From Lentibacter algarum (GTDB lineage: Bacteria; Pseudomonadota; Alphaproteobacteria; Rhodobacterales; Rhodobacteraceae), in contig NZ_JAHKQI010000005.1 in NCBI RefSeq assembly GCF_018860975.1, forward strand, positions 744,001 through 808,000: 64,000 nucleotides of DNA, read 5' to 3'. The notes under the pieces are model-generated. The model searched no databases. It was not told where the DNA came from and saw only the letters and a program-made list of their open reading frames with translations. Position numbers and translations under genes: made by a program. This document shows positions 1 through 64,000 of this stretch, piece after piece. Position 1 is the stretch's first letter; every line of letters begins with the position of its first letter.

Positions 1-761
1 ACGATACGGTCAGCGCGGCCGATCAGGTTCTCGTAGGGAACAAATCCGACACCGCCAACAAGTTGGTCAAAGCGGCTGTCGGTCGAGTTGTCGCGGTTGT
101 CACCCATGAAAAAGTAGTGCCCGGCAGGCACGGTATAAACCGGCGTGTTGTCAGAGGGCTGGTTGGTGATGTTCAAAACACTGTGCCGGCGGCCGTTAGG
201 CAGCGTCTCGTATTGGCGCGACTTTTTGCAAGTGGCGCCTTCGCCAACGGCCCCGTTCTCACAACGCGGGCGCATACCTTGTGGGCCTTGCAGAGCAAAA
301 ATCTCATCAAAGCTGCCGCCGTCTTCAAGGGTTACCGGCTTGCCGTTTATCTGCAAAACACCCTCAGTAACTTGCACGGTGTCACCGGGCAGGCCAATCA
401 GCCGCTTGATATAGTCGGTACCGTTCACAGGATGCCGGAACACCACGACATCGCCCATCTCGGGCTCACCGCCCCAGACGCGTGCATTATCGCCCTTCAT
501 AAACCCGCAGAGGTCTTCCGCATCAACGTTCAGCCCGACAGCCGGAATGCGCACGCTCGGGCAAGAAGCGTAGGAATAGCCATAGGCCATCTTGTTCACG
601 AACAGAAAGTCGCCGATCAAAAGCGTGTCTTTCATCGAGCCGGAAGGGATCCAGAACGGCTGAAAGAACACCGAGCGAAACACGCCCGCAATGAGCAAAG
701 CCCAGAATATGGTTTTGATGGTTTCCCAAATGCCGTTTGGTTTTTTCTCTTCGGTGCTCAT
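1..761 (-). CDS. lepB: signal peptidase I, C-terminus cut by window edge
   Basis: Membrane-bound leader peptidase that cleaves signal peptides from exported proteins. The frame opens at an ATG at 761 and stays open to base 1, so the C-terminal end lies outside the window. After a short cytoplasmic start (MSTEEKKPNG) there is one membrane segment at about residues 17–37. The S26 family box PSGSM puts the catalytic Ser at residue 42, and YIKR puts the general-base Lys at residue 119; MGDNRDNSTDSR near the visible end is the conserved family box. The gene lies 51 bp downstream of acpS on the same strand, and in this bacterial family it is normally followed by rnc, era and recO, which would lie beyond the left edge. 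Identity is seen directly; only the length is unknown. Confidence 0.95.
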   Translation of the reverse strand, partial: MSTEEKKPNGIWETIKTIFWALLIAGVFRSVFFQPFWIPSGSMKDTLLIGDFLFVNKMAYGYSYASCPSVRIPAVGLNVDAEDLCGFMKGDNARVWGGEPEMGDVVVFRHPVNGTDYIKRLIGLPGDTVQVTEGVLQINGKPVTLEDGGSFDEIFALQGPQGMRPRCENGAVGEGATCKKSRQYETLPNGRRHSVLNITNQPSDNTPVYTVPAGHYFFMGDNRDNSTDSRFDQLVGGVGFVPYENLIGRADRI

Positions 762-812
762 GCGCGACTTTCCTTGCTGCTCACAGCTACATGATAGGCA
801 GGTGCATTGGTG

Positions 813-1214
813 TCAAGCGTTAGGCCGCGCCTCGATCACCACAAAGGCCTGCGCCCAAGGGTGATCGTCGGTCAAGGTCACATGAATAATCGCCTCATGG
901 CCAGCGGGCGTCATCTCGTCCAGACGCTCCTTGGCCCACCCCGTCACTTCCATCACAGGCTGGCCTGTGCGCAGGTTGCTCACCCGCATATCCTTCCAGG
1001 CAATGCCCATGCGCAGGCCGGTGCCGAGTGCCTTCGAGCAAGCCTCCTTGGCCGCCCAACGCTTGGCGTAAGTGCCCGGCGTGTCAAGCCTCCGCTCGGC
1101 TTTGGCTTGCTCGATCTCGGTGAAAACGCGGTTGCGAAACCTGTCGCCAAAGCGCTCAAGCGTGGCGGCGATCCGCTCGATGTTCGCCAAGTCGGTGCCG
1201 ACGCCCAAAATCAT
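813..1214 (-). CDS. acpS: holo-[acyl-carrier-protein] synthase
   Basis: Transfers 4'-phosphopantetheine from CoA to the acyl carrier protein, activating it for fatty acid synthesis. The protein is 133 residues, normal for the AcpS group of phosphopantetheinyl transferases. It begins MILGVGTDL, with Asp8 the magnesium ligand, and carries [12 protein letters not shown] with the second ligand Glu57. The start ATG overlaps the stop of the upstream LysE-type gene by four bases (ATGA), so the two are translationally coupled. The order pdxJ–exporter–acpS–lepB is a known alphaproteobacterial arrangement. Confidence 0.95.
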
Positions 1215-1837
1215 GTGAGCTTCACCGTCAGTATCTTGAGGCTCGCAGCACCGAACAATACCCCAAAGCCAAGCTCAAACCAACGGCGGCTTTTCGCATA
1301 GGCGCGCGCGACCGGAGCAAACGAGAACAGCACAGCATAGCCGAAGAACACCAGCATCGACGCGCAGATCAGGATGCCAAACAACTGCCAGACTTGGCCC
1401 GCGCCAGCATCGGGCGCGAGCACTATCGCGTAAATCGCACCCCATGACAGAATAGCTTTCGGGTTGGTCAAATGCAGCAAAAGCCCGCGCCTGAACAACG
1501 CTTTCTTACTGGCAGCAACAGGCTTCACAGCGCCGCCAGTCCAAGCTGAACGTAGAGATTTCACTGCCAAGTAAAGCAGGTAAGCCGCGCCCGCATAACG
1601 CAGCATTTCAAACAGCCAAGCATTGGCCATCATCACCGCTGAAAAGCCGAGCGCCGCCGCGATGCCCCAAGTCGCCGAGCCAACCACAATGCCCGCCGCG
1701 ACCAGCAAAGCTGAAACGCGCCCCTCAGACATCGCAGTGCCGGAAATGCTCAAAGTTGCAGGGCCGGGGCTACCCCCTGCCAGCACCCAGCCGAGCAAAA
1801 CAACACTGATGGGCAGTAGAAAACCGGCTTCACCCAT
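1211..1837 (-). CDS. LysE/RhtB-family amino-acid exporter
   Basis: Predicted inner-membrane exporter of amino acids or related small metabolites. The 208-residue protein is hydrophobic with about six membrane segments and has the family signature GGSPGPATL near residues 21–29. I start it at the ATG at 1837, which overlaps the pdxJ stop and has a GAGG six bases upstream; a further in-frame ATG at 1849 has no visible binding site. The substrate cannot be read from the sequence. An exporter inserted between pdxJ and acpS is not part of the core cluster in most alphaproteobacteria, so this gene may be a local addition. Confidence 0.85.
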
Positions 1838-2582
1838 CACGCGCCTCATCCATCAAGCGCCGCATCTCGGCAATTGCAGGTTTCATGCCAACAAACAGCG
1901 CTTCCGCCATCAGGAAATGCCCGATGTTAAGCTCGCGCACCTCGGGCATCGCGGCAATCGGCGCAACTGTCTCATAGGTCAGCCCATGCCCCGCGTGCAC
2001 TTCAAGCCCAAGCGAATGCGCCAGCGCCGCGCCAGCCTTCAAAGCCTCAAGCTCGGCATCGCGCGCGGCATAGTCGCCCTCGTAGTGATAGTCGCAGTAA
2101 GCACCTGTGTGCAGCTCGATAACCTGTGCCCCGATCCGGGCTGAAGCCCGAATCTGCGCCTCCTCATGGCCGATAAACAGTGAAACACGACAACCAGCCT
2201 CGCGTAATTTGGCAACAAAGCCAGCCAAACGGTTGTCATCCCCCGCGACATCAAGCCCGCCTTCGGTAGTCCGCTCTTCGCGCTTTTCCGGCACGATACA
2301 CACAGCATGCGGACGGTGCTTGAGCGCTATCGCCTGCATCTCGTCGGTCGCCGCCATCTCAAAATTCAAAGGTGTGCTCAAAGCGGCCATCAACCCGTCA
2401 ATATCTCCGTCACGTATATGGCGCCGGTCTTCGCGCAAATGCGCGGTTATCCCGTCCGCTCCTGCGCCTTCAGCTAACTTCGCCGCCCTCACAGGGTCCG
2501 GATAAGCACTGCCGCGAGCATTCCTGACGGTTGCCACATGGTCAATATTCACACCAAGTCGCAACTTGTTCTGATCGGTCAT
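1830..2582 (-). CDS. pdxJ: pyridoxine 5'-phosphate synthase
   Basis: Catalyses ring closure of 1-deoxyxylulose 5-phosphate with 3-amino-2-oxopropyl phosphate to give pyridoxine 5'-phosphate, the last de novo step of the DXP-dependent vitamin B6 route. The 250-residue length fits the family. Typical boxes are [13 protein letters not shown] near residues 11–23, HLREDRRHI, and the C-terminal HAGHGL and ELNIGHF. The ATG at 2582 has a GGAG eight bases upstream; an upstream TTG at 2594 is less likely. The stop overlaps the start of the exporter gene. The gap to DUF2062 upstream carries a double-hairpin repeat (2695–2745). Confidence 0.95.
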
Positions 2583-2694
2583 AACGGTCTCCAAAGAAAA
2601 CGATTCGTATGCTCACAGAGTAATTTGATCAAATCCGCCCGCAAGCCCCAACCAACACCAACTCATTTTCTTGGGTCAAGTATCCCGGGGGTGT

Positions 2695-2745
2695 CTGAGG
2701 GGGCTGGCCCCCTCAGCGAGTCGGATTTTGCAAAGCAAAATTCGA
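2695..2745. repeat. double-hairpin intergenic repeat, copy A
   Basis: Two adjacent inverted repeats lie between the DUF2062 stop and pdxJ. The first has arms CTGAGGGGG and CCCCCTCAG (2695–2703, 2708–2716). The second has TCGGATTTTGC and GCAAAATTCGA (2721–2731, 2735–2745) around an AAA loop with one G·T pair. The AGCGAG…TCGGATTT…AAATTCGA layout recurs at 59366–59394, next to a second strong hairpin, so this looks like a dispersed palindromic element rather than a simple terminator. Whether it attenuates transcription into pdxJ is unknown. Confidence 0.6.
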
Positions 2746-2772
2746 CAGGGCTTTCACCAGCACCACTGGCCC

Positions 2773-3405
2773 TCAATGATCTTCTGTTTTCTTCTTTCGC
2801 AAGCTTTGCAATTTTTCCTTAATTCGCCCTTTGCGGCGGTTCTGATAGAACCGGATCAAGGGAACCGCGAGGTAATAGCAGATCGAAGCCGTTAGAATTC
2901 CCGGCAAAATGCCACCAATCATATAGGGGTAGAACACCTCGTCAAAAAACACAGACAGCCCGTGCCAGTCCGCGACGTCCGAAGTGAACATTGCCTTGAA
3001 ATTGTGCCAAAGGTCAGCACCAGCACCAGAGAACTTCTCACCCAACCGCTGATCGGCCTCTTCAAACTCGGTGCCAAGCAGCCAGTGCCCCGTCTTCAAA
3101 GCCACGACAGCGATCGGAATGTAAGTCAGCGGGTTGCCAAAGAACGTTGCCAAAAGCGCGGCAATAATGTTGCCTTGCATAACAAAGGCAATCCCCGCCG
3201 CGATGAAAAAATGCAGCCCGTAAAACGGTGTGAAGGTGGTGAACACGCCGGCCCATATCCCGCGCGATATCTTGTGTGGCGGGTCGGGCAGGCGGTGCAG
3301 CCGGTGCTGCACATATTGAAACGCGCGCCTCCATCCGCCCTTCGGGTAGATAAAGTCGACAATCACCTTCCACCAAGGCCTCTTATCGCGCCGCTTAAAA
3401 ACCAA
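2773..3405 (-). CDS. DUF2062 domain membrane protein
   Basis: A 210-residue inner-membrane protein of the DUF2062 family, whose biochemical role is not established. A basic N-terminus (KRRDKRPWW) is followed by the family region beginning SRGIWAGVFTTFTPFYGLHF near residue 49, with hydrophobic segments at about 49–75, 80–105 and 160–185, and a strongly basic tail. No ATG fits; the most likely start is TTG at 3405, 12 bp after the rsh stop. Its conserved position between rsh and pdxJ in Rhodobacteraceae supports it being real and co-transcribed. Confidence 0.85.
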   Translation of the reverse strand: MVFKRRDKRPWWKVIVDFIYPKGGWRRAFQYVQHRLHRLPDPPHKISRGIWAGVFTTFTPFYGLHFFIAAGIAFVMQGNIIAALLATFFGNPLTYIPIAVVALKTGHWLLGTEFEEADQRLGEKFSGAGADLWHNFKAMFTSDVADWHGLSVFFDEVFYPYMIGGILPGILTASICYYLAVPLIRFYQNRRKGRIKEKLQSLRKKKTEDH

Positions 3406-3417
3406 ACTCTGCCTGCC

Positions 3418-5583
3418 TCAACTTTCTGTTCCGTCGCCGCCTGTCTCTGAGTCGGCCTTACTGCTTTGCATGCGCGAAGGGTCACTCACCCGCTCGGACG
3501 CTGCAACATCATTCTCTGCGTTGAGAGCAGAAATCACCGCATGAAGATGTTCTGCATCACTAAGGTCAACATCTACCATTAGTTTGTAAAAGTCTGGTTT
3601 CCTATCGAGAAACTTCATATCCGAGATATTGGCCTTCTGTTCACCAATCAGAGTGCAGATCCTTCCGAGCACGCCGGCATCGTTGCCGATCGTCAATTCA
3701 AGCGTTACCGGGTAAACAGCCGGATGCTTGCCCGCTTGCCATTGCAGGTCAATCCAGCGGTCGGGTTGTTCTTCAAACAGCCCCATGTTTTCGCAGTTGA
3801 TAGCATGCACGACAACGCCCTTGCCGCGGAATGTGATGCCGACAATCCGCTCACCGGGCAACGGCTGGCAGCAGGGCGCGCGGTCAAAGTGCTGGTCGGC
3901 AGCGAGGCCGATGACCGTGCCCGCAGGGGCTGTCATATCGGGCTTGTCGTCAACCAGATCAGGGTAGACCGCTTGCACAACCGTGCGCGCAACGATCTCG
4001 GCACTGCCAAGCCGCGCCAGCAATTCGTCACTCTCTTCTATGCCGAGGTTTCGCGCCGAGGTTTCCAAGACCTTGTCGGTGGCTTTCTTGCCAACATGTT
4101 CAAAGGCGGCGCGGGCGATCTCGCGACCAAGCTTGATGTAGCGCTCGCGGTCAACCTCCCGAAGCGCCCGCCTGATGGCCGTCTTGGCCTTGCCCGTCAC
4201 CGCGATCTCAAGCCATGTTGGCTGCGGCATCTGGCCTTCGGCTGTGATAATCTCGATCGACTGCCCGTTGCGCACCCGTGTCCACAAAGGCACGCGCATG
4301 TGGTCGATCTTGGCACCAACGCAGGCATGGCCTATGCGGGTGTGGATAGCATAGGCAAAATCAAGCGGCGTTGCGCCGCGCGGCAGCTTGATAACATCAC
4401 CCTTGGGCGAGAAGCAAAACACCTGATCCGAATACATCTCAAGTTTCACGGCTTCCAGAAAAGCGTCGTGATCATCGTCATCGTCAAATTGCTCGGTCAG
4501 CCCCGATATCCACTTGACCGGATCAACCGCAAACGGGTTTTCGGCGCGCACGCCCTCGCGATATGACCAATGCGCCGCCACGCCGCTTTCGGCCACGTCA
4601 TGCATTTGCTCGGTGCGTATCTGCACTTCAACACGCTTGCCGTCACGCCCCGACACCGTGGTGTGCAGCGAGCGGTAGCCGTTTGTCTTCGGCTGGCTGA
4701 TATAGTCCTTGAACCGCCCGGGAACGGCCCGCCAACGTTGATGGATAACCCCCAGAATGCGATAGCAATCAGCTTCATTGGCCGCGACAATGCGAAAACC
4801 GTAGATATCTGACAGCCGCGAAAAGGCGAGTTCCTTCTCCTGCATCTTGCGCCAGATAGAGTAGGGCTTCTTGGCGCGCCCGATGATCTTCGCTTCGATC
4901 TCGGCATTTTGCAGCTCAAGGCGCATATCGGTGGTGATCCGCCCGATCACGTCATCGGCCTCGTTTTGCAGGGTGATAAACCGCCGCATGATGCTGGCGC
5001 GCCCTTCGGGGTTGAGCACCTTAAAGGCGAGGTCTTCAAGCTCTTCGCGCATCCAGTGCATGCCCATACGCCCGGCCAGCGGCGCATAGATATCCATCGT
5101 CTCGCGGGCTTTCTGCGCCTGCTTGTCAGGGCGCATGGCTTTGATGGTGCGCATGTTGTGCAAACGGTCAGCCAGCTTCACCAGAATCACCCGCAGGTCA
5201 CGCGACATGGCAATAAACAGCTTGCGAAAGTTCTCGGCCTGTTTGGTTTCTGTCGAGCTGAGTTGCAGGTTTGTCAGCTTGGTCACGCCATCAACCAGAT
5301 CAGCGATCTCGCTGCCAAACTGCTCGGCTACACTCTCATATGAAGCGCCGGTGTCTTCGATGGTGTCATGCAAAAGCGCGGTGATGATGGCTGAATCGTC
5401 AAGCCGCTGTTCGGAGAGAATCATCGCAACCTGCACAGGGTGCGAGAAATACGGCTCGCCCGAATGGCGAAACTGCCCTTCATGGGCGTCTCTGCCAAAC
5501 TCATATGCTGCCCGCAAAAGAGCTTCATCAGACTTGGGGTTATAGGCGCGGACGAGACCTATCAGCTCATCAACAGGGATCAT
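3418..5583 (-). CDS. spoT: bifunctional (p)ppGpp synthetase/hydrolase
   Basis: Makes and degrades the alarmone (p)ppGpp in the stringent response. The 721 residues have the full long-RSH layout: an HD hydrolase domain with His48, His72-Asp73 and Glu76-Asp77; a synthetase domain with YGFRIV and RFKDYI…KTNGYRSLHT; a TGS domain; and a C-terminal ACT domain. The RFKD box is the RXKD form found in bifunctional enzymes, and the HD residues are intact, so both activities are expected. Most alphaproteobacteria have only one long RSH enzyme, so this is probably the sole one. It follows rpoZ by 35 bp, a conserved pairing with the omega subunit, which mediates ppGpp binding by RNA polymerase in other proteobacteria. 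Confidence 0.96.
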   Translation of the reverse strand: MIPVDELIGLVRAYNPKSDEALLRAAYEFGRDAHEGQFRHSGEPYFSHPVQVAMILSEQRLDDSAIITALLHDTIEDTGASYESVAEQFGSEIADLVDGVTKLTNLQLSSTETKQAENFRKLFIAMSRDLRVILVKLADRLHNMRTIKAMRPDKQAQKARETMDIYAPLAGRMGMHWMREELEDLAFKVLNPEGRASIMRRFITLQNEADDVIGRITTDMRLELQNAEIEAKIIGRAKKPYSIWRKMQEKELAFSRLSDIYGFRIVAANEADCYRILGVIHQRWRAVPGRFKDYISQPKTNGYRSLHTTVSGRDGKRVEVQIRTEQMHDVAESGVAAHWSYREGVRAENPFAVDPVKWISGLTEQFDDDDDHDAFLEAVKLEMYSDQVFCFSPKGDVIKLPRGATPLDFAYAIHTRIGHACVGAKIDHMRVPLWTRVRNGQSIEIITAEGQMPQPTWLEIAVTGKAKTAIRRALREVDRERYIKLGREIARAAFEHVGKKATDKVLETSARNLGIEESDELLARLGSAEIVARTVVQAVYPDLVDDKPDMTAPAGTVIGLAADQHFDRAPCCQPLPGERIVGITFRGKGVVVHAINCENMGLFEEQPDRWIDLQWQAGKHPAVYPVTLELTIGNDAGVLGRICTLIGEQKANISDMKFLDRKPDFYKLMVDVDLSDAEHLHAVISALNAENDVAASERVSDPSRMQSSKADSETGGDGTES

Positions 5584-5618
5584 CCGCTTGAACCTTTGTT
5601 ACGTTCAGCCCAGTAAAA

Positions 5619-5972
5619 TCAGCCTTGGCCTTGGGCTTCCATAAGCTGACGCAGCAGCTGCTCTTCTGACATATCGTCGTCAGCAGGCTTGTCTGCTTCA
5701 GCGCCCATAAGCAACGCCATGGCGTCGTCTTCAGGCTCGTCAACTTCGATCTGGCTCTGGTTGCTTTCGATCAGACGCTCGCGCAGATCATCAGCCGATT
5801 GCGTTTCGTCAGCAATTTCGCGCAGTGAGACAACAGGGTTTTTGTCGTTGTCGCGTTCGACAGTCACAGCACCACCAGCCGAAATCTCGCGTGCACGGTG
5901 GGCAGCAAGCATAACAAGCTCAAAGCGGTTGGGAACTTTGTCTACGCAATCTTCTACTGTGACGCGGGCCAT
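5619..5972 (-). CDS. rpoZ: RNA polymerase omega subunit
   Basis: Omega subunit that assists beta' folding and assembly of RNA polymerase. The 117-residue protein begins [20 protein letters not shown], with the typical core [13 protein letters not shown] and an acidic C-terminal tail usual in alphaproteobacteria. I chose the ATG at 5972, preceded by a GGAG; an in-frame extension to 5990 would add six residues foreign to the family. It is the first gene of the rsh cluster as seen here, with about 75 bp separating it from folK. Confidence 0.95.
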
Positions 5973-6048
5973 GGGGACACTCCAGATCAATCTCGTGAAG
6001 CTGGCTATTTATGCCGCAATTGCCCAAATGACAAGGTGTAAAAGCCCT

Positions 6049-6618
6049 TTAAAGCGCTTTGACGGCTTGTTTTTCACGCGCCGGCAAATCCGCCAACATT
6101 TGCAACACGCTCCTGTTCAGAACCGGATGCCGCCAGTCGGGTGCTATTTCGGCTAGAGGAACCAGCACAAAAGCGCGCTCATGCATCCGCGGATGTGGTA
6201 AAACGAGCCCCTCCGGCGCCACTGTCTTTTGCGCATCAAGTGAAAGATCTAGCCAGCTTTTGAAGGTGGCCTCGTCGGGCAGAACGCTCTCGCCTGTGGC
6301 CAACAAATCAAGATCAAGACTGCGTGTGCCCCAACGTTGCAAGCGCTCGCGCCCAAACTGCGTTTCAACGCTGTGCAACTTTTCCAGCATGGCCTCCGGG
6401 CCCATATCGCTTTGCAAAACTGCCGCAGCGTTAACATAGTCCGGCCCGGCCCCGGCAGGGAAACAGGGCGTCGCGTAAAACCGGCTTTTCGCGACAATCT
6501 CCATCCCTGATTCTGCCAAGGCCTCCAAGGCTAAGTGCAACACTTGTTGAGGTTTGGCTTTGCCAAACGGCAAGTTCGCGCCGAGCGCGATGAAGTGAAT
6601 TTGCTGTCTCGTATTCAA
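6049..6618 (-). CDS. folK: 2-amino-4-hydroxy-6-hydroxymethyldihydropteridine pyrophosphokinase
   Basis: Transfers pyrophosphate from ATP to 6-hydroxymethyl-7,8-dihydropterin in folate synthesis. The 189-residue protein has the N-terminal IALGANLPFG and the signature WGTRSLDLDLL near residues 96–106, whose aspartates bind the two magnesium ions, then LPHPRMHERAFVLVPLAEIAPDW. No other folate gene is adjacent. It is divergent from the NYN-domain gene across 133 bp, which should contain both promoters. Confidence 0.95.
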   Translation of the reverse strand: MNTRQQIHFIALGANLPFGKAKPQQVLHLALEALAESGMEIVAKSRFYATPCFPAGAGPDYVNAAAVLQSDMGPEAMLEKLHSVETQFGRERLQRWGTRSLDLDLLATGESVLPDEATFKSWLDLSLDAQKTVAPEGLVLPHPRMHERAFVLVPLAEIAPDWRHPVLNRSVLQMLADLPAREKQAVKAL

Positions 6619-6751
6619 AACACTATCCTGTCATTGCCACAAAACGATACTTGATCACAAAATTGCGTGCCTCTAAGCCTGCGCCTCGGTCTCGCCGTCC
6701 GAACCACTCAATAAGGACAATTAAGAGACTGGCAATGAAGGAAGAACAATT

Positions 6752-7324
6752 ATGTTTTATAAAGACGAGCGATTAGCGCTCTTTATCGATGGATCAAACC
6801 TCTATGCCGCCGCCAAGGCGCTTGGTTTTGATATCGATTACAAGTTACTTCGCAGCGAGTTTATGCGCCGTGGCAAATTGCTACGCGCATTTTATTACAC
6901 AGCACTTCTCGAAAACGAGGAATACTCACCGATCCGCCCGCTGGTTGACTGGCTGCATTACAATGGCTTCAACATGGTGACCAAACCTGCCAAAGAGTTC
7001 ACCGACTCGATGGGCCGCCGTAAGGTCAAAGGCAATATGGATATCGAGCTTGCCGTTGATGCGATGGAACTCGCTCCGCGGGTTGATCACATCGTGATCT
7101 TCTCCGGCGACGGTGATTTTCGCCCCCTTGTCGAAAGCCTTCAGCGACAGGGCGTTCGCGTATCTGTGGTGTCTACCATCCGTAGCCAACCTCCGATGAT
7201 CGCCGACGAATTGCGCCGCCAGGCTGACAATTTCATCGAGCTTGAAGAGCTGCGTGACGTCATAGGCAGGCCTCACCGCGAGCCTGTCGCGCGAAGCGAC
7301 ACCAGCTTTGAGACCCAAGACTAA
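6752..7324 (+). CDS. NYN-domain (LabA/DUF88-like) protein
   Basis: A 190-residue protein of the NYN family, a PIN-like fold seen in putative ribonucleases. The acidic residues that define the fold are present: [15 protein letters not shown] near residues 11–25, [15 protein letters not shown] in the middle, and [15 protein letters not shown] near 112–126. The arrangement matches a metal-dependent nuclease site, but the RNA target is unknown. AAGGAAG precedes the ATG. It is transcribed alone and ends in a clear terminator before ispH. Confidence 0.88.
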
Positions 7325-7334
7325 CCCAACAACA

Positions 7335-7372
7335 GGCGCGGCAGGCTTCACTCACCAGCCGCGCCTTTTTTT
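7335..7372 (+). terminator. intrinsic terminator after the NYN gene
   Basis: Arms GGCGCGGC (7335–7342) and GCCGCGCC (7358–7365) enclose a 15-nt loop and run straight into seven T residues (7366–7372). It sits 11 bp after the NYN stop and ends transcription before the ispH leader. Confidence 0.88.
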
Positions 7373-7431
7373 GCCTAAGGTCTAGACCTGCCGAGATGCA
7401 TCGCTTAGCTCAGAGCTACAGGAGCGCTCAA

Positions 7432-8388
7432 ATGTTGCAATCAAAACCACCTCTCACAATCTACCTCGCCGCACCGCGCGGCTTTTGTGCAGGTGTCGAT
7501 CGCGCCATCAAGATCGTCGAAATGGCGATCGAAAAATGGGGCGCGCCGGTGTTTGTGCGGCACGAAATTGTGCACAACAAGTTTGTCGTCGACGACCTGC
7601 GTGCCAAGGGGGCAGTGTTTGTCGAAGAGCTTGAAGACTGCCCCGATGATCGCCCCGTTATCTTCTCGGCTCACGGCGTTCCTAAGGCCGTGCCAGCTGA
7701 GGCCGCGCGCCGCGAGATGGTCTATGTTGATGCAACATGCCCGTTGGTTTCCAAAGTGCATATCGAGGCCGAGCGCCACGCCGCCGCTGGCTTGCAAATC
7801 ATCATGATCGGCCACACAGGGCACCCTGAAACTGTCGGAACAATGGGGCAGCTGCCCGACGGCGAAGTGCTGCTCGTCGAAACCGAGGACGATGTGGCGC
7901 AGGTCGCTGTCCGCGACCCCAACAAGCTCGCTTTCGTCACCCAAACCACGCTTTCGGTTGACGACACAGCAGGCATTGTTAGCGCGCTTCAGGCCCGCTT
8001 CCCCGCCATCGTCGGCCCCCACAAAGAAGACATCTGCTACGCCACAACCAACCGCCAAGCCGCCGTCAAGGCCATCGCTGGCAAGGTTGACGCGCTGCTG
8101 GTCGTAGGTGCGCCCAACTCGTCAAACTCCCGCCGTTTGGTTGAAGTTGCAGCCAAGGGCGGATGTGCCTATTCCCAGCTCGTCGGCCGCGCAACCGAGA
8201 TCGACTGGCGCGCCCTTGAGGGGATCAAATCCGTCGGCCTGTCTGCCGGAGCCTCGGCCCCCGAGGTGCTGGTCGAAGAGGTGATCGCGGCCTTCGCCGA
8301 GCGCTACACAGTAACGACCGAACTGGTCGAAACCGCACAGGAAAACGTTGAATTCAAAGTGCCCCGCGTTCTGAGAATGCCAGCATGA
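7432..8388 (+). CDS. ispH: 4-hydroxy-3-methylbut-2-enyl diphosphate reductase
   Basis: Iron–sulfur enzyme that makes IPP and DMAPP in the last step of the MEP isoprenoid pathway. The three cluster cysteines are in GFCAGV (Cys19), DATCPLV and [16 protein letters not shown] and the [11 protein letters not shown] segment also match. The ATG at 7432 has AGGAG nine bases upstream; an earlier ATG at 7396 would add 12 unrelated residues. The 318-residue length is normal. The stop overlaps the methyltransferase start (ATGA). Its presence shows that isoprenoids are made by the MEP route, which bears on the HMG-CoA reductase at 33.5 kb. Confidence 0.96.
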
Positions 8389-8987
8389 GCGACACAAAAG
8401 ATCGGGATGAAACGCTTGCTGTCTACAACGCCAAAGCATCCGAGTATGCAGGTTTAACAGTCAACAAATCCGACCACGAAAGCCTTGTCGCTTTTGTCGC
8501 TGACTTACCTGCAAATTCCCATGTTCTCGACTTTGGTTGCGGCCCCGGCCACTTCGCAGCAGAAATGGTAAGACGTGGCTGCAAGGTTGATGCGTTTGAC
8601 GGCTCTGCCGAAATGGTCACGCTCGCCGCGCAGCACACAGGCGTGAACGCGTGGCAAGCCTACTTTGAAGACCTCGACGCGAACGAAGCATACGATGGCG
8701 TATGGGCAAGCTTCTCACTCCTGCACGCTCCACGCGAAGACCTACCTGCGCATCTCGCGCGCATCAAACGCGTGCTCAAGCCCGCAGGCGTGTTCCATAT
8801 AGGAATGAAGCTCGGCGACGGCGCCGCGCGCGACACCATCGGCCGCCAATACACCTATGTCACGGAAGACGAACTTATGCAGCTTTTGCAAGACGCGGGC
8901 TTCACGCCCTATCTAACCCAAAAAGGCAGGGGCAGGGGGCTTTCTGGCTCTGTTGATCCCTTCATTCTGGTGCGATCACATGCCTGA
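8385..8987 (+). CDS. class I SAM-dependent methyltransferase
   Basis: A 200-residue Rossmann-fold methyltransferase. Motif I is [15 protein letters not shown] at about residues 48–62 with the acidic motif II residue in [11 protein letters not shown], and a later ASFSLLHAP segment resembles motif IV. The substrate is not deducible. The gene is coupled to ispH by an ATGA overlap and its stop lies inside the start of rnhA, so the four genes ispH to TRIC form one tightly packed transcription unit. Confidence 0.85.
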
Positions 8988-9447
8988 ACTATTTGCCTAT
9001 ACCGACGGAGCATGCTCCGGCAATCCCGGCCCTGGTGGGTGGGGCGTTTTGCTGCTCGCCAAAGAGGGCGACAAGGTGCTGAAAGAGCGCTGCTTGCAGG
9101 GCGGTGAGGCCGACACAACCAACAACCGAATGGAGCTTCTAGCGGCGATCAACGCTTTGGAAACGCTAGAGAAACCTTCCAGCCTCACAGTCGTGACCGA
9201 CAGCGCCTATGTCAAAAACGGCGTCACGGGCTGGATCTTTGGCTGGAAGCGCAACGGTTGGAAAACCTCCAACAAAAAGCCGGTCAAAAACGTTGACCTC
9301 TGGCAGCGTATCGACGCCGCCCAAGAGCGCCACAACGTCACTTGGAAGTGGATCAAAGGCCACGCGGGCCATGCCGAGAACGAGCGCGCTGATGAACTCG
9401 CCCGCGCCGGAATGGAGCCCTTCAAGCCGAAGAAAAGCCCCGCATGA
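8980..9447 (+). CDS. rnhA: ribonuclease HI
   Basis: Cleaves RNA in RNA–DNA hybrids. The four metal-binding acidic residues of type I enzymes are present: Asp9 (AYTDGAC), Glu52 (NNRMELLAA), Asp74 (VVTDSAYV) and Asp138 (NERADELAR), along with the basic handle segment [17 protein letters not shown]. Length is 155 residues, as in Escherichia coli. I start at the ATG at 8980, which gives the usual [11 protein letters not shown]-terminus and overlaps the methyltransferase stop; frame extension upstream has no family support. The stop overlaps the next gene by ATGA. Confidence 0.96.
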
Positions 9448-10064
9448 GTGCGCTCTCCTTGCTTGATTATGCCTCGGTCTTTATCTTTGCGCTTACAGGT
9501 GCGCTTGCAGCCTCTCGGGCTCAACTCGACATCATCGGCTTTGCCTTCTTGGCATCGCTAACAGCCGTCGGTGGCGGCACCCTGCGTGATCTCATGCTTG
9601 ATCGTGATCCGGTTTTCTGGGTCGCCAATCCCGAGCATATCGGCATCGCCTGCCTCGCTGCCATACTGATTTTTTTCACCGCACACCGCTTTGAAAGCCG
9701 TGCGCGATTGCTCCTCTGGCTCGATGCTATGGCGCTCGGTGTGGCTGTTGCGGCAGGTGTTGGCGTGGCGCTTGAGCTCCGGTTTGGTTGGCCCGTTGTG
9801 CTTATGATGGGGGTGATGACAGGCACATTTGGCGGCCTCATGCGTGATGTTGTCGCCAATGAAGTCCCGATGGTGCTGCGTCAGGGCGAGCTTTACGTCT
9901 CTGCCGCGCTGGGCGGTGCAGCAATGGCGCTTGTCGTCGCCTACTTCAGTTCATCATCGCTGGTGATTTACGGCAGTAGCGTGCTCAGCACATTCGTCTT
10001 GCGGGCAGGGTCTATCACCTTCGGCTGGCGCTTGCCTGTCTACAAAGCTCGCCCGCCACGCTAA
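9444..10064 (+). CDS. TRIC-type (UPF0126) membrane channel
   Basis: A 206-residue inner-membrane protein of the prokaryotic TRIC/UPF0126 family of trimeric cation channels. It has the internal duplication typical of the family: [10 protein letters not shown] in the first half and GGLMRDVV in the second, each in a three-helix unit. Seven hydrophobic segments can be counted. Ion selectivity is unproven for most bacterial members. It is coupled to rnhA by ATGA and converges with the GlsB-like gene, overlapping its end by four bases. Confidence 0.85.
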
Positions 10065-10294
10065 CGTTTGATGTAGGTCTGCCAAAGCCAGATCAACAGC
10101 ATCGCCCCAAGCACGGCACCGACAAGCCCCGAGAGCATGCCAAAGACCCTGACAAGCACACCAAGGATCAGCCCGCCTATAAGCGCGCCGCCAATGCCGA
10201 TCGCCATCGTGGTGACCAGATCGGCTTCGATGCGCATCAGTTTTGTCGCCAGAAAGCCCGCCGCTGCGCCGATGATGATAAGCCAGATAACCAT
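10061..10294 (-). CDS. GlsB/YeaQ/YmgE-family small membrane protein
   Basis: A 77-residue, almost entirely hydrophobic protein with three membrane segments and glycine-rich stretches (IGIGGALIGGLILGVL). This matches the GlsB/YeaQ/YmgE family, often labelled transglycosylase-associated although no enzyme activity is shown. It lies nine bases after fmt and is probably the last gene of the def–def'–fmt operon. Its 3' end overlaps that of the TRIC gene. Confidence 0.75.
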   Translation of the reverse strand: MVIWLIIIGAAAGFLATKLMRIEADLVTTMAIGIGGALIGGLILGVLVRVFGMLSGLVGAVLGAMLLIWLWQTYIKR

Positions 10295-10303
10295 GATGCC
10301 TCC

Positions 10304-11212
10304 TTAACAGAATTTAGTGCCAAGCGGTAGGGGTGTGCCCCTCATAAAGTCTTCGGCATCCTGAGCGCGACTGCCAGCATTTTGCAGCCTGAGCAGTTGC
10401 ACAGCACCCTTGCCGCAAGAAACATACGGCAGCGTATTGATGACTTCACCTGCTTCGCCGCTACCCTCGGCAAGCCGTGAGGCCAGCAGTTTTACCCGCA
10501 CGCCGTCAAGCTCAGTCCACGCGCCGGGGAAGGGTGAGAGCCCGCGAATCTGCCGGTCAACAACCTCTGCTGTCTGGCTCCAGTCAACCCGCGCCTCGGC
10601 TTTGTCGATCTTGGCTGCATAGGTAACACCCTCTTCAGCTTGCACCTCTGCTGTTAAATTATCTATCTTTGACAGCGCTTTAACGATTGCTCCGGCGCCA
10701 AGTGCCGCGAGCCTGTCATGCAACTCGGCGGTCGTCTCTTTCGAGCCAATCGCGACAGCTTCCCGTAAGAGCACCGGCCCGGTATCAAGCCCTGCTTCCA
10801 TCTGCATGATGCACACACCCGTCTCTGCATCACCAGCCATGATGGCGCGGTGAATGGGCGCCGCACCGCGCCAGCGCGGCAGCAAAGAGGCGTGGATGTT
10901 CAAGCAGCCATACGTAGGCGTATCCAATACCGCCTGTGGCAAAATCAACCCGTAAGCGACCACAACCGCGACCTCGGCCTCAAAGCTGGCGAACTCTGCC
11001 AAAGCCTCATCCGAGCGCAAAGACACCGGATGCCGCACCTCAAATCCAAGCTCAAGCGCGCGCGCATGCACCGGTGTAGGCCGCTCTTTCTTGCCGCGGC
11101 CTGCAGGGCGGGGGGGTTGGCAATAGACAGCCGCGATTTCGTGCCCCGCCGCGACCAATGCCTCAAGCACCGGAACCGAAAACTCGGGAGACCCCATGAA
11201 CACAACACGCAT
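10304..11212 (-). CDS. fmt: methionyl-tRNA formyltransferase
   Basis: Formylates initiator Met-tRNA using 10-formyltetrahydrofolate. The 302-residue protein starts [19 protein letters not shown] and has the catalytic region [20 protein letters not shown] near residues 105–124, followed by [17 protein letters not shown]. The second half is the smaller C-terminal tRNA-binding domain. Its ATG shares a base with the stop of the deformylase-like gene (TGATG). Being in one operon with deformylase matches the linked steps of adding and removing the formyl group. Confidence 0.96.
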
Positions 11213-11703
11213 CAGGCCTTCCTCGCCTTGCGCAGTAGCATGTCGCGTTTCACTTTGCTGAGCCTGTCAAAATACATTTTTCCGTTCAGATGATCTATCT
11301 GGTGCTGCACAGAAGTTGCCCAAAGTCCGACAAACTCGCGCTGTTCTTCGGCGCCCTCGGCGTTGATAAACCGCACGCTCACCCCGCGTGGCCGCTTCAC
11401 CTTCGCTGAAACGCCGGGCAAGTTAGGGCTCGCTTCCTCATGTTCACGCAATATGGCGCTCGCATCGACGATCTCGGGGTTGGCCATTAGCACCGCTTCG
11501 CCGCGGCCCTCGGAGGCGTCAACAACCGCCAGCCGCAGCATCACACCGATCTGCACAGCCGCAAGCCCGACACCGGGCATGGCCTCCATTGTGTCAACCA
11601 TATCAGCCCAGATCTCGCGCACTTCATCGGTGATCTCGGAAACAGTTTCGGCCTTGCTGCGCAGGCGCTTGTCTGGCCAAGGAATGCAAGTTCTCGCGGT
11701 CAT
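11212..11703 (-). CDS. degenerate peptide deformylase paralogue, probably inactive
   Basis: A 163-residue deformylase-fold protein encoded between def and fmt. Motif 1 is kept (GVGLAAVQ, residues 44–51), but motif 2 reads EEASPNLPG instead of EEGCLSIP, replacing the metal-ligand Cys with Ser92. Motif 3 reads HQIDH (134–138) instead of HELDH, replacing the catalytic Glu with Gln. Both histidines remain. Loss of the Cys ligand and the general-base Glu should abolish normal deformylase activity, so a structural or regulatory role is more likely. The frame is intact, with ATGA overlap to def upstream and TGATG to fmt downstream, so it is maintained and not a decaying pseudogene. Confidence 0.9.
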
Positions 11704-12218
11704 GCCCGCGCTTGCTCACGCTTGAGTTTTTGCATCTTGCGGGTGATCATCTGCCGCTTCATCGCGCCGATATGATCAATGAACAGCTTGCCGTTGAGGT
11801 GATCAAGCTCGTGCTGAAAACACGTCGCCCACAGCCCGTCAAACGTGTCGGTCTGCTCGCGGCCGTCACGGTCAAGCCAGCGCACATCAACAACCTTGGG
11901 GCGCTTCACCTCGGCGTAATGCTCGGGGATCGACAGGCAGCCTTCCTCGTAGACATTCATCTCTTCCGACGCGGCGACAATCTCGGGGTTAAACATCACC
12001 ATCGGTCGCGCCTCTTCGCCTTCTTCCTTAATGCAATCAAGCACAAACAGGCGCACAAGCTGGCCGACTTGCGGCGCAGCAAGGCCAACGCCGGGCGCGT
12101 CATACATGGTTTCTAACATGTCATCAGCCAGCACGCGCAAACTGTCTGACAAGTCGTCAACAGGGGCGCATAGCTTTTTGAGCCGCGGGTCGGGGTGCAG
12201 AAGAATAGGCATTTTCAT
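11700..12218 (-). CDS. def: peptide deformylase
   Basis: Removes the formyl group from nascent proteins. All three family motifs are intact: GVGLAAPQ (residues 43–50), EEGCLSIP with ligand Cys94, and QHELDHLNG with His136, Glu137 and His140. Length is 172 residues. I start at ATG 12218 (MKMPILLHPD), which has GGAG six bases upstream; an ATG three codons earlier abuts no binding site. It heads the def–def'–fmt–glsB operon and is divergent from the lyase gene at 12317. Confidence 0.95.
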   Translation of the reverse strand: MKMPILLHPDPRLKKLCAPVDDLSDSLRVLADDMLETMYDAPGVGLAAPQVGQLVRLFVLDCIKEEGEEARPMVMFNPEIVAASEEMNVYEEGCLSIPEHYAEVKRPKVVDVRWLDRDGREQTDTFDGLWATCFQHELDHLNGKLFIDHIGAMKRQMITRKMQKLKREQARA

Positions 12219-12236
12219 AGGCTCCATTTAGGGCAG

Positions 12237-12254
12237 GTTGCAGCGCGGTGCAAC
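12237..12254. promoter_or_regulatory. inverted repeat in the def/malY divergent promoter
   Basis: GTTGCA (12237–12242) and TGCAAC (12249–12254) form a 6-bp inverted repeat with a 6-bp spacer, 18 bp upstream of def on the minus strand. It could be an operator or a leader hairpin. No regulator can be assigned. Confidence 0.3.
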
Positions 12255-12316
12255 ATGGCCTTGCGCCTCGCGTGTAATCCGGTAGCGTCTTGCTCAAATC
12301 AACGAGGGGCATAGCC

Positions 12317-13498
12317 ATGACAGACTCAGTGAATTTTGACGAGATCATTGACCGCAAAGGAACGCATTCCGCCAAATGGGACGCAATGGAGCCGCTCTAC
12401 GGTGTGCCTGCGGATGGCGGCATCGCGATGTGGGTCGCCGATATGGATTTCCGCCCGCCCACCTGTGTGCAAAACAAGCTGCAAGAAATGCTCGATCACG
12501 GAGTCTACGGTTACTACGCCGGCGACGCGAGCTACCGCGCCGCGATCTGCTGGTGGATGAAAACCCGCCACAACTGGGAGGTTGATCCCGCCGCAATCTT
12601 CACCACGCATGGCTTGGTCAATGGCACCGCGATGTGCGTTGATACATGGACAGAGCCGGGTGATGGCGTCGTGCTGTTCACACCCGTTTACCACTCTTTC
12701 GCAAAGGTGATCAAAGCCAACAACCGTCGCGTTGTCGAATGCCCGATGGTGGTGAACAACGGTCGCTACGAGTTGGATTTTGACAGTTACGATGACATCC
12801 TCGATGGCAGCGAGAAGCTCTTGGTGTTTTGCTCACCACACAACCCCGGTGGCCGCGTCTGGAGCCGTGACGAGCTTGAGCAAGTCGCTGACTTTGCTCG
12901 CAAACATGACCTCATCTTGGTGTCAGACGAGATTCACCATGATATCGTGATGCCCGACCAGACGCACACCGCGTTTGCCCTGTTGGACAACATCTCTGAT
13001 CGCTTGGTGATGATGACGGCGACAACCAAGACCTTCAACATCGCGGGTAGTCATTCTGGCAATGTGATCATCGCCGACGAAAAACTGCGCGGCGAGTTCG
13101 AGACGCGCATGGCTGCGCTTGGCCTGTCGGCAAACTCTTTCGGTCTCCACATGGCCGAGGCGGCATACTCGCCCGAAGGCGCAGCATGGGTTGACGAAAT
13201 GGTCGCTTACATGGACGGCAACAGAAAGCTGTTTGACGCAGGCATCAACAGCATACCCGGCCTCAAATCAATGAACCTTGAAAGCACCTACCTTGCGTGG
13301 GTTAGTTTTGAAGACACGGGCATGAGCCCCGAAGAATACACCCAGCGTGTCGAGAAAACCGCCAGGATCGCCGCCAATCACGGCCCGACGTTTGGCACAG
13401 GCGGCGAAAACTACATGCGCTTTAACCTCGCGACACCACGAGCGCTGGTTGAGGAAGCGGTCGAGCGAATGAAGCAAGCTTTTGGGGATTTGCAGTAA
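12317..13498 (+). CDS. PatB/MalY-type PLP-dependent cystathionine beta-lyase
   Basis: Fold-type I aminotransferase-family enzyme, 393 residues, that most likely cleaves C–S bonds of cystathionine or cysteine conjugates. Family features in order are WVADMDF near residue 36, YGYY, FCSPHNPGGRVWSRDEL in the middle, LVSDEIHHDIV, and TTKTFNIAG, where the Lys carries PLP. ATG 12317 has GAGG upstream and gives the expected MTDSVNFDEIIDRKGTHSAKW; an earlier in-frame start would add nine residues. It is monocistronic. Whether it acts in methionine synthesis or in thiol turnover cannot be told from the sequence. Confidence 0.88.
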   Translation: MTDSVNFDEIIDRKGTHSAKWDAMEPLYGVPADGGIAMWVADMDFRPPTCVQNKLQEMLDHGVYGYYAGDASYRAAICWWMKTRHNWEVDPAAIFTTHGLVNGTAMCVDTWTEPGDGVVLFTPVYHSFAKVIKANNRRVVECPMVVNNGRYELDFDSYDDILDGSEKLLVFCSPHNPGGRVWSRDELEQVADFARKHDLILVSDEIHHDIVMPDQTHTAFALLDNISDRLVMMTATTKTFNIAGSHSGNVIIADEKLRGEFETRMAALGLSANSFGLHMAEAAYSPEGAAWVDEMVAYMDGNRKLFDAGINSIPGLKSMNLESTYLAWVSFEDTGMSPEEYTQRVEKTARIAANHGPTFGTGGENYMRFNLATPRALVEEAVERMKQAFGDLQ

Positions 13499-13505
13499 GG
13501 CCTTC

Positions 13506-13853
13506 CTAAGAGCCTAGCAAAGCAACCGGAGCATCGGCAGCGCGCACGTAGTCAAGCGGTGCGCTGTCAACCGCAGCCGTGGCGCGCTTGAATTCATAAA
13601 GCATCTCGCCGGCCTGTGCGTCAGAGGCAATAATCAAACACTGCATCAAGTGCTTGGCGCCATCGTAAACATCAACCAAACCTCGCAAATGCGGCGCATC
13701 TTCCAGATCAAGCGCAAAGCCCTCGTTCCACATCCGGTTGATCGCATAGCTGTTGTCATCAACCAGCACCCGCAGGCGGCTTGAATTGCGCATCGCTTGT
13801 TTGCGTGCCGCCTTCAACGCAGCTTCGATTTCCGGTGAAAGATAGTCGTTCAT
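13506..13853 (-). CDS. conserved hypothetical protein (115 aa)
   Basis: I do not recognise a named family. The 115-residue product is soluble and mildly acidic, has no signal peptide or membrane segment, and starts MNDYLSPEIEAALKAARKQAMR. It has an alternating helix/strand pattern and a single Cys. The frame is converging with the lyase gene seven bases away. Codon use is like its neighbours, which supports a real gene. Confidence 0.6.
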   Translation of the reverse strand: MNDYLSPEIEAALKAARKQAMRNSSRLRVLVDDNSYAINRMWNEGFALDLEDAPHLRGLVDVYDGAKHLMQCLIIASDAQAGEMLYEFKRATAAVDSAPLDYVRAADAPVALLGS

Positions 13854-13908
13854 GGCAGTCTCCCCGTAGCAGATTTACAGCCTTGCACATCAGATATGAA
13901 CAACAAGT

Positions 13909-13948
13909 AACAATGCAGCAGATTGTTGCTCAACAGCATGATCTGTTG
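13909..13948. promoter_or_regulatory. two adjacent short palindromes upstream of the GST gene
   Basis: AACAAT and ATTGTT (13909–13914, 13922–13927) are followed at once by CAACAG and CTGTTG (13931–13936, 13943–13948). They lie in the 207-bp divergent gap between the 115-aa gene and the GST gene. Two dyads four bases apart suggest an operator pair, but this is by eye only. Confidence 0.3.
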
Positions 13949-14060
13949 CCTTCCAGTGACTCTCGTATGTGCATTTGTGCAGGGCTTCTGCGCGCTACTA
14001 GGCGTATTTTTCGGCAGCATCGTCGCTTAACCTGCACTCAACAGACAAAGGACAGCACCA

Positions 14061-15011
14061 ATGGGGCAGCTCGTAAACGGCGTGTGGCATGACACATGGT
14101 ATGACACCAAAGCAACAGGCGGCGCCTTCAAGCGCAGCACTGCCGGCTTTCGCAACTGGATAGGCGAGGGAGACTTCCCCGCAGCTTCGGGCCGCTATCA
14201 TCTCTATGTGTCCTACGCCTGCCCATGGGCGCACCGCACGCTCATCTTCCGCGCCCTCAAGGGGCTGACAGAGCACATCTCTGTCTCGGTTGTTCACCCC
14301 GACATGCTTTCTGAAGGCTGGACATTCGAGCGCGACGCGCACGGCGCAACCGGCGACACGCTCTATGGCCTCCCCTTCGCGCGCGACATTTACCTGAAAG
14401 CCGACCCGCAGGTCTCGGGCCGCGTCACCGTGCCGATACTGTGGGACAAAGAGCGCGAGACTATCGTGTCAAACGAGAGCAGCGAGATCATCCGCATGTT
14501 CAACGCGGCGTTCGACGGCATTACTGGCAACACGCTCGACTATTGGCCCGAAGCCGAACGCGACGCCATCGAAGCGGTCAACACCCGCATCTATGACACG
14601 CTCAACAACGGCGTCTACAAGTGCGGCTTTGCCACCAGCCAGCAAGCCTATGACGCCGCCATCACCCCGCTGTTTGACACGCTTGAGTGGCTGGAAGAGC
14701 GCCTCGCAAATAGCCGCTATCTGATGGGCGATCACCTAACCGAGGCCGACTGGCGGCTGTTCACAACCCTCATCCGCTTTGATCCGGTCTATCACCTGCA
14801 CTTCAAATGCAGCCGCAAGCGTCTTGTCGACTACCCGAACCTCTGGGCCTACACCCGCGAGCTTTACCAGCACGAAGGCGTGGCCGAGACAGTCAATATG
14901 CCCCACATCGTCAGGCACTATCACTACAGCCACGATACGATAAATCCAAATCGCATCATTCCGACGCCGCCCGTGCTTGACTATGAAGCGCCGCACAATC
15001 GCGGAAACTGA
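14061..15011 (+). CDS. glutathionyl-hydroquinone reductase (Xi-class GST)
   Basis: Glutathione transferase-fold enzyme of the YqjG/PcpF type, which reduces glutathionyl-hydroquinones. The 316-residue length and the box YACPWAHRTLI near residues 53–63, with catalytic Cys in CPWAHR, are typical. VPILWDKERETIVSNESSEIIRMF is the glutathione-binding turn, and a helical C-terminal domain follows with LMGDHLTEADWRLF. AAGGA precedes the ATG. It is transcribed alone; the natural substrate is unknown. Confidence 0.9.
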   Translation: MGQLVNGVWHDTWYDTKATGGAFKRSTAGFRNWIGEGDFPAASGRYHLYVSYACPWAHRTLIFRALKGLTEHISVSVVHPDMLSEGWTFERDAHGATGDTLYGLPFARDIYLKADPQVSGRVTVPILWDKERETIVSNESSEIIRMFNAAFDGITGNTLDYWPEAERDAIEAVNTRIYDTLNNGVYKCGFATSQQAYDAAITPLFDTLEWLEERLANSRYLMGDHLTEADWRLFTTLIRFDPVYHLHFKCSRKRLVDYPNLWAYTRELYQHEGVAETVNMPHIVRHYHYSHDTINPNRIIPTPPVLDYEAPHNRGN

Positions 15012-15029
15012 CGCGACATATAGCAATAT

Positions 15030-15041
15030 CTTGTGGATAAC
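15030..15041 (+). promoter_or_regulatory. DnaA-box sequence upstream of smc
   Basis: CTTGTGGATAAC contains TGTGGATAA, an exact match to the bacterial DnaA-box consensus read on this strand. It sits 96 bp upstream of the smc start in the 125-bp gap after the GST gene. One box is not an origin; it could place smc under DnaA control or be chance. Confidence 0.4.
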
Positions 15042-15136
15042 TCGGCGGATATCCCCATATAGGGCGTCACGCGCGTTGACTCGCAAGCAAGCTACAAGCC
15101 AAACTGGTTCAAATCCGGAATCAGGCTTAATCACGC

Positions 15137-18100
15137 GTGCAGTTTCACAAACTCAGACTACAGGGCTTCAAAAGCTTCGTTGATCCGACCGACCTGATCA
15201 TTCAGGACGGCCTGACAGGCGTTGTCGGCCCTAATGGCTGCGGCAAGTCAAACCTGCTAGAAGCCCTGCGCTGGGTCATGGGTGAAAACCGCCCGACAGC
15301 GATGCGCGGCGGCGGTATGGAAGATGTGATCTTTGCTGGCGCGGCAACACGCCCGGCGCGCAACTTTGCGGAAGTCAGCCTGCACATCGACAACCACGAC
15401 CGCCTCGCGCCTGCGGGCTTCAATGACTTCGACAATCTCGAAGTCGTGCGCCGCATCACCCGCGATGTCGGCTCGGCCTACAAAGCCAACGGCAAAGATA
15501 CCCGCGCGCGCGACGTGCAGATGCTCTTCGCCGACGCCTCCACAGGGGCGCATTCGCCCGCGCTGGTGCGTCAGGGGCAGATCGCCGAGCTGATCAACGC
15601 CAAGCCCAAAAACCGCCGCCGCATCCTTGAAGAGGCCGCAGGTATTTCCGGCCTCTATCAGCGTCGCCACGAGGCAGAATTGAAACTGAAAGGTGCCGAA
15701 ACAAACCTTGCCCGCGTCGATGACGTGATCGAGCAACTCGCGGCACAGCTTTCCCAGCTCGCCCGCCAAGCCCGGCAAGCCGCGCGCTACCGTGAAATCG
15801 GCGAAGAATTGCGCCGCTCCGAGGGCCTGCTGCTCTACCGCCGTTGGAAGGAAGCCGACGAGGCCCTGGTCGGGGAGCAAGCGACCCTCAAAGAGCGCAC
15901 TGTTCTTGCCAGCCAAGCCGAAACAGCGGCACGCGAAAGCACCAAAGCCCGCCAAGCCAGCGAAGACGCGCTGCCAGCCCTGCGCGAAGAAGAAGCCATC
16001 GCCGCCGCCGTGCTTCAGCGGCTGACAGTGCAGCGCGACACGCTCGAAGACCAAGAGCGCAGCGCCTTGCAAGTCATCGAAACCCTGCAAAATCGCATCA
16101 CGCAGCTCGCCGCCGATATGGAGCGCGAAGAGGCCCTCAACCGCGACGCTGGCGAAACCATCGAGCGGCTTGAATGGGAGGCTGAAGAGCTCAAAAAAGC
16201 CAGCGAAGGCCACGGCGACAAGCTGACAAGTGCTGCCGAGACAAGCCATGAAGCGGCTGAAATCCTGCAAGACCGCGAGAGCGCGCTCTCTGAGCTCACA
16301 GAAGATGTCGCGCGTCTGTCTGCGCGTCACCAGTCAGCCCAACGCCTCGTGGAAGACAGCCGCAAAACTGAAGCCCGATCAGGCGAGGAAGCCGGAAAAG
16401 CACGCAGCGCCGCCGAAGTGTCAAGCGCCGCCCTCGCCAAAGCCGCCACCGACTTTGAAGCCGCAGAGCGCTCTGAAGCCGCCGCCAACGCAGCCTCCGC
16501 CCAAGCCGAAGAGGCGCTCATTGCCGCAGAAGCCGCCCGCGCTGCCACCCAAAGCCGCGAAGCGGTTGCGCGTGCAGAACTGAGTGAAGCCGAAGGCGAG
16601 GTCAACGCTTTGTCGGCCGAAGCGACAGCCCTCGCGCGCCTTGTCGAGCGTGACACAGCCGAAGGCGGCCAGATCATCGACAAAGTGCAAGTCGAGCCCG
16701 GTTTCGAAAAAGCCCTCGGCGCGGCGCTGGCCGACGATCTGCGCGCACCGGAAGTCGGCGAAGACGGGCCGTCAGGCTGGGCCAGTTTGCCCGCCTATTC
16801 TGAAGCTCATCCGCTGCCTTCAGGCATCAAACCACTCTCCGAGCACGTCAATGTTCCTGCCGTTCTTGCACGTCGTATGGCCCAGATCGGTCTGGTTGAC
16901 GCCGACGAAGCCCCCGCGCTGCAACCCAAGCTCAAGCCCGGCCAACGTCTTGTCAGTGTTGAGGGCGATCTTTGGCGCTGGGACGGGCTGCGCGCATGGG
17001 CCGAAGACGCGCCAAGCGCCGCCGCGCTGCGCCTTGAGCAAATCAACCGCCTTGAAGCGCTTAAGCAGCAGATGGAAGCTGCCAACGCCCGCGCAGAAGG
17101 CGCCCGCCGCGCTCACCAAGTGCTCACCGAGCAGCTCACCCGCGAGGCCGAAGCCGACAAAGCCGCCCGCGAAGCCCGCCGCGCCGCCGACACCGCCGTC
17201 GCCGAAGCCGCCCGCGCCCTGAGCCGCGCCGAAGCCGACCGCACACTGGCCGAAAGCCGCCTTGATAGCCTGCGCCTTGCCGTCAGCCGCCACGAAGAAG
17301 AGGCAATGACAGCGCGCAAATCGCTGCAAGAAGCCGAGAAGGGCCTCGCTGGCCTGGGCAACCTTGATGAGGCCCGCGCGCAGGTTGAAGACATCAAGGT
17401 AACAGTCGAAGCCGCGCGGATGATGATGATGTCCAAGCGCTCGGCCCACGACGAGCTGCGCCGCGAAGGCGAGGCCCGCACCCGCCGCGCGCAGGAAGTC
17501 ACCAAAGAGCTTTCCGGCTGGCGCCACCGGCTTGAAACCGCGGGCAAGCGCATTTCTGAGCTGGCCGAACGCAAAGACGCTTCAGAAGTCGAACTCAAAG
17601 AAGCCACTGCCGCTCCCGAAGAGATCGCCGCCAAGCGCGAAGAACTCGGCCACGCGATATCCGATGCCGACAAGCGCCGCGCCAAAGCCGCCGATGCCCT
17701 TTCGGAAGCCGAAAGTGCAGAGCGCGCCGCCTCAAACCTTGAGCGCGACACCGAGCGCCTTGCCTCCGAGGCCCGCGAAGCCCGCGCCCGCGCCGAAGCC
17801 CGCGCCGATGCCGCGCGTGAGACAGTTGCCTACGCCGCCGAGCGCATCGCGGAAGAAACCGAAACATCGCCCGAAGAACTGCTCGCCAGTCTTGAGGCCG
17901 ATCCGGAGAAAATGCCCGCCTCCGACGCGATCGAGAACGACGTCAACCGCCTCAAACGCCAACGTGACGCTTTGGGCGCCGTCAACCTGCGCGCCGAGGA
18001 AGACGCCAAGGAAGTTTCTGAAGAGCACGACAGCCTCAAGAGCGAGAAGGAAGACCTCGAAGAAGCGATTCGCACCTTGCGCAACGGCATCAACAGCCTT

Positions 18101-18592
18101 AACCGCGAAGGCCGCGAACGCTTGCTGACCGCGTTTGAGCAAGTGAACAACAACTTCACACTGCTGTTCCGTCACCTCTTCGGCGGCGGCGACGCAAACC
18201 TCGTGCTGGTCGAAAGCGACGACCCGCTCGAAGCTGGCCTCGAAATCATGTGCCAACCACCCGGCAAAAAACTCGCAACACTCTCGCTGCTGTCGGGCGG
18301 CGAACAGACCCTCACAGCTATGGCGCTTATCTTCGCAGTCTTCCTCGCCAACCCCGCGCCGATCTGTGTGCTTGACGAAGTCGACGCCCCGCTTGATGAC
18401 GCCAACGTCACCCGCTTTTGTGACCTGCTCGACGAAATGTGCCGCCGCACCGACACGCGCTTCCTGATCATCACCCACCACGCCGTCACCATGAGCCGCA
18501 TGGACCGCCTGTTCGGTGTGACCATGCAAGAACAAGGCGTGTCACAGCTGGTCAGTGTCGACCTCAAGAAAGCCGAGGCGATGGTGGCCTAA
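15137..18592 (+). CDS. smc: chromosome segregation protein SMC
   Basis: ATPase of the condensin complex that organises and segregates the chromosome with ScpA and ScpB. The 1,151-residue protein has a Walker A box GPNGCGKS at residues 31–38, a long coiled coil to about 480, a globular hinge at about 500–620, a second coiled coil, then the signature LSGGEQ near 1052 and Walker B VCVLDEVDAP near 1077. The start is GTG at 15137 (MQFHKLRLQGFKSF). The coiled-coil half is extremely rich in Ala, Glu and Arg. No scpAB gene is adjacent. A DnaA box lies in its leader. Confidence 0.97.
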   Translation: MQFHKLRLQGFKSFVDPTDLIIQDGLTGVVGPNGCGKSNLLEALRWVMGENRPTAMRGGGMEDVIFAGAATRPARNFAEVSLHIDNHDRLAPAGFNDFDNLEVVRRITRDVGSAYKANGKDTRARDVQMLFADASTGAHSPALVRQGQIAELINAKPKNRRRILEEAAGISGLYQRRHEAELKLKGAETNLARVDDVIEQLAAQLSQLARQARQAARYREIGEELRRSEGLLLYRRWKEADEALVGEQATLKERTVLASQAETAARESTKARQASEDALPALREEEAIAAAVLQRLTVQRDTLEDQERSALQVIETLQNRITQLAADMEREEALNRDAGETIERLEWEAEELKKASEGHGDKLTSAAETSHEAAEILQDRESALSELTEDVARLSARHQSAQRLVEDSRKTEARSGEEAGKARSAAEVSSAALAKAATDFEAAERSEAAANAASAQAEEALIAAEAARAATQSREAVARAELSEAEGEVNALSAEATALARLVERDTAEGGQIIDKVQVEPGFEKALGAALADDLRAPEVGEDGPSGWASLPAYSEAHPLPSGIKPLSEHVNVPAVLARRMAQIGLVDADEAPALQPKLKPGQRLVSVEGDLWRWDGLRAWAEDAPSAAALRLEQINRLEALKQQMEAANARAEGARRAHQVLTEQLTREAEADKAAREARRAADTAVAEAARALSRAEADRTLAESRLDSLRLAVSRHEEEAMTARKSLQEAEKGLAGLGNLDEARAQVEDIKVTVEAARMMMMSKRSAHDELRREGEARTRRAQEVTKELSGWRHRLETAGKRISELAERKDASEVELKEATAAPEEIAAKREELGHAISDADKRRAKAADALSEAESAERAASNLERDTERLASEAREARARAEARADAARETVAYAAERIAEETETSPEELLASLEADPEKMPASDAIENDVNRLKRQRDALGAVNLRAEEDAKEVSEEHDSLKSEKEDLEEAIRTLRNGINSLNREGRERLLTAFEQVNNNFTLLFRHLFGGGDANLVLVESDDPLEAGLEIMCQPPGKKLATLSLLSGGEQTLTAMALIFAVFLANPAPICVLDEVDAPLDDANVTRFCDLLDEMCRRTDTRFLIITHHAVTMSRMDRLFGVTMQEQGVSQLVSVDLKKAEAMVA

Positions 18593-18739
18593 GGCTGCCC
18601 CTGAAACACCTGTTTCGCTGTTTCCACAGCCGGAACGATCCTCGGCAATACCCCAGTATTATCTCACATCTGCCCAGATTGCGCCTTCATTGACCGCCAT
18701 ACACAGCCTCAACAAGAAAAGAATTTGAGGTACTCGAGT

Positions 18740-19645
18740 ATGGATCGTCTAACCGAAATGGAAGCCTTCGCTATGGTCGTTGACCAGGGCGGGTTTACCG
18801 ATGCTGCCAAGAAAATGGGGATCTCGAAGTCTGCCGTTTCCAAGCACGTGTCCTCTCTTGAGGCCCGCCTTGGTGCGCGCCTTCTCAACCGCACAACCCG
18901 CCGTGTAAGCCCGACAGAAATCGGCCTTGCGTACTATGACCGCGCCCGCCGTGTCCTTAACGACGCAGGCGAAGCCGACGCGCTTGTCAGCTCGATGCAG
19001 TCCGATCCATCCGGCCTTTTGCGCATCTCTGTTGCGACAGATTTCGGGGTTAATCACCTCTCGCCAGTGCTGGGCGAGTTTTTGGCCGATTTCCCTGATA
19101 TCACCGTCAACATGGTGCTCAACAACCGCTACGTTGAGTTGATCTCTGAAGGCTTTGATATGGCCATCCGTATGGGTGACCTGGAAGACAGCACCCTGAG
19201 AGCGCGCAAGCTGACCGAGACAAATATGCGCATGATCGCCTCGCCGAATTATTTCCAGCGCTACGGCCGCCCGCAAAAGATCGACGATCTCAACGAGCAC
19301 AAGCTGCTGCACTATTCAAACAACTCGGCTGGCAACGTCTGGAAGATCACCGCGCCCTCAGGCGAAAAGCGCCAAGTGCGCACCGCTGGCTGGCTCACGG
19401 TTAATGATGGCCAGTCACTTCTCAACGCAGCGATTTCCGGTCTTGGCATCGCCTACCTGCCGAGCTTTCTCTACGCTGACGCACTCGAGCAGGGCCTTGT
19501 CGTAGACGCGATCCCCGAGCTTCCGACCGAGACACAAGGCATCTATGCAGTCTACCCGCCGGGCCGTTTCACTCAGCCAAAAGTGCGCGCCTTCATCGAC
19601 TTTCTCGTGCATTCGTTCGGCGACAAAGGCCCATCAGTCTGGTGA
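18740..19645 (+). CDS. LysR-family transcriptional regulator
   Basis: A 301-residue DNA-binding regulator. The N-terminal winged helix-turn-helix is at about residues 1–60 (MEAFAMVVDQGGFTDAAKKMGISKSAVSKHVSSLEARLGARLLNRTTR in separate runs of the family pattern), followed by a periplasmic-binding-like effector domain. ATG 18740 has GAGG upstream; a TTG at 18725 would add five residues. No divergent target gene is next to it, so its regulon is unknown. It ends in a strong terminator. Confidence 0.9.
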   Translation: MDRLTEMEAFAMVVDQGGFTDAAKKMGISKSAVSKHVSSLEARLGARLLNRTTRRVSPTEIGLAYYDRARRVLNDAGEADALVSSMQSDPSGLLRISVATDFGVNHLSPVLGEFLADFPDITVNMVLNNRYVELISEGFDMAIRMGDLEDSTLRARKLTETNMRMIASPNYFQRYGRPQKIDDLNEHKLLHYSNNSAGNVWKITAPSGEKRQVRTAGWLTVNDGQSLLNAAISGLGIAYLPSFLYADALEQGLVVDAIPELPTETQGIYAVYPPGRFTQPKVRAFIDFLVHSFGDKGPSVW

Positions 19646-19673
19646 GCCACATATCTTGATTGCTTCCCTGAAC

Positions 19674-19704
19674 TGGCCTCGCATTGCGCGAGGCCATTTT
19701 TTTT
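19674..19704 (+). terminator. intrinsic terminator after the LysR gene
   Basis: TGGCCTCGC (19674–19682) and GCGAGGCCA (19688–19696) form a perfect 9-bp stem with a 5-nt loop, followed by eight T residues. It faces the end of the convergent ABA4-like gene. Confidence 0.9.
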
Positions 19705-19712
19705 GAAGAGCC

Positions 19713-20138
19713 TCAGGCGCGTGTCATTTGCAAACGTATCCCACGGGCGGCAAGGAACACGAGCAACCCGACAGGCCCAATCATGAAGATCAGCGGCAAG
19801 CAAGGTAGAACGATCCAAAAAGCCATGCCCTCTGAGCGCGCCTTGCGGCAGGCCCATGCCCCGATAAACAAATCGAATGCTAGGAAATGAACCCAGCCTG
19901 CCAGCGCTGCCTGTTCATATGAAAACAACTGCATTACCTCGGCCAAGCTGCCAAAGCCGCCGCCACTTTCGGTGGTGGGAAACAAAACCAATGCCAGATA
20001 GCCAATGGAGAGAAGCACTGGCAGGATCAAACCGGAAATCCGGTCAGACCATCGCGGCATGAGAGGCGACAGCAGGAGTATGAGCCATCCTGCCATAGCG
20101 AGAAGGCCAGCGAGTGAGAAGAGAGTTTCAAAAGTCAT
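19713..20138 (-). CDS. ABA4-like (DUF4281) membrane protein
   Basis: A 141-residue protein with four membrane segments. The box GWVHFLAFDLFIGAW near residues 81–95 and IGPVGLLVFL near the end match the ABA4-like family, named after a plant protein needed for neoxanthin synthesis. The bacterial function is unknown. It is divergent from a MarR gene across 84 bp that contains a good dyad, so it is a likely MarR target. Confidence 0.75.
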   Translation of the reverse strand: MTFETLFSLAGLLAMAGWLILLLSPLMPRWSDRISGLILPVLLSIGYLALVLFPTTESGGGFGSLAEVMQLFSYEQAALAGWVHFLAFDLFIGAWACRKARSEGMAFWIVLPCLPLIFMIGPVGLLVFLAARGIRLQMTRA

Positions 20139-20184
20139 GTCGAGTCATCCTTTGGTTAAATAGATGGCGCCAACTATTGAATTA

Positions 20185-20202
20185 TGCTTGCACATGCAAG
20201 CA
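20185..20202. promoter_or_regulatory. probable MarR operator
   Basis: TGCTTGC (20185–20191) and GCAAGCA (20196–20202) form a perfect 7-bp inverted repeat with a 4-bp spacer. It lies between the divergent ABA4-like and MarR genes, 20 bp before the MarR start, the usual place and shape for a MarR dimer site. Confidence 0.55.
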
Positions 20203-20222
20203 CTTTGCAATAAATAGATGAC

Positions 20223-20669
20223 ATGACAGATATGAACACCACAAACGCAATGCGACTTCTTCAAGTCGCTGACGACTTTAGAGCCGGACTAGCAGGTGAG
20301 TTGTCGGCGGTTCACGGCATCTCTGTGAACGAGTTTCTGCTGATGTTGCATCTTGAGCGTTCGGCCGCCAACCGCCTGTCGCGCGTTGAGTTGGCAAAGC
20401 GGATGCATGTGAGCGCCTCCACGATCACCCGCATGGCTGCCCCGATGGAAAAGATCGGGCTTGTTGATCGGGAAGTCGACGCACGCGACGCACGGTTGGT
20501 CTTTGTCGTGGCCACAGCGGCTGGCAAAGCAAAACTTGCAGAAGCACTGGCGACATTCTCCAAACGTGCCGACTATCTTTTCGGCGATCGGTGGGACGAA
20601 AAAGAGATAGACCAATTCGCAGCAATGCTGCGCCGCCTGATCGCGGGAACGGGAGACAGACTGGCCTGA
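20223..20669 (+). CDS. MarR-family transcriptional regulator
   Basis: A 148-residue winged-helix repressor. The recognition region SRVELAKRMHVSASTITRMAAPMEKIGLVDR spans about residues 59–90, followed by the wing DARDARLVFV and a C-terminal dimerisation helix. The ribosome binding site is weak. The palindrome in front of the gene suggests it represses itself and the divergent ABA4-like gene. The ligand is unknown. Confidence 0.88.
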   Translation: MTDMNTTNAMRLLQVADDFRAGLAGELSAVHGISVNEFLLMLHLERSAANRLSRVELAKRMHVSASTITRMAAPMEKIGLVDREVDARDARLVFVVATAAGKAKLAEALATFSKRADYLFGDRWDEKEIDQFAAMLRRLIAGTGDRLA

Positions 20670-20703
20670 TGCGGGCCGCTCACCCGGATCTTGCGCACGC
20701 TGC

Positions 20704-20822
20704 GTTAACCAAATCTGGCTTTTAAAGGCAGCCAAATCTGTCTGCACCCATTATGCACTGCCATATGCACTGTGGTATGCACGCAAGTCACATGCGAGCC
20801 GCTCGCAAAAACCGGCGTTAAC
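20704..20822 (+). repeat. GTTAAC-bounded element with three 12-bp iterons, copy 1
   Basis: TATGCAC occurs at 20752, 20764 and 20776, an exact 12-bp period. GTTAAC sites lie at 20704–20709 and 20817–20822. The core 20749–20785 is matched at 36 of 37 positions by the reverse complement of 34722–34758. It fills the gap between the MarR gene and the convergent 3-hydroxybutyryl-CoA dehydrogenase gene. Direct repeats one helical turn apart usually bind a protein cooperatively; no known binding site fits. Confidence 0.65.
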
Positions 20823-20836
20823 CCGAGCGTACGTTG

Positions 20837-21712
20837 CTAGCGTGACGGCATCGGAACGTCGCCGCGATAATCGTAAAATCCGCGCTTTACCTTGCGGCCA
20901 AGCCAGCCCGCCGCGACATATTTTGTCAGCAAAGGGCAGGGGCGATATTTGGTATCGCCGAGGCCGTCGTGCAGCACATTCATGATCGCCAAACAGGTGT
21001 CGAGCCCGATGAAGTCAGCAAGCTCAAGCGGCCCCATAGGGTGGTTTGCACCCAGCTTCATCGCGTTGTCGATAGAGGCCACATTGCCGACCCCCTCATA
21101 GAGCGTATAGCAGGCCTCGTTGATCATCGGCACCAGGATGCGATTGACGATAAAGGCCGGAAAATCTTCGGCACTTGCGGCAGTTTTCCCAAGTGTTTCA
21201 ACGACTTTCAGGCAGCTTTGGTAGGTTTCATCATCTGTCGCAATACCGCGGATAAGCTCGACAAGCTTCATAAGCGGCACCGGATTCATGAAGTGAAACC
21301 CCATAAACTTTTCGGGCCTGTCCGTGCGCGACGCCAAGCGCGTGATCGAGATAGACGAGGTGTTTGTGGTCACGATTGTATGCTCGGGCAGATGCGGAAT
21401 GAGCCCTTCGATGATCTTGTTTTTAATCTCTTCATTTTCGGTCGCAGACTCGATCACCAAGTCGCTTTGCCCAAGTGCTGCAACATCAAGCGAAGTGCCG
21501 ATCCGCGCCAATGCCGCAGCCATGTCACTCTCTTCGATCTGCCCCTTGGAAACCTGCCGCAGCATGTTCTTTTCGATACGGGCAACCGCAGCGTTAAGAG
21601 CTTCTTCACTAAGATCGTTGACGATCACATCATAGCCGGCCAGTGACATAACATGCGCAATTCCGTTGCCCATCTGTCCCGCGCCAATAACACCAACTTT
21701 TTGAATTTCCAT
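20837..21712 (-). CDS. 3-hydroxybutyryl-CoA dehydrogenase
   Basis: NAD(P)-dependent oxidoreductase of the 3-hydroxyacyl-CoA dehydrogenase family, interconverting 3-hydroxybutyryl-CoA and acetoacetyl-CoA. The 291-residue protein has the nucleotide-binding turn VGVIGAGQMGNGIA (residues 7–20), the catalytic His in GFHFMNPVPLMKLVE near 140, and the C-terminal helical domain with NHPMGPLELADFIGLD. It lacks a hydratase domain, so it is the stand-alone type used in butyrate/PHB or ethylmalonyl-CoA metabolism. Transcribed alone. Confidence 0.93.
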   Translation of the reverse strand: MEIQKVGVIGAGQMGNGIAHVMSLAGYDVIVNDLSEEALNAAVARIEKNMLRQVSKGQIEESDMAAALARIGTSLDVAALGQSDLVIESATENEEIKNKIIEGLIPHLPEHTIVTTNTSSISITRLASRTDRPEKFMGFHFMNPVPLMKLVELIRGIATDDETYQSCLKVVETLGKTAASAEDFPAFIVNRILVPMINEACYTLYEGVGNVASIDNAMKLGANHPMGPLELADFIGLDTCLAIMNVLHDGLGDTKYRPCPLLTKYVAAGWLGRKVKRGFYDYRGDVPMPSR

Positions 21713-21883
21713 CTACCGCTCCTCAACCTCAAGCAAAGCATACGCGCCGAGGCTTGGACGCCGCAAGCGACTTTTCCGCGGGGTAGCTCCGTGCCAAATT
21801 TCGTTAAGACTTTATGTGTTAGCGAAATCTCAATTTGTCCGCCGCATTCTGGTTTTGGGTGAACTAAAAATGTTGTGGGAATT

Positions 21884-22720
21884 ATGGCCTATGAAAAACT
21901 GGGGGGCCGCCCCCTTGAATACTATCCATGCACTTATGGCGCGTCGCGGCTGATGTTTCGCGGCCCCAAGCGTGACCCTGAAGAGGCGTTCATCGCCTTT
22001 CTGGGCAGCACTGAAACCTACGGCAAGTTTGTCGCAAGGCCTTTTGTCGATCAGCTGGAAGATATGCTTGATGTCCAATGCCTGAACTTGGGCGTTCCAA
22101 ATGCCGGGCTCGACTCGTTTTTGAACGACGCTACGACGCTCGATATAGCAGCGCAGGCTTCTTTGACAGTCGTGCAAATCATGGGAGCACAGACGATATC
22201 GAACCGGTTTTACTCCGTGCATCCGCGTCGCAACGACAGGTTTCTTGGGGCGTCCAAACACTTGAGCGCTGTGTATCAAGACGTTGATTTTACCGAATTT
22301 CACTTTACCAATCATATGCTTGCGCACCTCGCAGGCTTGGGTATGGAGCGGTTTACACTTGTCCTGCATGAGTTGCAGGATGCATGGGTCGCACGAACAA
22401 CCTTACTGCTGGATCGCATCTCGGGGACCAAGGTTCTGCTCTGGTTTGCCGATCACGGGCCGGAGGAAAAGATCGGGATCAACCATGTGACCAGCAGCCC
22501 CTTTGGCGTGACGCAAAAGATGCTTGATCAGGTCAAGATGGGCGCTTCCGAAACAGTGATTGTCAAAGCCAGCTCCGCCGCTCTTGCGCGCGGTAACGAG
22601 GGTATGGTTTTCGCGCCGCTCGAAGTGCAAGCGACCTTGCAGTTGCTAGGGCCGGCTGCTCACACGGAAGCAGCATTTGCCTTGCAGGAAAGGCTACCGG
22701 CTCATCTAGGCGCGCGCTAA
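21884..22720 (+). CDS. DUF6473-family protein
   Basis: A 278-residue soluble protein that I match from memory to a Rhodobacteraceae family, DUF6473. Diagnostic stretches are MAYEKLGGRPLEYYPC at the start, FLGSTETYGKFV near residue 43, LNLGVPNAGLDSFLND, and YSVHPRRNDRFL. The GSTE and NAG blocks recall an SGNH-like fold, but this is only a resemblance. The ATG at 21884 is preferred; GTG at 21875 would add three residues. The 3' end overlaps the convergent esterase gene by four bases. Function unknown. Confidence 0.72.
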   Translation: MAYEKLGGRPLEYYPCTYGASRLMFRGPKRDPEEAFIAFLGSTETYGKFVARPFVDQLEDMLDVQCLNLGVPNAGLDSFLNDATTLDIAAQASLTVVQIMGAQTISNRFYSVHPRRNDRFLGASKHLSAVYQDVDFTEFHFTNHMLAHLAGLGMERFTLVLHELQDAWVARTTLLLDRISGTKVLLWFADHGPEEKIGINHVTSSPFGVTQKMLDQVKMGASETVIVKASSAALARGNEGMVFAPLEVQATLQLLGPAAHTEAAFALQERLPAHLGAR

Positions 22721-23487
22721 GCAGCGTTCAGCCAGACCTCAAGCGCAGCAACAAAGGCACGCGGATTTTCTGCATGCAACCAGTGGCCTGCATCCGGTAT
22801 CTTGGCAAAACGGGCCGCCGGAAACAGCGGCTTGATCACAGAGCGGTGCTCGGGCTGCACATAGTCAGAGTTGGCGCCTGACAAAAACAGCACTGGCCCT
22901 GCAAACGCGGGGTCACCGCTGCAATCAGGGAAGGCCAGCACATTCGGCATTTCCTTAGCGAGTGCCTCAAGGTTGAGCCGCCATTTTCGGGCTTTCACAT
23001 CAAGCGATTGGGTGAAAAACGCCGCCAAACTGGCTTCGCTGACCAGCGGCTCAAGCGCGCGCAAGGCGTCTTGCCGAGTTTCGATTGCGTCCAGATCAAC
23101 CGCCAGCATGGCGTCAATGTTGCTTTGCTGGGAATGTCCGTAAGGCACGGGCGCAATGTCTGCAACTGTCAGCCGCCCAACACATTCAGGGTATTTGAGC
23201 GCCAGAACCATAACCGCTTTCCCGCCCATCGAGTGGCCAAGCACATGCGCATTGCCGTCAAGTTCGGCAGTAATCACCTCAGCAAGGTCGCTGGCCATTG
23301 CCTCATAGGTGTGGGTGTCTGACCAAGGGGAAGATCCGTGGTTGCGCATGTCAACCACGATCACCTCGCGCTCGCTGGAAAGGCGCTTTGCGATAACACC
23401 CCAGTTACGCGCCGAGCCAAAAAGCCCATGTGCGATCAAAAGAGGTGGTTTCTCGGTCTTGGTTCCGTGGCGGATAAAGTTTAGCAT
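22717..23487 (-). CDS. alpha/beta-hydrolase (YbfF-like esterase)
   Basis: A 256-residue alpha/beta-hydrolase. The oxyanion turn is HGLFGSARNW near residues 19–28, the nucleophile elbow is GHSMGG near 94–99, and the catalytic His is in DAGHWLH near 233–239. The length and HGLFGS…DMRNHGSS pattern fit the YbfF esterase group. Substrate unknown. AGGGA lies six bases before the ATG. Its start codon abuts the first possible ATG of the divergent gene. Confidence 0.88.
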   Translation of the reverse strand: MLNFIRHGTKTEKPPLLIAHGLFGSARNWGVIAKRLSSEREVIVVDMRNHGSSPWSDTHTYEAMASDLAEVITAELDGNAHVLGHSMGGKAVMVLALKYPECVGRLTVADIAPVPYGHSQQSNIDAMLAVDLDAIETRQDALRALEPLVSEASLAAFFTQSLDVKARKWRLNLEALAKEMPNVLAFPDCSGDPAFAGPVLFLSGANSDYVQPEHRSVIKPLFPAARFAKIPDAGHWLHAENPRAFVAALEVWLNAA

Positions 23488-23544
23488 ATGTCCCTGTTAG
23501 CGCGTCAACGCGGCAAAACAAAGCAAGATATGAGGCCCCGCAGA

Positions 23545-23919
23545 GTGAGCGACCCGCAAGAAATCAAACAAATCGAAGCCCGCCTCTGTGCGCTGATGAA
23601 CGAGCGCTTGGGTCTGTCGCAACCAAGCTTGGAAAAGGCTGTGCGGCGTGCGGGCAGGCGGCTGCCTTCCTCACAGAAAAAACGAGCGCAAGTGATCATT
23701 GAAGCACTCGCCAAGGCTGACCATCCGGCGTTGTTTGCGCAGCTGTCCGAAACAAACTTGTACCGCGCCGACGTCCGCCTCACCGAGTATCTGGAAACGA
23801 TTGATCGCAAGAAATTGCGAGTCGATAGTGCGCTGCGGCTCGTCGCCAGCCTGTCGTTCAACGTGCTGCTGCTTGCGGCGATCGTAATCACGGTGTTGCA
23901 TCTACGCGGATTCATTTAG
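23545..23919 (+). CDS. conserved hypothetical protein with C-terminal membrane anchor
   Basis: A 124-residue protein. The soluble part is helical and basic (RRAGRRLPSSQKKRAQ), and a single membrane segment ends the chain (LSFNVLLLAAIVITVLHLRGFI from about residue 100). GTG at 23545 gives MSDPQEIKQIEARL and has GAGG nine bases before it. An in-frame ATG at 23488 directly touches the divergent esterase start and has no binding site, so I judge it less likely. I recall similar tail-anchored proteins in related bacteria but know no function. Confidence 0.65.
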   Translation: MSDPQEIKQIEARLCALMNERLGLSQPSLEKAVRRAGRRLPSSQKKRAQVIIEALAKADHPALFAQLSETNLYRADVRLTEYLETIDRKKLRVDSALRLVASLSFNVLLLAAIVITVLHLRGFI

Positions 23920-23997
23920 GGCCTCTGCTTCACCGTCCTGAAAAGACTGTGTAACAAAGGCCCTGAAATGTTGGTCGTCGGGGTTTCTGTGCAGCGC

Positions 23998-25404
23998 TTA
24001 GCGCACGAACGCATCCGAGAAGCCAGCCCGACGCGCTTTTGACAAAGCACCGTTCAGCTGGTTGCCAGCAAACGGCCCTGCCATGACAACACGGTAGCTT
24101 TTGCCCGAGCGCTTGAGTGTGCCCATACGCACAGGCAGGCCTGCTGCTTGTAGCTTCGACGCCGCTCGTTTGGCGTTTCCGGCTTGGCTGTAAGTGCCGA
24201 CCTGAACAAAGCGCCCGGCTGTCGTGGCGGGCTGCGTCTTTGCAGGTTTGGGCTCGTTGCGCGTAGAAGCGATAAGGCCCATCGCAGCGTCCTGATCACG
24301 CATACTTGTGTATGGATAACGCAGTTTCGGGAACAAGTTGTTGACCACACGACCAGAGCTGCGCAGGTAAAGTTTGCGCGGCACCGTGCGTGTCCAGACC
24401 AGATCAGACTGGCGGATGCCGTTCACTGTCATATTGGCGCGCTTGGTGTTCAAACGATCGTCGGTCCAAGCCGGACGGTAGCCTTTAGGCACTTTCTGGG
24501 TCACCTTGGACGCTTGCTCATTGTCATACACATGCCGTGGCACTACGCGTGTCGTGCCACTGGCGTTGATCTGACCGTCGCTGCCGCGTTTGATGATTCT
24601 CGGTTGTTTCTGGGCCTGCTGCTGCACGACAACACGGCGCTGAGGTGCGGGCTGACGCACAACAACTTTAGGCTGACGAGCAACCGCCACGGGCGCGACA
24701 GGCGCGGTGGTGCGACGCACCTGAACACGTGCCTGCGCTTGCGCTTGCTTCTGTGATCCGCAGCGCACACCGCTGCCGCGGCCAGCATATTGCGCACTGA
24801 CACCGGTAAAGTTTGTGCAGGACGTGCGGCGCGTGGCGACTTGCGATTGCACCCGCTGAGGCGCGACTTTCGCCGCAGGAGCGACCCGAACACTCGGTTG
24901 GATACGCTGCACCTGTTGCACCTGTTGTGGCGCTCGCTTCACAGGTTGAGGCACAATAACACGCGGAGCTTTTGCCACACGTGGCATAGGCTTCGGGGCT
25001 ATTTTTACTGGCTTGGGCTGCACGACTGGCTTCGGCTTGGGCGCTACTTTAGGGGCGGCTTTCTTAACCGGCGTTTGCGCTGGCAGCACCTTGGGAACAA
25101 TCTGCACCGGCTTTTTGGCAGGGGCCGCGGCAACAACAGCAGGCCGTTGTCCCGCTCCAAAGGTCGGCTTCTGGCCGCAAACAACTTGCCGCTTGCGCGT
25201 CACATGCGGCACCCACTGCACGAGGCCATCAATGCCAGCGCGAATGTAGGAACAGCCCCGGCTGTCCACATACTGCTTGCCTTTGTAGCTGGCAGGCGGA
25301 AACTCGGCTGGCTCACCGGCATTGCGAAGCGTCTTGCCCTGAGCTGCGCTCAGACCGAAAGATGAAAGGATAATGGTAACTGCGAGTATTGATTTCAGGT
25401 TCAT
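23998..25404 (-). CDS. exported SPOR-domain protein
   Basis: A 468-residue envelope protein. An N-terminal signal peptide (MNLKSILAVTIILSSFGLSA) is followed by a short Cys-containing region, a long low-complexity linker rich in Pro, Lys, Gln, Val and Ala (about residues 80–290), and a C-terminal SPOR domain from about 395 (GRFVQVGTYSQAGNAKRAAS…). SPOR domains bind peptidoglycan stripped of stem peptides at division sites. The ATG at 25404 is the natural start of the signal peptide. Probably a cell-envelope or division factor. Confidence 0.85.
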   Translation of the reverse strand: MNLKSILAVTIILSSFGLSAAQGKTLRNAGEPAEFPPASYKGKQYVDSRGCSYIRAGIDGLVQWVPHVTRKRQVVCGQKPTFGAGQRPAVVAAAPAKKPVQIVPKVLPAQTPVKKAAPKVAPKPKPVVQPKPVKIAPKPMPRVAKAPRVIVPQPVKRAPQQVQQVQRIQPSVRVAPAAKVAPQRVQSQVATRRTSCTNFTGVSAQYAGRGSGVRCGSQKQAQAQARVQVRRTTAPVAPVAVARQPKVVVRQPAPQRRVVVQQQAQKQPRIIKRGSDGQINASGTTRVVPRHVYDNEQASKVTQKVPKGYRPAWTDDRLNTKRANMTVNGIRQSDLVWTRTVPRKLYLRSSGRVVNNLFPKLRYPYTSMRDQDAAMGLIASTRNEPKPAKTQPATTAGRFVQVGTYSQAGNAKRAASKLQAAGLPVRMGTLKRSGKSYRVVMAGPFAGNQLNGALSKARRAGFSDAFVR

Positions 25405-25481
25405 TTCTTGCCCCCACAAGTGTTGCGTGACATTGCCTGATCAGCGCAGGCGAGTCTAGCAGGCTGCTGCGTTTTTTTCGG

Positions 25482-26114
25482 CTATTTCGTGCCAAACATC
25501 CGGTCGCCGGCGTCGCCAAGGCCGGGAACGATGTAGCCTTGTTCGTTCAGTTTTGCGTCAAGCGAGGCTGTGGTGATAGCGACATCGGGGTGGGCCTCTT
25601 TCATCCGCGCAACACCTTCAGGCGCTGCCAAAAGGCACAAAAAGCGCAGGTTTTTAGCGCCTGCCTGCTTGAGCAGGTCAATCGCAGCTGCGCTTGAGTT
25701 GCCTGTTGCCAGCATCGGATCAACAACGACAACTTCGCGCTCCGCGAGGTTTTCGGGTGCTTTGAAATAATACTGCACAGGCAAGAGCGTTTCCTCGTCA
25801 CGGTAAAGGCCAACGAAGCCTACCCGCGCCGAGGGCGTCAAGCTGAGCAGAGGCTCAAGCATTCCGTTGCCGGCCCGCAAGATGGAGATCAACGCCAGCT
25901 TTTTGCCTGCCAAAACCGGCGAATCGATGGTTTCGAGCGGCGTCTCGATGCTGCGGTTTTCCAAGGGCAAATCACGCGTGGCTTCATAAGCAAGCAACTG
26001 GGTAATCTCGCCCAGCAATTGCCGGAACTGAGCTGTCGGTGTTGCTTTGTCGCGCATTAGCGTGAGTTTGTGTTGCACGAGCGGGTGGTCAACGACGGTC
26101 AGGTGCTGGGTCAT
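25482..26114 (-). CDS. upp: uracil phosphoribosyltransferase
   Basis: Converts uracil and PRPP to UMP. The 210-residue length and boxes [30 protein letters not shown] and the PRPP loop [17 protein letters not shown] are diagnostic. I start at ATG 26114 ([17 protein letters not shown]), the family start; further in-frame starts upstream would run toward the deoB stop. It is the last gene of the nucleoside operon and captures uracil released by DeoA. Confidence 0.95.
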
Positions 26115-26145
26115 GGAATCTCTTTTCATTTTGGCAGGCTTGAGC

Positions 26146-27354
26146 TCACAGGAAACTGACGCCATCGCCACGGGTTTTCAAGCCCAGATGCGCCGCAATG
26201 CTCGCCGCGACGTCCTTGAAGGCAATGTGCCCGATCTCGGAATGCCCCGCCCCAGCCACCAGAACGGGGACCCGCTCGCGGGTGTGGTCGGTGCCGGCCC
26301 ATGTCGGATCATTGCCGTGATCAGCGGTAAGGATAAGGACATCACCCTCGCGTAAAACAGGCAGCATCTGTCCTAACTCGCGGTCAAACCACTCAAGCGC
26401 GCGGGCGTAGCCGCTTACGTCGCGACGGTGCCCGTACTGGGTGTCAAACTCGACAAAATTCGCAAATGTCAGTGAGCCTTCCGGCGCATTTTTCAGTTGG
26501 TTGTGCAGATCAACCATCAGATCAATATCTGGGCCTTTTACATAACTGTCGATACCGCGTAGCGAGAAAATATCCCCGATCTTACCGATCGCATGCACAT
26601 GCCCGCCATTTTCAGAAACCCAGTCGCAGAGGGTCGGGCTCGGCGGCTCGATCGCAAAGTCTTTGCGGTTGGCGGTACGCTCGAACGCACCTTCGCTTCC
26701 CAAGAATGGCCGTGCTATGACCCGCCCGACTTTGAGCTTGTGCAAATGCGGAGCGAGAGCGCGGCAAAGCTCAAGCAGCCGCTCAAGGCCGAAGCTTTCT
26801 TCATGCGCCGCGATCTGGAAAACACTGTCGGCGGAAGTATAGCAAATAGGCCAGCCCGAGCGCATATGCTCGGCGCCCAAGTCGTCGATAACCTGTGTGC
26901 CCGAGGCATGCGCGTTGCACAAAACCCCGTCAACGCCTGCAAGCCGCTTCACCAGTTCGGTGATCTCATCTGGAAAGGCCGGTTGCGTGTCGGGAAAGTA
27001 GTGCCAGTCCCACGGAACCGGCACGCCAGCAAGCTCCCAATGGCCCGAAGGGGTATCTTTGCCAAGACTCACTTCTGTTGCAGCGGCCCAGCGCCCGTTA
27101 TGCGGCGCGGTGCTCACGGGCAGGGCAATGCCAGACGCCAGCTTCACCGCCTCGATCAGGCCCAATCCGGCCAGGTTTGGAACCCGCAAAGGCCCTGTGC
27201 GGCCTTCCTCTGCGTGCCCTTTAGCGCAGGCCTCAATGATATGCCCTAGCGTGTTGGCGCCAGTGTCAGGAAGCGTGCCATTGAAGAAGTCGGCTGCGTC
27301 GGGTGCTCCGCCACAACCGACGGAATCAAGCACCACCAGAAAGGCACGGCTCAT
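26146..27354 (-). CDS. deoB: phosphopentomutase
   Basis: Interconverts ribose/deoxyribose 1-phosphate and 5-phosphate. The 402-residue alkaline-phosphatase-superfamily protein begins [20 protein letters not shown], where the metal Asp and surrounding residues are typical, and has [21 protein letters not shown] and [13 protein letters not shown] for the remaining metal ligands. It overlaps the deoA stop by ATGA. It processes the sugar phosphate produced by DeoA. Confidence 0.95.
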
Positions 27355-28658
27355 GCTTCGATCCTTTCGTAAACGAGCGGGGGCAGTTCCGGTTTTTTGC
27401 CGATCGTTACGCTCGCCAGAACCTCGGCCTCGGCTTTTGTGGCATGGCCCGCGCGGCTAGCGTGAATGCGCGCGATTGTGTCGCCTTTCTTGACGCTTGT
27501 GCCAAGCGGGAGCAAGTCAGACAGGCCAACCGCCGGATCAACCACGTCAGATTCGACTTGTCGACCACCGCCGAGCGCGACCACTGCGAGCCCGAGCCGC
27601 TCGCCCGCATAAGCACTGATAAAGCCTGCTTCGGGCGCGCGCACTTCACGGATATTGTTGGCCTCCGGTAGGAAACGCTGCCAGCTGTCAACGAATTGCA
27701 CAGGGCCCCCTTGCGCATGCACCATCCGCCCGAAGGCCTCGGCGGCTTTCCCGTTCTGCACGGCGCTGATGATGGCTGCGGCGCCGGATTGCGGCGTGTC
27801 ACTTAGCCCGTTATCGGCAAGCAAAGTGCCGCCCAAAGCTGCACTCACTTCGAGCAGTTTCGAGCTTTGAGGCGATTGCAAAGCGCGCATGACCTCGGCA
27901 ATTTCGAGCGCGTTGCCAAGCGAAGGCACCAATGGTTGGCTCATATCGGTGATCAGTGCAGTGGTCTTGCAACCTGCGGCATTGGCTGTGTTGACCAGCG
28001 ATCGCGCCAGCGCGCGCGCGTCATCGAGAGTCTTCATAAACGCACCAGAGCCGGTTTTGACATCCAGAACCAGCCCTTCAAGCCCGACCGCAAGCTTTTT
28101 GGAGAGGATTGATGCGGTGATCAGATCAAGGCTTTCGACTGTCGCCGTCACGTCGCGAATAGCATAGAGGCGCTTGTCGGCAGGAGCGATGTTGGCTGAA
28201 GCCGAGATAATTGCCAGATGCGCTTGCTCAACCACACGGCGGAACTGTGCCTCGTCAAGATCGGTCTTGAAACCGGGGATCGCGTCAAGCTTGTCTAGCG
28301 TGCCGCCCGTATGCCCGAGTCCGCGCCCCGAAACCATCGGAACCGCCGCGCCGCATGCAGCCAGAGCGGGGGCTAAAAGAAGCGATACACAATCGCCTAT
28401 TCCACCTGTTGAGTGTTTGTCGAGCACAGGACGATCAAGCTGCCAGTCAAGCACATCACCGCTGTCACGCATCGCCAGCGTGAGAGCAACACGCTGGTCG
28501 CGAGACAGCCCTTTGAGCAGCGCGCCCATAGCAAATGCGCCGGCTTGCGCATCGCTCACAGAGTGGTCTGCAAGCCCCTCGGCGAAAGCCTCAAACGCTG
28601 CCAGACTGGCGTTGTCTCCGTCGCGCAGGGCCGCCAGAAAGGCACGGGTGTCGCTCAT
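27351..28658 (-). CDS. deoA: thymidine phosphorylase
   Basis: Phosphorolysis of thymidine to thymine and deoxyribose 1-phosphate. The 435-residue enzyme has the signature DKHSTGGIGDCVSLLLAP near residues 82–99, SGRGLGHTGGTLDKLD, and the C-terminal domain ending with lysine-rich KKGDTIARIHA. The ATG at 28658 overlaps the cdd stop (ATGA). Second gene of the cdd–deoA–deoB–upp operon. Confidence 0.95.
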   Translation of the reverse strand: MSDTRAFLAALRDGDNASLAAFEAFAEGLADHSVSDAQAGAFAMGALLKGLSRDQRVALTLAMRDSGDVLDWQLDRPVLDKHSTGGIGDCVSLLLAPALAACGAAVPMVSGRGLGHTGGTLDKLDAIPGFKTDLDEAQFRRVVEQAHLAIISASANIAPADKRLYAIRDVTATVESLDLITASILSKKLAVGLEGLVLDVKTGSGAFMKTLDDARALARSLVNTANAAGCKTTALITDMSQPLVPSLGNALEIAEVMRALQSPQSSKLLEVSAALGGTLLADNGLSDTPQSGAAAIISAVQNGKAAEAFGRMVHAQGGPVQFVDSWQRFLPEANNIREVRAPEAGFISAYAGERLGLAVVALGGGRQVESDVVDPAVGLSDLLPLGTSVKKGDTIARIHASRAGHATKAEAEVLASVTIGKKPELPPLVYERIEA

Positions 28659-29047
28659 GAGTTGTCCATGTGGTCCTGTGAGAACGCGCCTGGCAAAAGC
28701 TCGGCGAGGCACATCACAAGTTCGCCGCCATCTGTGGTCGCCATCGTCACTTTTACTTCGCCCGCGCCAAACTCAGCCAGCTTCTGGCGGCACCCGCCAC
28801 ACGGCGTTACAGGCGTAGGGCTGTCAGCAATCACATAGGCTTCGGTGATTATGCTATCGCCAGCCGCGATCATTGCTGCAATCGCGCCCGCTTCGGCGCA
28901 TGTGCCTTCGGGGTAGGCAACATTCTCAACGTTGCAGCCTGTATAAACTGCGCCTGAGGCGCTGCGTAAAGCGGCTCCGACTTTAAAATTTGAATATGGT
29001 GCATAGGCGTTTTCACGGACGTTACTAGCAGCTTTGGCGAGGGGCAT
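28655..29047 (-). CDS. cdd: cytidine deaminase
   Basis: Deaminates cytidine and deoxycytidine to uridine forms. The 130-residue tetrameric type has the zinc site in TCAEAGAIAAM (Cys and catalytic Glu) and PCGGCRQ (two Cys). The ATG at 29047 has AAGGAG seven bases upstream; an in-frame extension to 29104 lacks family similarity. First gene of the salvage operon. It is divergent from maeB, with a strong palindrome in the shared gap. Confidence 0.95.
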   Translation of the reverse strand: MPLAKAASNVRENAYAPYSNFKVGAALRSASGAVYTGCNVENVAYPEGTCAEAGAIAAMIAAGDSIITEAYVIADSPTPVTPCGGCRQKLAEFGAGEVKVTMATTDGGELVMCLAELLPGAFSQDHMDNS

Positions 29048-29143
29048 TACGCACTCCTTTATAATTTCCTCACCAGTTTGCGAGAGACAGGTTATAGATT
29101 GCAAGAGGCAGTGCCGAGTTTCGCTGCTTTTAATTGAGCGGAT

Positions 29144-29165
29144 AATAGTTTAACGCTAAACTATT
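29144..29165. promoter_or_regulatory. operator-like palindrome between cdd and maeB
   Basis: AATAGTTTA (29144–29152) and TAAACTATT (29157–29165) form a perfect 9-bp dyad with the spacer ACGC. It lies 96 bp from the cdd start and 33 bp from the maeB start. It overlaps where the maeB promoter should be. The TTTAACGCTAAA centre recalls LacI-type operators, but the regulator is not known. Confidence 0.55.
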
Positions 29166-29197
29166 GGGTTTGGACCGCACAGATGCGAGGGCGCGAT

Positions 29198-31477
29198 ATG
29201 GATGAAGATAGAAAACAATCTGCCCGCGAGGCGGCGCTTGCCTATCATGAGTTTCCCACTCCGGGAAAGCTTGAGGTGCGCCCGACAAAGCCAATGGCCA
29301 ACGGATGGGACCTCGCGCGTGCCTATTCACCGGGGGTTGCCGAGGCTTGCGTCGAAATCGCCGCCAACCCGGCTGAAGCCAGCCGCTATACTGCCCGCGG
29401 CAACCTTGTCGCGGTCGTCACCAACGGAACCGCTGTGTTGGGCCTTGGTAACATCGGCGCGCTGGCCTCAAAACCGGTGATGGAAGGCAAGGCTGTCTTA
29501 TTCAAGAAGTTCGCTGGGATTGACTGTTTTGACATCGAAGTTGATGAATCCGACCCTGAAAAGCTGGCCGATATTGTCTGCGCGCTGGAACCGAGCTTCG
29601 GGGCCATCAACCTTGAGGATATCAAAGCACCTGACTGTTTTGTTGTCGAAAAAATCTGCCGTGAGCGCATGGGCATTCCTGTGTTTCACGATGACCAGCA
29701 CGGAACTGCGATCGTGGTTGGCGCGGCGGCGACCAATGCGCTGCACGTTGTCGGCAAGGCATTTGAAGACATCAAGATTGTCAGCACCGGCGGCGGCGCG
29801 GCGGGAATTGCTTGCCTCAACATGCTGCTCAAGCTTGGTGTGAAGCGCGAGAATGTCTGGCTTTGTGACGTGCATGGGCTTGTTTATGAAGGCCGTGAAG
29901 AAGACATGAACCCGCAAAAAGCGGCCTTCGCCCAGAAGAGCGATAAGCGCACACTGGCAGAAGTGATCGACAGTGCGGACCTGTTCCTAGGTCTTTCCGG
30001 CCCTAAGGTTCTTAGTGCTGAGCTGGTTGCCAAAATGAGCAAACGTCCGATCATCTTTGCACTGGCGAACCCGACGCCGGAGATCATGCCAGATGAGGTT
30101 CTGGCCGTAGCACCTGATGCCGTCATGGCGACTGGTCGCAGCGATTTTCCCAATCAAGTCAACAACGTGCTATGCTTCCCCTTCATTTTCCGTGGTGCGC
30201 TTGATGTCGGCGCAACCGAGATCAACGATGAGATGCAGATCGCCTGCGTTGAGGGCATTGCCGAGTTGGCCCGTGCCACAACAAGTGCCGAAGCCGCGGC
30301 GGCTTATAAGGGAGAGCAGCTGACTTTCGGGGCGCAGTATCTGATCCCGAAACCTTTCGACCCTCGCCTTTCTGCAATTGTCAGTTCGGCCGTGGCCAAA
30401 GCGGCGATGGAGACAGGTGTCGCGACGCGTCCGCTTGCAGACATTGAAGGCTACAAAGAGAAGCTTAATCAATCAGTTTTCAAATCCGCGCTGTTGATGC
30501 GCCCCGTCTTTGAGACGGCCAAAAAGGCCACCCGCAGGATCATTTTTGCCGAGGGGGAAGACGAACGCGTATTGCGTGCGACGCAGGCGATTTTGCAGGA
30601 AACAGTCGAAAGGCCGATCCTTATCGGGCGTCCGGAAGTGATTGAACAACGCTGCGAACGGTTCGGAATCACTATCAAAGCCGACCGAGACTATGAGCTG
30701 ATCAACCCAGAAAATGACCCGAGATATCGCGAGTATTGGGAGAGTTATCATGGGCTTATGTCCCGGAAAGGCGTGACCCCTGACTTGGCCCGCGCGATCA
30801 TGCGCACCAACACCACAGCCATCGCGGCAACCGCGGTGCATCTTGGCCATGCCGACAGTATGATATGCGGCACATTTGGCGAGTTTCGCTGGCATTTGAA
30901 CTATGTGGAGCAGGTTTTAGGCTGCCAGGAACGGTACGCTCATGGGGCTTTGTCGCTGATGATCCTGGAAGACGGCCCACTGTTTATTGCCGACACCCAT
31001 GTGCATCAGCTGCCCACGCCCGAACAGATTGCCGAGGCAGCTATTGGCGCTGCGCGGCACGCTGCGCGTTTTGGGGTTGAACCAAAGGTTGCGCTTTGCT
31101 CGCAGTCGCAGTTTGGCAACCAGGCGGAAGGATCGGGCAAACGCATTCGGGCTGCTATTGCGCTGCTGGATGCGGGCAAACAGGACTTTGCCTATGAAGG
31201 AGAGATGAATGTCGACGCCGCACTTGACGCGGGTTTGCGCGCGCGGTTGATGCCTGACAATCGCCTGCAAGGCTCTGCAAACATTCTCATTTTTGGCCAC
31301 GCTGATGCGGCATCAACAGCGCGCAACATTCTCAAAATGAAAGGCGGCGGGCTTGAAGTTGGCCCGATTTTGATGGGCATGGGCAACAAGGCGCATGTGG
31401 TGACTCAGGGCATAACGGCGCGCGGTTTGCTCAATATGGCGGCAATTGCTGGCACTCCTGTCGAGGATTACGGTTAA
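29198..31477 (+). CDS. maeB: NADP-dependent malic enzyme with C-terminal phosphotransacetylase-like domain
   Basis: Oxidative decarboxylation of malate to pyruvate with NADP. The 759-residue protein has the N-terminal malic domain (YSPGVAEAC near residue 37; [18 protein letters not shown] near 160), an NAD-binding turn ([13 protein letters not shown] near 193), and from about residue 430 a phosphotransacetylase-like domain ([14 protein letters not shown]). That fused domain is usually not catalytic and acts in allosteric control by acetyl-CoA. The ATG at 29198 has GAGG eight bases upstream; an ATG at 29183 is possible. Monocistronic, with a stem-loop after it. Confidence 0.93.
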
Positions 31478-31515
31478 TGATTTGCCTTGCGGTTTACTGA
31501 CGCAAGGCAAATCAT
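31477..31515. terminator. 15-bp perfect stem-loop after maeB
   Basis: A perfect 15-bp inverted repeat (31477–31491 with 31501–31515; core TTTGCCTTGCG / CGCAAGGCAAA) with a 9-nt loop begins at the last base of the maeB stop codon. No T tract follows, so it is either a weak terminator, a 3'-end stabiliser or a protein site. Confidence 0.5.
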
Positions 31516-31572
31516 CAGGCTTGATAAACGGCAGTTCCGGAGCTTAACCATAGGTCAACGGAGGAGAGACAC

Positions 31573-33468
31573 ATGAGCTATAAAGAGATGTATGCCGGTT
31601 GGAAGGCCGACCCTGAGTCTTATTGGATGCAAGCAGCCGAGGCGATTGACTGGGACAAAAAGCCGTCCAAGGCGTTGTTTGACAAGGGTGAAAATCTCTT
31701 TGAGTGGTTCTCGGACGGGATGTGCAACACCTGCTGGAACGCCGTTGACCGGCACGTTGACGCGGGGCGCGGGGCACAAACGGCGATCATTTATGATAGC
31801 CCGATCACCCACACCAAACGCGAAATCACTTATGCGGAACTCAAAGATCGCGTCGCTAGCCTTGCCGGAGCGTTGCGCGCCAAGGGCGTGGAAAAAGGCG
31901 ACCGTGTGATCATTTACATGCCGATGGTGCCGGAAGCGCTTGAGGCGATGCTGGCCTGCGCGCGCATTGGTGCCGTGCACTCAGTCGTCTTTGGCGGATT
32001 TGCGGCCAACGAGCTTGCAGTGCGCATTGACGATTGCAAGCCCAAGGCCATCATCGCCGCCTCTTGCGGCCTCGAGCCGGGGCGCGTTGTGCACTATAAG
32101 CCGCTGCTTGACGGAGCTGTTGAGCTGGCCGCTCATAAGCCGGAGTTCACGGTTATTTTTCAGCGAGAACAAGAGGTTGCAAAGCTAACTGAAGGGCGTG
32201 ATTTTGATTGGCATGGTTTTCAGCACGGTGTTGAACCTGCGGATTGCTTGCCAGTTGAAGGCAATCACCCTGCCTATATCCTCTACACATCCGGCACTAC
32301 GGGCGCGCCAAAAGGGGTGATCAGGCACACGGGCGGTCAGCTTGTGGCGCTCAACTGGACGATGAAAAACATCTACAATGTTGACCCTGGTGACGTCTTC
32401 TGGGCGGCCTCTGATGTGGGCTGGGTCGTGGGGCATAGCTACATTTGTTATGCGCCGCTCATTCACGGCAACACAACGGTTGTGTTTGAGGGCAAACCCG
32501 TTGGCACGCCGGACGCGGGCACATTCTGGCGGGTGATTTCAGAACACAAAGTTAAGAGCTTTTTCACCGCGCCGACGGCGTTTCGTGCTGTCAAACGTGA
32601 AGACCCGAAGGGGGAGCTTGTTGGGAAGTATGACCTGAGCTGTCTTGGACAGGTTTACCTCGCAGGTGAGCGCGCTGATCCTGATACGATCATCTGGGCG
32701 CAGGAGAAGCTCGGCGTGCCGGTGATCGATCATTGGTGGCAAACCGAGACAGGCTGGGCGATTGCCGCCAACCCCGCCGGTGTTGAATTGTTGGATGTCA
32801 AACTTGGCTCTCCTTCGGTTCCGATGCCGGGTTATGATGTGACAATTCTTGACGACGGCGGGCATGAACTGCCTGCGGGTGAGCTTGGAGCCATTGCGGT
32901 TAAGCTTCCGTTACCGCCCGGGACGCTGCCGAATTTGTGGAAGGCTGAAGATCGCTTCCAGAAGAGCTATCTTAACGCCTTTCCCGGGTACTACGAAACC
33001 GGTGATGCCGGGATGATTGATAAGGACGGGTATCTTTACATCATGGCGCGCACAGATGATGTGATCAACGTCGCTGGCCACCGTCTGAGCACGGGCGGCA
33101 TGGAAGAAGTTCTGGCCGGCCATGAGGATGTTGCCGAATGCGCGGTGATCGGGGTTGCCGACCCGCTCAAGGGGCAAGTTCCTGTTGGATTTCTGTGCCT
33201 TAACGCAGGATGCAGTAAGCCGCATGAGGAGGTTGTCAAAGAGGTTGTCGGCCTTGTGCGCAGCAAGATTGGCCCTGTGGCGGCCTTCAAGCTGGCGGCT
33301 GTGGTTGAACGGTTGCCGAAGACGCGCTCGGGCAAAATTTTGCGCGGGACGATGGTGTCGATTGCCGATAGCACGGCTTGGAAAATGCCGGCGACGATTG
33401 ATGATCCGGTGATCCTCGACGAGATCACAGTGGCGCTGAAAAGCCTTGGGTTCGCAGAGGACGCATGA
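31573..33468 (+). CDS. prpE: propionyl-CoA synthetase
   Basis: Acyl-adenylate-forming ligase that activates propionate (or acetate) to the CoA thioester. The 631 residues open with MSYKEMYAGWKADPESYW and GMCNTCWNAVDRHVD, typical of PrpE. The AMP-binding box YILYTSGTTGAPKGV lies near 236–250, YETGDAG near 475, and the C-terminal Lys in KTRSGKILRG, the site of regulatory acetylation in this family, near 592. A GGAGGAG-type site precedes the ATG. Its stop overlaps the HMG-CoA reductase start. No methylcitrate or methylmalonyl genes are nearby. Confidence 0.9.
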   Translation: MSYKEMYAGWKADPESYWMQAAEAIDWDKKPSKALFDKGENLFEWFSDGMCNTCWNAVDRHVDAGRGAQTAIIYDSPITHTKREITYAELKDRVASLAGALRAKGVEKGDRVIIYMPMVPEALEAMLACARIGAVHSVVFGGFAANELAVRIDDCKPKAIIAASCGLEPGRVVHYKPLLDGAVELAAHKPEFTVIFQREQEVAKLTEGRDFDWHGFQHGVEPADCLPVEGNHPAYILYTSGTTGAPKGVIRHTGGQLVALNWTMKNIYNVDPGDVFWAASDVGWVVGHSYICYAPLIHGNTTVVFEGKPVGTPDAGTFWRVISEHKVKSFFTAPTAFRAVKREDPKGELVGKYDLSCLGQVYLAGERADPDTIIWAQEKLGVPVIDHWWQTETGWAIAANPAGVELLDVKLGSPSVPMPGYDVTILDDGGHELPAGELGAIAVKLPLPPGTLPNLWKAEDRFQKSYLNAFPGYYETGDAGMIDKDGYLYIMARTDDVINVAGHRLSTGGMEEVLAGHEDVAECAVIGVADPLKGQVPVGFLCLNAGCSKPHEEVVKEVVGLVRSKIGPVAAFKLAAVVERLPKTRSGKILRGTMVSIADSTAWKMPATIDDPVILDEITVALKSLGFAEDA

Positions 33469-34700
33469 GCACATCGAGGATATCGGGTTTTCACAAGCTA
33501 AGCCGTGGCGGGCGTTTGCAGGAGCTTGTAAAACAAGGACTTTTAAGCGCGGCGGATGCGGCCGAGATTAACCTTGAGGCAGCTGTTTCGGGGGAGCTGG
33601 CAGAGCATCTCAGCGAGAACGTGATCGGGGTTATGGCCGTGCCTTTGGGCGTGGCGACGAACCTGATTGTTGACGGCGATGACGTGCTGGTTCCGATGGC
33701 GACCGAGGAGAGCTCGGTGATTGCTGCGGTGGGCAACGGGGCACTGGCGTGTCGGACGACGGGGGGCGTTGTGACCGAGGCTGACGCGCCTTGCATGATC
33801 GCTCAGGTGCAGGTGACGGGCCTTGCTGACTTGGAAGCTGCGGCGGAAGCCGTGCGAGCAAAAAGTGCCGAAATATCAGCGCTTTGTGATGGTTGTGACC
33901 CGATGCTGGTGAAGCTCGGCGGCGGGTTTCGCGAGCTTGAGGTGCGTATTGCCGGGCCGTTTCTGGTCATTCATCTGATCGTAGATGTGCGTGATGCTAT
34001 GGGCGCGAATGCGGTGAACACGATGGCAGAGGCCTTGGCGCCGAAGCTTGAAGAGTGGACCGGTGGCAAGGTCGGATTGCGGATATTGAGCAACCTTGCT
34101 GACCGCCGATTGGTGCGTGCGAGGGCAGTTTGGGCGGCGGATGAGATAGGCGCTGAAACCGTGCAAGGCATTGTTTCGGCTTATGAATTTGCCAAGCATG
34201 ACCCTTACCGCGCCGCGACGCACAACAAGGGGATCATGAACGGGGTTTCGGCTGTGGCTTTGGCGACGGGCAATGACAGCCGCGCGCTTGAGGCGGGGGC
34301 GCATGCCTATGCTGCCAAGGGGGGCTACGGGCCGTTAACGACCTATGGTGTGACGGCGGAAGGTGACCTTTGGGGCGAGATCGAAATGCCGGTGCCTATG
34401 GGCATTGTTGGTGGGGCTACCAAGGTGCATCCCATGGCGCAAAAAGCATTGAGAATCATGGGGGTAGATGGAGCTGACCGGCTTGCACGGGTGACGGCAT
34501 CGGTGGGTTTGATCCAGAATTTCTCGGCGCTTAGAGCGCTGGCGACAGAGGGCATTCAGCGCGGCCATATGGGCCTGCATGCGCGCAATGTGGCGATCGC
34601 TGCGGGGGCCACTGGTGAGGATGTCGAGCGGATTGCCAAAGCGATGATCGACGGGCTTGGTGTGCGCGAAGATGTGGCGCGTGATTTGTTGAAAAGTTAA
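33465..34700 (+). CDS. mvaA: class II hydroxymethylglutaryl-CoA reductase
   Basis: Interconverts HMG-CoA and mevalonate. The 411-residue size without a membrane anchor is the bacterial class II form. Catalytic residues are visible: Glu in TEESSVIAA near 80, Asp in VDVRDAMGANAVNT near 178, Lys in HNKGIMNG near 260, and the C-terminal His in GHMGLHARN near 370. It is coupled to prpE by ATGA. Because ispH shows a MEP pathway, this enzyme is more likely to work in mevalonate breakdown or another HMG-CoA conversion than in isoprenoid synthesis; that is inference. Third codon positions are strikingly G-rich. Confidence 0.9.
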   Translation: MSTSRISGFHKLSRGGRLQELVKQGLLSAADAAEINLEAAVSGELAEHLSENVIGVMAVPLGVATNLIVDGDDVLVPMATEESSVIAAVGNGALACRTTGGVVTEADAPCMIAQVQVTGLADLEAAAEAVRAKSAEISALCDGCDPMLVKLGGGFRELEVRIAGPFLVIHLIVDVRDAMGANAVNTMAEALAPKLEEWTGGKVGLRILSNLADRRLVRARAVWAADEIGAETVQGIVSAYEFAKHDPYRAATHNKGIMNGVSAVALATGNDSRALEAGAHAYAAKGGYGPLTTYGVTAEGDLWGEIEMPVPMGIVGGATKVHPMAQKALRIMGVDGADRLARVTASVGLIQNFSALRALATEGIQRGHMGLHARNVAIAAGATGEDVERIAKAMIDGLGVREDVARDLLKS

Positions 34701-34794
34701 CCGCTAAAACGGGCTGCACAATGCGTGCATACCACAGTGCATATAGCAGTGCATAATGCGTGCTGACAGTTTTGAGAGCGGCGAAAAGGTTAAC
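34696..34794 (-). repeat. GTTAAC-bounded element with three 12-bp iterons, copy 2 (inverted)
   Basis: On the minus strand TATGCAC occurs three times at 12-bp steps (plus-strand GTGCATA at 34725, 34737 and 34749). GTTAAC lies at 34696–34701, overlapping the HMG-CoA reductase stop, and at 34789–34794. The core 34722–34758 matches copy 1 at 36 of 37 positions in opposite orientation, while spacers outside the core differ in length and sequence. Conservation of the core and the two GTTAAC sites only argues for selected binding sites. Confidence 0.65.
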
Positions 34795-34844
34795 GCCGCG
34801 AGCGGCATGATGCTGTGAGGTGCGTTGCAAACGGGAGTTCGGAG

Positions 34845-35279
34845 ATGAGGTTGACGGGGAGTTGTTTGTGCGGGGCGGTGGGCTTTGAGCTTGAGGGCTG
34901 GGTGAGCCCGATACAAGCCTGCCATGCCGAGCGCTGCCGGAAGGCGACGGGGGGCTTGTTTTCGCCAGAAGTTGCGGCAGCGGGTGACAAGTTTGTGTGG
35001 ACGGGAGAAGTCGGCAATATTGCCAGCTATGAAGCGCCATTGCTTGACACCCCTCCGGCCTACAGGCGCAATTTCTGCAGGACTTGCGGCAGCCCTTTGC
35101 CAGTTGAGCATGAAGGCATGATTGTTTTGCAGGCGGGGGTGCTGGATAACTGCAGTGAGCTTGACGTGTTCCGCCATGCCTTTGTTGGGCAAAAGTCAGG
35201 TTGTTGTGAGATAACCGATGGCAAGCCGCAGTTTGAGGGCCAGCCGCCAGTGCCGGATGTGTCGGAGCTTCACGAGTGA
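34845..35279 (+). CDS. GFA/CENP-V-type zinc-binding protein
   Basis: A 144-residue protein of the glutathione-dependent formaldehyde-activating (GFA) fold. Zinc-binding Cys residues are in GSCLCGAVGFE at the start, ACHAERCRKATGG, and FCRTCGSPLP. GGGAG precedes the ATG at 34845. Family members rarely have a proven reaction. A second GFA protein of a different subgroup occurs at 58.0 kb. Confidence 0.85.
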   Translation: MRLTGSCLCGAVGFELEGWVSPIQACHAERCRKATGGLFSPEVAAAGDKFVWTGEVGNIASYEAPLLDTPPAYRRNFCRTCGSPLPVEHEGMIVLQAGVLDNCSELDVFRHAFVGQKSGCCEITDGKPQFEGQPPVPDVSELHE

Positions 35280-35318
35280 GCGGTTGCAAGCCGATGGGCA
35301 AGCGCCTAGGCTGAGCCT

Positions 35319-35498
35319 ATGAAACATGTACCCAAAGAGACCACCGATGATGCGCTTATTCAGGAGTTCCTGAACAAGGGCGGCGAAGTGAAGATTGGCA
35401 AGACCAAACCACCGAAAGCCGAACTTGGGTTGAGCAACAATCAGTGGAACAACAAGCTGACCAAAGAAGAGAAGGCCGCGCGCGACGGCAAGCTTTGA
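35319..35498 (+). CDS. small conserved protein (59 aa)
   Basis: A 59-residue reading frame starting MKHVPKETTDDALIQEFL and ending EEKAARDGKL. It is strongly basic in the middle (KIGKTKPPKAELG) and hydrophilic, with no signal or membrane segment. Codon use matches neighbouring genes and the length is close to small proteins I recall in other Rhodobacteraceae. GAG sits five bases before the ATG. Function unknown; it could be a nucleic-acid or ribosome-associated small protein. Confidence 0.65.
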   Translation: MKHVPKETTDDALIQEFLNKGGEVKIGKTKPPKAELGLSNNQWNNKLTKEEKAARDGKL

Positions 35499-35553
35499 GC
35501 TTGCTGAGGTGTGGCACCAAAAGGTGAGTATTTGTGCGAAGAGAAAGCCCGCT

Positions 35554-36597
35554 TTAGGCGATTGGCTGGCTTTCACTGATTGTGCGCAGGTAGTCGTCTG
35601 AGTAGTCGACTTCGATCTCGATCCAGATGGGCAAATGATCTGACATTTCGTGGGTGCACCAGCCGGAGTAGGTGCTTGCCCAATTGCCGTAGGGTTTGCC
35701 TGTGTCGGGCTTTTCGCGGATGGCCATGGCTGTGGCTTCATAGGCTTGCTGCTCGGAAGGCTTGTAAACGGCTGTGCGCCAGTCAAACGTGCCGTGACGC
35801 AACAGGCGGGCTTCGTCTTGGGGGCCGGTGAAGGTGATCTGATCAAAGGTTTTGCCGCCAGCGAGGTTGGTTTCGCCAAACAACGGCGCGATATAGCCTT
35901 CGTTAAGCAGGAGTTGGAAGGAGGCGTCTGTTGTGGCGTCTATGTTCATGTCACCAAGGAAGATATGCACTTCCTTATTGGCCTTGGCGCGTTTCTTCAG
36001 CAGCTTGGCGATGGCGCTGATTTCGTCGCGCCTGAGGGGGCGGTTGTCGACTTCTTCATAGACGATGTGCGTCGAGCAGAGGGTGAACTTGAACCAGCCC
36101 GCTTGGAAGGCGGCAAAGAAGGGTGTTCTGCCGATTTGCTCGCCGCCGGGGAGTGTGTCTTGCGGGAAGACCAGCTCACCGATGAGGTTGCGAAACTTCA
36201 CGCGGTCTTTGTTGAAGATGAAGGCCATGCGCTCATGGTTGCCGCGGCCTGCGCCGGAGCTGTCGTTGATAAAGAAGTCCCAGTTGGAACCGAGGAGTTT
36301 GCACAGGCGCTCGACGCTTTCGATATCTTTGACTTCTTGCACGGCGCATATGTCGAAGTGGTCGATGATCTCGGCGATGTAGTGGAAGCTTTCGCGCAGA
36401 CGGGGCCTGCCGCCGTCAAAGTGACGGATGTTCCATGAGCCAAGGATCAGCGAATTTGGCTTGCGCTGGTCTTTGATTTGCTGGGCAAGGTCGCGGCGCA
36501 GGGCGAGGAGGTGATCACAGACCCAACCAGCTTGCCCGGGGGCGCTGTTGCCTTGCGGGTAGAGGATGTTGTTTTTGAGCAATCCGTAATAAGCCAT
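35554..36597 (-). CDS. endonuclease/exonuclease/phosphatase-family protein
   Basis: A 347-residue soluble EEP-fold phosphodiesterase. The active-site boxes appear in order: LGSWNIRHFDGG near residue 50, ICAVQEVKD near 82, THIVYEE near 180, LGDMNIDATTD near 214, and the final SDHLPIW near 328. The substrate (DNA, phosphoinositide-like or other phosphodiester) is unknown; no signal peptide is present. The ATG at 36597 has AGGAG nine bases upstream; an upstream extension to 36642 is not needed. Confidence 0.82.
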   Translation of the reverse strand: MAYYGLLKNNILYPQGNSAPGQAGWVCDHLLALRRDLAQQIKDQRKPNSLILGSWNIRHFDGGRPRLRESFHYIAEIIDHFDICAVQEVKDIESVERLCKLLGSNWDFFINDSSGAGRGNHERMAFIFNKDRVKFRNLIGELVFPQDTLPGGEQIGRTPFFAAFQAGWFKFTLCSTHIVYEEVDNRPLRRDEISAIAKLLKKRAKANKEVHIFLGDMNIDATTDASFQLLLNEGYIAPLFGETNLAGGKTFDQITFTGPQDEARLLRHGTFDWRTAVYKPSEQQAYEATAMAIREKPDTGKPYGNWASTYSGWCTHEMSDHLPIWIEIEVDYSDDYLRTISESQPIA

Positions 36598-36659
36598 TAT
36601 CTGCGCTCCTTTTGCAGAGAGGTTAGCACAGTTAGCCTTCATACAGGAGCGATTGTTGC

Positions 36660-37217
36660 TCAGAGCTTGGTGATGCGCAGGTTTTTCTGCTCGTCAAAGA
36701 AACGCGCTTTGACGGCGCTGTCGGGCACGGGGGTGCCTTGTAAGTCGGTGGTGATGTTGATGTATCTGTCACCGGAGCCGTCGCGGTAGTAGCGTGTGCA
36801 AAGGTTTGGGATGCTGTCGTTGAATGTTTTGGCGAACAGTTCTTTGATGGCTTGGTTGGCCCGCGGGGTGCCCTGCGAGGTGACGGTGATTTTGATAGGG
36901 GCGGTGAGGCCGCAAAGGGCGGCTCCTTCGAGTTTGTGGCGCGAGACAACTTTGATTTGTGCTGGCAGCCCCTCGTCAAAGGCAAACAGGGAAGTTGTTA
37001 TCACATCATCACCATAGACGACGCTGCGCCCGAGGGCTTTGCAGCTGTCGCTTGCAGCTTGGTAGTCGAGGCATTCATATTGGCCTGCGTGGGTATCGAG
37101 AACTTCCCTGAGAGCCACCTCGGTGCCTGACTTCGGCGTAAGCGTACAGGCGGTGAGGGTGGCGGCGAGGGCGGCGGTGAGTGTGGCGGTGGGCGCGACG
37201 CGTGTGAAAGGCTTCAT
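36660..37217 (-). CDS. predicted lipoprotein
   Basis: A 185-residue protein with a lipoprotein signal: a basic start (MKPFTRVAPT), a hydrophobic stretch and the lipobox LTAC, so it should be lipid-modified at Cys24 and anchored in a membrane. The mature part has four further Cys, probably forming disulfides. I recognise no domain. It directly follows nadK; an alternative start at 37229 overlaps the nadK stop (TAATG). Confidence 0.7.
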   Translation of the reverse strand: MKPFTRVAPTATLTAALAATLTACTLTPKSGTEVALREVLDTHAGQYECLDYQAASDSCKALGRSVVYGDDVITTSLFAFDEGLPAQIKVVSRHKLEGAALCGLTAPIKITVTSQGTPRANQAIKELFAKTFNDSIPNLCTRYYRDGSGDRYINITTDLQGTPVPDSAVKARFFDEQKNLRITKL

Positions 37218-37228
37218 GATGGGGTCCA

Positions 37229-37990
37229 TTAGACGAATTGCTCGCGGATCAGGCGCTCTTCCAGGCCATGACCGAGATCAAACAGGATACGGTGTGCGAC
37301 ATTTGGCGCTGAGGATATTTCGACGCTTGCAACATTGAGCACGGAGCGGCTGTCGGCGTCGGCCATGACGGGGCGCTTTTCGGGGTCTGTTACTTCAAAC
37401 CGCACTTTGGCGGCTTTGGGAAGTAATGCGCCACGCCAACGGCGGGGGCGGAAGGGGGCGATGGCGGTGAGGGCCAACACATCGGAGCCGATTGGCAGGA
37501 TCGGGCCATGCGCCGAGTAGTTGTAGGCGGTGCTTCCTGCGGGTGTAGAGACAAGCGCGCCGTCGCAGACCAACTCTTCCATGCGCAGGCGCCCGTCGAT
37601 GGTGATTTTGAGTTTGGCCGCTTGCGGGCCCATCCGCAGCACCGAAACTTCGTTGATCGCCAGCGCGTTGTGCACGGTGCCGTCGGTGCAGGTGGCTTTC
37701 ATTGAAAGCGGGTTGATGACTTCTTCCAACGCCTCTGAAAGCCGCTCCGGCAAGTCGCTTTCGTGATACTCGTTCATCAAAAATCCGACGGTGCCGCGGT
37801 TCATCCCGTAGACAGGGGCCGGAAGCGCCTGAGTGCTGTGCAGGGTTTGCAGCATGAAGCCGTCACCGCCAAGCGCGACAATGATATCGGCTTTTTCTTT
37901 TTCGGTGTTGCCGTAGCGGCCTACGAGAGCTGCGTGGGCCGTTTGAGCCAAAGGCGCGTCGCTGGCTAAAAAGGCGATCTTGAGTGTCAT
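37229..37990 (-). CDS. nadK: NAD kinase
   Basis: Phosphorylates NAD to NADP. The 253-residue protein has the diagnostic GGDG box (IIVALGGDGFMLQTL near residues 37–51), the NEVSV region near 110, and DGALVSTPAGSTAYNYSAHGPI near 140–160. ATG 37990 gives the short alphaproteobacterial N-terminus MTLKIAFLASD. It is transcribed with the lipoprotein gene and is divergent from glyA. Confidence 0.94.
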   Translation of the reverse strand: MTLKIAFLASDAPLAQTAHAALVGRYGNTEKEKADIIVALGGDGFMLQTLHSTQALPAPVYGMNRGTVGFLMNEYHESDLPERLSEALEEVINPLSMKATCTDGTVHNALAINEVSVLRMGPQAAKLKITIDGRLRMEELVCDGALVSTPAGSTAYNYSAHGPILPIGSDVLALTAIAPFRPRRWRGALLPKAAKVRFEVTDPEKRPVMADADSRSVLNVASVEISSAPNVAHRILFDLGHGLEERLIREQFV

Positions 37991-38004
37991 TGGGGCGCTC
38001 TTTA

Positions 38005-38132
38005 GTTTCCTATTGGCTGTCAAAGTAGACTATTGGGCTTGCTTGTCTACCTGTCGAACGCCGGATTGGCGTGCAGAAGTTGAGATTGGTCGGAAATAGG
38101 GTTTCAGCAGGGATTGGTTTCCAATAGGAAAC
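38005..38132. promoter_or_regulatory. paired operator-like sites between nadK and glyA
   Basis: GTTTCCTATTGG (38005–38016) recurs as its exact complement CCAATAGGAAAC (38121–38132), 104 bp apart. The second site is itself a dyad, GTTTCC-AATA-GGAAAC (38117–38132). Two sites in the 187-bp divergent gap suggest a regulator of glyA, possibly by looping. No known motif is matched. Confidence 0.45.
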
Positions 38133-38177
38133 ATCTGAGAAACACTGGAATCGCTTTTACACTCACGGGAGACGAGC

Positions 38178-39461
38178 ATGTCTAACAAAGGTTTTTTCAC
38201 TGAAACACTGGCGTCACGCGACCCCGAACTTTTCGCGACAGTCACGGGCGAGCTTGGCCGTCAGCGCGACGAGATCGAGCTGATCGCCTCAGAGAACATC
38301 GTTTCAGCCGCCGTTATGGAAGCGCAGGGCACTGTGCTGACCAACAAATACGCCGAGGGCTATGCGGGCCGCCGTTACTATGGCGGTTGCCAGTTCGTAG
38401 ATGTGGCCGAGACACTGGCGATTGACCGCGCCAAGCAGCTCTTTGATTGCGGCTTTGCCAATGTGCAGCCGAACTCTGGCTCGCAAGCCAACCAAGGCGT
38501 GTTCCAAGCGCTCTTGCAGCCGGGTGATACAATTTTGGGCATGAGCCTTGATGCCGGTGGGCACCTCACGCATGGCGCGAAACCCAACCAGTCGGGCAAG
38601 TGGTTTAACGCGGTGCAATACGGCGTGCGCGAGGATAACAACCTCTTGGACTACGACCAAGTTGAAGCGCTGGCAAAAGAGCACCAGCCGAAGATGATCA
38701 TTGCGGGTGGTTCGGCCATTCCACGGGTGATCGACTTTGCCCGCATGCGCGAGATCGCTGATATGGTTGGCGCTTACTTGCACGTTGATATGGCGCACTT
38801 CGCCGGCCTCGTTGCCGCGGGCGAGCACCCGAGCCCCTTCCCACATGCGCATGTGGCGACGACAACAACGCACAAAACCCTGCGCGGCCCACGCGGCGGT
38901 ATGATCCTGACAAACGACGAGACGATTGCCAAAAAGGTCAACTCGGCGATCTTCCCCGGTATTCAGGGCGGCCCGTTGATGCATGTGATCGCGGCGAAAG
39001 CTGTGGCCTTTGGAGAAGCGCTGCGCCCCGACTTCAAGGATTACATCAAGCAGGTGAAAAGCAACGCCAACGCGCTGGCTGATCAGCTGATCAAGGGTGG
39101 CCTCGATATCGTTACAGGCGGCACAGATACACACGTTATGCTGGTTGATCTGCGCCCTAAAGGCGTGACGGGTAACATCACCGACGCGGCGCTGGGCCGT
39201 GCGCACATCACGACCAACAAAAACGGTATTCCGTTTGACCCTGAGAAGCCGACAGTGACATCGGGAATCCGCCTTGGCACACCAGCAGGCACCACCCGCG
39301 GTTTTGGCGAAGCCGAGTTCCGCCAGATCGCGGATTGGATTGTTGAGGTGGTTGACGGGCTGGCGGCCAATGGCGCTGAAGGCAACGAAGCTGTCGAAGC
39401 CAAAGTGCGCGGCGAAGTTGCCGCGATGCTCAAAGGCTTCCCGCTGTATCCGAACCTCTAG
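38178..39461 (+). CDS. glyA: serine hydroxymethyltransferase
   Basis: PLP enzyme that interconverts serine and glycine and charges tetrahydrofolate with a one-carbon unit. The 427-residue protein shows [10 protein letters not shown] near residue 36, [27 protein letters not shown] near 200, and [14 protein letters not shown] near 230 with the PLP-binding Lys. It ends in a strong terminator. It supplies one-carbon units used by MetF and Fmt elsewhere in the window. Confidence 0.97.
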
Positions 39462-39483
39462 GCCTTAGACTTAAGCAAACCGA

Positions 39484-39514
39484 AAGCCCCTCGCGGAAAC
39501 GCGGGGGGCTTTTG
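39484..39514 (+). terminator. glyA terminator (left copy of a duplicated terminator)
   Basis: AAGCCCCTCGCG (39484–39495) pairs with CGCGGGGGGCTT (39500–39511) around a GAAA tetraloop, followed by T residues. The sequences CCCCTCGC and GCGGGGGGCTTTTGT recur at 41003–41031 in the same orientation with a different 6-nt middle, on the other side of the KAP gene. Confidence 0.9.
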
Positions 39515-40921
39515 TTATGAAATGAGGTCTAGGGAAATAGAACCGACATAGCGCTCATAGAGTTGGCGGGGGGTGTCGGGGCCGTAGCTCTTGGTTATGA
39601 TGTCGACATCATCGCCAAGATGATTAATCCAAAAACCTGGTGACTTTTGATCTTGGAAGCAAAGGAGCCATGCTTCTGAAATTTCACGCTCATAGACATC
39701 CCGAGATAGCAGGTCATAGGGCCGTAGGTGATCGGAGATGTCTTTCCACTCCAAATTTTTCTTGCGCATTTTGTCTATGACATCAGGGTTCATGGCCTGA
39801 AGGTAGAGCAACCCAGTGATCAAAGTGAATTTGTAGCGTTCAGCGTTGAACTGTCCTTGTGGCTCTGGGGTTAGAATGCAGAGCCGCGCCAAGCTTTGTA
39901 AGCCGCGTAGAGTTATGTCACTGTTGCCACGCAAGTGCTTGATGTAGCCTTTACTGACTTCAGCGTAGCCACCAACGCAGCCTAATATTGCAATAAGCTT
40001 ATCAAAGTAAGCGACAAGGTTTGAGCCATTGACACCATCGCTGAGCCGCATGCTGAAGCTCACAAATTTCTGCAAGTAAATCGCCGCATCGACACCCGCG
40101 CCATACCTTGCGATCACATGGTTCTGCATGGCGCGGAGGTTGGTTCCGAGCACAAAAGTGACGCCGTTGACGGGAAAGAAGTGTTTGATGATTTCAAGCA
40201 GGTTGAGCGCATAGTCGGGGCGGCAGCGGTCTAGCTCATCGACCACAATCACAAGGCGGCGTGTAGGTTTGCCGCTCTCGTCGGGTTCGGTGAGGGTTTT
40301 TAGGGCAGTATGGAAAGCTTCCATTGCGGCGCGCTTGCCCGCCTCTGCTTGCCAGAAGTCCTTAATGGCTTTTTCTGCATCTGCAGAAAGTGAGCCAGCT
40401 CCAGCCTGAGCAAGGTTTTTGGCGTCTCCTTCAGCTTCTTCATCGGTGCCGAGAATGCTCTCTAAGGCTTCATCGGCGCGATTAACGATACCTGCGGTTG
40501 CTAGAGATATGCCAAGGCGCAATGCTGTACGGCCCACAAAGGGTGCCACTTTCTTGATGGTTTCACCCACCTTTTGGCCCATTTTCGGCGTGGTCTTTGA
40601 CGCAGGGTCTTCTATCCGAGCGGCCAAGGCGCCTGTGAGGGCAACCAGCGGGTCGTCAAGGTAGTCATGCGCGAAGGCGTCGAAGTATAGCACTTCGGTA
40701 TCGGCATTATCTCTGAGGTGTTGACCAACCCAGCATTTGAGGAAGTGGCTTTTGCCAGCGCCCCAAGCACCGTCAACGGCGATTGTTGTAGGGTCATCCA
40801 GTGTCTCGACGAGGTGTGACAGGTGTTGACCTTGCTGTGAACGATCAAGCAGGGCCTTGTGCTTGTCAAAGCCGTCTTTGTAGATGTTGATGTCTGGCTC
40901 TGGGAGAGAGAGGCGGGGCAT
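39515..40921 (-). CDS. KAP-family P-loop NTPase
   Basis: A 468-residue STAND-like P-loop ATPase of the KAP group. Walker A is GAWGAGKS at residues 51–58 and Walker B is LVIVVDELDR at 223–232, with RPDYALNLLEIIKHFF after it. The family usually has a membrane insertion between these motifs; here only a mildly hydrophobic stretch lies at about 125–146. The ATG at 40921 has AAGGAAAG upstream. The stop codon touches the glyA terminator. Local base composition is lower in G+C than around it (27 of 60 in the block at 39961). KAP proteins occur on plasmids and in defence islands, but no partner gene is present here. See findings for the duplicated flanking terminators. Confidence 0.85.
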   Translation of the reverse strand: MPRLSLPEPDINIYKDGFDKHKALLDRSQQGQHLSHLVETLDDPTTIAVDGAWGAGKSHFLKCWVGQHLRDNADTEVLYFDAFAHDYLDDPLVALTGALAARIEDPASKTTPKMGQKVGETIKKVAPFVGRTALRLGISLATAGIVNRADEALESILGTDEEAEGDAKNLAQAGAGSLSADAEKAIKDFWQAEAGKRAAMEAFHTALKTLTEPDESGKPTRRLVIVVDELDRCRPDYALNLLEIIKHFFPVNGVTFVLGTNLRAMQNHVIARYGAGVDAAIYLQKFVSFSMRLSDGVNGSNLVAYFDKLIAILGCVGGYAEVSKGYIKHLRGNSDITLRGLQSLARLCILTPEPQGQFNAERYKFTLITGLLYLQAMNPDVIDKMRKKNLEWKDISDHLRPYDLLSRDVYEREISEAWLLCFQDQKSPGFWINHLGDDVDIITKSYGPDTPRQLYERYVGSISLDLIS

Positions 40922-41002
40922 CCAACTTTCCTTTATGTAGCACCATAAAGGAGCATCTGTAGGAGTTCGGCGCAAGGTTGTTTTGAGATCAGTATTGAAC
41001 GG

Positions 41003-41031
41003 CCCCTCGCAGTGATGCGGGGGGCTTTTGT
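41003..41031 (+). terminator. second copy of the glyA-type terminator
   Basis: CCCCTCGC (41003–41010), six variable bases, then GCGGGGGGCTTTTGT (41017–41031). It is a good plus-strand terminator, yet no plus-strand gene ends here; the neighbours KAP and SDR are both minus-strand. That makes it a displaced duplicate of the terminator at 39484–39514. Confidence 0.8.
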
Positions 41032-41046
41032 GTTTTAGCGAGGTGA

Positions 41047-41901
41047 TCAGCCCAAGAAGCGTTCGAACACTTGTTTGGCGAGTTTGGTTCCGTCAGGGTC
41101 AGCCTGCGTTTTGAGGGCGCAGAAGTCTTCGGCCCATTTAGAAGTGCGCACGCGGACGGGCGGGGTGTCGGCCTCAAGCGCGCCCATGACAACTTCGGCG
41201 ACTTCGTCTGCTGTTTGGTAGACGCCATCGTTTTGGCGGTTTTCGGCGCCGCCGACGTATTTCATCAGGATCGGCTTGTATTCATCATCCAGAATGCCGC
41301 CTGTGCCTTCGATCTGGGCGAGGGCGTTGTTGGCAAACTCCGAAGCAATGCCGCCGGGCTCGACCGTGGTGAAGTTGATGCCGAAACTGGGGGTGATGTA
41401 GCTGGCCATCGCCTCGGTATAGCCTTCGACGGCGAACTTGGCCGCGCAGTAAAGCTCGTTAAACGGCTGGCCGACAAGCCCGCCGACGGAAGAGACAGTG
41501 AGCACGTGGCCGCTACGGGCAGTGCGCATATGCGGCAGAACGGCTTTTGTGCAGCGCACGACGCCTTTGAAGTTGACGTCCATCACCCAGTCAACTTCTG
41601 CTTCTGTGGCTTGCTCGGTTGAGCGCACAAATCCGGCCCCTGCGTTGTTGACGAGCGTGTCGATGCGGCCTTCGGCCTTGATAATCGTATCGACAGCGGC
41701 TTGGACGCTCGCACTGTCTTGCACATCAAGCGCCAAGACCTTGAGCGAAACACCAGCATCCTTGGCTGCGGCATCAAGGGCTGCGCGCTTGGCAAGATTG
41801 CGCATGGTTGCGTAGACGGTGTGGCCAGCCTGAGCCGCCTGCACGGCGATGCTAATGCCAAGACCAGTTGATGTGCCTGTGACGAGAATAACTTTTGACA
41901 T
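41047..41901 (-). CDS. short-chain dehydrogenase/reductase
   Basis: A 284-residue classical SDR. The cofactor turn is TGTSTGLGISIA at residues 8–19, NNAGAG lies near 88, and the active site has a Ser in TVSSVGG near 140 and YCAAK near 156–160. The substrate is unknown. It is 12 bp behind a TetR gene on the same strand, so it is the likely regulated target. Confidence 0.9.
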   Translation of the reverse strand: MSKVILVTGTSTGLGISIAVQAAQAGHTVYATMRNLAKRAALDAAAKDAGVSLKVLALDVQDSASVQAAVDTIIKAEGRIDTLVNNAGAGFVRSTEQATEAEVDWVMDVNFKGVVRCTKAVLPHMRTARSGHVLTVSSVGGLVGQPFNELYCAAKFAVEGYTEAMASYITPSFGINFTTVEPGGIASEFANNALAQIEGTGGILDDEYKPILMKYVGGAENRQNDGVYQTADEVAEVVMGALEADTPPVRVRTSKWAEDFCALKTQADPDGTKLAKQVFERFLG

Positions 41902-41913
41902 GTGAGTAGCTTC

Positions 41914-42495
41914 CTATGTTTGTTGAAGGGTGAGTGCGGCCCAGACTCTGGCGTAGGTCTGGTCGGCTTCGTCAGCGGGTATGGCTGTGCCTGCGAGGGC
42001 GTGTTTGCGCGCAAGGTGCATGGCAGAGCCGATGAGCAAGTTGGTGGCGATATCCAGCGAGACTGTGATTGTGCCTTGCTCAATCGCCAAGCGGATCGGC
42101 TCGTTAACGTCTTGCTGAAGCGGCGCGACTTGGGCGCGCTGGGCTTCGGTTAAGACTTGGGCGGCGCCGGCGTATTCAAGATAGAGGAAGGCCGTAGGCC
42201 GGGCTGTTTGGAACTCGAGCAGGGCGTTCCAGAGCGCCTTGATAGCGATTTCCGGTGTTTTCGCGTCTTGGATGGATTGCATGAGCTTGTCGTGAAAAGC
42301 GTGTTTGACGCTTAAGTAGGCCTTTTGCAGCATGTCTTCTTTTGACGCGAAATGCAGATAGAGCGTCCCGGCCGATACGCGTGCGGCCTTGGCGACATTG
42401 GCCATCGAGGTGCCGCCAATGCCGCGCTCGGAGGCGACTTTGGTGACAGCGTTCACGATGCGTGTCTGAACTTCTTCTTGTGGCTTACGTTTCAT
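41914..42495 (-). CDS. TetR-family transcriptional regulator
   Basis: A 193-residue repressor. The N-terminal helix-turn-helix is at about residues 10–55 (GIGGTSMANVAKAARVSAGTLY, then FASKEDML), followed by a helical ligand domain. A 20-bp perfect palindrome starts 12 bp upstream of its start codon. It probably represses its own operon with the SDR and perhaps the divergent aminotransferase-like gene. Confidence 0.9.
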   Translation of the reverse strand: MKRKPQEEVQTRIVNAVTKVASERGIGGTSMANVAKAARVSAGTLYLHFASKEDMLQKAYLSVKHAFHDKLMQSIQDAKTPEIAIKALWNALLEFQTARPTAFLYLEYAGAAQVLTEAQRAQVAPLQQDVNEPIRLAIEQGTITVSLDIATNLLIGSAMHLARKHALAGTAIPADEADQTYARVWAALTLQQT

Positions 42496-42506
42496 GATTC
42501 CGAATC

Positions 42507-42526
42507 AGTAATGAATATTCATTACT
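42507..42526. promoter_or_regulatory. probable TetR operator, 20-bp perfect palindrome
   Basis: AGTAATGAATATTCATTACT is a perfect self-complementary 20-mer located between the divergent TetR and class V aminotransferase-like genes. The position, 12 bp from the regulator's start, and perfect symmetry fit a TetR dimer site. Confidence 0.75.
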
Positions 42527-42612
42527 ACAAATAGGCAGACATATCAGCGATACAAGGGGGCTTTTCATTTGCGCGGCTTTGCGCTTTTGATGGGGCAACC
42601 AAGGAGGCCGGT

Positions 42613-43866
42613 ATGGCGAATGCGTTTTCTGATGATCTGATGGGTGAAGTGCGGGCGCGGTTTGCGCATGTTGAAAGTTGCCCCTTTGAAGGCGCGCGGG
42701 TGTTCTTTGAGAACGCGGGTGGGGCTTTGACGCTCAACTCTGCGGTTGAGACGTCCGCAAAGTTTGCCGCTATCCCTGACAATCAGGGGCGGGCCAACGG
42801 GGCGAGCAAGGCGCTGGTTGATATCATCGCCAAGGCAAAGGCCGATATGGCGCTGATGATGAACGCCAAAGACGGGCAGTTCTTTGTTGGCGAAAGCGGC
42901 ACGGAGCTGTTGTTTCGGTTGATCATGAACGCTTGCTTGGCGCGGCGGGGGCAGGGCGTTGTTCTGAGCTCGACGCTTGAGCACCCCGCGAGCCGCTCGG
43001 CGGCGGCGCGCTGGGCCGAGGAAGCCGGGCTGACGCATGTGTTGATCGCCCATGACGACGCCAGTGGCACGATTGCAGCGCAAGCCTACGCCGATGCGGT
43101 GACGGCCAACACCGTTGTTGCGACGATTGTGCACACATCGCCTGTCACCGGAATGGGCGTTGATGTTGCTGCGGTTTCCAAGGCCATACGCGCCAAAGCG
43201 CCGGAGTGTTTGATCATTGTTGATGGCATCCAGCATGCGGCGCACGGGGCGATTGATCTGGCGGCCTATGATGTCGACGGCTATGTGATCAGCCCTTACA
43301 AAATGTTCTCGCGGCATGGCTATGGGCTGGCTTGGATGTCGCCCGTTCTGGAAGCCGTGGCGCATAACGCGCTGGACGGTGGGCCTGCGCTGAACTGGGA
43401 GATGGGCACACGCGATACGGGGGCCTATGCGACCTTGAGCGATGTTTGCGGTTATCTTGAGTGGCTCGGCGGCGAGACGGGCGCCACGGGACGGCGCGAG
43501 CAGATCGTTGCGGCGGGCGAAGCTATTCATGCGCAGGAAAAGGCGCTGACCGATGCGATGATTGACGGGGTTGGCAACCTTGCGGGGCTGCGTGAAATGC
43601 CGCGCGTGACCATGCTCGGAGGGGCCGACAATGACGCGCGCGAGGGGCTTGTTTCGCTTACAATTGAAGGCATGCCCGCGGTTGATGTGGTGGAGGCGCT
43701 CAATGCTCAGGGCATACGCACGCATCTACGCAAAGCTGATCACTATTCTGGCAATGTGCTTGACCCTCTTGGCCTCGACGGCTGTGCGCGCGTGTCGATG
43801 TGTCACTACAACTCGGTGAGCGAAGTGGCGCAATTTTTGGCCGTTATGAAAGACCTTGCAGGCTGA
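42613..43866 (+). CDS. cysteine desulfurase-like class V aminotransferase
   Basis: A 417-residue PLP enzyme of the class V family. LIIVDGIQHAAHGAIDL near residue 200 holds the PLP-interacting Asp and His, and YVISPYKMFSRHGYGLAWM near 223 holds the PLP Lys. FFENAGGALT at the start is typical. It lacks an obvious mobile Cys loop before the C-terminus, so cysteine desulfurase activity is uncertain and a lyase or isomerase role is possible. A strong AAGGAGG precedes the ATG. It may share regulation with the TetR–SDR unit through the palindrome. Confidence 0.82.
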   Translation: MANAFSDDLMGEVRARFAHVESCPFEGARVFFENAGGALTLNSAVETSAKFAAIPDNQGRANGASKALVDIIAKAKADMALMMNAKDGQFFVGESGTELLFRLIMNACLARRGQGVVLSSTLEHPASRSAAARWAEEAGLTHVLIAHDDASGTIAAQAYADAVTANTVVATIVHTSPVTGMGVDVAAVSKAIRAKAPECLIIVDGIQHAAHGAIDLAAYDVDGYVISPYKMFSRHGYGLAWMSPVLEAVAHNALDGGPALNWEMGTRDTGAYATLSDVCGYLEWLGGETGATGRREQIVAAGEAIHAQEKALTDAMIDGVGNLAGLREMPRVTMLGGADNDAREGLVSLTIEGMPAVDVVEALNAQGIRTHLRKADHYSGNVLDPLGLDGCARVSMCHYNSVSEVAQFLAVMKDLAG

Positions 43867-43891
43867 CTTTGAGTTTTCGCCAAAAGAAACC

Positions 43892-44884
43892 CTAGAGCGC
43901 TGCTCGGGCCTGCATGGGGGTGAGGCCTGTCCAGCCCTGAAACGCGCGGTAAAACGAGTTTGGATCGCGGAAGGCGAGCAAGTAAGCGATTTCGGTGACC
44001 GAGATGTCGGGGCGCTTGAGATAGGAGCTGGCCAGCTCGGCGCGGGTGCTCTCTAGAACATGTTGAAAAGAGACGCCTTCTGCTTTGAGCTGACGTTGAA
44101 GCGAGCGCCGTGACGTGTTGAGCTTATGGGCGGCGCTTGCGAGGTTGGACTCTCCGGCTGGGAGCATCTCAAGCAAGGCGTTGTGCAGACGGTGTTGCAA
44201 GCCGAGGGCGCGTTTCTTGTTGCTGAGTTGCTGGTGCAACAGCGGCTCGAGCTGTTTGATCAGCGCGGCGTTTGCAGAGAGCAGGGGGCGCGCGGCGTCG
44301 TTACCGCTAAGGGTGATTGTAAGGCTCTTGGCCGGTGTGGGCACAACCTTGCAGAGGTCTTGCTCGGCGGGTGTGAGCTGCACACCATTGGGGAGGCCGA
44401 TGAGCAGGGGGGCAACCGGGCTGTCGGTGCTGGCTTCAAACAGGGCCAGCAGGAAGGCGAGCTCGAATTTCACCATGAGCGGCGGGATTATGTAGCTCGG
44501 ATTGAGCGGCGCGATGGTGAAAGTGAAAACGTCGTTGGGCTCGGAGATATCAAGCCGCAGAGGGCAGATAAGGGGCTTGAACAGGCTCATCCGTTTGACG
44601 CCCTGACGCAGGGTTGCCGAGGCCGAATAGGCCAGTATTGACGGCAACACCAACTGCGCGGCGACCTCCTTGGCGAGTGCGAAAATGTCGTCGCTTTCCG
44701 AGGCCTCGGCGGCATAGGCGTGCCAGATATCAAAGTATGTCAGCGCATTGACCTCGGCTTTGTGGTGATCAAGGAAGTCGTCAGGCAGGTTTGCGCGGCG
44801 CAGGATGCGGCTAGCGGGGATGCCTGTGAGGGCGGAAAAATGGGCCAAGGGGGCACTGATCGGGTAGGTTTCGGGGTGTTTCAA
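43892..44884 (-). CDS. AraC-family regulator with arabinose-binding-like N-domain
   Basis: A 330-residue activator. The N-terminal part (FSALTGIPASRILRRANLPDDF…) matches the sensor domain common to OruR-like AraC proteins, and the C-terminal part has two helix-turn-helix units (LNTSRRSLQRQLKAEGVSF; DISVTEIAYLLAFRDPNSFYRAF). I start at TTG 44884 with GAGAG upstream; the frame stays open further but would overlap the molybdenum hydroxylase gene and encodes improbable protein. It is divergent from that gene by 133 bp and is the likely controller of it. Confidence 0.87.
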   Translation of the reverse strand: MKHPETYPISAPLAHFSALTGIPASRILRRANLPDDFLDHHKAEVNALTYFDIWHAYAAEASESDDIFALAKEVAAQLVLPSILAYSASATLRQGVKRMSLFKPLICPLRLDISEPNDVFTFTIAPLNPSYIIPPLMVKFELAFLLALFEASTDSPVAPLLIGLPNGVQLTPAEQDLCKVVPTPAKSLTITLSGNDAARPLLSANAALIKQLEPLLHQQLSNKKRALGLQHRLHNALLEMLPAGESNLASAAHKLNTSRRSLQRQLKAEGVSFQHVLESTRAELASSYLKRPDISVTEIAYLLAFRDPNSFYRAFQGWTGLTPMQARAAL

Positions 44885-45017
44885 AGCAGCTCTCAGGTAA
44901 CAGTGTCCACTGGTGATAGGGCGTGTTTGGCGGGATCTGCAAGATGAATGGCGCGATTTGCGAGTTTTATTGCCGATGGATGACGCTATATTGAGGCAAC
45001 AAAGCAGGAGCGCGACG

Positions 45018-45476
45018 ATGCAGATTACGGTGAACGGCAAAGCACATGAGGTTGATGTCGAGGGCGATATGCCGCTCCTTTGGGTGCTGCGTGACGAGCT
45101 TGGCGTTAAAGGTGTGAAATACGGCTGCGGCGTTGCGGCGTGCGGGGCCTGCACGGTGCATATTGACGGGGTCGCGGTGCGCTCTTGTCAGGTTGCCGCC
45201 GAAGATGTTGACGGTGAAGTCACGACGATAGAAGGCCTTGGGCAGCCCGACGCTTTGCACGCGGTGCAGGCCGCTTGGGTTGCGCAGCAGGTGGCGCAAT
45301 GCGGCTACTGTCAGTCAGGGCAGATCATGCAGGCGGCTTCGCTTTTGGCGGAGAATGCTGCGCCGAGTGATGATGAAATTGACGAAGCGATGAGCGGCAA
45401 CCTTTGCCGTTGCGGAACCTACCCGCGCATTAGAGCCGCTGTGAAAGCAGCCGCCAAAACCTTGCAGGAGGGTTGA
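45018..45476 (+). CDS. [2Fe-2S] subunit of a xanthine-oxidase-family molybdenum hydroxylase
   Basis: A 152-residue electron-transfer subunit. The plant-ferredoxin-type cluster is bound by [17 protein letters not shown] with a distal Cys (SCQV), and the second cluster by [10 protein letters not shown] and [11 protein letters not shown]. This two-cluster layout is that of isoquinoline 1-oxidoreductase alpha subunits and aldehyde oxidoreductases. ATG 45018 has AGGAG upstream; extension to 44913 would cross the promoter region. Next to the large subunit, with AraC divergent. Confidence 0.93.
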
Positions 45477-45478
45477 GC

Positions 45479-47719
45479 ATGGGACGTTTGAGAACATACA
45501 GCAGACGCGCGTTTTTGATCGGCTCTGCGGCGGTGGCCGGCGGGGTTGCTTTTGGCGTTTATGCCGTCAAAAAACCGGTCGACAATCCGCTTGCAGACGG
45601 ACTCGCCGAGGGGGCTGCGACGTTCAACCCTTGGGTGATTATTGACGCGGATAAGATCACGCTAATCACGCCACATGGCGACAAGGGGCAGGGTGTGACC
45701 TCGTCTCAGGCAGCGCTGATTGCGGAAGAGCTTGATGTCGAATTCGGGCAATTCGAGACCAGCTTTGGCCAACCCGCGGCGGCCTATTGGAACACGGCGC
45801 TGGCGGCGGATCTGGTGCCGTTCATGCCAAGTGATGAAAGCCGGACAGCCAATGCTGCGCGCGGTATTGCCGGTGGAGCTGTCAAGGTTCTTGGTGTGCA
45901 GATTACAGGCGGATCTACGACTATTCCCGACAGCTTTGTGAAATTGCGCGAGGCCGGAGCCGTAGCCCGCGAGACGCTGAAACTGGCAGCGTCCAGGAAA
46001 ACCGGTGTTGCTGTTAGTGAGCTGAAGACAGCTAATGCAACGGTGATTTTGCCTGATGGAACGGCACTGAAATACACCGATCTAGCGGCAGATGCGGCAG
46101 CGCTTGAGCCCGTGACGGATGTGACTCTGCGCGATCAAAGCACATGGCGGATGATCGGTAAGCCGATGCAAAGGCTTGATGTTTTGGCGAAGTCCACAGG
46201 AACACAGGTGTATGGAATTGACCTTGAAGTTGAGGGCATGGTGCATGCGGCTGTGAAGGTGAACCCGCGTCAGGGCGGTAAGATATTGGGCTATGACGCC
46301 AGCGCGGCGAAAAACATGCGCGACGTGCAAAAAGTCGTTGAGGTGACGGGCGGTGTGGCGGTGATTGCCGATAATACATGGCGCGCGTTTCAAGCAGCGG
46401 ATGCGATTGAGTTTGACTGGGGTGAGGCGGATTACCCCGCCGAGCAAGACAGCCACTGGCAGGTTTTGAGCGAGAGCTTCACCAAGGAGCGGCTTGACAA
46501 AAAGTGGCGCGATGACGGCGATGTTGACGCGGTGATCACCGGCGAGGGTGTTGTCGAGGCCGAATATCGCTCGCCCTATGTGGCGCATGCGCCGCTTGAG
46601 CCGCTCAACGCGATTGTGCTGGTTGAAGACGCTGGGGTGCAGGTCTGGGCGGGCCATCAGATCCAGCGGCAGTTGCAAGTCCTGGTTGCGGGCATCACCG
46701 GACATGAGCAGGATGAGGTTATCTTCCACAACCAGTTTATGGGCGGCAGTTTCGGGCATCGGCTTGAGTTTGAGAACATCAAGCAGGCGGCGGAAATTGC
46801 CAACCAGATGCGCGGCACGCCGGTGAAGCTGACCTATAGTCGCGAGGAAGATTTCGCGCATGATTTCCCGCGGCATATCTCGATGGGGCGGATGCGCGGC
46901 AAGGTGTCGGGCGGCAAAGTCGAGGCGCTGGATCTTTCGATAGCTGCCCCCTCGGTTGCGGCCTCTCAGGGCGCGCGGGCGGGTTTGCCTATGGGCGGGC
47001 CTGATTCACAAATCGTGGCGGGGGCGTGGAACAACCCTTACGCGTTGCCGAACTATCGCATGCAGGGCTACCGTGCGCCGGAGCTTGCGCCTGTGTCGTC
47101 GTGGCGCTCGGTTGGCGCGCCCGGTGCGGGGTTCATTTTTGACACGGCTTTGGACGAGCTTATCCACGCGGCGGGCGCTGATCCTATGGCCGAACGCATC
47201 AGACTGATGCAGCACGAAACCTCGCGCAAGGTGCTTGAGGCTGTTGCCGAGATGTCGTCATGGGGCGGCGAGCTAGGGCCGAACAAGGGGCGCGGTGTGT
47301 CGTTTATCGAAAGCTTCGGGGTGCCTGTGGCGGAGGTTGTCGAAGTGACAAACACCGAAGACGGCATAAAGATCGACAAAATCTGGATCGCGGCTGACGT
47401 TGGCACGGTGGTTGACCCTGTGAACTTCGAAAACCTTGTGCAAGGTGGTGTTGTTTTCGGTCTTGGCCACGCTATCAACTGTGAGATCACTTACTCCGAC
47501 GGTATGGCCGAACAGGAAAACTACCCCGATCACGAAGCGATGCGCCTTTATCAATGCCCCGAGATTGTTGTGCGAGGGCTTGAAAATGCCAACCATATCA
47601 GAGGGATAGGCGAGCCTCCCGTGCCTGCAACCGCGCCTGCTCTTGGCAATGCTATTTTTGCCGCGACGGGCAAACGCCTGCGTGAAATGCCGTTTAACAA
47701 GGGTGTTGAGTTCGTCTGA
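45479..47719 (+). CDS. molybdopterin-binding large subunit (IorB-like), Tat-exported
   Basis: Catalytic subunit of a molybdenum hydroxylase, 746 residues. A Tat signal opens it: YSRRAFLIGSAAVAGG at residues 7–22, so the complex is expected in the periplasm. Two aldehyde-oxidase-type molybdopterin domains follow; GGSFGHRLE near 420 and the C-terminal GIGEPPVPATAPAL, with catalytic Glu, near 705 are diagnostic. AGGAGGG precedes the ATG. The small subunit ends two bases before. No FAD subunit is present, as in IorAB, so electrons likely go to a cytochrome or the quinone pool. Substrate not determinable: N-heterocycles and aldehydes are both possible. Confidence 0.9.
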   Translation: MGRLRTYSRRAFLIGSAAVAGGVAFGVYAVKKPVDNPLADGLAEGAATFNPWVIIDADKITLITPHGDKGQGVTSSQAALIAEELDVEFGQFETSFGQPAAAYWNTALAADLVPFMPSDESRTANAARGIAGGAVKVLGVQITGGSTTIPDSFVKLREAGAVARETLKLAASRKTGVAVSELKTANATVILPDGTALKYTDLAADAAALEPVTDVTLRDQSTWRMIGKPMQRLDVLAKSTGTQVYGIDLEVEGMVHAAVKVNPRQGGKILGYDASAAKNMRDVQKVVEVTGGVAVIADNTWRAFQAADAIEFDWGEADYPAEQDSHWQVLSESFTKERLDKKWRDDGDVDAVITGEGVVEAEYRSPYVAHAPLEPLNAIVLVEDAGVQVWAGHQIQRQLQVLVAGITGHEQDEVIFHNQFMGGSFGHRLEFENIKQAAEIANQMRGTPVKLTYSREEDFAHDFPRHISMGRMRGKVSGGKVEALDLSIAAPSVAASQGARAGLPMGGPDSQIVAGAWNNPYALPNYRMQGYRAPELAPVSSWRSVGAPGAGFIFDTALDELIHAAGADPMAERIRLMQHETSRKVLEAVAEMSSWGGELGPNKGRGVSFIESFGVPVAEVVEVTNTEDGIKIDKIWIAADVGTVVDPVNFENLVQGGVVFGLGHAINCEITYSDGMAEQENYPDHEAMRLYQCPEIVVRGLENANHIRGIGEPPVPATAPALGNAIFAATGKRLREMPFNKGVEFV

Positions 47720-47790
47720 ACGCGCGGCAAAAACAGCACGAGCACAGTGCTGAAACACTGAGTTGCCCCTATAACGCTTGATCTGAACGC

Positions 47791-47819
47791 CTGCCTCGCC
47801 CATTTAGCGGGCGGGGCAG
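47791..47819. terminator. strong stem-loop between the hydroxylase and the flavin reductase
   Basis: CTGCCTCGCCC (47791–47801) pairs with GGGCGGGGCAG (47809–47819), with one T·G pair and a 7-nt loop. No T tract follows, so it may attenuate or stabilise rather than terminate. Confidence 0.4.
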
Positions 47820-47860
47820 ATGTGTGTTGTGCGATGACATGCAATGCGGGAAGGACAAAG

Positions 47861-48382
47861 ATGAACGCGAACGGGCCACAAACGGGCGACGACAAACTGC
47901 GCGGCGGTTTTCTGGAGGCGATGAGCCATGCGGCGAACACCGTTTATGTCGTTACGACTGACGGGCCTGCAGGGCGCGCGGGCGTCACTGTGTCGGCCTT
48001 CTCTAGCGTTTCGGCGGATGTTGACCAACCGCGCTTGCTGATATGCCTGCACCATGAAAGCACCACAGCGGACATCATCAGAACCAACGGTGTCTTTTGC
48101 GTCAACATGCTGCGCAGTGATCAGGCCGCTCTTGCCGACCGCTTCGCCGGGCGAATCGGAGCCGGTGGAGACAAGTTTGCCGAGGGAAACTGGGGCGTTA
48201 CAGAGGCGGGAATGCCTTGCCTGACTGATGCGCTCGCCAGCCTTGAATGCCGCCTGAGCGAGCAAACGCTGGTGGGCACTCATCATGTGTTGTTTGGCGC
48301 TGTGCAGAACGTGCGGCTGACGGCAGGGCCTAGCCCGCTGATTTACGCGAGTCGCAACTATACAAAGCTAAGCAAGACGTAA
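47861..48382 (+). CDS. flavin reductase-like protein (FMN-binding)
   Basis: A 173-residue flavin-reductase-domain protein of the HpaC/DIM6 type. VTVSAFSSVSADVDQPRLLICLH near residues 44–66 is the flavin-binding signature, with FCVNMLRSDQ after it and HVLFGAVQNV near the end. AAGGA lies before ATG 47861. It may supply reduced flavin to a monooxygenase; none is adjacent, so the partner is unknown. It follows the molybdenum hydroxylase by 141 bp and may or may not be co-regulated. Confidence 0.85.
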   Translation: MNANGPQTGDDKLRGGFLEAMSHAANTVYVVTTDGPAGRAGVTVSAFSSVSADVDQPRLLICLHHESTTADIIRTNGVFCVNMLRSDQAALADRFAGRIGAGGDKFAEGNWGVTEAGMPCLTDALASLECRLSEQTLVGTHHVLFGAVQNVRLTAGPSPLIYASRNYTKLSKT

Positions 48383-48392
48383 AACCAAGTGG

Positions 48393-48854
48393 TTACGATA
48401 CGGTTTCGTCGTCCAGGTGCATTTTCATGTCGATCAGAACCTGCTGTAATGCGGTGGTTTCCTTGATCAGACGCTTGGCTTCGTTGACGGTGATGACGCC
48501 ATCTTCGATTGATTGCTGATACTCGGCCATAAGCATTGCAAACCGTTGTGACAGTGCGATCACATCAGAGTTGATGCCGCCTTTTGAGTCGGTGTTTTTG
48601 CGGCGGTCGTCATAGGACAGGGTGATGCCTTTCAGATCTGCCAGCGCCGAAGTGACGTGCGGATAGCTTGAGGCTTCTTCCAGTGCGGCAACGGCGTCGA
48701 TCGGCATGAAGCGATCGGCGTGCTCCTCATTGTCAGAATAGTAGCGTCCAAGCGTTGCTTTGGATTTACCAGTGAGCTCGCATGCGGGCTCGATTCCTAC
48801 GTCTTTTACCAATGCCTCAGTGTGTTTTTTGAGGTAACTACCTACGCCTGCCAT
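48393..48854 (-). CDS. phage CII-like regulatory protein (domesticated?)
   Basis: A 153-residue protein starting MAGVGSYLKKHTEALVKDVG. A helix-turn-helix-like segment (PACELTGKSKATLGRYYS) and RFMPIDAVAALEEASSYPHVTSAL recall phage regulatory CII-like (CP76-type) proteins; this match is from memory. A C-terminal helical region (NEAKRLIKETTALQQVLIDM) may mediate oligomerisation. No other phage gene is near. A dyad at 48915–48942 lies 60 bp upstream and could be its operator. Confidence 0.6.
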   Translation of the reverse strand: MAGVGSYLKKHTEALVKDVGIEPACELTGKSKATLGRYYSDNEEHADRFMPIDAVAALEEASSYPHVTSALADLKGITLSYDDRRKNTDSKGGINSDVIALSQRFAMLMAEYQQSIEDGVITVNEAKRLIKETTALQQVLIDMKMHLDDETVS

Positions 48855-48955
48855 ATCTCTTACTTTCCCAGATTTGCCCCCAACGCTCACCTGCACAAAC
48901 GGGCACAGACTCAGATGGGGAAATGGTCGTCCGTTTTCCCATTATAGGGTTTGTT

Positions 48956-49206
48956 CGGAAATGTCATTGGTCATTTAACCCGTTGTTTTCGGGAGATACA
49001 GAGTGGCTGGCATAAGTGCCACCAACGGAAGATGCAGCAAGTGAGTCCCTAACGGTTTTACCTGCTGCATTTAGGGGGCCCACGGGCGAGTGCAAGCTCC
49101 ATCCCCAGTGGCCTGTCCTGCGCGGTTGAACTCGTGTGGCCCCCGACATTAAAGCCCTGCATTTGCCGCTTCCATCCTACCGGCAACGCAGGGCTTTTCC
49201 TTTTTT
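48956..49206 (+). ncRNA. probable structured RNA or tdk leader ending in a terminator
   Basis: This stretch fills most of the 390-bp gap before tdk and contains four hairpins in series: GTGGC/GCCAC (49003–49022); ATGCAGCA (49032–49039) with TGCTGCAT (49063–49070); a long stem GGGGGCC (49074–49080) with GGCCCCC (49137–49143) continued by CGAGT/ACTCG; and a terminator with AAAGCCCTGC (49151–49160) and GCAGGGCTTTT (49187–49197) followed by CCTTTTTT. A TATAGG hexamer at 48944–48949 is a plausible −10 box. No reading frame is convincing. It could be an independent sRNA or an attenuator for tdk. I could not match it to tmRNA, 6S, RNase P or SRP RNA. Confidence 0.45.
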
Positions 49207-49244
49207 GGCTTGAAGTGCGGAGGCAGCGGGCTAAAAAGCAGTCT

Positions 49245-49826
49245 ATGGCCAAGCTGTATTTTAACTTTTCGACCATGAATGCCGGTAAATCGACGGTGTT
49301 GTTGCAAGCCTCGCACAACTACCGCGAGCGTGGCATGCAGACTTATTTGTTGACTGCGGCGCTAGATGACCGGAGCGGCGCCCGGCGCATTGCCAGCCGA
49401 ATTGGCATTGGCGAAGAAGCCGACACGTTTTCCAAAGGCGAAGACCTGTTTGCAAAGCTAAAGGAACGGCTTTCCGAGGGGGCTGTGGCCTGCGTTTTCG
49501 TCGACGAGGCGCAGTTTTTGGAAAAGCAGCAAGTCTGGGAGCTTGCCCGCGCTGTTGACGAGTTGAATGTGCCGGTCATGTGCTACGGGTTACGGGTCGA
49601 TTTTCGCGGTGAGTTGTTCCCGGGTTCGGCGGCGCTTCTGGCTTGGTCAGACGAAATGCGCGAAGTGCGCACGATTTGCCACTGCGGCAAGAAGGCGACG
49701 ATGGTTGTGCGTAACGGGCCGGACGGCAAGCCGCTTATGGACGGCGCACAGGTGCTTGTCGGCGGCAACGAGACATATGTGAGTTTGTGCAGAAGACACT
49801 GGCGTGAGGCCGTTGGAGATGCTTAA
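49245..49826 (+). CDS. tdk: thymidine kinase
   Basis: Phosphorylates thymidine to dTMP for salvage. The 193-residue type II enzyme has the P-loop STMNAGKST at residues 9–17, VDEAQFL near 88, YGLRVDFRGELFPGS near 117, and zinc Cys residues in CHCGKK and a C-terminal CRRH. The ribosome site is weak. Upstream lies a terminator-bounded structured leader. It competes functionally with DeoA at 27.4 kb for thymidine. Confidence 0.94.
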   Translation: MAKLYFNFSTMNAGKSTVLLQASHNYRERGMQTYLLTAALDDRSGARRIASRIGIGEEADTFSKGEDLFAKLKERLSEGAVACVFVDEAQFLEKQQVWELARAVDELNVPVMCYGLRVDFRGELFPGSAALLAWSDEMREVRTICHCGKKATMVVRNGPDGKPLMDGAQVLVGGNETYVSLCRRHWREAVGDA

Positions 49827-50226
49827 GCGTTGGATTTTGCTGGCGGTTTGTCTGATGATTTTGGGTGTTGTGGCTTACGAACTCTGGGCCATTAAGCGCG
49901 GCATTGCGAACTGGGAGCGATCAAGCACTGATGCCCATAGCGACGCGCGCCGGGCGTTTTATGCGGCTTTGCCGGCGGATGGGTGCGTGACCTCTGGGCA
50001 GGTTACGGCTCTGGCGAAACAGTTTGAATGGCAGGTAGCGCCTCAACCGGAGTTTTTATGGTGTCACAAACCGGTAAATATCCAAGCATGGTTGCGGGTG
50101 ACAGTTGAGCCAGCGCTGCCGTTTTCAACAGAAGACGAGAACGCTGCGTTCTTTGCCTTTGACGCTCAAGGCTGCTCGCTGAATTGGGACTATGGCAGCG
50201 GTGATGGGACAACTTGCCCCGGTTAG
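49819..50226 (+). CDS. hypothetical membrane-anchored protein
   Basis: A 135-residue protein with one N-terminal membrane segment (RWILLAVCLMILGVVAYELW) and a soluble exported domain holding three Cys. I recognise no family. ATG 49819 overlaps the tdk stop; GTG at 49804 is the alternative. It ends overlapping the convergent KAS III gene by four bases. Confidence 0.6.
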   Translation: MLKRWILLAVCLMILGVVAYELWAIKRGIANWERSSTDAHSDARRAFYAALPADGCVTSGQVTALAKQFEWQVAPQPEFLWCHKPVNIQAWLRVTVEPALPFSTEDENAAFFAFDAQGCSLNWDYGSGDGTTCPG

Positions 50227-51350
50227 AGCTTTTCGACGATTACAGAGCCGACAGAATAGCCTGCGCCAAATGAGCAGATTACGCATATATCGCCTTTGCT
50301 GAGGCCGTCGGAGTGCTTTGAGAAAGCAATGATCGAGCCAGCTGACGAGGTGTTGGCGTAGTCTTGCAGGATGTTTGGTTGTTCTTCGGGCTCGGGCGTG
50401 CGGCCAAGGACTTTGCGGCCGACGAAATCGTTCATGGATTTGTTGGCTTGGTGCAACCACATGCGCTTGAGGTTGTCGGGTTCGATGCCCTCGTCGTTCA
50501 TGTGCGACAGGATATGCGCCGAGACCATTGGCACCACTTCCTTGAAGACTTTGCGGCCGTTTTGCATGAACTGCATATCGCGCTGGTCATCGAGGTCTTG
50601 GCCTTCGGTGCGCGCACGGCGCAAAAAGCCGTTGTTGTTGCGGATATTGTTTGAAAATTCGGTGGCGCAGCGGGTCGAGCGGATTTTGAACAGCGGGCTT
50701 TTGGCTTCGTCGTCACGTTCGATCAGGGTTGCTGTGCAGACGTCGCCAAAGATGAAGTGACAGTCGCGGTCGCGCCATTCGAGGTGTCCGGAGCAGATCT
50801 CGGGGTTCACAACCAGTGCTTTGCGAGCCGAGCCAGCGCGCAGCATGTCGGATGCAGCTTGAATGCCGAATGTTGCCGAAGAACAGGCAACATTCATGTC
50901 AAAGGCGAAGCCGCCGGCACCGAGGAGTTGCTGGATTTCAACTGCAATTGCCGGATAAGCGCGCTCATGGTTTGAGGCGGCGCAGATGACCAGATCGACC
51001 TCGCTTGCGTCAACGCCAGCCTCTTTAAGGGCTTTGGTGCAAGCATCAAGCGCCATTTCGGCCATAACGCCTGGCTCGTCATCGGAGCGCTCGCGCAAAA
51101 CGGGGTGCATGATGTCGGGGTTGAGTATGCCTTTTTTGTCGAGCACATATCGCTGCTCGATACCGGAGGCCTTGAAGATGAACTCAACCGAGGAGGCATC
51201 TTTCGCATCAACCTCTCCTGCCGCGATCTCGCTGGCGTGGGCCGCGTTGAACTTTTCGGCGTAGGCATTGAAGGCCTCGACCAGCTCGGCGTTGGTGATG
51301 GTTTGTTCGGGCGTAAAGACGCCGGTGCCGGTGATGACTGGCTGGTGCAT
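50223..51350 (-). CDS. beta-ketoacyl-ACP synthase III-like protein
   Basis: Thiolase-fold enzyme of the KAS III (FabH) group, 375 residues. The catalytic triad is visible: Cys in NVACSSATFG near 165, His in WLHQANKSMN near 298 and Asn in YANTSSAGS near 333. It is about 50 residues longer than typical FabH, with an insertion near residues 30–75. No fabD, fabG or acpP gene is nearby, so it is probably a secondary ketosynthase in a special acyl pathway rather than the housekeeping one. ATG 51350 has GAGG upstream. Confidence 0.88.
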   Translation of the reverse strand: MHQPVITGTGVFTPEQTITNAELVEAFNAYAEKFNAAHASEIAAGEVDAKDASSVEFIFKASGIEQRYVLDKKGILNPDIMHPVLRERSDDEPGVMAEMALDACTKALKEAGVDASEVDLVICAASNHERAYPAIAVEIQQLLGAGGFAFDMNVACSSATFGIQAASDMLRAGSARKALVVNPEICSGHLEWRDRDCHFIFGDVCTATLIERDDEAKSPLFKIRSTRCATEFSNNIRNNNGFLRRARTEGQDLDDQRDMQFMQNGRKVFKEVVPMVSAHILSHMNDEGIEPDNLKRMWLHQANKSMNDFVGRKVLGRTPEPEEQPNILQDYANTSSAGSIIAFSKHSDGLSKGDICVICSFGAGYSVGSVIVEKL

Positions 51351-51410
51351 TGGTTGCCTCGTAAGGTTGGGTCCAGCTAGATCACCTGTTTGCAGGGCGC
51401 GCGTCAAGCT

Positions 51411-52364
51411 TTAGAGCAGATTTGGCGGGGTTTTACCGGCAAAGAAGGCCTCTAGGTTGTCGAGGGTCATCATCCCCATTGCGGTGCGCACTTCTTCGGT
51501 GTTGGTGCCCAGGTGTGGCAGGAGCGTGACATTGTCGAGCTCAGCAAGGCCCGCGGTGAGCTTTGGTTCATTCTCGTAAACATCAAGGCCGGCTCCGGCG
51601 ATATCGCGATTTTGCAAGGCGAGGACGAGCGCTGCCTCATCGACAACCTCGCCGCGCGAGATGTTGATGAAATGCGCTGAGGGGCGCATCGCAGTGAAGA
51701 CACTGGCGTTGATCAGCTGTGCAGTATCGGCCCCACCCGGAGTTGCGGTGACGAGGAAGTCAACCGAGCTGGCAAGCTCTTGCAGACTATCGACCTGAGT
51801 TGCGGGGAAGTCGAGTGCCTTTTGCGAGCGATTAAAAAAGCGCACATCCATGCCAAAGCCGAAATGCGCCCGCCGTGCTATGGCTTGCCCGATGCGGCCC
51901 ATGCCGATGATGCCGATGACCTTACCGGAAACGTGCGAGCCGAGCATTTGTGTCGGGTTCCAGCCCTCCCACTTGCCTGACCTAACCAAGCGCTCACCCT
52001 CGGCTGCGCGGCGGGCGGACATGAGCAAAAGTGTCATGCCGATGTCGGCCGTGGCGTCTGTCACGGCGCCCGGGGTGTTGCTGACTTTGACGCCATGCGC
52101 GCGCGCGGCTTCTATGTCGATGTGGTTCACGCCGACGCCGAAGTTGGCCAGTATTTTGCATTTAGGCCTGCCGAACTCGGCAAATATGTCGGCTGAGAAC
52201 ATATCGCCCAGCGTCGGGATCATGCCGTCATAAAGCACCAGCGACGAGCGCATTTCTGCAGCTGTCATCGGCTTGGCTGTGTCACGCAGGGTGATATCAT
52301 ACTGCGCGTCCGCGCGTTCCATAACGGCGGCGGGCAGGGGGCGGGAGATCAGAATTTTTTTCAT
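51411..52364 (-). CDS. D-2-hydroxyacid dehydrogenase (glyoxylate/hydroxypyruvate reductase type)
   Basis: A 317-residue NAD(P)H-dependent dehydrogenase. The cofactor turn is GIIGMGRIGQAIA near residues 149–161. Catalytic Arg is in NISRGEVVDE near 235, Glu in DVYENEP near 264, and His in LLPHLGTNT near 283. The features suit reduction of glyoxylate, hydroxypyruvate or a related 2-ketoacid. It follows csaA by three bases and ends the proC run. Confidence 0.9.
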   Translation of the reverse strand: MKKILISRPLPAAVMERADAQYDITLRDTAKPMTAAEMRSSLVLYDGMIPTLGDMFSADIFAEFGRPKCKILANFGVGVNHIDIEAARAHGVKVSNTPGAVTDATADIGMTLLLMSARRAAEGERLVRSGKWEGWNPTQMLGSHVSGKVIGIIGMGRIGQAIARRAHFGFGMDVRFFNRSQKALDFPATQVDSLQELASSVDFLVTATPGGADTAQLINASVFTAMRPSAHFINISRGEVVDEAALVLALQNRDIAGAGLDVYENEPKLTAGLAELDNVTLLPHLGTNTEEVRTAMGMMTLDNLEAFFAGKTPPNLL

Positions 52365-52367
52365 CGA

Positions 52368-52709
52368 TCAGGACATTCTTTCACCATTGGCAACGGGCTT
52401 GTCCGGAGAGAGCAGGACAACACCACCGTCACTATCATGCAGGCCAAGCACAAGCACCTCGGACATGAACTTGCCTATCTGTCTCGGCGGAAAATTGACC
52501 ACGGCGATGACTTGTTTGCCGACGAGGGCCTCGGGTGTGTAGTGCGCTGTGATCTGGGCTGAGGTTTTCTTCTCGCCAAGCTCTTCACCGAAATCGATCC
52601 AGAGTTTGATCGCCGGTTTGCGTGCTTCCGGGTAAGGCTCGGCGCGCAGGACTGTGCCGCTTCGAATGTCGGTTTTTAGAAAGTCATCGAAGGAAAGTTC
52701 ATGCGTCAT
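52368..52709 (-). CDS. csaA: tRNA-binding-domain protein, CsaA-type
   Basis: A 113-residue OB-fold protein of the tRNA-binding (EMAP/CsaA) type, reported to have chaperone activity in Bacillus. Typical stretches are FLKTDIRSGTVLRAE near residues 10–24 and QITAHYTPEALVGKQVIAVVNFPPRQIG near 53–80. Overlaps the proC stop by 11 bases, so the two are coupled. Confidence 0.88.
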   Translation of the reverse strand: MTHELSFDDFLKTDIRSGTVLRAEPYPEARKPAIKLWIDFGEELGEKKTSAQITAHYTPEALVGKQVIAVVNFPPRQIGKFMSEVLVLGLHDSDGGVVLLSPDKPVANGERMS

Positions 52710-53514
52710 TTGCTAGCTCCCTTGAGCGGTCAGCGGCTGCGGCGACGGTTTTTTCCACAAGTGGCGGCAAGCCGGTTGCCTCATCCATCAGAACTTCCAG
52801 GCCCGCCTGCGTGGTGCCGTTGGGGCTGGTCACATTGACGCGCAACTGGCTTGGGCTTTCGCTTGCTTGCATCGCTAAGGCGCCTGCGCCTGCGACTGTG
52901 GCCTTGGCGAGTTGCATTGACATTTCGGCAGGTAGGCCTTGCGCAACGCCTGCGTTTGCCAGCGTTTCGATCAGATGAAACACATAGGCGGGGCCGGAGC
53001 CGGAGACACCTGTGACCGCGTCGATCTGGGCTTCGGAGGTGAGGCGCACGACCTCGCCCACCGCTTTGAGCAAACCTTCAGCCATATCGAGATGCGCCGC
53101 AGTCGCTCTGCTGTTGCCAATGATCGCGGTGATGCCTTGCGCCACGGCGGCGGGGGTGTTTGGCATGGCGCGGATGATTGGCGATTGCGCGCCGAGCACC
53201 TCCTCGAAATGCGCGATCGGTGTTCCGGCTGCAACCGAGACAAACAGCGTTTCACCATTGCCCATCGCTTGCAGAGTTGGGAGTGCAGCGCCCATCATCT
53301 GCGGTTTGACAGCGACCAAGACGATAGCGGGGTTGGTGGGTAAAGCGGCGTTGATGTGCACGCCAGTCGTGCGCAGCCAATCTGACGGATTTGGATCAAT
53401 CACGTAGACCGAAGTTGCGGGCAGACCGCCAGCAAGCCAGCCCTCAAGCATGGCCGAGCCCATCTTGCCACAGCCCAAAAGCACAAGGCCGCGTTCTGAA
53501 ATGTCAGTGCTCAT
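52699..53514 (-). CDS. proC: pyrroline-5-carboxylate reductase
   Basis: Makes proline from pyrroline-5-carboxylate with NAD(P)H. The 271-residue protein has the Rossmann turn LLGCGKMGSAMLEGW near residues 12–26, IRAMPNTPAAVAQG near 115, and the C-terminal TGVSGSGPAYVFHLIE and VTSPNGTTQAGL. PutA at 59 kb runs the opposite direction of proline metabolism. Confidence 0.95.
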   Translation of the reverse strand: MSTDISERGLVLLGCGKMGSAMLEGWLAGGLPATSVYVIDPNPSDWLRTTGVHINAALPTNPAIVLVAVKPQMMGAALPTLQAMGNGETLFVSVAAGTPIAHFEEVLGAQSPIIRAMPNTPAAVAQGITAIIGNSRATAAHLDMAEGLLKAVGEVVRLTSEAQIDAVTGVSGSGPAYVFHLIETLANAGVAQGLPAEMSMQLAKATVAGAGALAMQASESPSQLRVNVTSPNGTTQAGLEVLMDEATGLPPLVEKTVAAAADRSRELANDA

Positions 53515-53588
53515 GACTGCATCCTTTCTGGTTTGTCACAGCAATGAGTAATCCTGAGCTAAGAAGGTGCAAGCGGTTTTATAGCACT

Positions 53589-53795
53589 TTAGCGGCTGCG
53601 CAGGTAAATGATCAGCTCGATCAAGGCCCAGATCGCGTTTCCGAGGATCCAGAAGAAGCCGATAAGATAGAGGCCAAAGTCTTTTCCCAAAGGGAAATTT
53701 GAGGGCGGCGCGCCAAATGCCCCTGCCACGACAAACGTTTCGTAGATCATCCAAATGAGCATAGCGACATTGAAAAGAATGGGGATCAAGCGCAT
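53589..53795 (-). CDS. small membrane protein (68 aa)
   Basis: A 68-residue protein with two hydrophobic segments (about residues 4–24 and 40–64) joined by a short polar loop. No family is recognised. It starts 12 bp after the YbjN stop and lies 74 bp before proC, so it seems part of that transcription unit. Confidence 0.65.
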   Translation of the reverse strand: MRLIPILFNVAMLIWMIYETFVVAGAFGAPPSNFPLGKDFGLYLIGFFWILGNAIWALIELIIYLRSR

Positions 53796-53807
53796 GTGCT
53801 GGCGTTT

Positions 53808-54308
53808 CTAGGCGTGGCCGTAGGCCTCGGCGATGGCGATTTGCAGCGCTTGTTTTGGTGTCCGGTTGCCCCAAATGACTAGCTGGAACGCCGGGTAGTA
53901 GCGCTCTGCGTTGCGCACGGCAGTTCCGATGAGCGTATCAATCTGCTCGGCCGAGGCGATGTTGCCACCAGCCAGCACGAGGCCGTATTTGAACACCATC
54001 ATCTTTTGCTCTTCCCAGTAGGAGAACGCGCCTGTCCAGCACTGGTCGTTGACGGCGTTGAGAGTTTCATAAACCTCGGGCAGGCGCTCTTTAGGCGGTT
54101 CCATCTCGAAGGTCGAGATCATCCGCAATGTCTCGTCATAGTCTGACCAAGCCAGCGTGATCGAGTAGGTGCGCCACTGGCCTTCTACTGCCATCGAGAT
54201 CTGATTGTCTGCGGTGCGGTCAAACTCCCAATCGTGGTGAGATGCGAGGGTCTCAACGATATCAATGGGGTGAATTTCGTCTTCAAGATACTGCTCTGAC
54301 AATGCCAT
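53808..54308 (-). CDS. YbjN domain-containing protein
   Basis: A 166-residue soluble protein of the YbjN family, structurally related to type III secretion chaperones. Diagnostic parts are IVETLASHHDWEFDR near residue 17, TFEMEPPKERLPEVYETLNAVND near 66, and the end NRTPKQALQIAIAEAYGHA. The function is not known. Association with proC is a recurring arrangement in Rhodobacteraceae. It heads the YbjN–small membrane protein–proC–csaA–dehydrogenase run. Confidence 0.85.
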   Translation of the reverse strand: MALSEQYLEDEIHPIDIVETLASHHDWEFDRTADNQISMAVEGQWRTYSITLAWSDYDETLRMISTFEMEPPKERLPEVYETLNAVNDQCWTGAFSYWEEQKMMVFKYGLVLAGGNIASAEQIDTLIGTAVRNAERYYPAFQLVIWGNRTPKQALQIAIAEAYGHA

Positions 54309-54753
54309 AACGCCACCTCTTTTTATGTTATAGCGTTTTGCGCGGTCATTGCCGCAAACGCTTGGTGCTTGCTCGATAGAAAGTGGCTTTACGCCTTCCT
54401 TCTACTACATATGGTAGCCGCGAGTTTTGAGGCCTGTAAAGCAATTACTTGGGGATAACCGCAATAACTTGTGGAGAACTCTGATTCTTTCGCAAGATAT
54501 AGGTGTCCATCCGGCCTCAAAGGCCTGTGCGGCTTGTCACATGAGGGGGGCGGTGTCTCTGGCTGTAAGGGGACACATGTAGTTGCTATAAGCTTCAGAT
54601 CCTCGATGAACGCGGGGGAAGGCGGACAGCGCTTTGTAAAAAGGGAGTCCAGTCGGGGGCAAGACTTGGGGTCTTACGAAACACTGGTGAGCGCAAGTTC
54701 GTAGTTGTCGTTCGCTGCCCGGCAGAGCAAGGCTTTCAAAAACGGCGCAATTC
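54309..54753. other. gene-free block with inverted repeats and DnaA-box-like repeats
   Basis: No reading frame here looks protein-coding. Contents: CTTGGGGATAAC (54448–54459) and CTTGTGGAGAAC (54468–54479), exactly 20 bp apart, each one mismatch from a DnaA box; a TATAGG hexamer near 54498; hairpins GGCCT-CAA-AGGCC (near 54516) and GTGTC/GACAC (near 54551–54574); and CCAGT…ACTGG enclosing AAGAC-TTGGG-GTCTT (54651–54687), which on the minus strand precedes CTCCCTTTTTAC and could terminate the thioesterase transcript. A small structured RNA on either strand is possible. Confidence 0.4.
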
Positions 54754-55245
54754 CTATTTCACTTTCATGATGATGCAGGTGGTCGAGCCGGTGGCGTAGA
54801 GCTTGCCGTCTTCAACCCCCCTGATTTCCCCGTTTGCAATTCCTGTCGAGCGACCAGCGTGTTGCGCGATGCCAATCGCCTCAACCTGCATGCCTAAAGG
54901 GATCGGCCGCAGGATGTTCACCTTATACTCAAGAGTTGTGTAGACAGAGCCTTTCGGCACTTTCGTCATCACCGCGCAGGCCATGCAGCTGTCGAGCACT
55001 GCACCATACCAGCCGCCGTGCACAGTGCCGAGCGGGTTGGTGGTTTTGAACTCGGGCGCACCTGTAAACACGACGCGGCCTTCCTCGATCAGCGTTGGCC
55101 AAAACCCCAGCGTCGCGCCGATAGGTGGGCCAGCGAAGTCGCCGTTCAAGATGTCTTGCATGAACTCTAGCCCTGATCGGGACAGGGTTTCTTCGATGCT
55201 CGGAAGCTCTTCCGGAGTTTGGGCGATGCGACGTTTGTCACTCAT
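54754..55245 (-). CDS. PaaI-like hotdog-fold thioesterase
   Basis: A 163-residue hotdog protein. The helix-leading segment NPLGTVHGGWYGAVLDSCMACAV near residues 69–91 is the family signature, followed by YTTLEYKVNILRPIPLGMQVEA. Substrate unknown, likely an aryl- or acyl-CoA. It lies downstream of metF on the same strand with a 57-bp gap. Confidence 0.85.
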   Translation of the reverse strand: MSDKRRIAQTPEELPSIEETLSRSGLEFMQDILNGDFAGPPIGATLGFWPTLIEEGRVVFTGAPEFKTTNPLGTVHGGWYGAVLDSCMACAVMTKVPKGSVYTTLEYKVNILRPIPLGMQVEAIGIAQHAGRSTGIANGEIRGVEDGKLYATGSTTCIIMKVK

Positions 55246-55302
55246 GTTTGGTCCTCGCAGGTTTTTTCAAACGCTACGAACCACGCCGCATGAGGGCAAC
55301 TC

Positions 55303-56166
55303 TTACGCCACGTCTTGCAGGCTAAGTGACGGCGTCACTCCAAGCGCAACACAGATATCGCGGGTCAGTTCAGGCCGGTTGAGCGTGTAAAAGTGAAAGC
55401 GCTCGACGCCTTCGGATTGCAGATCGTCGCAAAGCTCTGTGGCGTGGGCCAGTGCAAAAAGCTCCTCACGGCCATCGCGGCTGGCGGCGTCAAAACCGAG
55501 CGCCAGTTCGTCAGAGATATGCGCGCCGCAAAGCCCTGCAAAGCGGCGGGCGGCTGTCCAGTTTTCAACCGGAAGAATGCCGGGTGTGATCATCCCGTCG
55601 ATACCGGCCTTGGCACATTTGTCGCGGAAGCGAAGGAAAGTATCAGCTTCAAAAAAGAACTGCGTGATCGCCTCATCTGCGCCTGCGTCAAACTTGGCTT
55701 TCAGAAAGTCGATGTCGGCCTGCGCATTGGCGGCGTCGGGGTGCTGTTCGGGATATGCGCCAACGCGCAAGTGAAAGCTGCCCTCGGCCTTCAGCGCTTT
55801 GATCAGCTCGACCGAACTGGCAAAACCCTCGGGATGCGGTGTAAAGCCGTCGGCCCCTTTTGGCGCATCTCCGCGCAGAGCGACGATATCGGTAACACCG
55901 GCTTTTGCATAATCGCGGGCGATTTCGAGCGTTTCCTCGCGGCTGGCGTTTACGCAAGTGAGGTGTGCCGCAACGCGAAGTCCGGTTGTGCGATGCAGCG
56001 CATGCGCCGCGTCTCGCGTTAGCGCACGGGTTGTGCCGCCAGCGCCATAAGTGACCGAAACAAACCGTGGCCCGAGCGGCGCCAGCGATTGCACCGCCTC
56101 GTGCAGCCGGAATGTGGCTTCGATGTTCTGGGGCGGGAAAAACTCGAACGAGATTTCGGGAATCAT
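55303..56166 (-). CDS. metF: methylenetetrahydrofolate reductase
   Basis: FAD enzyme reducing 5,10-methylene- to 5-methyltetrahydrofolate for methionine synthesis. The 287-residue protein starts MIPEISFEFFPPQN and has SVTYGAGG near 38, DIVALRGDAPKG near 93, and TQFFFEAD near 165. It is divergent from a LysR gene that fits MetR, with a MetR box between them. Confidence 0.95.
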   Translation of the reverse strand: MIPEISFEFFPPQNIEATFRLHEAVQSLAPLGPRFVSVTYGAGGTTRALTRDAAHALHRTTGLRVAAHLTCVNASREETLEIARDYAKAGVTDIVALRGDAPKGADGFTPHPEGFASSVELIKALKAEGSFHLRVGAYPEQHPDAANAQADIDFLKAKFDAGADEAITQFFFEADTFLRFRDKCAKAGIDGMITPGILPVENWTAARRFAGLCGAHISDELALGFDAASRDGREELFALAHATELCDDLQSEGVERFHFYTLNRPELTRDICVALGVTPSLSLQDVA

Positions 56167-56223
56167 GTGACGGTCCTCGGCTTGTCTTCAGTGGCTTGCA
56201 TCTTTGTGGTGGATTTGAAACTA

Positions 56224-56236
56224 TGAAGCAAATTCA
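56224..56236. promoter_or_regulatory. MetR-box-like site
   Basis: TGAAGCAAATTCA fits the MetR pattern TGAA-N5-TTCA. It is centred in the 104-bp gap between the divergent metF and metR-like genes, 58 bp from the metF start. Confidence 0.6.
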
Positions 56237-56270
56237 TAAAACTCATTCAAATTATGAGGTTTGTTCACAT

Positions 56271-57176
56271 ATGCATATCGAGATACGCCACCTGCGCACC
56301 ATTGAGGCGATTCATGCAGAAGGCGGGCTGGCACGGGCGGCGGAGCGGCTTCACATCACGCAATCGGCGCTTAGTCACCAGATCAAAGGCATTGAAGACC
56401 AAGCGGGTGTAGAGTTGTTCATTCGCCGCTCAAAGCCGATGAAGCTAACACCTGCAGGGCTACGCATTTTGCGGGTTGCGGAACGGGTGCTCCCTGAAAT
56501 GGCCGCGCTGGAAGAGGAGTTTGGTGGGCTACGGCAAGGTAGCACCGGGCGCTTGCATATCGCGATGGAGTGGCATGCTTGCTATGAGTGGCTGTTTCCG
56601 GTGCTTGAGCAGTTTCGCAAGGCATGGCCGCGGGTTGATGTCGACATCCGCGCGCGGCTTGCCTTTGATGCCCTGCCAGCATTGTTGCGCGAGGAGGTTG
56701 ATCTTGTGGTTTCCTCCTCGACCGAGCCGCTCGCCGGTGTAACCTTTTACCCGCTGTTTGATTACGAGCCAGTCGTTGTCGCGGCGGCGCGCCATAAGCT
56801 GGCGAGCAAACCCTTTGCCGAGGCCGAGGATTTTGTCGGCGAGACGCTGATCGCCTATCCGATGGAGCGCGGGCGAATGGATGTTTTCAAGGACGTGCTC
56901 AAGCCAGCGGGTGTTGCGCCGAAGTCGGTTCGGCAGGTTGAACTCACCGCCGTGATCCTGATGCTTGTCGCCTCTGGACAGGGCATTGCGGTGTTGCCTG
57001 ACTGGGTCGTGCGGCAGATCACCACGTCGGAGGATTATGTCACTCGACCTGTCACCAAGGGCGGCATGACCAAGCGGCTTTATGTTGCTGTGCGCGATGA
57101 GGATGCAAGCCTGCCTTACCTCGCGCATTTCATGAAGCTTGGTCGTGAAATACCGGTGCGCATGCAGCGCGGCTAG
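56271..57176 (+). CDS. metR: LysR-family regulator, probably MetR
   Basis: A 301-residue LysR protein. The N-terminal helix-turn-helix opens MHIEIRHLRTIEAIHAEGGL and includes HITQSALSHQIKGIE. The effector domain (GRLHIAMEWHACYEWLFPVL near residue 92) resembles MetR, whose co-inducer is homocysteine. The position next to metF and the MetR box support the assignment. ATG 56271 is the family start; frame extension upstream would overlap metF. Confidence 0.8.
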   Translation: MHIEIRHLRTIEAIHAEGGLARAAERLHITQSALSHQIKGIEDQAGVELFIRRSKPMKLTPAGLRILRVAERVLPEMAALEEEFGGLRQGSTGRLHIAMEWHACYEWLFPVLEQFRKAWPRVDVDIRARLAFDALPALLREEVDLVVSSSTEPLAGVTFYPLFDYEPVVVAAARHKLASKPFAEAEDFVGETLIAYPMERGRMDVFKDVLKPAGVAPKSVRQVELTAVILMLVASGQGIAVLPDWVVRQITTSEDYVTRPVTKGGMTKRLYVAVRDEDASLPYLAHFMKLGREIPVRMQRG

Positions 57177-57261
57177 CTGGTTTTCACAGGGATTAAGTGC
57201 CTTGCAAGACTGGGCCTCAGGGCGTATAGCCGCGCTTTGAATATGCTCGGGAGCAACAACC

Positions 57262-58053
57262 ATGCAAGGCAGCGCAAATCTTAACGTGATGATCAAAGCC
57301 GCGCGCAAAGCGGGGCGCTCTCTGGTGAAGGACTTTCGCGAGGTTGAAAACCTGCAAGTCTCGATGAAGGGCGCGGGCGATTTTGTCAGCAAAGCCGACA
57401 TCCGCTCTGAAGAGATCATCAAGGAAGAGCTGATGTTGGCGCGTCCGACCTACGGCTGGCTGGCCGAAGAAGGCGGGGCCGAAGAGGGCGCTGACCCGAC
57501 GCGCCGCTGGATCGTTGACCCTCTGGATGGTAACTCCAACTTCTTGCACGGCATGCCGCACTTCGCGGTTTCGATAGCGCTTGAGCACAAAGGCAAGGTT
57601 GTTTCGGCGGTCATTTATGACCCCGCCAAAGACGAGATGTTTTACTCCGAAAAGGGCGAAGGCGCTTGGCAAGACAACTCGCGCCGCCTGCGCGTGTCTG
57701 GCCGCCGTAAGATGGGCGAATGTGTTTTCGCCACCGGCACGCCTTTCTCTGGCCGTGGTGATTTGCCGACAACGCTCAAGGACTTTGGCCGCATCTTGCC
57801 TGGTTGTGCTGGCGTGCGGCAGTGGGGCGCGGCTTCGCTTGATTTGGCCTATGTCGCCTCGGGCCGCTTTGACGGCTTCTGGAACCGCAACTTGGACGAG
57901 TGGGACATGGCGGCTGGCCTACTGCTGGTTCGCGAAGCAGGCGGATTTGCCGAGGCCGTTGATCCTGCCGACGAGATGCTCGAAAGCGGGACGATCATTG
58001 CCACCAACGACGGCATGTTCGAGCCGTTCGCCAAGCTCGTGCGCAACGTTTAA
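57262..58053 (+). CDS. suhB: inositol monophosphatase-family phosphatase
   Basis: A 263-residue Mg-dependent phosphatase. Metal-site boxes are AEEGG near residue 69, WIVDPLDGNSNFLHG near 91–105 (usual form DGTxNF; here Ser follows Asn), and EWDMAAGLLL near 213. GGGAG precedes ATG 57262. Members hydrolyse inositol phosphates or related sugar phosphates, and the E. coli protein also acts in transcription antitermination. The exact role here is open. Confidence 0.9.
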   Translation: MQGSANLNVMIKAARKAGRSLVKDFREVENLQVSMKGAGDFVSKADIRSEEIIKEELMLARPTYGWLAEEGGAEEGADPTRRWIVDPLDGNSNFLHGMPHFAVSIALEHKGKVVSAVIYDPAKDEMFYSEKGEGAWQDNSRRLRVSGRRKMGECVFATGTPFSGRGDLPTTLKDFGRILPGCAGVRQWGAASLDLAYVASGRFDGFWNRNLDEWDMAAGLLLVREAGGFAEAVDPADEMLESGTIIATNDGMFEPFAKLVRNV

Positions 58054-58424
58054 CCTTTGCGATCAGACGGGTGGTTGACGCCATCATTCCAGGCAATCGG
58101 CTCATGCTCGGCCGGGTTCACGCCCTCTAGGCTGCCCATGTTCACACCGTATTCATTGGGGTTCGAGCGCCGCTGATGGTGGGTGTAGCTCCCGCAGGTT
58201 TTGCAGAAATAGTGCTTCGCGGTGCCCGTGCCCCAAGTGTAGAGCGTAAGGTTGTTTTCGCCTTTGATGATCTTGATGCCATCAAGCGGGGCGCTCACCG
58301 CAACGGCTCCGCGGCGGCGGCAAAACGAACAATCACAACGCCGCGCCGTGTTGAGGCCATCTGACAGCGTGACCTCAAGCTCAACAGCGCTGCAGTGACA
58401 TGTTGCTTTGATCGGACTGCTCAT
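58050..58424 (-). CDS. GFA-family zinc-binding protein
   Basis: A 124-residue GFA-fold protein. Zinc Cys residues are in TCHCSAVELEV near residues 8–18, CDCSFCRRRG near 30–39, and FCKTCGSYTHHQR near 73–85. Its start overlaps the rhomboid stop (ATGA), so the two are coupled. Convergent overlap with suhB by four bases. Reaction unknown. Confidence 0.87.
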   Translation of the reverse strand: MSSPIKATCHCSAVELEVTLSDGLNTARRCDCSFCRRRGAVAVSAPLDGIKIIKGENNLTLYTWGTGTAKHYFCKTCGSYTHHQRRSNPNEYGVNMGSLEGVNPAEHEPIAWNDGVNHPSDRKG

Positions 58425-59161
58425 TTGAGCCGCCGGATGCTCGGAATCCGCGATGGGTCATAGCTGGCATCGGGGTGCGGTGGCTTGAAGTCGTTTTCAT
58501 GCCAAAAACGCTGGCCGCCGAGGCGTTTGAACACGGGAAACGCGAGGATCAGGCCGAAGACAAAGCCGCCCGCATGCGCCCAATAGGCGACGCCGCCTGT
58601 TTCCGGATCAGCAGTGATGCCACCGAAAAATTGCATCGCAAACCAGATGGCAAGCATAATATAGGCAGGCAGGGTGAAGACTTTGAAAAAGACCACAAAG
58701 ATCAGCAGGATATCGACTTTGGCCTTGGGAAAGAGCAGAAGATAGCCCCCCATGACACCGGCGATGGCGCCTGAAGCACCGACAGTTGGCACTGTTGACA
58801 TCGGTGCGAAGAGCACATGTGTAAGGCCGGCAAGTATCCCACATGCAAGGTAGAAGGCGAGAAATCCGAAGTGACCCATCTCGTCTTCAATGTTGTCGCC
58901 AAATATCCACAAAAACAGCATGTTCCCCGCGATGTGCATGAAGCCACCATGCAGAAACATGGAAGTGATGAGGCCACCAAAGCCCTGCCCGTGACTGACA
59001 TGGGCCGGTATCAGCGCCCAGTCCCAAAAGAATGTGCTGAGGGCGCGCTGATCAGACAGCAGGTCCATGTAAGAGATGAACACGATGATGTTCAGCGCAA
59101 TGAGCGCGTAGGTGACATAGGGCGTGCGCCCAGACGGGTTGTGGTCGCGGAATGGAAACAT
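58421..59161 (-). CDS. rhomboid-family intramembrane serine protease
   Basis: A 246-residue polytopic protease. HGGFMHIAGNMLFLWIFGDNIED near residues 70–92 is the family signature, VGASGAIAGVMGGY near 127–140 has the catalytic Ser, and AHAGGFVFGLIL near 192–203 has the catalytic His. About six membrane segments are present, followed by a cytoplasmic tail. The substrate is unknown. The 248-bp gap upstream is occupied by a double-hairpin repeat. Confidence 0.93.
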   Translation of the reverse strand: MFPFRDHNPSGRTPYVTYALIALNIIVFISYMDLLSDQRALSTFFWDWALIPAHVSHGQGFGGLITSMFLHGGFMHIAGNMLFLWIFGDNIEDEMGHFGFLAFYLACGILAGLTHVLFAPMSTVPTVGASGAIAGVMGGYLLLFPKAKVDILLIFVVFFKVFTLPAYIMLAIWFAMQFFGGITADPETGGVAYWAHAGGFVFGLILAFPVFKRLGGQRFWHENDFKPPHPDASYDPSRIPSIRRLK

Positions 59162-59275
59162 GCGGTGACGCTAGAGTATATTTTTGTCCGAGAAAAGCGG
59201 GTTTGCATGAGTTTGCATGAGTTTGGGGGCTTGCGAGGGGTTTGGGAGGGGTTGCGCTGCCTACGGCATCGCCTC

Positions 59276-59394
59276 GCGGGGTGGCCTGAGTGGGCAAAGC
59301 CCACTCAGGCCACCCCGCCCGCAGTGACGCACGCAAGTGCGGCGCAAACACTTACGAGCGCCAGCGAGGGATCGGATTTGCGTAGCAAATTCGA
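59276..59394. repeat. double-hairpin intergenic repeat, copy B
   Basis: A perfect 20-bp stem (59276–59295 with 59299–59318) with a 3-nt AAA loop is followed 53 bp later by TCGGATTTGC (59372–59381) and GCAAATTCGA (59385–59394). The AGCGAG…TCGGATTT layout matches copy A at 2717–2745. It lies between putA and the rhomboid gene and may also stop transcripts from putA. A 10-bp tandem TTTGCATGAG sits at its left near 59200. Confidence 0.65.
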
Positions 59395-59409
59395 AAAACT
59401 GCGAGCTCT

Positions 59410-62400
59410 TTAGTCTTGCCCCGCCAAAAGAGCAGCGTTTCCGCCCGATGCCGTTGTATCCACACAAACATGCCGCTCGCCCAGCACGCGTGCAATGTCG
59501 GGATCACCGGTGATCAGCGGGATGATCTGGCCGTCGCGGCTTGCCAGCGCTTGCTCATAGGCGCGTGCTACAGTCGTATCTGCGTATGAGAGCACCGCAG
59601 AAAAGCCGGTGAGGGTTTGCAGCGCTTCTGGCGGCAGTTCACCGTCGGCTTCAACAGCAATACCGCCGAGGTCGCGGACGGTTTTTGCTTGCTCTGCGGC
59701 GGCTTCGGCACCCGGCCCAAGGCAGAGAAGCGGAGGGCGTGTGAACAAAGTCAGCACGTTTGACTCACCTGTCGGGCCCGGGAGGGCGAGCGTTCGTATC
59801 TCGCGGGAGACAGCGTTGGCATTGATCGCGGTTTGCATCGAACTGGCGCTCATCGAGCTGTTCCAGTTGTCCTCGGTTTGCTGCGTTTTGACGCACGCAA
59901 AGCGCGGCAGATAATTCGGCCCACCGGCCTTTGGCCCCGTGCCAGACAAGCCCTCGCCGCCGAAAGGTTGTGAGCCTACGATGGCGCCGATCTGGTTGCG
60001 ATTGACGTAAATATTGCCTGCGTGGATGCGCTCACAGACATGTTGCACACGGTCGTCGATGCGGGTTTGCAACCCGAATGTAAGGCCATATCCCGTGGCG
60101 TTGATCGCGTCGATGACATCATCAAGCTCGTGTGATTTGAACGTTGCGAGGTGTAGCACCGGCCCGAAGACTTCGCGTTTCATCTCTTTGATGCCTTTGA
60201 CTGAAAGCAACGTCGGTGCGATGAATGTGCCGGAGTTTGGCGTACGAAGTTCGTGCATCAAGCGGCCTTCGGCACGGGCGGTTTCAATGTGTTTGGCAAT
60301 GCCCACGCGGGCTGCTTCGTCGATGACCGGCCCGCTGTCGGTGCTCAGAAGCCACGGGTCACCCATCGCGAGCTCGTCCATCGCGCCTTTGAGCATCTTG
60401 GTAAACGGCTCTGCAATGTCTTCTTGAACATAGAGGCAGCGCAGGGCCGAGCAGCGTTGGCCAGCGGATTGAAACGCGCTCTCGACAATGGCTTGGATCG
60501 CCTGTTCCGGCAGCGCCGTGCTGTCGATGATCATCGCGTTGAGCCCGCCTGTTTCCGCCAGGAGGGGCGCACCGGGAGCGAGGTTGTCGGCCATGTTCTT
60601 GCGGATCAGCAGAGCGGTATCAGTTGAGCCGGTGAAAGCCACGCCGTTGACGCGGGAGTCAGATGTGAGTGCAGCGCCAACGTCACCTGCGCCGGGCAGG
60701 AGTTGCACGGCTGAAGTGGGAACACCTGCCTCGTGCAAAAGCTCGATCGCGCGGTAGGCGATGAGGCCGGTTTGCTCGGCAGGCTTTGCCAACACGGCGT
60801 TGCCAGCGGCCAAGGCGGCTGCGATTTGGCCGGTGAAGATCGCCAGCGGAAAATTCCAAGGGCTGATGCAAGTGAAGATGCCAGCGGGCGGCACTTCAGG
60901 CGCGTTGGCGGCGTAGTAGCGCAGGAAGTCGACGGCTTCGCGCAGTTCGGCAACAGCGTCGGGCAGGGACTTTCCGGCCTCGCGCGCGAGGAGAGCGAAG
61001 AGCTCGCCGAAGTTGGCCTCATAGAGATCGGCGGCTTTGCTCAGGGCTTTGGCGCGCGCTTTTGGCGTGGCGTTCCAAGGCGTGGCTTTGCCGAGTGCGG
61101 CTTCAACGTCGGCGGGGCTGGCGAAGGAAACTTTTCCCACGGTGTCCGACGGCAGCGCGGGGTTTTTGACAGCCTGTGCTGCTTGTGGCTTGGTTTTGCT
61201 TGCGAGAAGAGGAGCGGCCGTCCAGCTGTGGTTCAGGAATGGTTTGCGGGCCTTTTCAATACGGGTCAAAGTTGGCTCATGGGTCAGGTCGAACCCCAAA
61301 GAGTTTGGCCGCTCGGGCTGGTAGAGATCAGGGCCTTGGGTGAGGGATCCGGCGGCCTTTGAAAGCGCCTCGAAGGGGCATGCGGCGACTTCTTCTGGCG
61401 GCACTTCGTCGTCAACAATCTGGTTCACGAAGCTGGAGTTTGCACCGTTTTCAAGCAGGCGGCGCACGAGGTATGCGAGCAGATCACGGTGCGCGCCGAC
61501 GGGGGCGTAGACGCGGCAGTTTGTTTGCTCTGCCTCGAGCACGATGTTGTGCAAGGCCTCGCCCATACCGTGCAGGCGCTGGAACTCGTAGGCGTCTTTC
61601 GGTGTGCCTAGCGTGGTTGCCATGTCGAGCACTGCGGCAACGGTGTGGGCGTTATGCGTCGCGAACTGCGGGTAGATGCGATCGGTCATGTTCAGCAACT
61701 TACGGGCGTTGGCGATGTAGCTCACATCGGTTGCGGGCTTGCGCGTGAACACTGGAAAGCCTTCGATGCCTTCGACCTGCGCGCGTTTGACTTCGGTGTC
61801 CCAGTAGGCGCCTTTCACCAGTCGCACCATGATGCGCCTGTCGGTGCGCACGGCGAGGTCATGCAGGAAATCAAGCGCGTCGCCCGCGCGTTGGCCGTAG
61901 GCTTGCACGACAACACCGAAGCCGTCCCATCCGGCGAGGGCTGGTTCGGACAGAACCTCTTCGATCACATCCATCGACAGCGCGAGGCGGTCGGCTTCTT
62001 CGGCGTCGACATTCAGGCCCATTCCGGCGGATTTTGCGAGCAGCGCGAGCGAGCGTAGGCGTGGCGTGAGTTGCTCCATAACCCTTGCGCGCTGAGCGAC
62101 TTCGTAGCGCGGATGCAGCGCCGAGAGTTTGACCGAGATGCCGGGGTTTTCGCGGATGTCGGAGGCGTTGCAAGCCTGAGCGATCGCGGTGATGGCGCGG
62201 GAGTAGGACAGGTGATAGCGCTTGGCGTCGGCCTCGGTGCGGGCGGCTTCACCGAGCATGTCGTAAGAATAGGTGTAGCCTTTCGCTTCCATTTTTGAAG
62301 CGCGTTCCATGGCGGAGGTGATGCTCTCGCCGAGGACAAACTGGCGGCCCATCTCCTTCATGGCGCGGCTGACGGCGGTGCGAATAACCGGTTCGCCGAG

Positions 62401-62844
62401 GCGTTTGACCGCCCCGCGAAGGGAACCGATGACACCGCTTTCGTGATCGTCGAGCACCTTACCGGTGAGCATCAAGGCCCACGTCGAGGCGTTGACCAAG
62501 GGCGAGGTTGAGGCGCCCATATGGGCGGCCCAGTCGGATTGCGCAATCTTATCCTCAATCAGCGCATCAATGGTGTCGGCGTCGGGGACCCTGAGCAGGG
62601 CTTCGGCGAGGCACATGAGGGCGATGCCTTCATCGGTGCTCAGGCCATATTCCGCGAGGAAGACTTCCATCATTCCGGGGTTTGAGTGCCCGCGAATTTC
62701 ACGCACCAGACCAGCGGCACGGGCGACGATGCGCGCACGGTCTTCGTCGGTAAGCTGTGCCTCGCTTGTCAGGCGCGCAAGCGTTTTGGCCTCATCGGCG
62801 TAGGTGTTTTTGTTCAGGGCGGTGCGAAAAAGGTTCTGAGGCAT
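59410..62844 (-). CDS. putA: bifunctional proline dehydrogenase / P5C dehydrogenase
   Basis: Oxidises proline to glutamate in two steps. The 1,144-residue protein has a PRODH barrel in the first half (VRLVKGAYWDTEVKRAQ near residue 350; a typical FAD-binding region) and an aldehyde dehydrogenase half (GIFTCISPWNFPLAIFTGQ near 660; AGQRCSALRCLYVQED with catalytic Cys near 815). It lacks the N-terminal ribbon-helix-helix DNA-binding domain of enteric PutA, so it cannot autoregulate that way; the divergent Lrp-type gene fills this role. ATG 62844 has AGGAGAG. Confidence 0.96.
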   Translation of the reverse strand: MPQNLFRTALNKNTYADEAKTLARLTSEAQLTDEDRARIVARAAGLVREIRGHSNPGMMEVFLAEYGLSTDEGIALMCLAEALLRVPDADTIDALIEDKIAQSDWAAHMGASTSPLVNASTWALMLTGKVLDDHESGVIGSLRGAVKRLGEPVIRTAVSRAMKEMGRQFVLGESITSAMERASKMEAKGYTYSYDMLGEAARTEADAKRYHLSYSRAITAIAQACNASDIRENPGISVKLSALHPRYEVAQRARVMEQLTPRLRSLALLAKSAGMGLNVDAEEADRLALSMDVIEEVLSEPALAGWDGFGVVVQAYGQRAGDALDFLHDLAVRTDRRIMVRLVKGAYWDTEVKRAQVEGIEGFPVFTRKPATDVSYIANARKLLNMTDRIYPQFATHNAHTVAAVLDMATTLGTPKDAYEFQRLHGMGEALHNIVLEAEQTNCRVYAPVGAHRDLLAYLVRRLLENGANSSFVNQIVDDEVPPEEVAACPFEALSKAAGSLTQGPDLYQPERPNSLGFDLTHEPTLTRIEKARKPFLNHSWTAAPLLASKTKPQAAQAVKNPALPSDTVGKVSFASPADVEAALGKATPWNATPKARAKALSKAADLYEANFGELFALLAREAGKSLPDAVAELREAVDFLRYYAANAPEVPPAGIFTCISPWNFPLAIFTGQIAAALAAGNAVLAKPAEQTGLIAYRAIELLHEAGVPTSAVQLLPGAGDVGAALTSDSRVNGVAFTGSTDTALLIRKNMADNLAPGAPLLAETGGLNAMIIDSTALPEQAIQAIVESAFQSAGQRCSALRCLYVQEDIAEPFTKMLKGAMDELAMGDPWLLSTDSGPVIDEAARVGIAKHIETARAEGRLMHELRTPNSGTFIAPTLLSVKGIKEMKREVFGPVLHLATFKSHELDDVIDAINATGYGLTFGLQTRIDDRVQHVCERIHAGNIYVNRNQIGAIVGSQPFGGEGLSGTGPKAGGPNYLPRFACVKTQQTEDNWNSSMSASSMQTAINANAVSREIRTLALPGPTGESNVLTLFTRPPLLCLGPGAEAAAEQAKTVRDLGGIAVEADGELPPEALQTLTGFSAVLSYADTTVARAYEQALASRDGQIIPLITGDPDIARVLGERHVCVDTTASGGNAALLAGQD

Positions 62845-62850
62845 GGGACT

Positions 62851-62897
62851 CTCCTGCAATTTCGGTTAGCATACAGAATATTTTGCAGGAGATATTC
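62851..62897. promoter_or_regulatory. inverted repeats in the putA/putR divergent promoter
   Basis: CTCCTGCAA (62851–62859) and TTGCAGGAG (62883–62891) form a perfect dyad spaced by 23 bp. GAATAT (62876–62881) and ATATTC (62892–62897) form a second one around the right arm. They lie in the 80-bp gap and are likely PutR sites; the left arm also includes the putA ribosome binding site. Confidence 0.55.
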
Positions 62898-62924
62898 CTG
62901 ACAATAGGGGAAGTAGCGTGACAT

Positions 62925-63425
62925 ATGACTGAAAATGTAGATTCTAGAGGGCGAAGTGCTCAGGTTGAGTTGGACGGGTTTGACCGCAAGATTCTCTCGG
63001 TGCTGGCGGCTGACGGGCGGATCTCGATCACCGACTTGGCGGGACGCATTGGGCTGTCAAAGTCGCCAACCCAAGCAAGGCTGCGGCGGCTTGAGAAGAG
63101 CGGCGTGATCACCGGCTATAAAGCGCTGTTTGATCCGATCCGGCTGGGGCTTGATCATGTCGCGTTTGTCGAGGTGCGCTTGTCAGACACCCGCGAGAAG
63201 GCATTGGCTGAGTTCAATGCGGCAGTGATGAAGATACCACAGATTGAACAGGTGCATCTGATGGCCGCGAACTTTGACTACTTGTTGAAGATCAGAACGC
63301 AGGACATGAGCGACTACCGCACTGTATTGGGGGAGCATATATCAAGCCTTCCACATGTTGCCTCGACCTCGACATATGTGGCGATGCAGGCCGTGAAAGA
63401 GACCACTCTCGCAGACGTCATTTGA
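62925..63425 (+). CDS. putR: Lrp/AsnC-family regulator, probable PutR
   Basis: A 166-residue Lrp/AsnC regulator. The helix-turn-helix DRKILSVLAADGRISITDLAGRIGLSKS spans about residues 20–48, and the RAM ligand domain follows (VAFVEVRLSDTREKALAEF…). Being divergent from putA is the known alphaproteobacterial PutR layout, in which it activates putA in response to proline. Confidence 0.9.
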   Translation: MTENVDSRGRSAQVELDGFDRKILSVLAADGRISITDLAGRIGLSKSPTQARLRRLEKSGVITGYKALFDPIRLGLDHVAFVEVRLSDTREKALAEFNAAVMKIPQIEQVHLMAANFDYLLKIRTQDMSDYRTVLGEHISSLPHVASTSTYVAMQAVKETTLADVI

Positions 63426-63455
63426 CCAAACTTCAAGGTGTGGCATGGTGTTGTC

Positions 63456-64000
63456 ATGCGGTTTTTGCTCGTCTTACTCCTGTTGGCTGCGCCTGCTGTG
63501 GCCGAAACCTGCCCGAAAGCAGCTGATCACTCGGTGCGTTTTGCCGAATTAGTTGAGGCTGTTCGCGCGGCCCCTAACGAGGCGGCGGCAAGAGTGATCA
63601 CCAATGAAATGTGGGCGCTCTGGGCAGATGCACCAGACGGTGTAGCACAGGAAATTCTTGACCGTGGCATGCAACGTCGCGCGGGCTTTGATCTGGTCGG
63701 AGCATTGGGTGATTTCGACAAGCTGGTGCAATACTGCCCCGACTACGCCGAGGGCTATAATCAGCGCGCCTATGTGCATTTCATCCGGCAGGATTATGCC
63801 AAAGCTCTGGTTGATCTTGATCGCGCAATTGAACTGTCCCCGACCCATATTGCCGCGCTCTCGGGCCGCGCTTTGACATACTTCGGCCTTGGCCGGCTGC
63901 GTGAAGCGCGGGCCGATCTGGAGCTGGCTGTCGGGTTGAACCCGTGGCTGCCCGAGCGGCGGATGTTGAGAGATCCGGCGATGAAAGGCCAGCAGAGTGA
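63456..64000 (+). CDS. exported TPR-repeat protein, C-terminus cut by window edge
   Basis: The frame opens at ATG 63456 and runs off the window after 181 codons. The start MRFLLVLLLLAAPAVAETC is a clear signal peptide cleaved after AVA. Two or more tetratricopeptide repeats follow (YAEGYNQRAYVHFIRQDYAKAL; HIAALSGRALTYFGLGRLREA), a pattern typical of periplasmic protein–protein contacts. The ribosome site is weak. Function unknown. Confidence 0.8.
   Translation, partial: MRFLLVLLLLAAPAVAETCPKAADHSVRFAELVEAVRAAPNEAAARVITNEMWALWADAPDGVAQEILDRGMQRRAGFDLVGALGDFDKLVQYCPDYAEGYNQRAYVHFIRQDYAKALVDLDRAIELSPTHIAALSGRALTYFGLGRLREARADLELAVGLNPWLPERRMLRDPAMKGQQS

Follow-up and report, generated by a model that had tools for sequence, protein, structure and literature searches.

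The two triple-repeat elements in the analysed window, a 64,000-nucleotide stretch of Lentibacter algarum DNA, belong to a family of dispersed chromosomal sites whose copy number, location, replication polarity, helical phasing, shared positions and concerted turnover could be determined by computation. The interpretation that these are chromosome-wide, replication-oriented protein-binding sites, probably architectural and with a fast-evolving putative binder, is an evenly balanced judgement. Fractionally less secure is the proposal that they constitute an undescribed Roseobacteraceae system, in which positions and direction are largely inherited and the repeated word is rewritten at all sites in step with that binder.

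In the window, TATGCAC occurs three times at exact 12-bp steps at 20752–20782 on the forward strand (copy 1) and at 34725–34755 on the reverse strand (copy 2). The pattern search that confirmed these positions returned only these two matches, even when three mismatches were allowed, and 100 shuffles gave an expectation of zero. The reported one-base difference between the two 37-nucleotide cores was also confirmed, and 53 nucleotides of the two copies pair at 92%. Alignment with other copies extended the conserved core beyond the iterons to ∼60 bp. It occupies 20733–20795 (+) in copy 1, where the three iterons lie between CAAATCTGTCTGCACCCAT and GCAAGTCACATGC, and 34712–34774 (−) in copy 2; the corresponding profile matches score 66.1 bits (G000:C8:764734-764794) and 68.5 bits (G000:C8:778713-778773), respectively. 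Each copy is flanked by GTTAAC. In copy 1 this motif lies at 20704–20709 (−48 from the first iteron) and 20817–20822 (TTAAC at +42 from the third iteron); in copy 2, read in the orientation of the element, it lies upstream at 34789–34794 (−39) and downstream at 34696–34701 (TTAAC at +31), so that the downstream motif is 11 bp, or about one helical turn, nearer than in copy 1. Of the spacer lengths first given, 34, 33 and 23 nucleotides are correct, but the left spacer of copy 1 measures 42 nucleotides rather than 40. A MarR-family regulator (20223–20669, +) and a 3-hydroxybutyryl-CoA dehydrogenase (20837–21712, −) converge on copy 1, while the 3′ end of a degradative HMG-CoA reductase gene (33465–34700, +) abuts copy 2, its stop codon being overlapped by the GTTAAC at 34696–34701.

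The two copies had been regarded as an inverted pair, a unit that did not survive the genome-wide search. They are two of 54 exact copies in their own genome, in which the reversed control pattern gave none, and two of ∼74 profile matches, a figure that may be a lower bound because 150 of 986 first-look candidates were scored. The alignment and profile comprised 54 rows: L031 and L032 of the relative G003 were added, while own-genome loci L041, with an extra unit, and L050, with a masked N, were omitted. Across 147 relatives 36 candidates per genome were scored, under stricter filters. The original prediction had held that hundreds of randomly oriented copies, conserved over the whole element, would mark an ordinary mobile repeat. 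The search that it suggested instead found tens of copies in non-random orientation, with only the core and its phase kept, which is not the outcome so described.

Nearly all own-genome copies (51/54) lie outside genes, which were called with a simple hexamer model, using ORFs of the window and L100 as training set, rather than with a published gene finder. Of these 51 copies, 24 sit in convergent gaps, an arrangement found in 25/186 gaps of the background (p = 7e-9), while divergent gaps are avoided (7/51 versus 57/186, p = 0.009). In G001, a complete relative, 15 of 38 sites occupy convergent gaps, compared with 53 of 299 in the background (p = 0.002).

Using GC skew as a proxy for replication direction, the iterons were found on the lagging strand (negative local skew) in 48 of 52 own-genome copies. 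The two window copies were judged separately from these 52: skew is about −0.04 around copy 1 and +0.11 to +0.23 around copy 2, and their mutual inversion therefore reflects a switch of the leading strand between them. Negative skew of the iteron strand was likewise seen at 39 of 42 sites in G001 (42 of its 43 sites were analysed, that at 3201128 being left out), at 23 of 29 in G003 and at 21 of 24 hits in Thalassovita, and in G295 and G414 the leading strand carries the ATGCAC form at 9/9 loci examined in each. Moreover, polarity in G001 changes sign close to the origin and terminus as inferred from skew (38/43 sites).

Many sites also share their positions with those of relatives. In G003, 19 of 30 loci match own-genome element loci, 13 of them on both flanks, with orientation agreeing at 19/19; in G001 the match is 19 of 42, 12 on both flanks, with agreement at 18/19. 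Orientation is therefore kept at 37 of the 38 loci shared with either relative. Strands and rows for this check and for the G003 skew count were entered by hand from earlier outputs. The check leaves aside L352 of G005 (a one-flank match to copy 1, in another gap), the second L090 match and the G295 and G414 rows; of eight congener loci that it contains, three G001 loci are also among the 19. G005 and G006 are represented by totals and a few loci, and the loci of some genomes are those among the matches listed. Sites have also been gained or lost. A further 23 of the 42 G001 sites have no match in the own-genome set; the copy-1 gap carries no such site in G001, G002, G004, G005 or G006, nor the copy-2 gap in G001, G002, G004 or G006, and both sites are present in G003 and L100. 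In congeners that lack a site at one or other of the window gaps, the flanks are too diverged for a target duplication to be visible.

The iteron itself differs between these genomes. TATGCAC at 12-bp steps is the word of the own genome, a GTGCACGGGTT-like word at 11-bp steps that of four congeners, ATGCACAACTG that of other genera and ACCGACGTAAT that of Thalassovita. Steps of 11 bp are found in G003, G001, G295 and Thalassovita, and ATGCACA at this step in G295 and G414. A small coding repeat was rejected on these grounds: the own-genome core is open as Y-A-L-x-Y-A in most copies, with in-frame stops inside the iterons of three (L016, L021 and L037), and the 11-bp steps in the four genomes named break the frame. 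Within species, cores at different loci are 0.80, 0.85 and 0.75 identical. Between species, compared at 7 of 19 matched loci for G003 and 12 of 19 for G001, orthologous and non-orthologous pairs are equally alike (0.58/0.58 and 0.72/0.72; shuffled, 0.51), and the cores thus carry no locus-specific signal. Positions and direction are often inherited, and the spelling of the iteron is altered in all copies together.

Flanking GTTAAC on both sides, described for copies 1 and 2, does not hold genome-wide: 27 of 54 own copies have both arms within 80 bp of the core, 16 the right only, 9 the left only and 2 neither. Where a downstream arm occurs its spacing is quantised. Across the 54 copies, 56 of 64 TTAAC offsets fall at 31–34, 41–45, 53, 64–65 or 73–75 bp from the third iteron, a 10.6-bp ladder whose main offset of 42–43, within which copy 1 lies, is common to two species with different iterons. 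On the upstream side a clean 10.6-bp ladder is lacking, the GTTAA peaks at −33, −38, −43 and −48 being 5 bp apart. GTTAAC arms are absent from Thalassovita (0/24 downstream) and rare in G295.

Among the alternatives, the least improbable, which we nevertheless regard as unlikely, is a population of vertically inherited short intergenic repeats, REPIN-like though not RAYT-driven, homogenised by gene conversion or by copying of single strands at the fork; their orientation on the lagging strand would then record the mode by which copies enter DNA and imply no function. REPINs are tens of short extragenic copies, vertically inherited and species-specific in sequence, and the triple-repeat sites resemble them in each respect. 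Left and right core variants are linked at scattered loci (13/14 versus 7/40, p = 8e-7), a pattern that resembles copying between loci and that selection on binding sites alone does not predict. The homogeneous cores without locus-specific signal, the lagging-strand bias, the avoidance of divergent gaps and the variable presence among congeners, which includes both window copies, would all fit such a population. Against it, the sites consist of three direct iterons with replication polarity and phased GTTAAC, unlike REP/REPIN elements, and no covarying hairpin was detected: across the 19 sequences compared, none of nine predicted pairs had changed on both sides. Terminal inverted repeats were not apparent by eye. 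A scan of 26 genomes did not detect the Y1 transposase (PF01797) in 24, among them the own genome; its matches were confined to G003 (partial, positions 2–45 of 121) and G013, so that one scanned carrier has it, as a partial match. Retention of orientation at shared loci, the helical phase of a GTTAAC that lies outside the core, and the gap at one site, whose length hardly varies among four species (91, 91, 88 and 88 bp), also argue against this explanation.

The enrichment in convergent gaps could point to protein-roadblock transcription insulators or terminators. We consider this improbable, since orientation follows replication and is divided with respect to transcription in tandem-gene contexts (10 and 10 in the own genome, 7 and 13 in G001); moreover, an intrinsic terminator, with a G+C-rich stem and a T run, was absent by pattern from both window copies, the two that were scanned. 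Polar fork-barrier or pause sites of Tus/Ter-like logic, permissive to forks from the origin, would account for the replication polarity and the iterated structure as well as the convergent enrichment. This reading is more doubtful still, as sites per eighth of the G001 chromosome number 7, 5, 7, 4, 3, 4, 7 and 6, without the terminus concentration of a fork trap. Site spacing along this chromosome is not clearly regular (CV 0.79 versus 0.97 for random, p = 0.07). Titration by DnaA boxes is very improbable: ATGCACA is similar to the 3′ portion of the DnaA box TTATNCACA, and the 11-bp head-to-tail iterons of G295 and G414 can be likened to the ordered low-affinity arrays of Escherichia coli oriC, but the 9-mer TTWTNCACA occurs in 2/54 own cores and in none of 85 in four other genomes (42 in G001, 24 in Thalassovita, 10 in G295 and 9 in G414), and the iteron varies between congeners whereas the DnaA recognition domain is highly conserved.

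The sites were also compared with known chromosomal and plasmid systems. Like KOPS, they are dispersed and polar relative to replication, switching near the origin and terminus. KOPS, however, is the 8-mer GGGNAGGG, present at ∼14–18 per 100 kb (both strands, sampled DNA), whereas the triple-repeat sites are ∼60-bp cores with iterons, mostly intergenic, at ∼1–2 per 100 kb, and in G001 they differ from KOPS in showing no terminus enrichment. The octamer was absent from every core inspected (0/54 own, 0/42 G001, 0/24 Thalassovita, 0/10 G295, 0/9 G414), and elsewhere in the genomes it is leading-strand biased (42:15, 40:14 and 53:16 in G000, G001 and G414, G000 being the own genome). In these genomes canonical KOPS is a motif distinct from the triple-repeat sites, and a KOPS reading of the latter was rejected. 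Plasmid iteron arrays and ParR/TubR-type centromeres such as parC and tubC share head-to-tail repeats at 11–12 bp, but have one array per replicon as against 40–75 sites per chromosome here. The sites of matS/MatP, Noc and SlmA are likewise tens per chromosome, with one architectural protein recognising each family; they are palindromes limited to particular regions, while the triple-repeat sites are polar, built of direct repeats and respelled from one congener to the next. The earlier suggestion of a partition site is not supported in the ParABS sense: the GTTNCACGTGNAAC-type parS palindrome occurs in 0/54 own cores and 0/139 over five genomes, and the G001 sites are chromosome-wide rather than near the origin only. 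The window contains no tRNA that would indicate a linked attachment site, and a structured RNA was rejected: the window gave no Rfam match reaching the gathering score, and the 19 sequences compared showed no covariation.

More widely, 305 of 394 family genomes show no TGCAC-type sites and G002 has few; the system is either patchy or otherwise spelled there. A search of 80 deoB regions for other iterons gave six candidates at 11-bp steps. The Thalassovita word was one of these, seen first at a single locus, and as the sole candidate tested genome-wide it gave 24 hits (control, 0), which include five overlapping pairs and so represent ∼19 distinct sites, several of which appear in or at genes. 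Five of the 24 loci have translated matches, but at the two checked by coordinates (L420 and L432) the gene is on the opposite side of the site; in G295 and G414 together, 4 of 18 loci match own element loci, on one flank each and with orientation that reads as mixed. Neither set was counted as orthologous. The exact pattern occurs in three viral contigs, where by eye the surrounding sequence has other repeats and no core flanks, and a phage origin was rejected; viral contigs searched with one exact GTGCAC-type word gave no match. The own core was not found in plasmids. Four Sulfitobacter plasmids carry one GTGCAC-type site next to a RidA gene, and one Bacillus plasmid has a short, 28-base match.

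The protein-binding interpretation retains the core of what was first suggested, namely iterons that bind protein, or a site for organisation. The helical phase, the polarity relative to replication, the intergenic placement and the partial conservation of positions all point to bound sites, and from these we infer binding, together with a single protein for all sites and a role. In the model, one sequence-specific DNA-binding protein would load in head-to-tail order onto three or four iterons spaced by about a helical turn; within this genus a further contact, through a domain, a partner or a dimer, would be made on the downstream GTTAAC, in helical phase with the iterons. The ∼40–75 sites per chromosome, spread over both replichores, enriched in convergent gaps and nearly all in the same direction relative to the fork, would serve chromosome architecture or fork-oriented processes rather than the regulation of particular genes, for example by organising or marking the chromosome where convergent transcription meets the fork. 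Many sites would keep position and direction through speciation while some are gained and some lost. The concerted change of the iteron would be explained most simply by drift in the specificity of the binder, with the sites following, plus some copying of cores between loci. A partner or binder gene was not evident among genes starting towards the sites, which from their first residues looked by eye to be housekeeping genes, and no rep or par gene was found among the subset of neighbours annotated or read. A literature search, including passages of PMC7901474 and PMC13342612, found no description of matching sites in the text consulted.

Overall, ∼50 dispersed sites whose place and polarity are largely kept while their spelling changes between congeners amount to a natural experiment in protein–DNA co-evolution. 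The binder could be captured with one short DNA, for which the congeneric spellings provide inherent specificity controls. If the sites are architectural, a large and mostly marine bacterial family would possess a polar system of chromosome organisation.

The original prediction that TATGCAC is repeated three times at exact 12-bp steps at two places in the window was borne out (copy 1, positions 20752–20782, plus strand; copy 2, 34725–34755, minus strand), and the two occurrences are beyond chance expectation. Across its 11 contigs (3.65 Mb), the Lentibacter algarum genome (GCF_018860975.1) carries 54 exact triples, 28 forward and 26 reverse, with no matches to a reversed-pattern control. Searching this genome by sequence alone with a profile built from the aligned core returned at least 74 matches at E ≤ 1.6e-4 (150 of 986 candidates scored), and at least 77 among those listed at E up to 1. 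The conserved core spans approximately 60 bp and extends past the iterons: its left part, AAAACTGT(CAGC, CTGC or GCAT)ACGCAT, lies directly 5′ of the three iterons, the iteron spacer triplets vary among copies, and the right block 3′ of the iterons occurs in a few alternative forms. Column conservation outside the core is weak. GTTAAC is concentrated there: its density is 7.3 per kb up to 110 bp from an element, compared with 0.32 for the rest of the intergenic DNA and 0.09 for genes, as counted in the window and in twenty 20-kb samples. By DeoB comparison, the window's nearest named relative is an uncultured Lentibacter (76%).

The downstream GTTAAC arm is helically phased. In L. algarum, distances from the third iteron to TTAAC on the downstream side cluster at 31–34 (15 instances), 41–45 (34), 53 (1), 64–65 (3) and 73–75 (3), with 8 of 64 elsewhere; in the complete genome of a congener, G001, they fall at 33 (2), 42–44 (29), 53 (1), 64 (4) and 75 (1), with 3 of 40 elsewhere. 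Both follow a 10.6-bp ladder of nearly equal phase despite differing iterons, and without its main peak the L. algarum ladder still gives p 0.0055; copies 1 and 2 lie at +42 and +31, respectively. A complex bound to the DNA and contacting a single helical face would be expected to leave such a ladder. On the upstream side, 23 of 36 copies have GTTAAC at a distance of 12–15 or 23–24 bp from the core. Upstream GTTAA peaks at −33, −38, −43 and −48 are 5 bp apart, partly because this arm often contains GTTAAGTTAA, and phasing is less clear than downstream. The arms are not universal: downstream TTAAC was absent from all 24 Thalassovita hits and only scattered in G295, from another genus.

Judged by GC skew, site orientation follows replication. 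Local GC skew is negative on the iteron strand in 48 of 52 L. algarum copies (p 1e-10), 39/42 in G001, 23/29 in the congener G003 and 21/24 Thalassovita hits. In G001, orientation flips near 1.45 and 2.98 Mb (two change points, fitted by eye), close to the GC-skew flips, and 38 of 43 sites agree, as do 15 of 17 in G414, from another genus; at the three G001 local-skew misfits the skew is near zero (size ≤ 0.015). The ATGCAC form is on the leading strand at 9/9 loci examined in each of G295 and G414, two other genera, which is the same polarity as in G001 because the G001 leading strand reads GTGCACAACCC. Going from one L. algarum copy to the next, orientation is unchanged in 29 of 46 steps (permutation p 0.04). 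Copy 1 (surrounding skew approximately −0.04, a weak signal) and copy 2 (+0.11 to +0.23) both obey the rule. The two had been taken for an inverted pair; their opposite orientation stands, and is put down to a switch of leading strand between them, with the caveat that the signal at copy 1 is weak and that an SMC gene close by is compositionally unusual. Between the copies (window ∼21000–28000) GC skew turns from negative to positive, as at an origin or inversion end; the G001 counterpart (∼2.44–2.46 Mb) is far from its skew-inferred origin.

A known polar motif is KOPS, GGGNAGGG, whose polarity switches at dif in most replicons examined, including those of Paracoccus and Sinorhizobium (PMC13342612). 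KOPS is also leading-strand biased in the present genomes, to which GC skew alone could contribute, yet it is a motif separate from the iteron sites and occurs in 0 of 139 cores, and identity with KOPS was rejected. RAYT-driven REPs were likewise rejected, because 24 of the 26 genomes searched, L. algarum included, gave no Y1 transposase; of the site carriers only G003 gave a match, a partial one. The sites show no terminus enrichment in G001, no intrinsic terminator was found at the two window copies, the window yielded no Rfam family, and 19 sequences showed no covarying structure. Viral contigs with the exact triple pattern carry other repeats.

Among 147 genomes the core profile picked out L. 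algarum and G003. An 11-bp version (GTGCACGGGTT or similar) gave 43, 52, 53 and 55 forward-strand hits in the congeners G001, G004, G005 and G006, those of G005 and G006 being known as totals plus a few loci, and 4 in G002. Judged by flanking genes, 19 of 30 G003 loci match L. algarum loci, 13 of them on both flanks, as do 19 of 42 G001 loci, 12 of them on both; 55 of the about 74 L. algarum loci were compared. Orientation agrees at 19/19 matched loci in G003, 8/8 across five congeners and 18/19 in G001, the exception being a one-flank match to copy 1 in a different gap. Copies 1 and 2 are each matched in G003 and in the uncultured Lentibacter L100 by a site in the same gap that points the same way and has that lineage's core. 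The copy-2 gap of G001, G002, G004 and G006 gave no such site, and neither did the copy-1 gap of G001, G002, G004, G005 and G006 (nearest in G001, ∼1.4 kb off). Sites are thus gained and lost between congeners. At one gap, at an ABC-transporter start, four species retain the flanks and a nearly constant gap length (91, 91, 88 and 88 bp), and the core differs. Core identity between different loci within species is 0.80, 0.85 and 0.75; between species it is the same at orthologous and non-orthologous loci (0.58 vs 0.58, 12 loci; 0.72 vs 0.72, 7 loci; shuffled, 0.51), and flanks retain some orthology signal (0.57 vs 0.52; 0.63 vs 0.53). Left and right core variants are linked at scattered loci (13/14 vs 7/40, p 8e-7), and therefore some core copying between loci is suggested. 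The comparisons of cores and flanks between loci show concerted evolution of a dispersed set whose positions are largely inherited.

Gene calls from a simple gene finder place 51 of the 54 L. algarum copies outside genes: 24 are in convergent gaps, 7 in divergent gaps and 20 in tandem gaps, the last split evenly by orientation (10 and 10). Of 186 background gaps, 25 were convergent and 57 divergent. In G001 the convergent and divergent figures are 15 and 3 of 38, against 53 and 79 of 299, and 4 further sites overlap called genes. Read by eye, genes whose starts face sites share no common theme and look like ordinary housekeeping. An SMC gene (chromosome segregation protein; 15137–18592, plus strand; TIGR02168, 831.7 bits) of unusual composition, with strong A-over-T skew along its length, lies ∼2 kb upstream of copy 1. 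Copy 1 is separated from a LysR gene by a small ORF and a MarR gene (19713–20669); in L100 and G003 the LysR gene is followed by a terminator-like hairpin and then directly by the element. At 31458–31534, at the malic-enzyme gene end and preceding a propionate-CoA ligase-like gene, is an imperfect 34-nt inverted repeat (74%, 9-nt gap), possibly a terminator.

Across the family (one genome per genus), TGCAC triples at 11–12-bp steps occur in 89 of 394 genomes, many as single hits or simple repeats. At least 10 hits over both strands, on which the palindromic GTGCAC form is scored twice, occur in 20 of 394 (reversed control, at most 2 per genome). In Thalassovita taeanensis one locus suggested a different word, ACCGACGTAAT, which gave 24 hits genome-wide (∼19 sites; control, 0), and genomes lacking TGCAC may have yet other iteron words. 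Possible other 11-bp triples lie in other Roseobacteraceae regions (L164:11220–11251 and L169:16607; GGAACC, ATGCAG/ATACAC). In each of four Sulfitobacter plasmids (L443–L446, 6001–6081) a single GTGCAC-type site, flanked by TTAA, adjoins a RidA gene; one plasmid has a different word in a spacer, and most of the remainder is kept. GANTC, the CcrM methylation word, is present in 18/54 L. algarum, 29/42 G001 and 0/24 Thalassovita cores.

As general classes, polar motifs spread over a chromosome and families of architectural sites are already known. No matching description was found in the literature searched, which omits most subscription papers, and the sites fit none of the known families tested. 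Head-to-tail iterons a helical turn apart, with a palindrome in phase beside them, a fixed polarity and positions shared between species, fit a protein array that is required to face the fork one way. Depletion in divergent and enrichment in convergent gaps fit a complex that should avoid disturbing promoters, or one acting at points of converging transcription. The words may be rewritten through drift in binder specificity, with three or four iterons buffering change, and/or through core copying between loci. An architectural or fork-oriented role for these sites is the favoured reading, about as likely as not when taken as a whole, the specific role being the weakest step.
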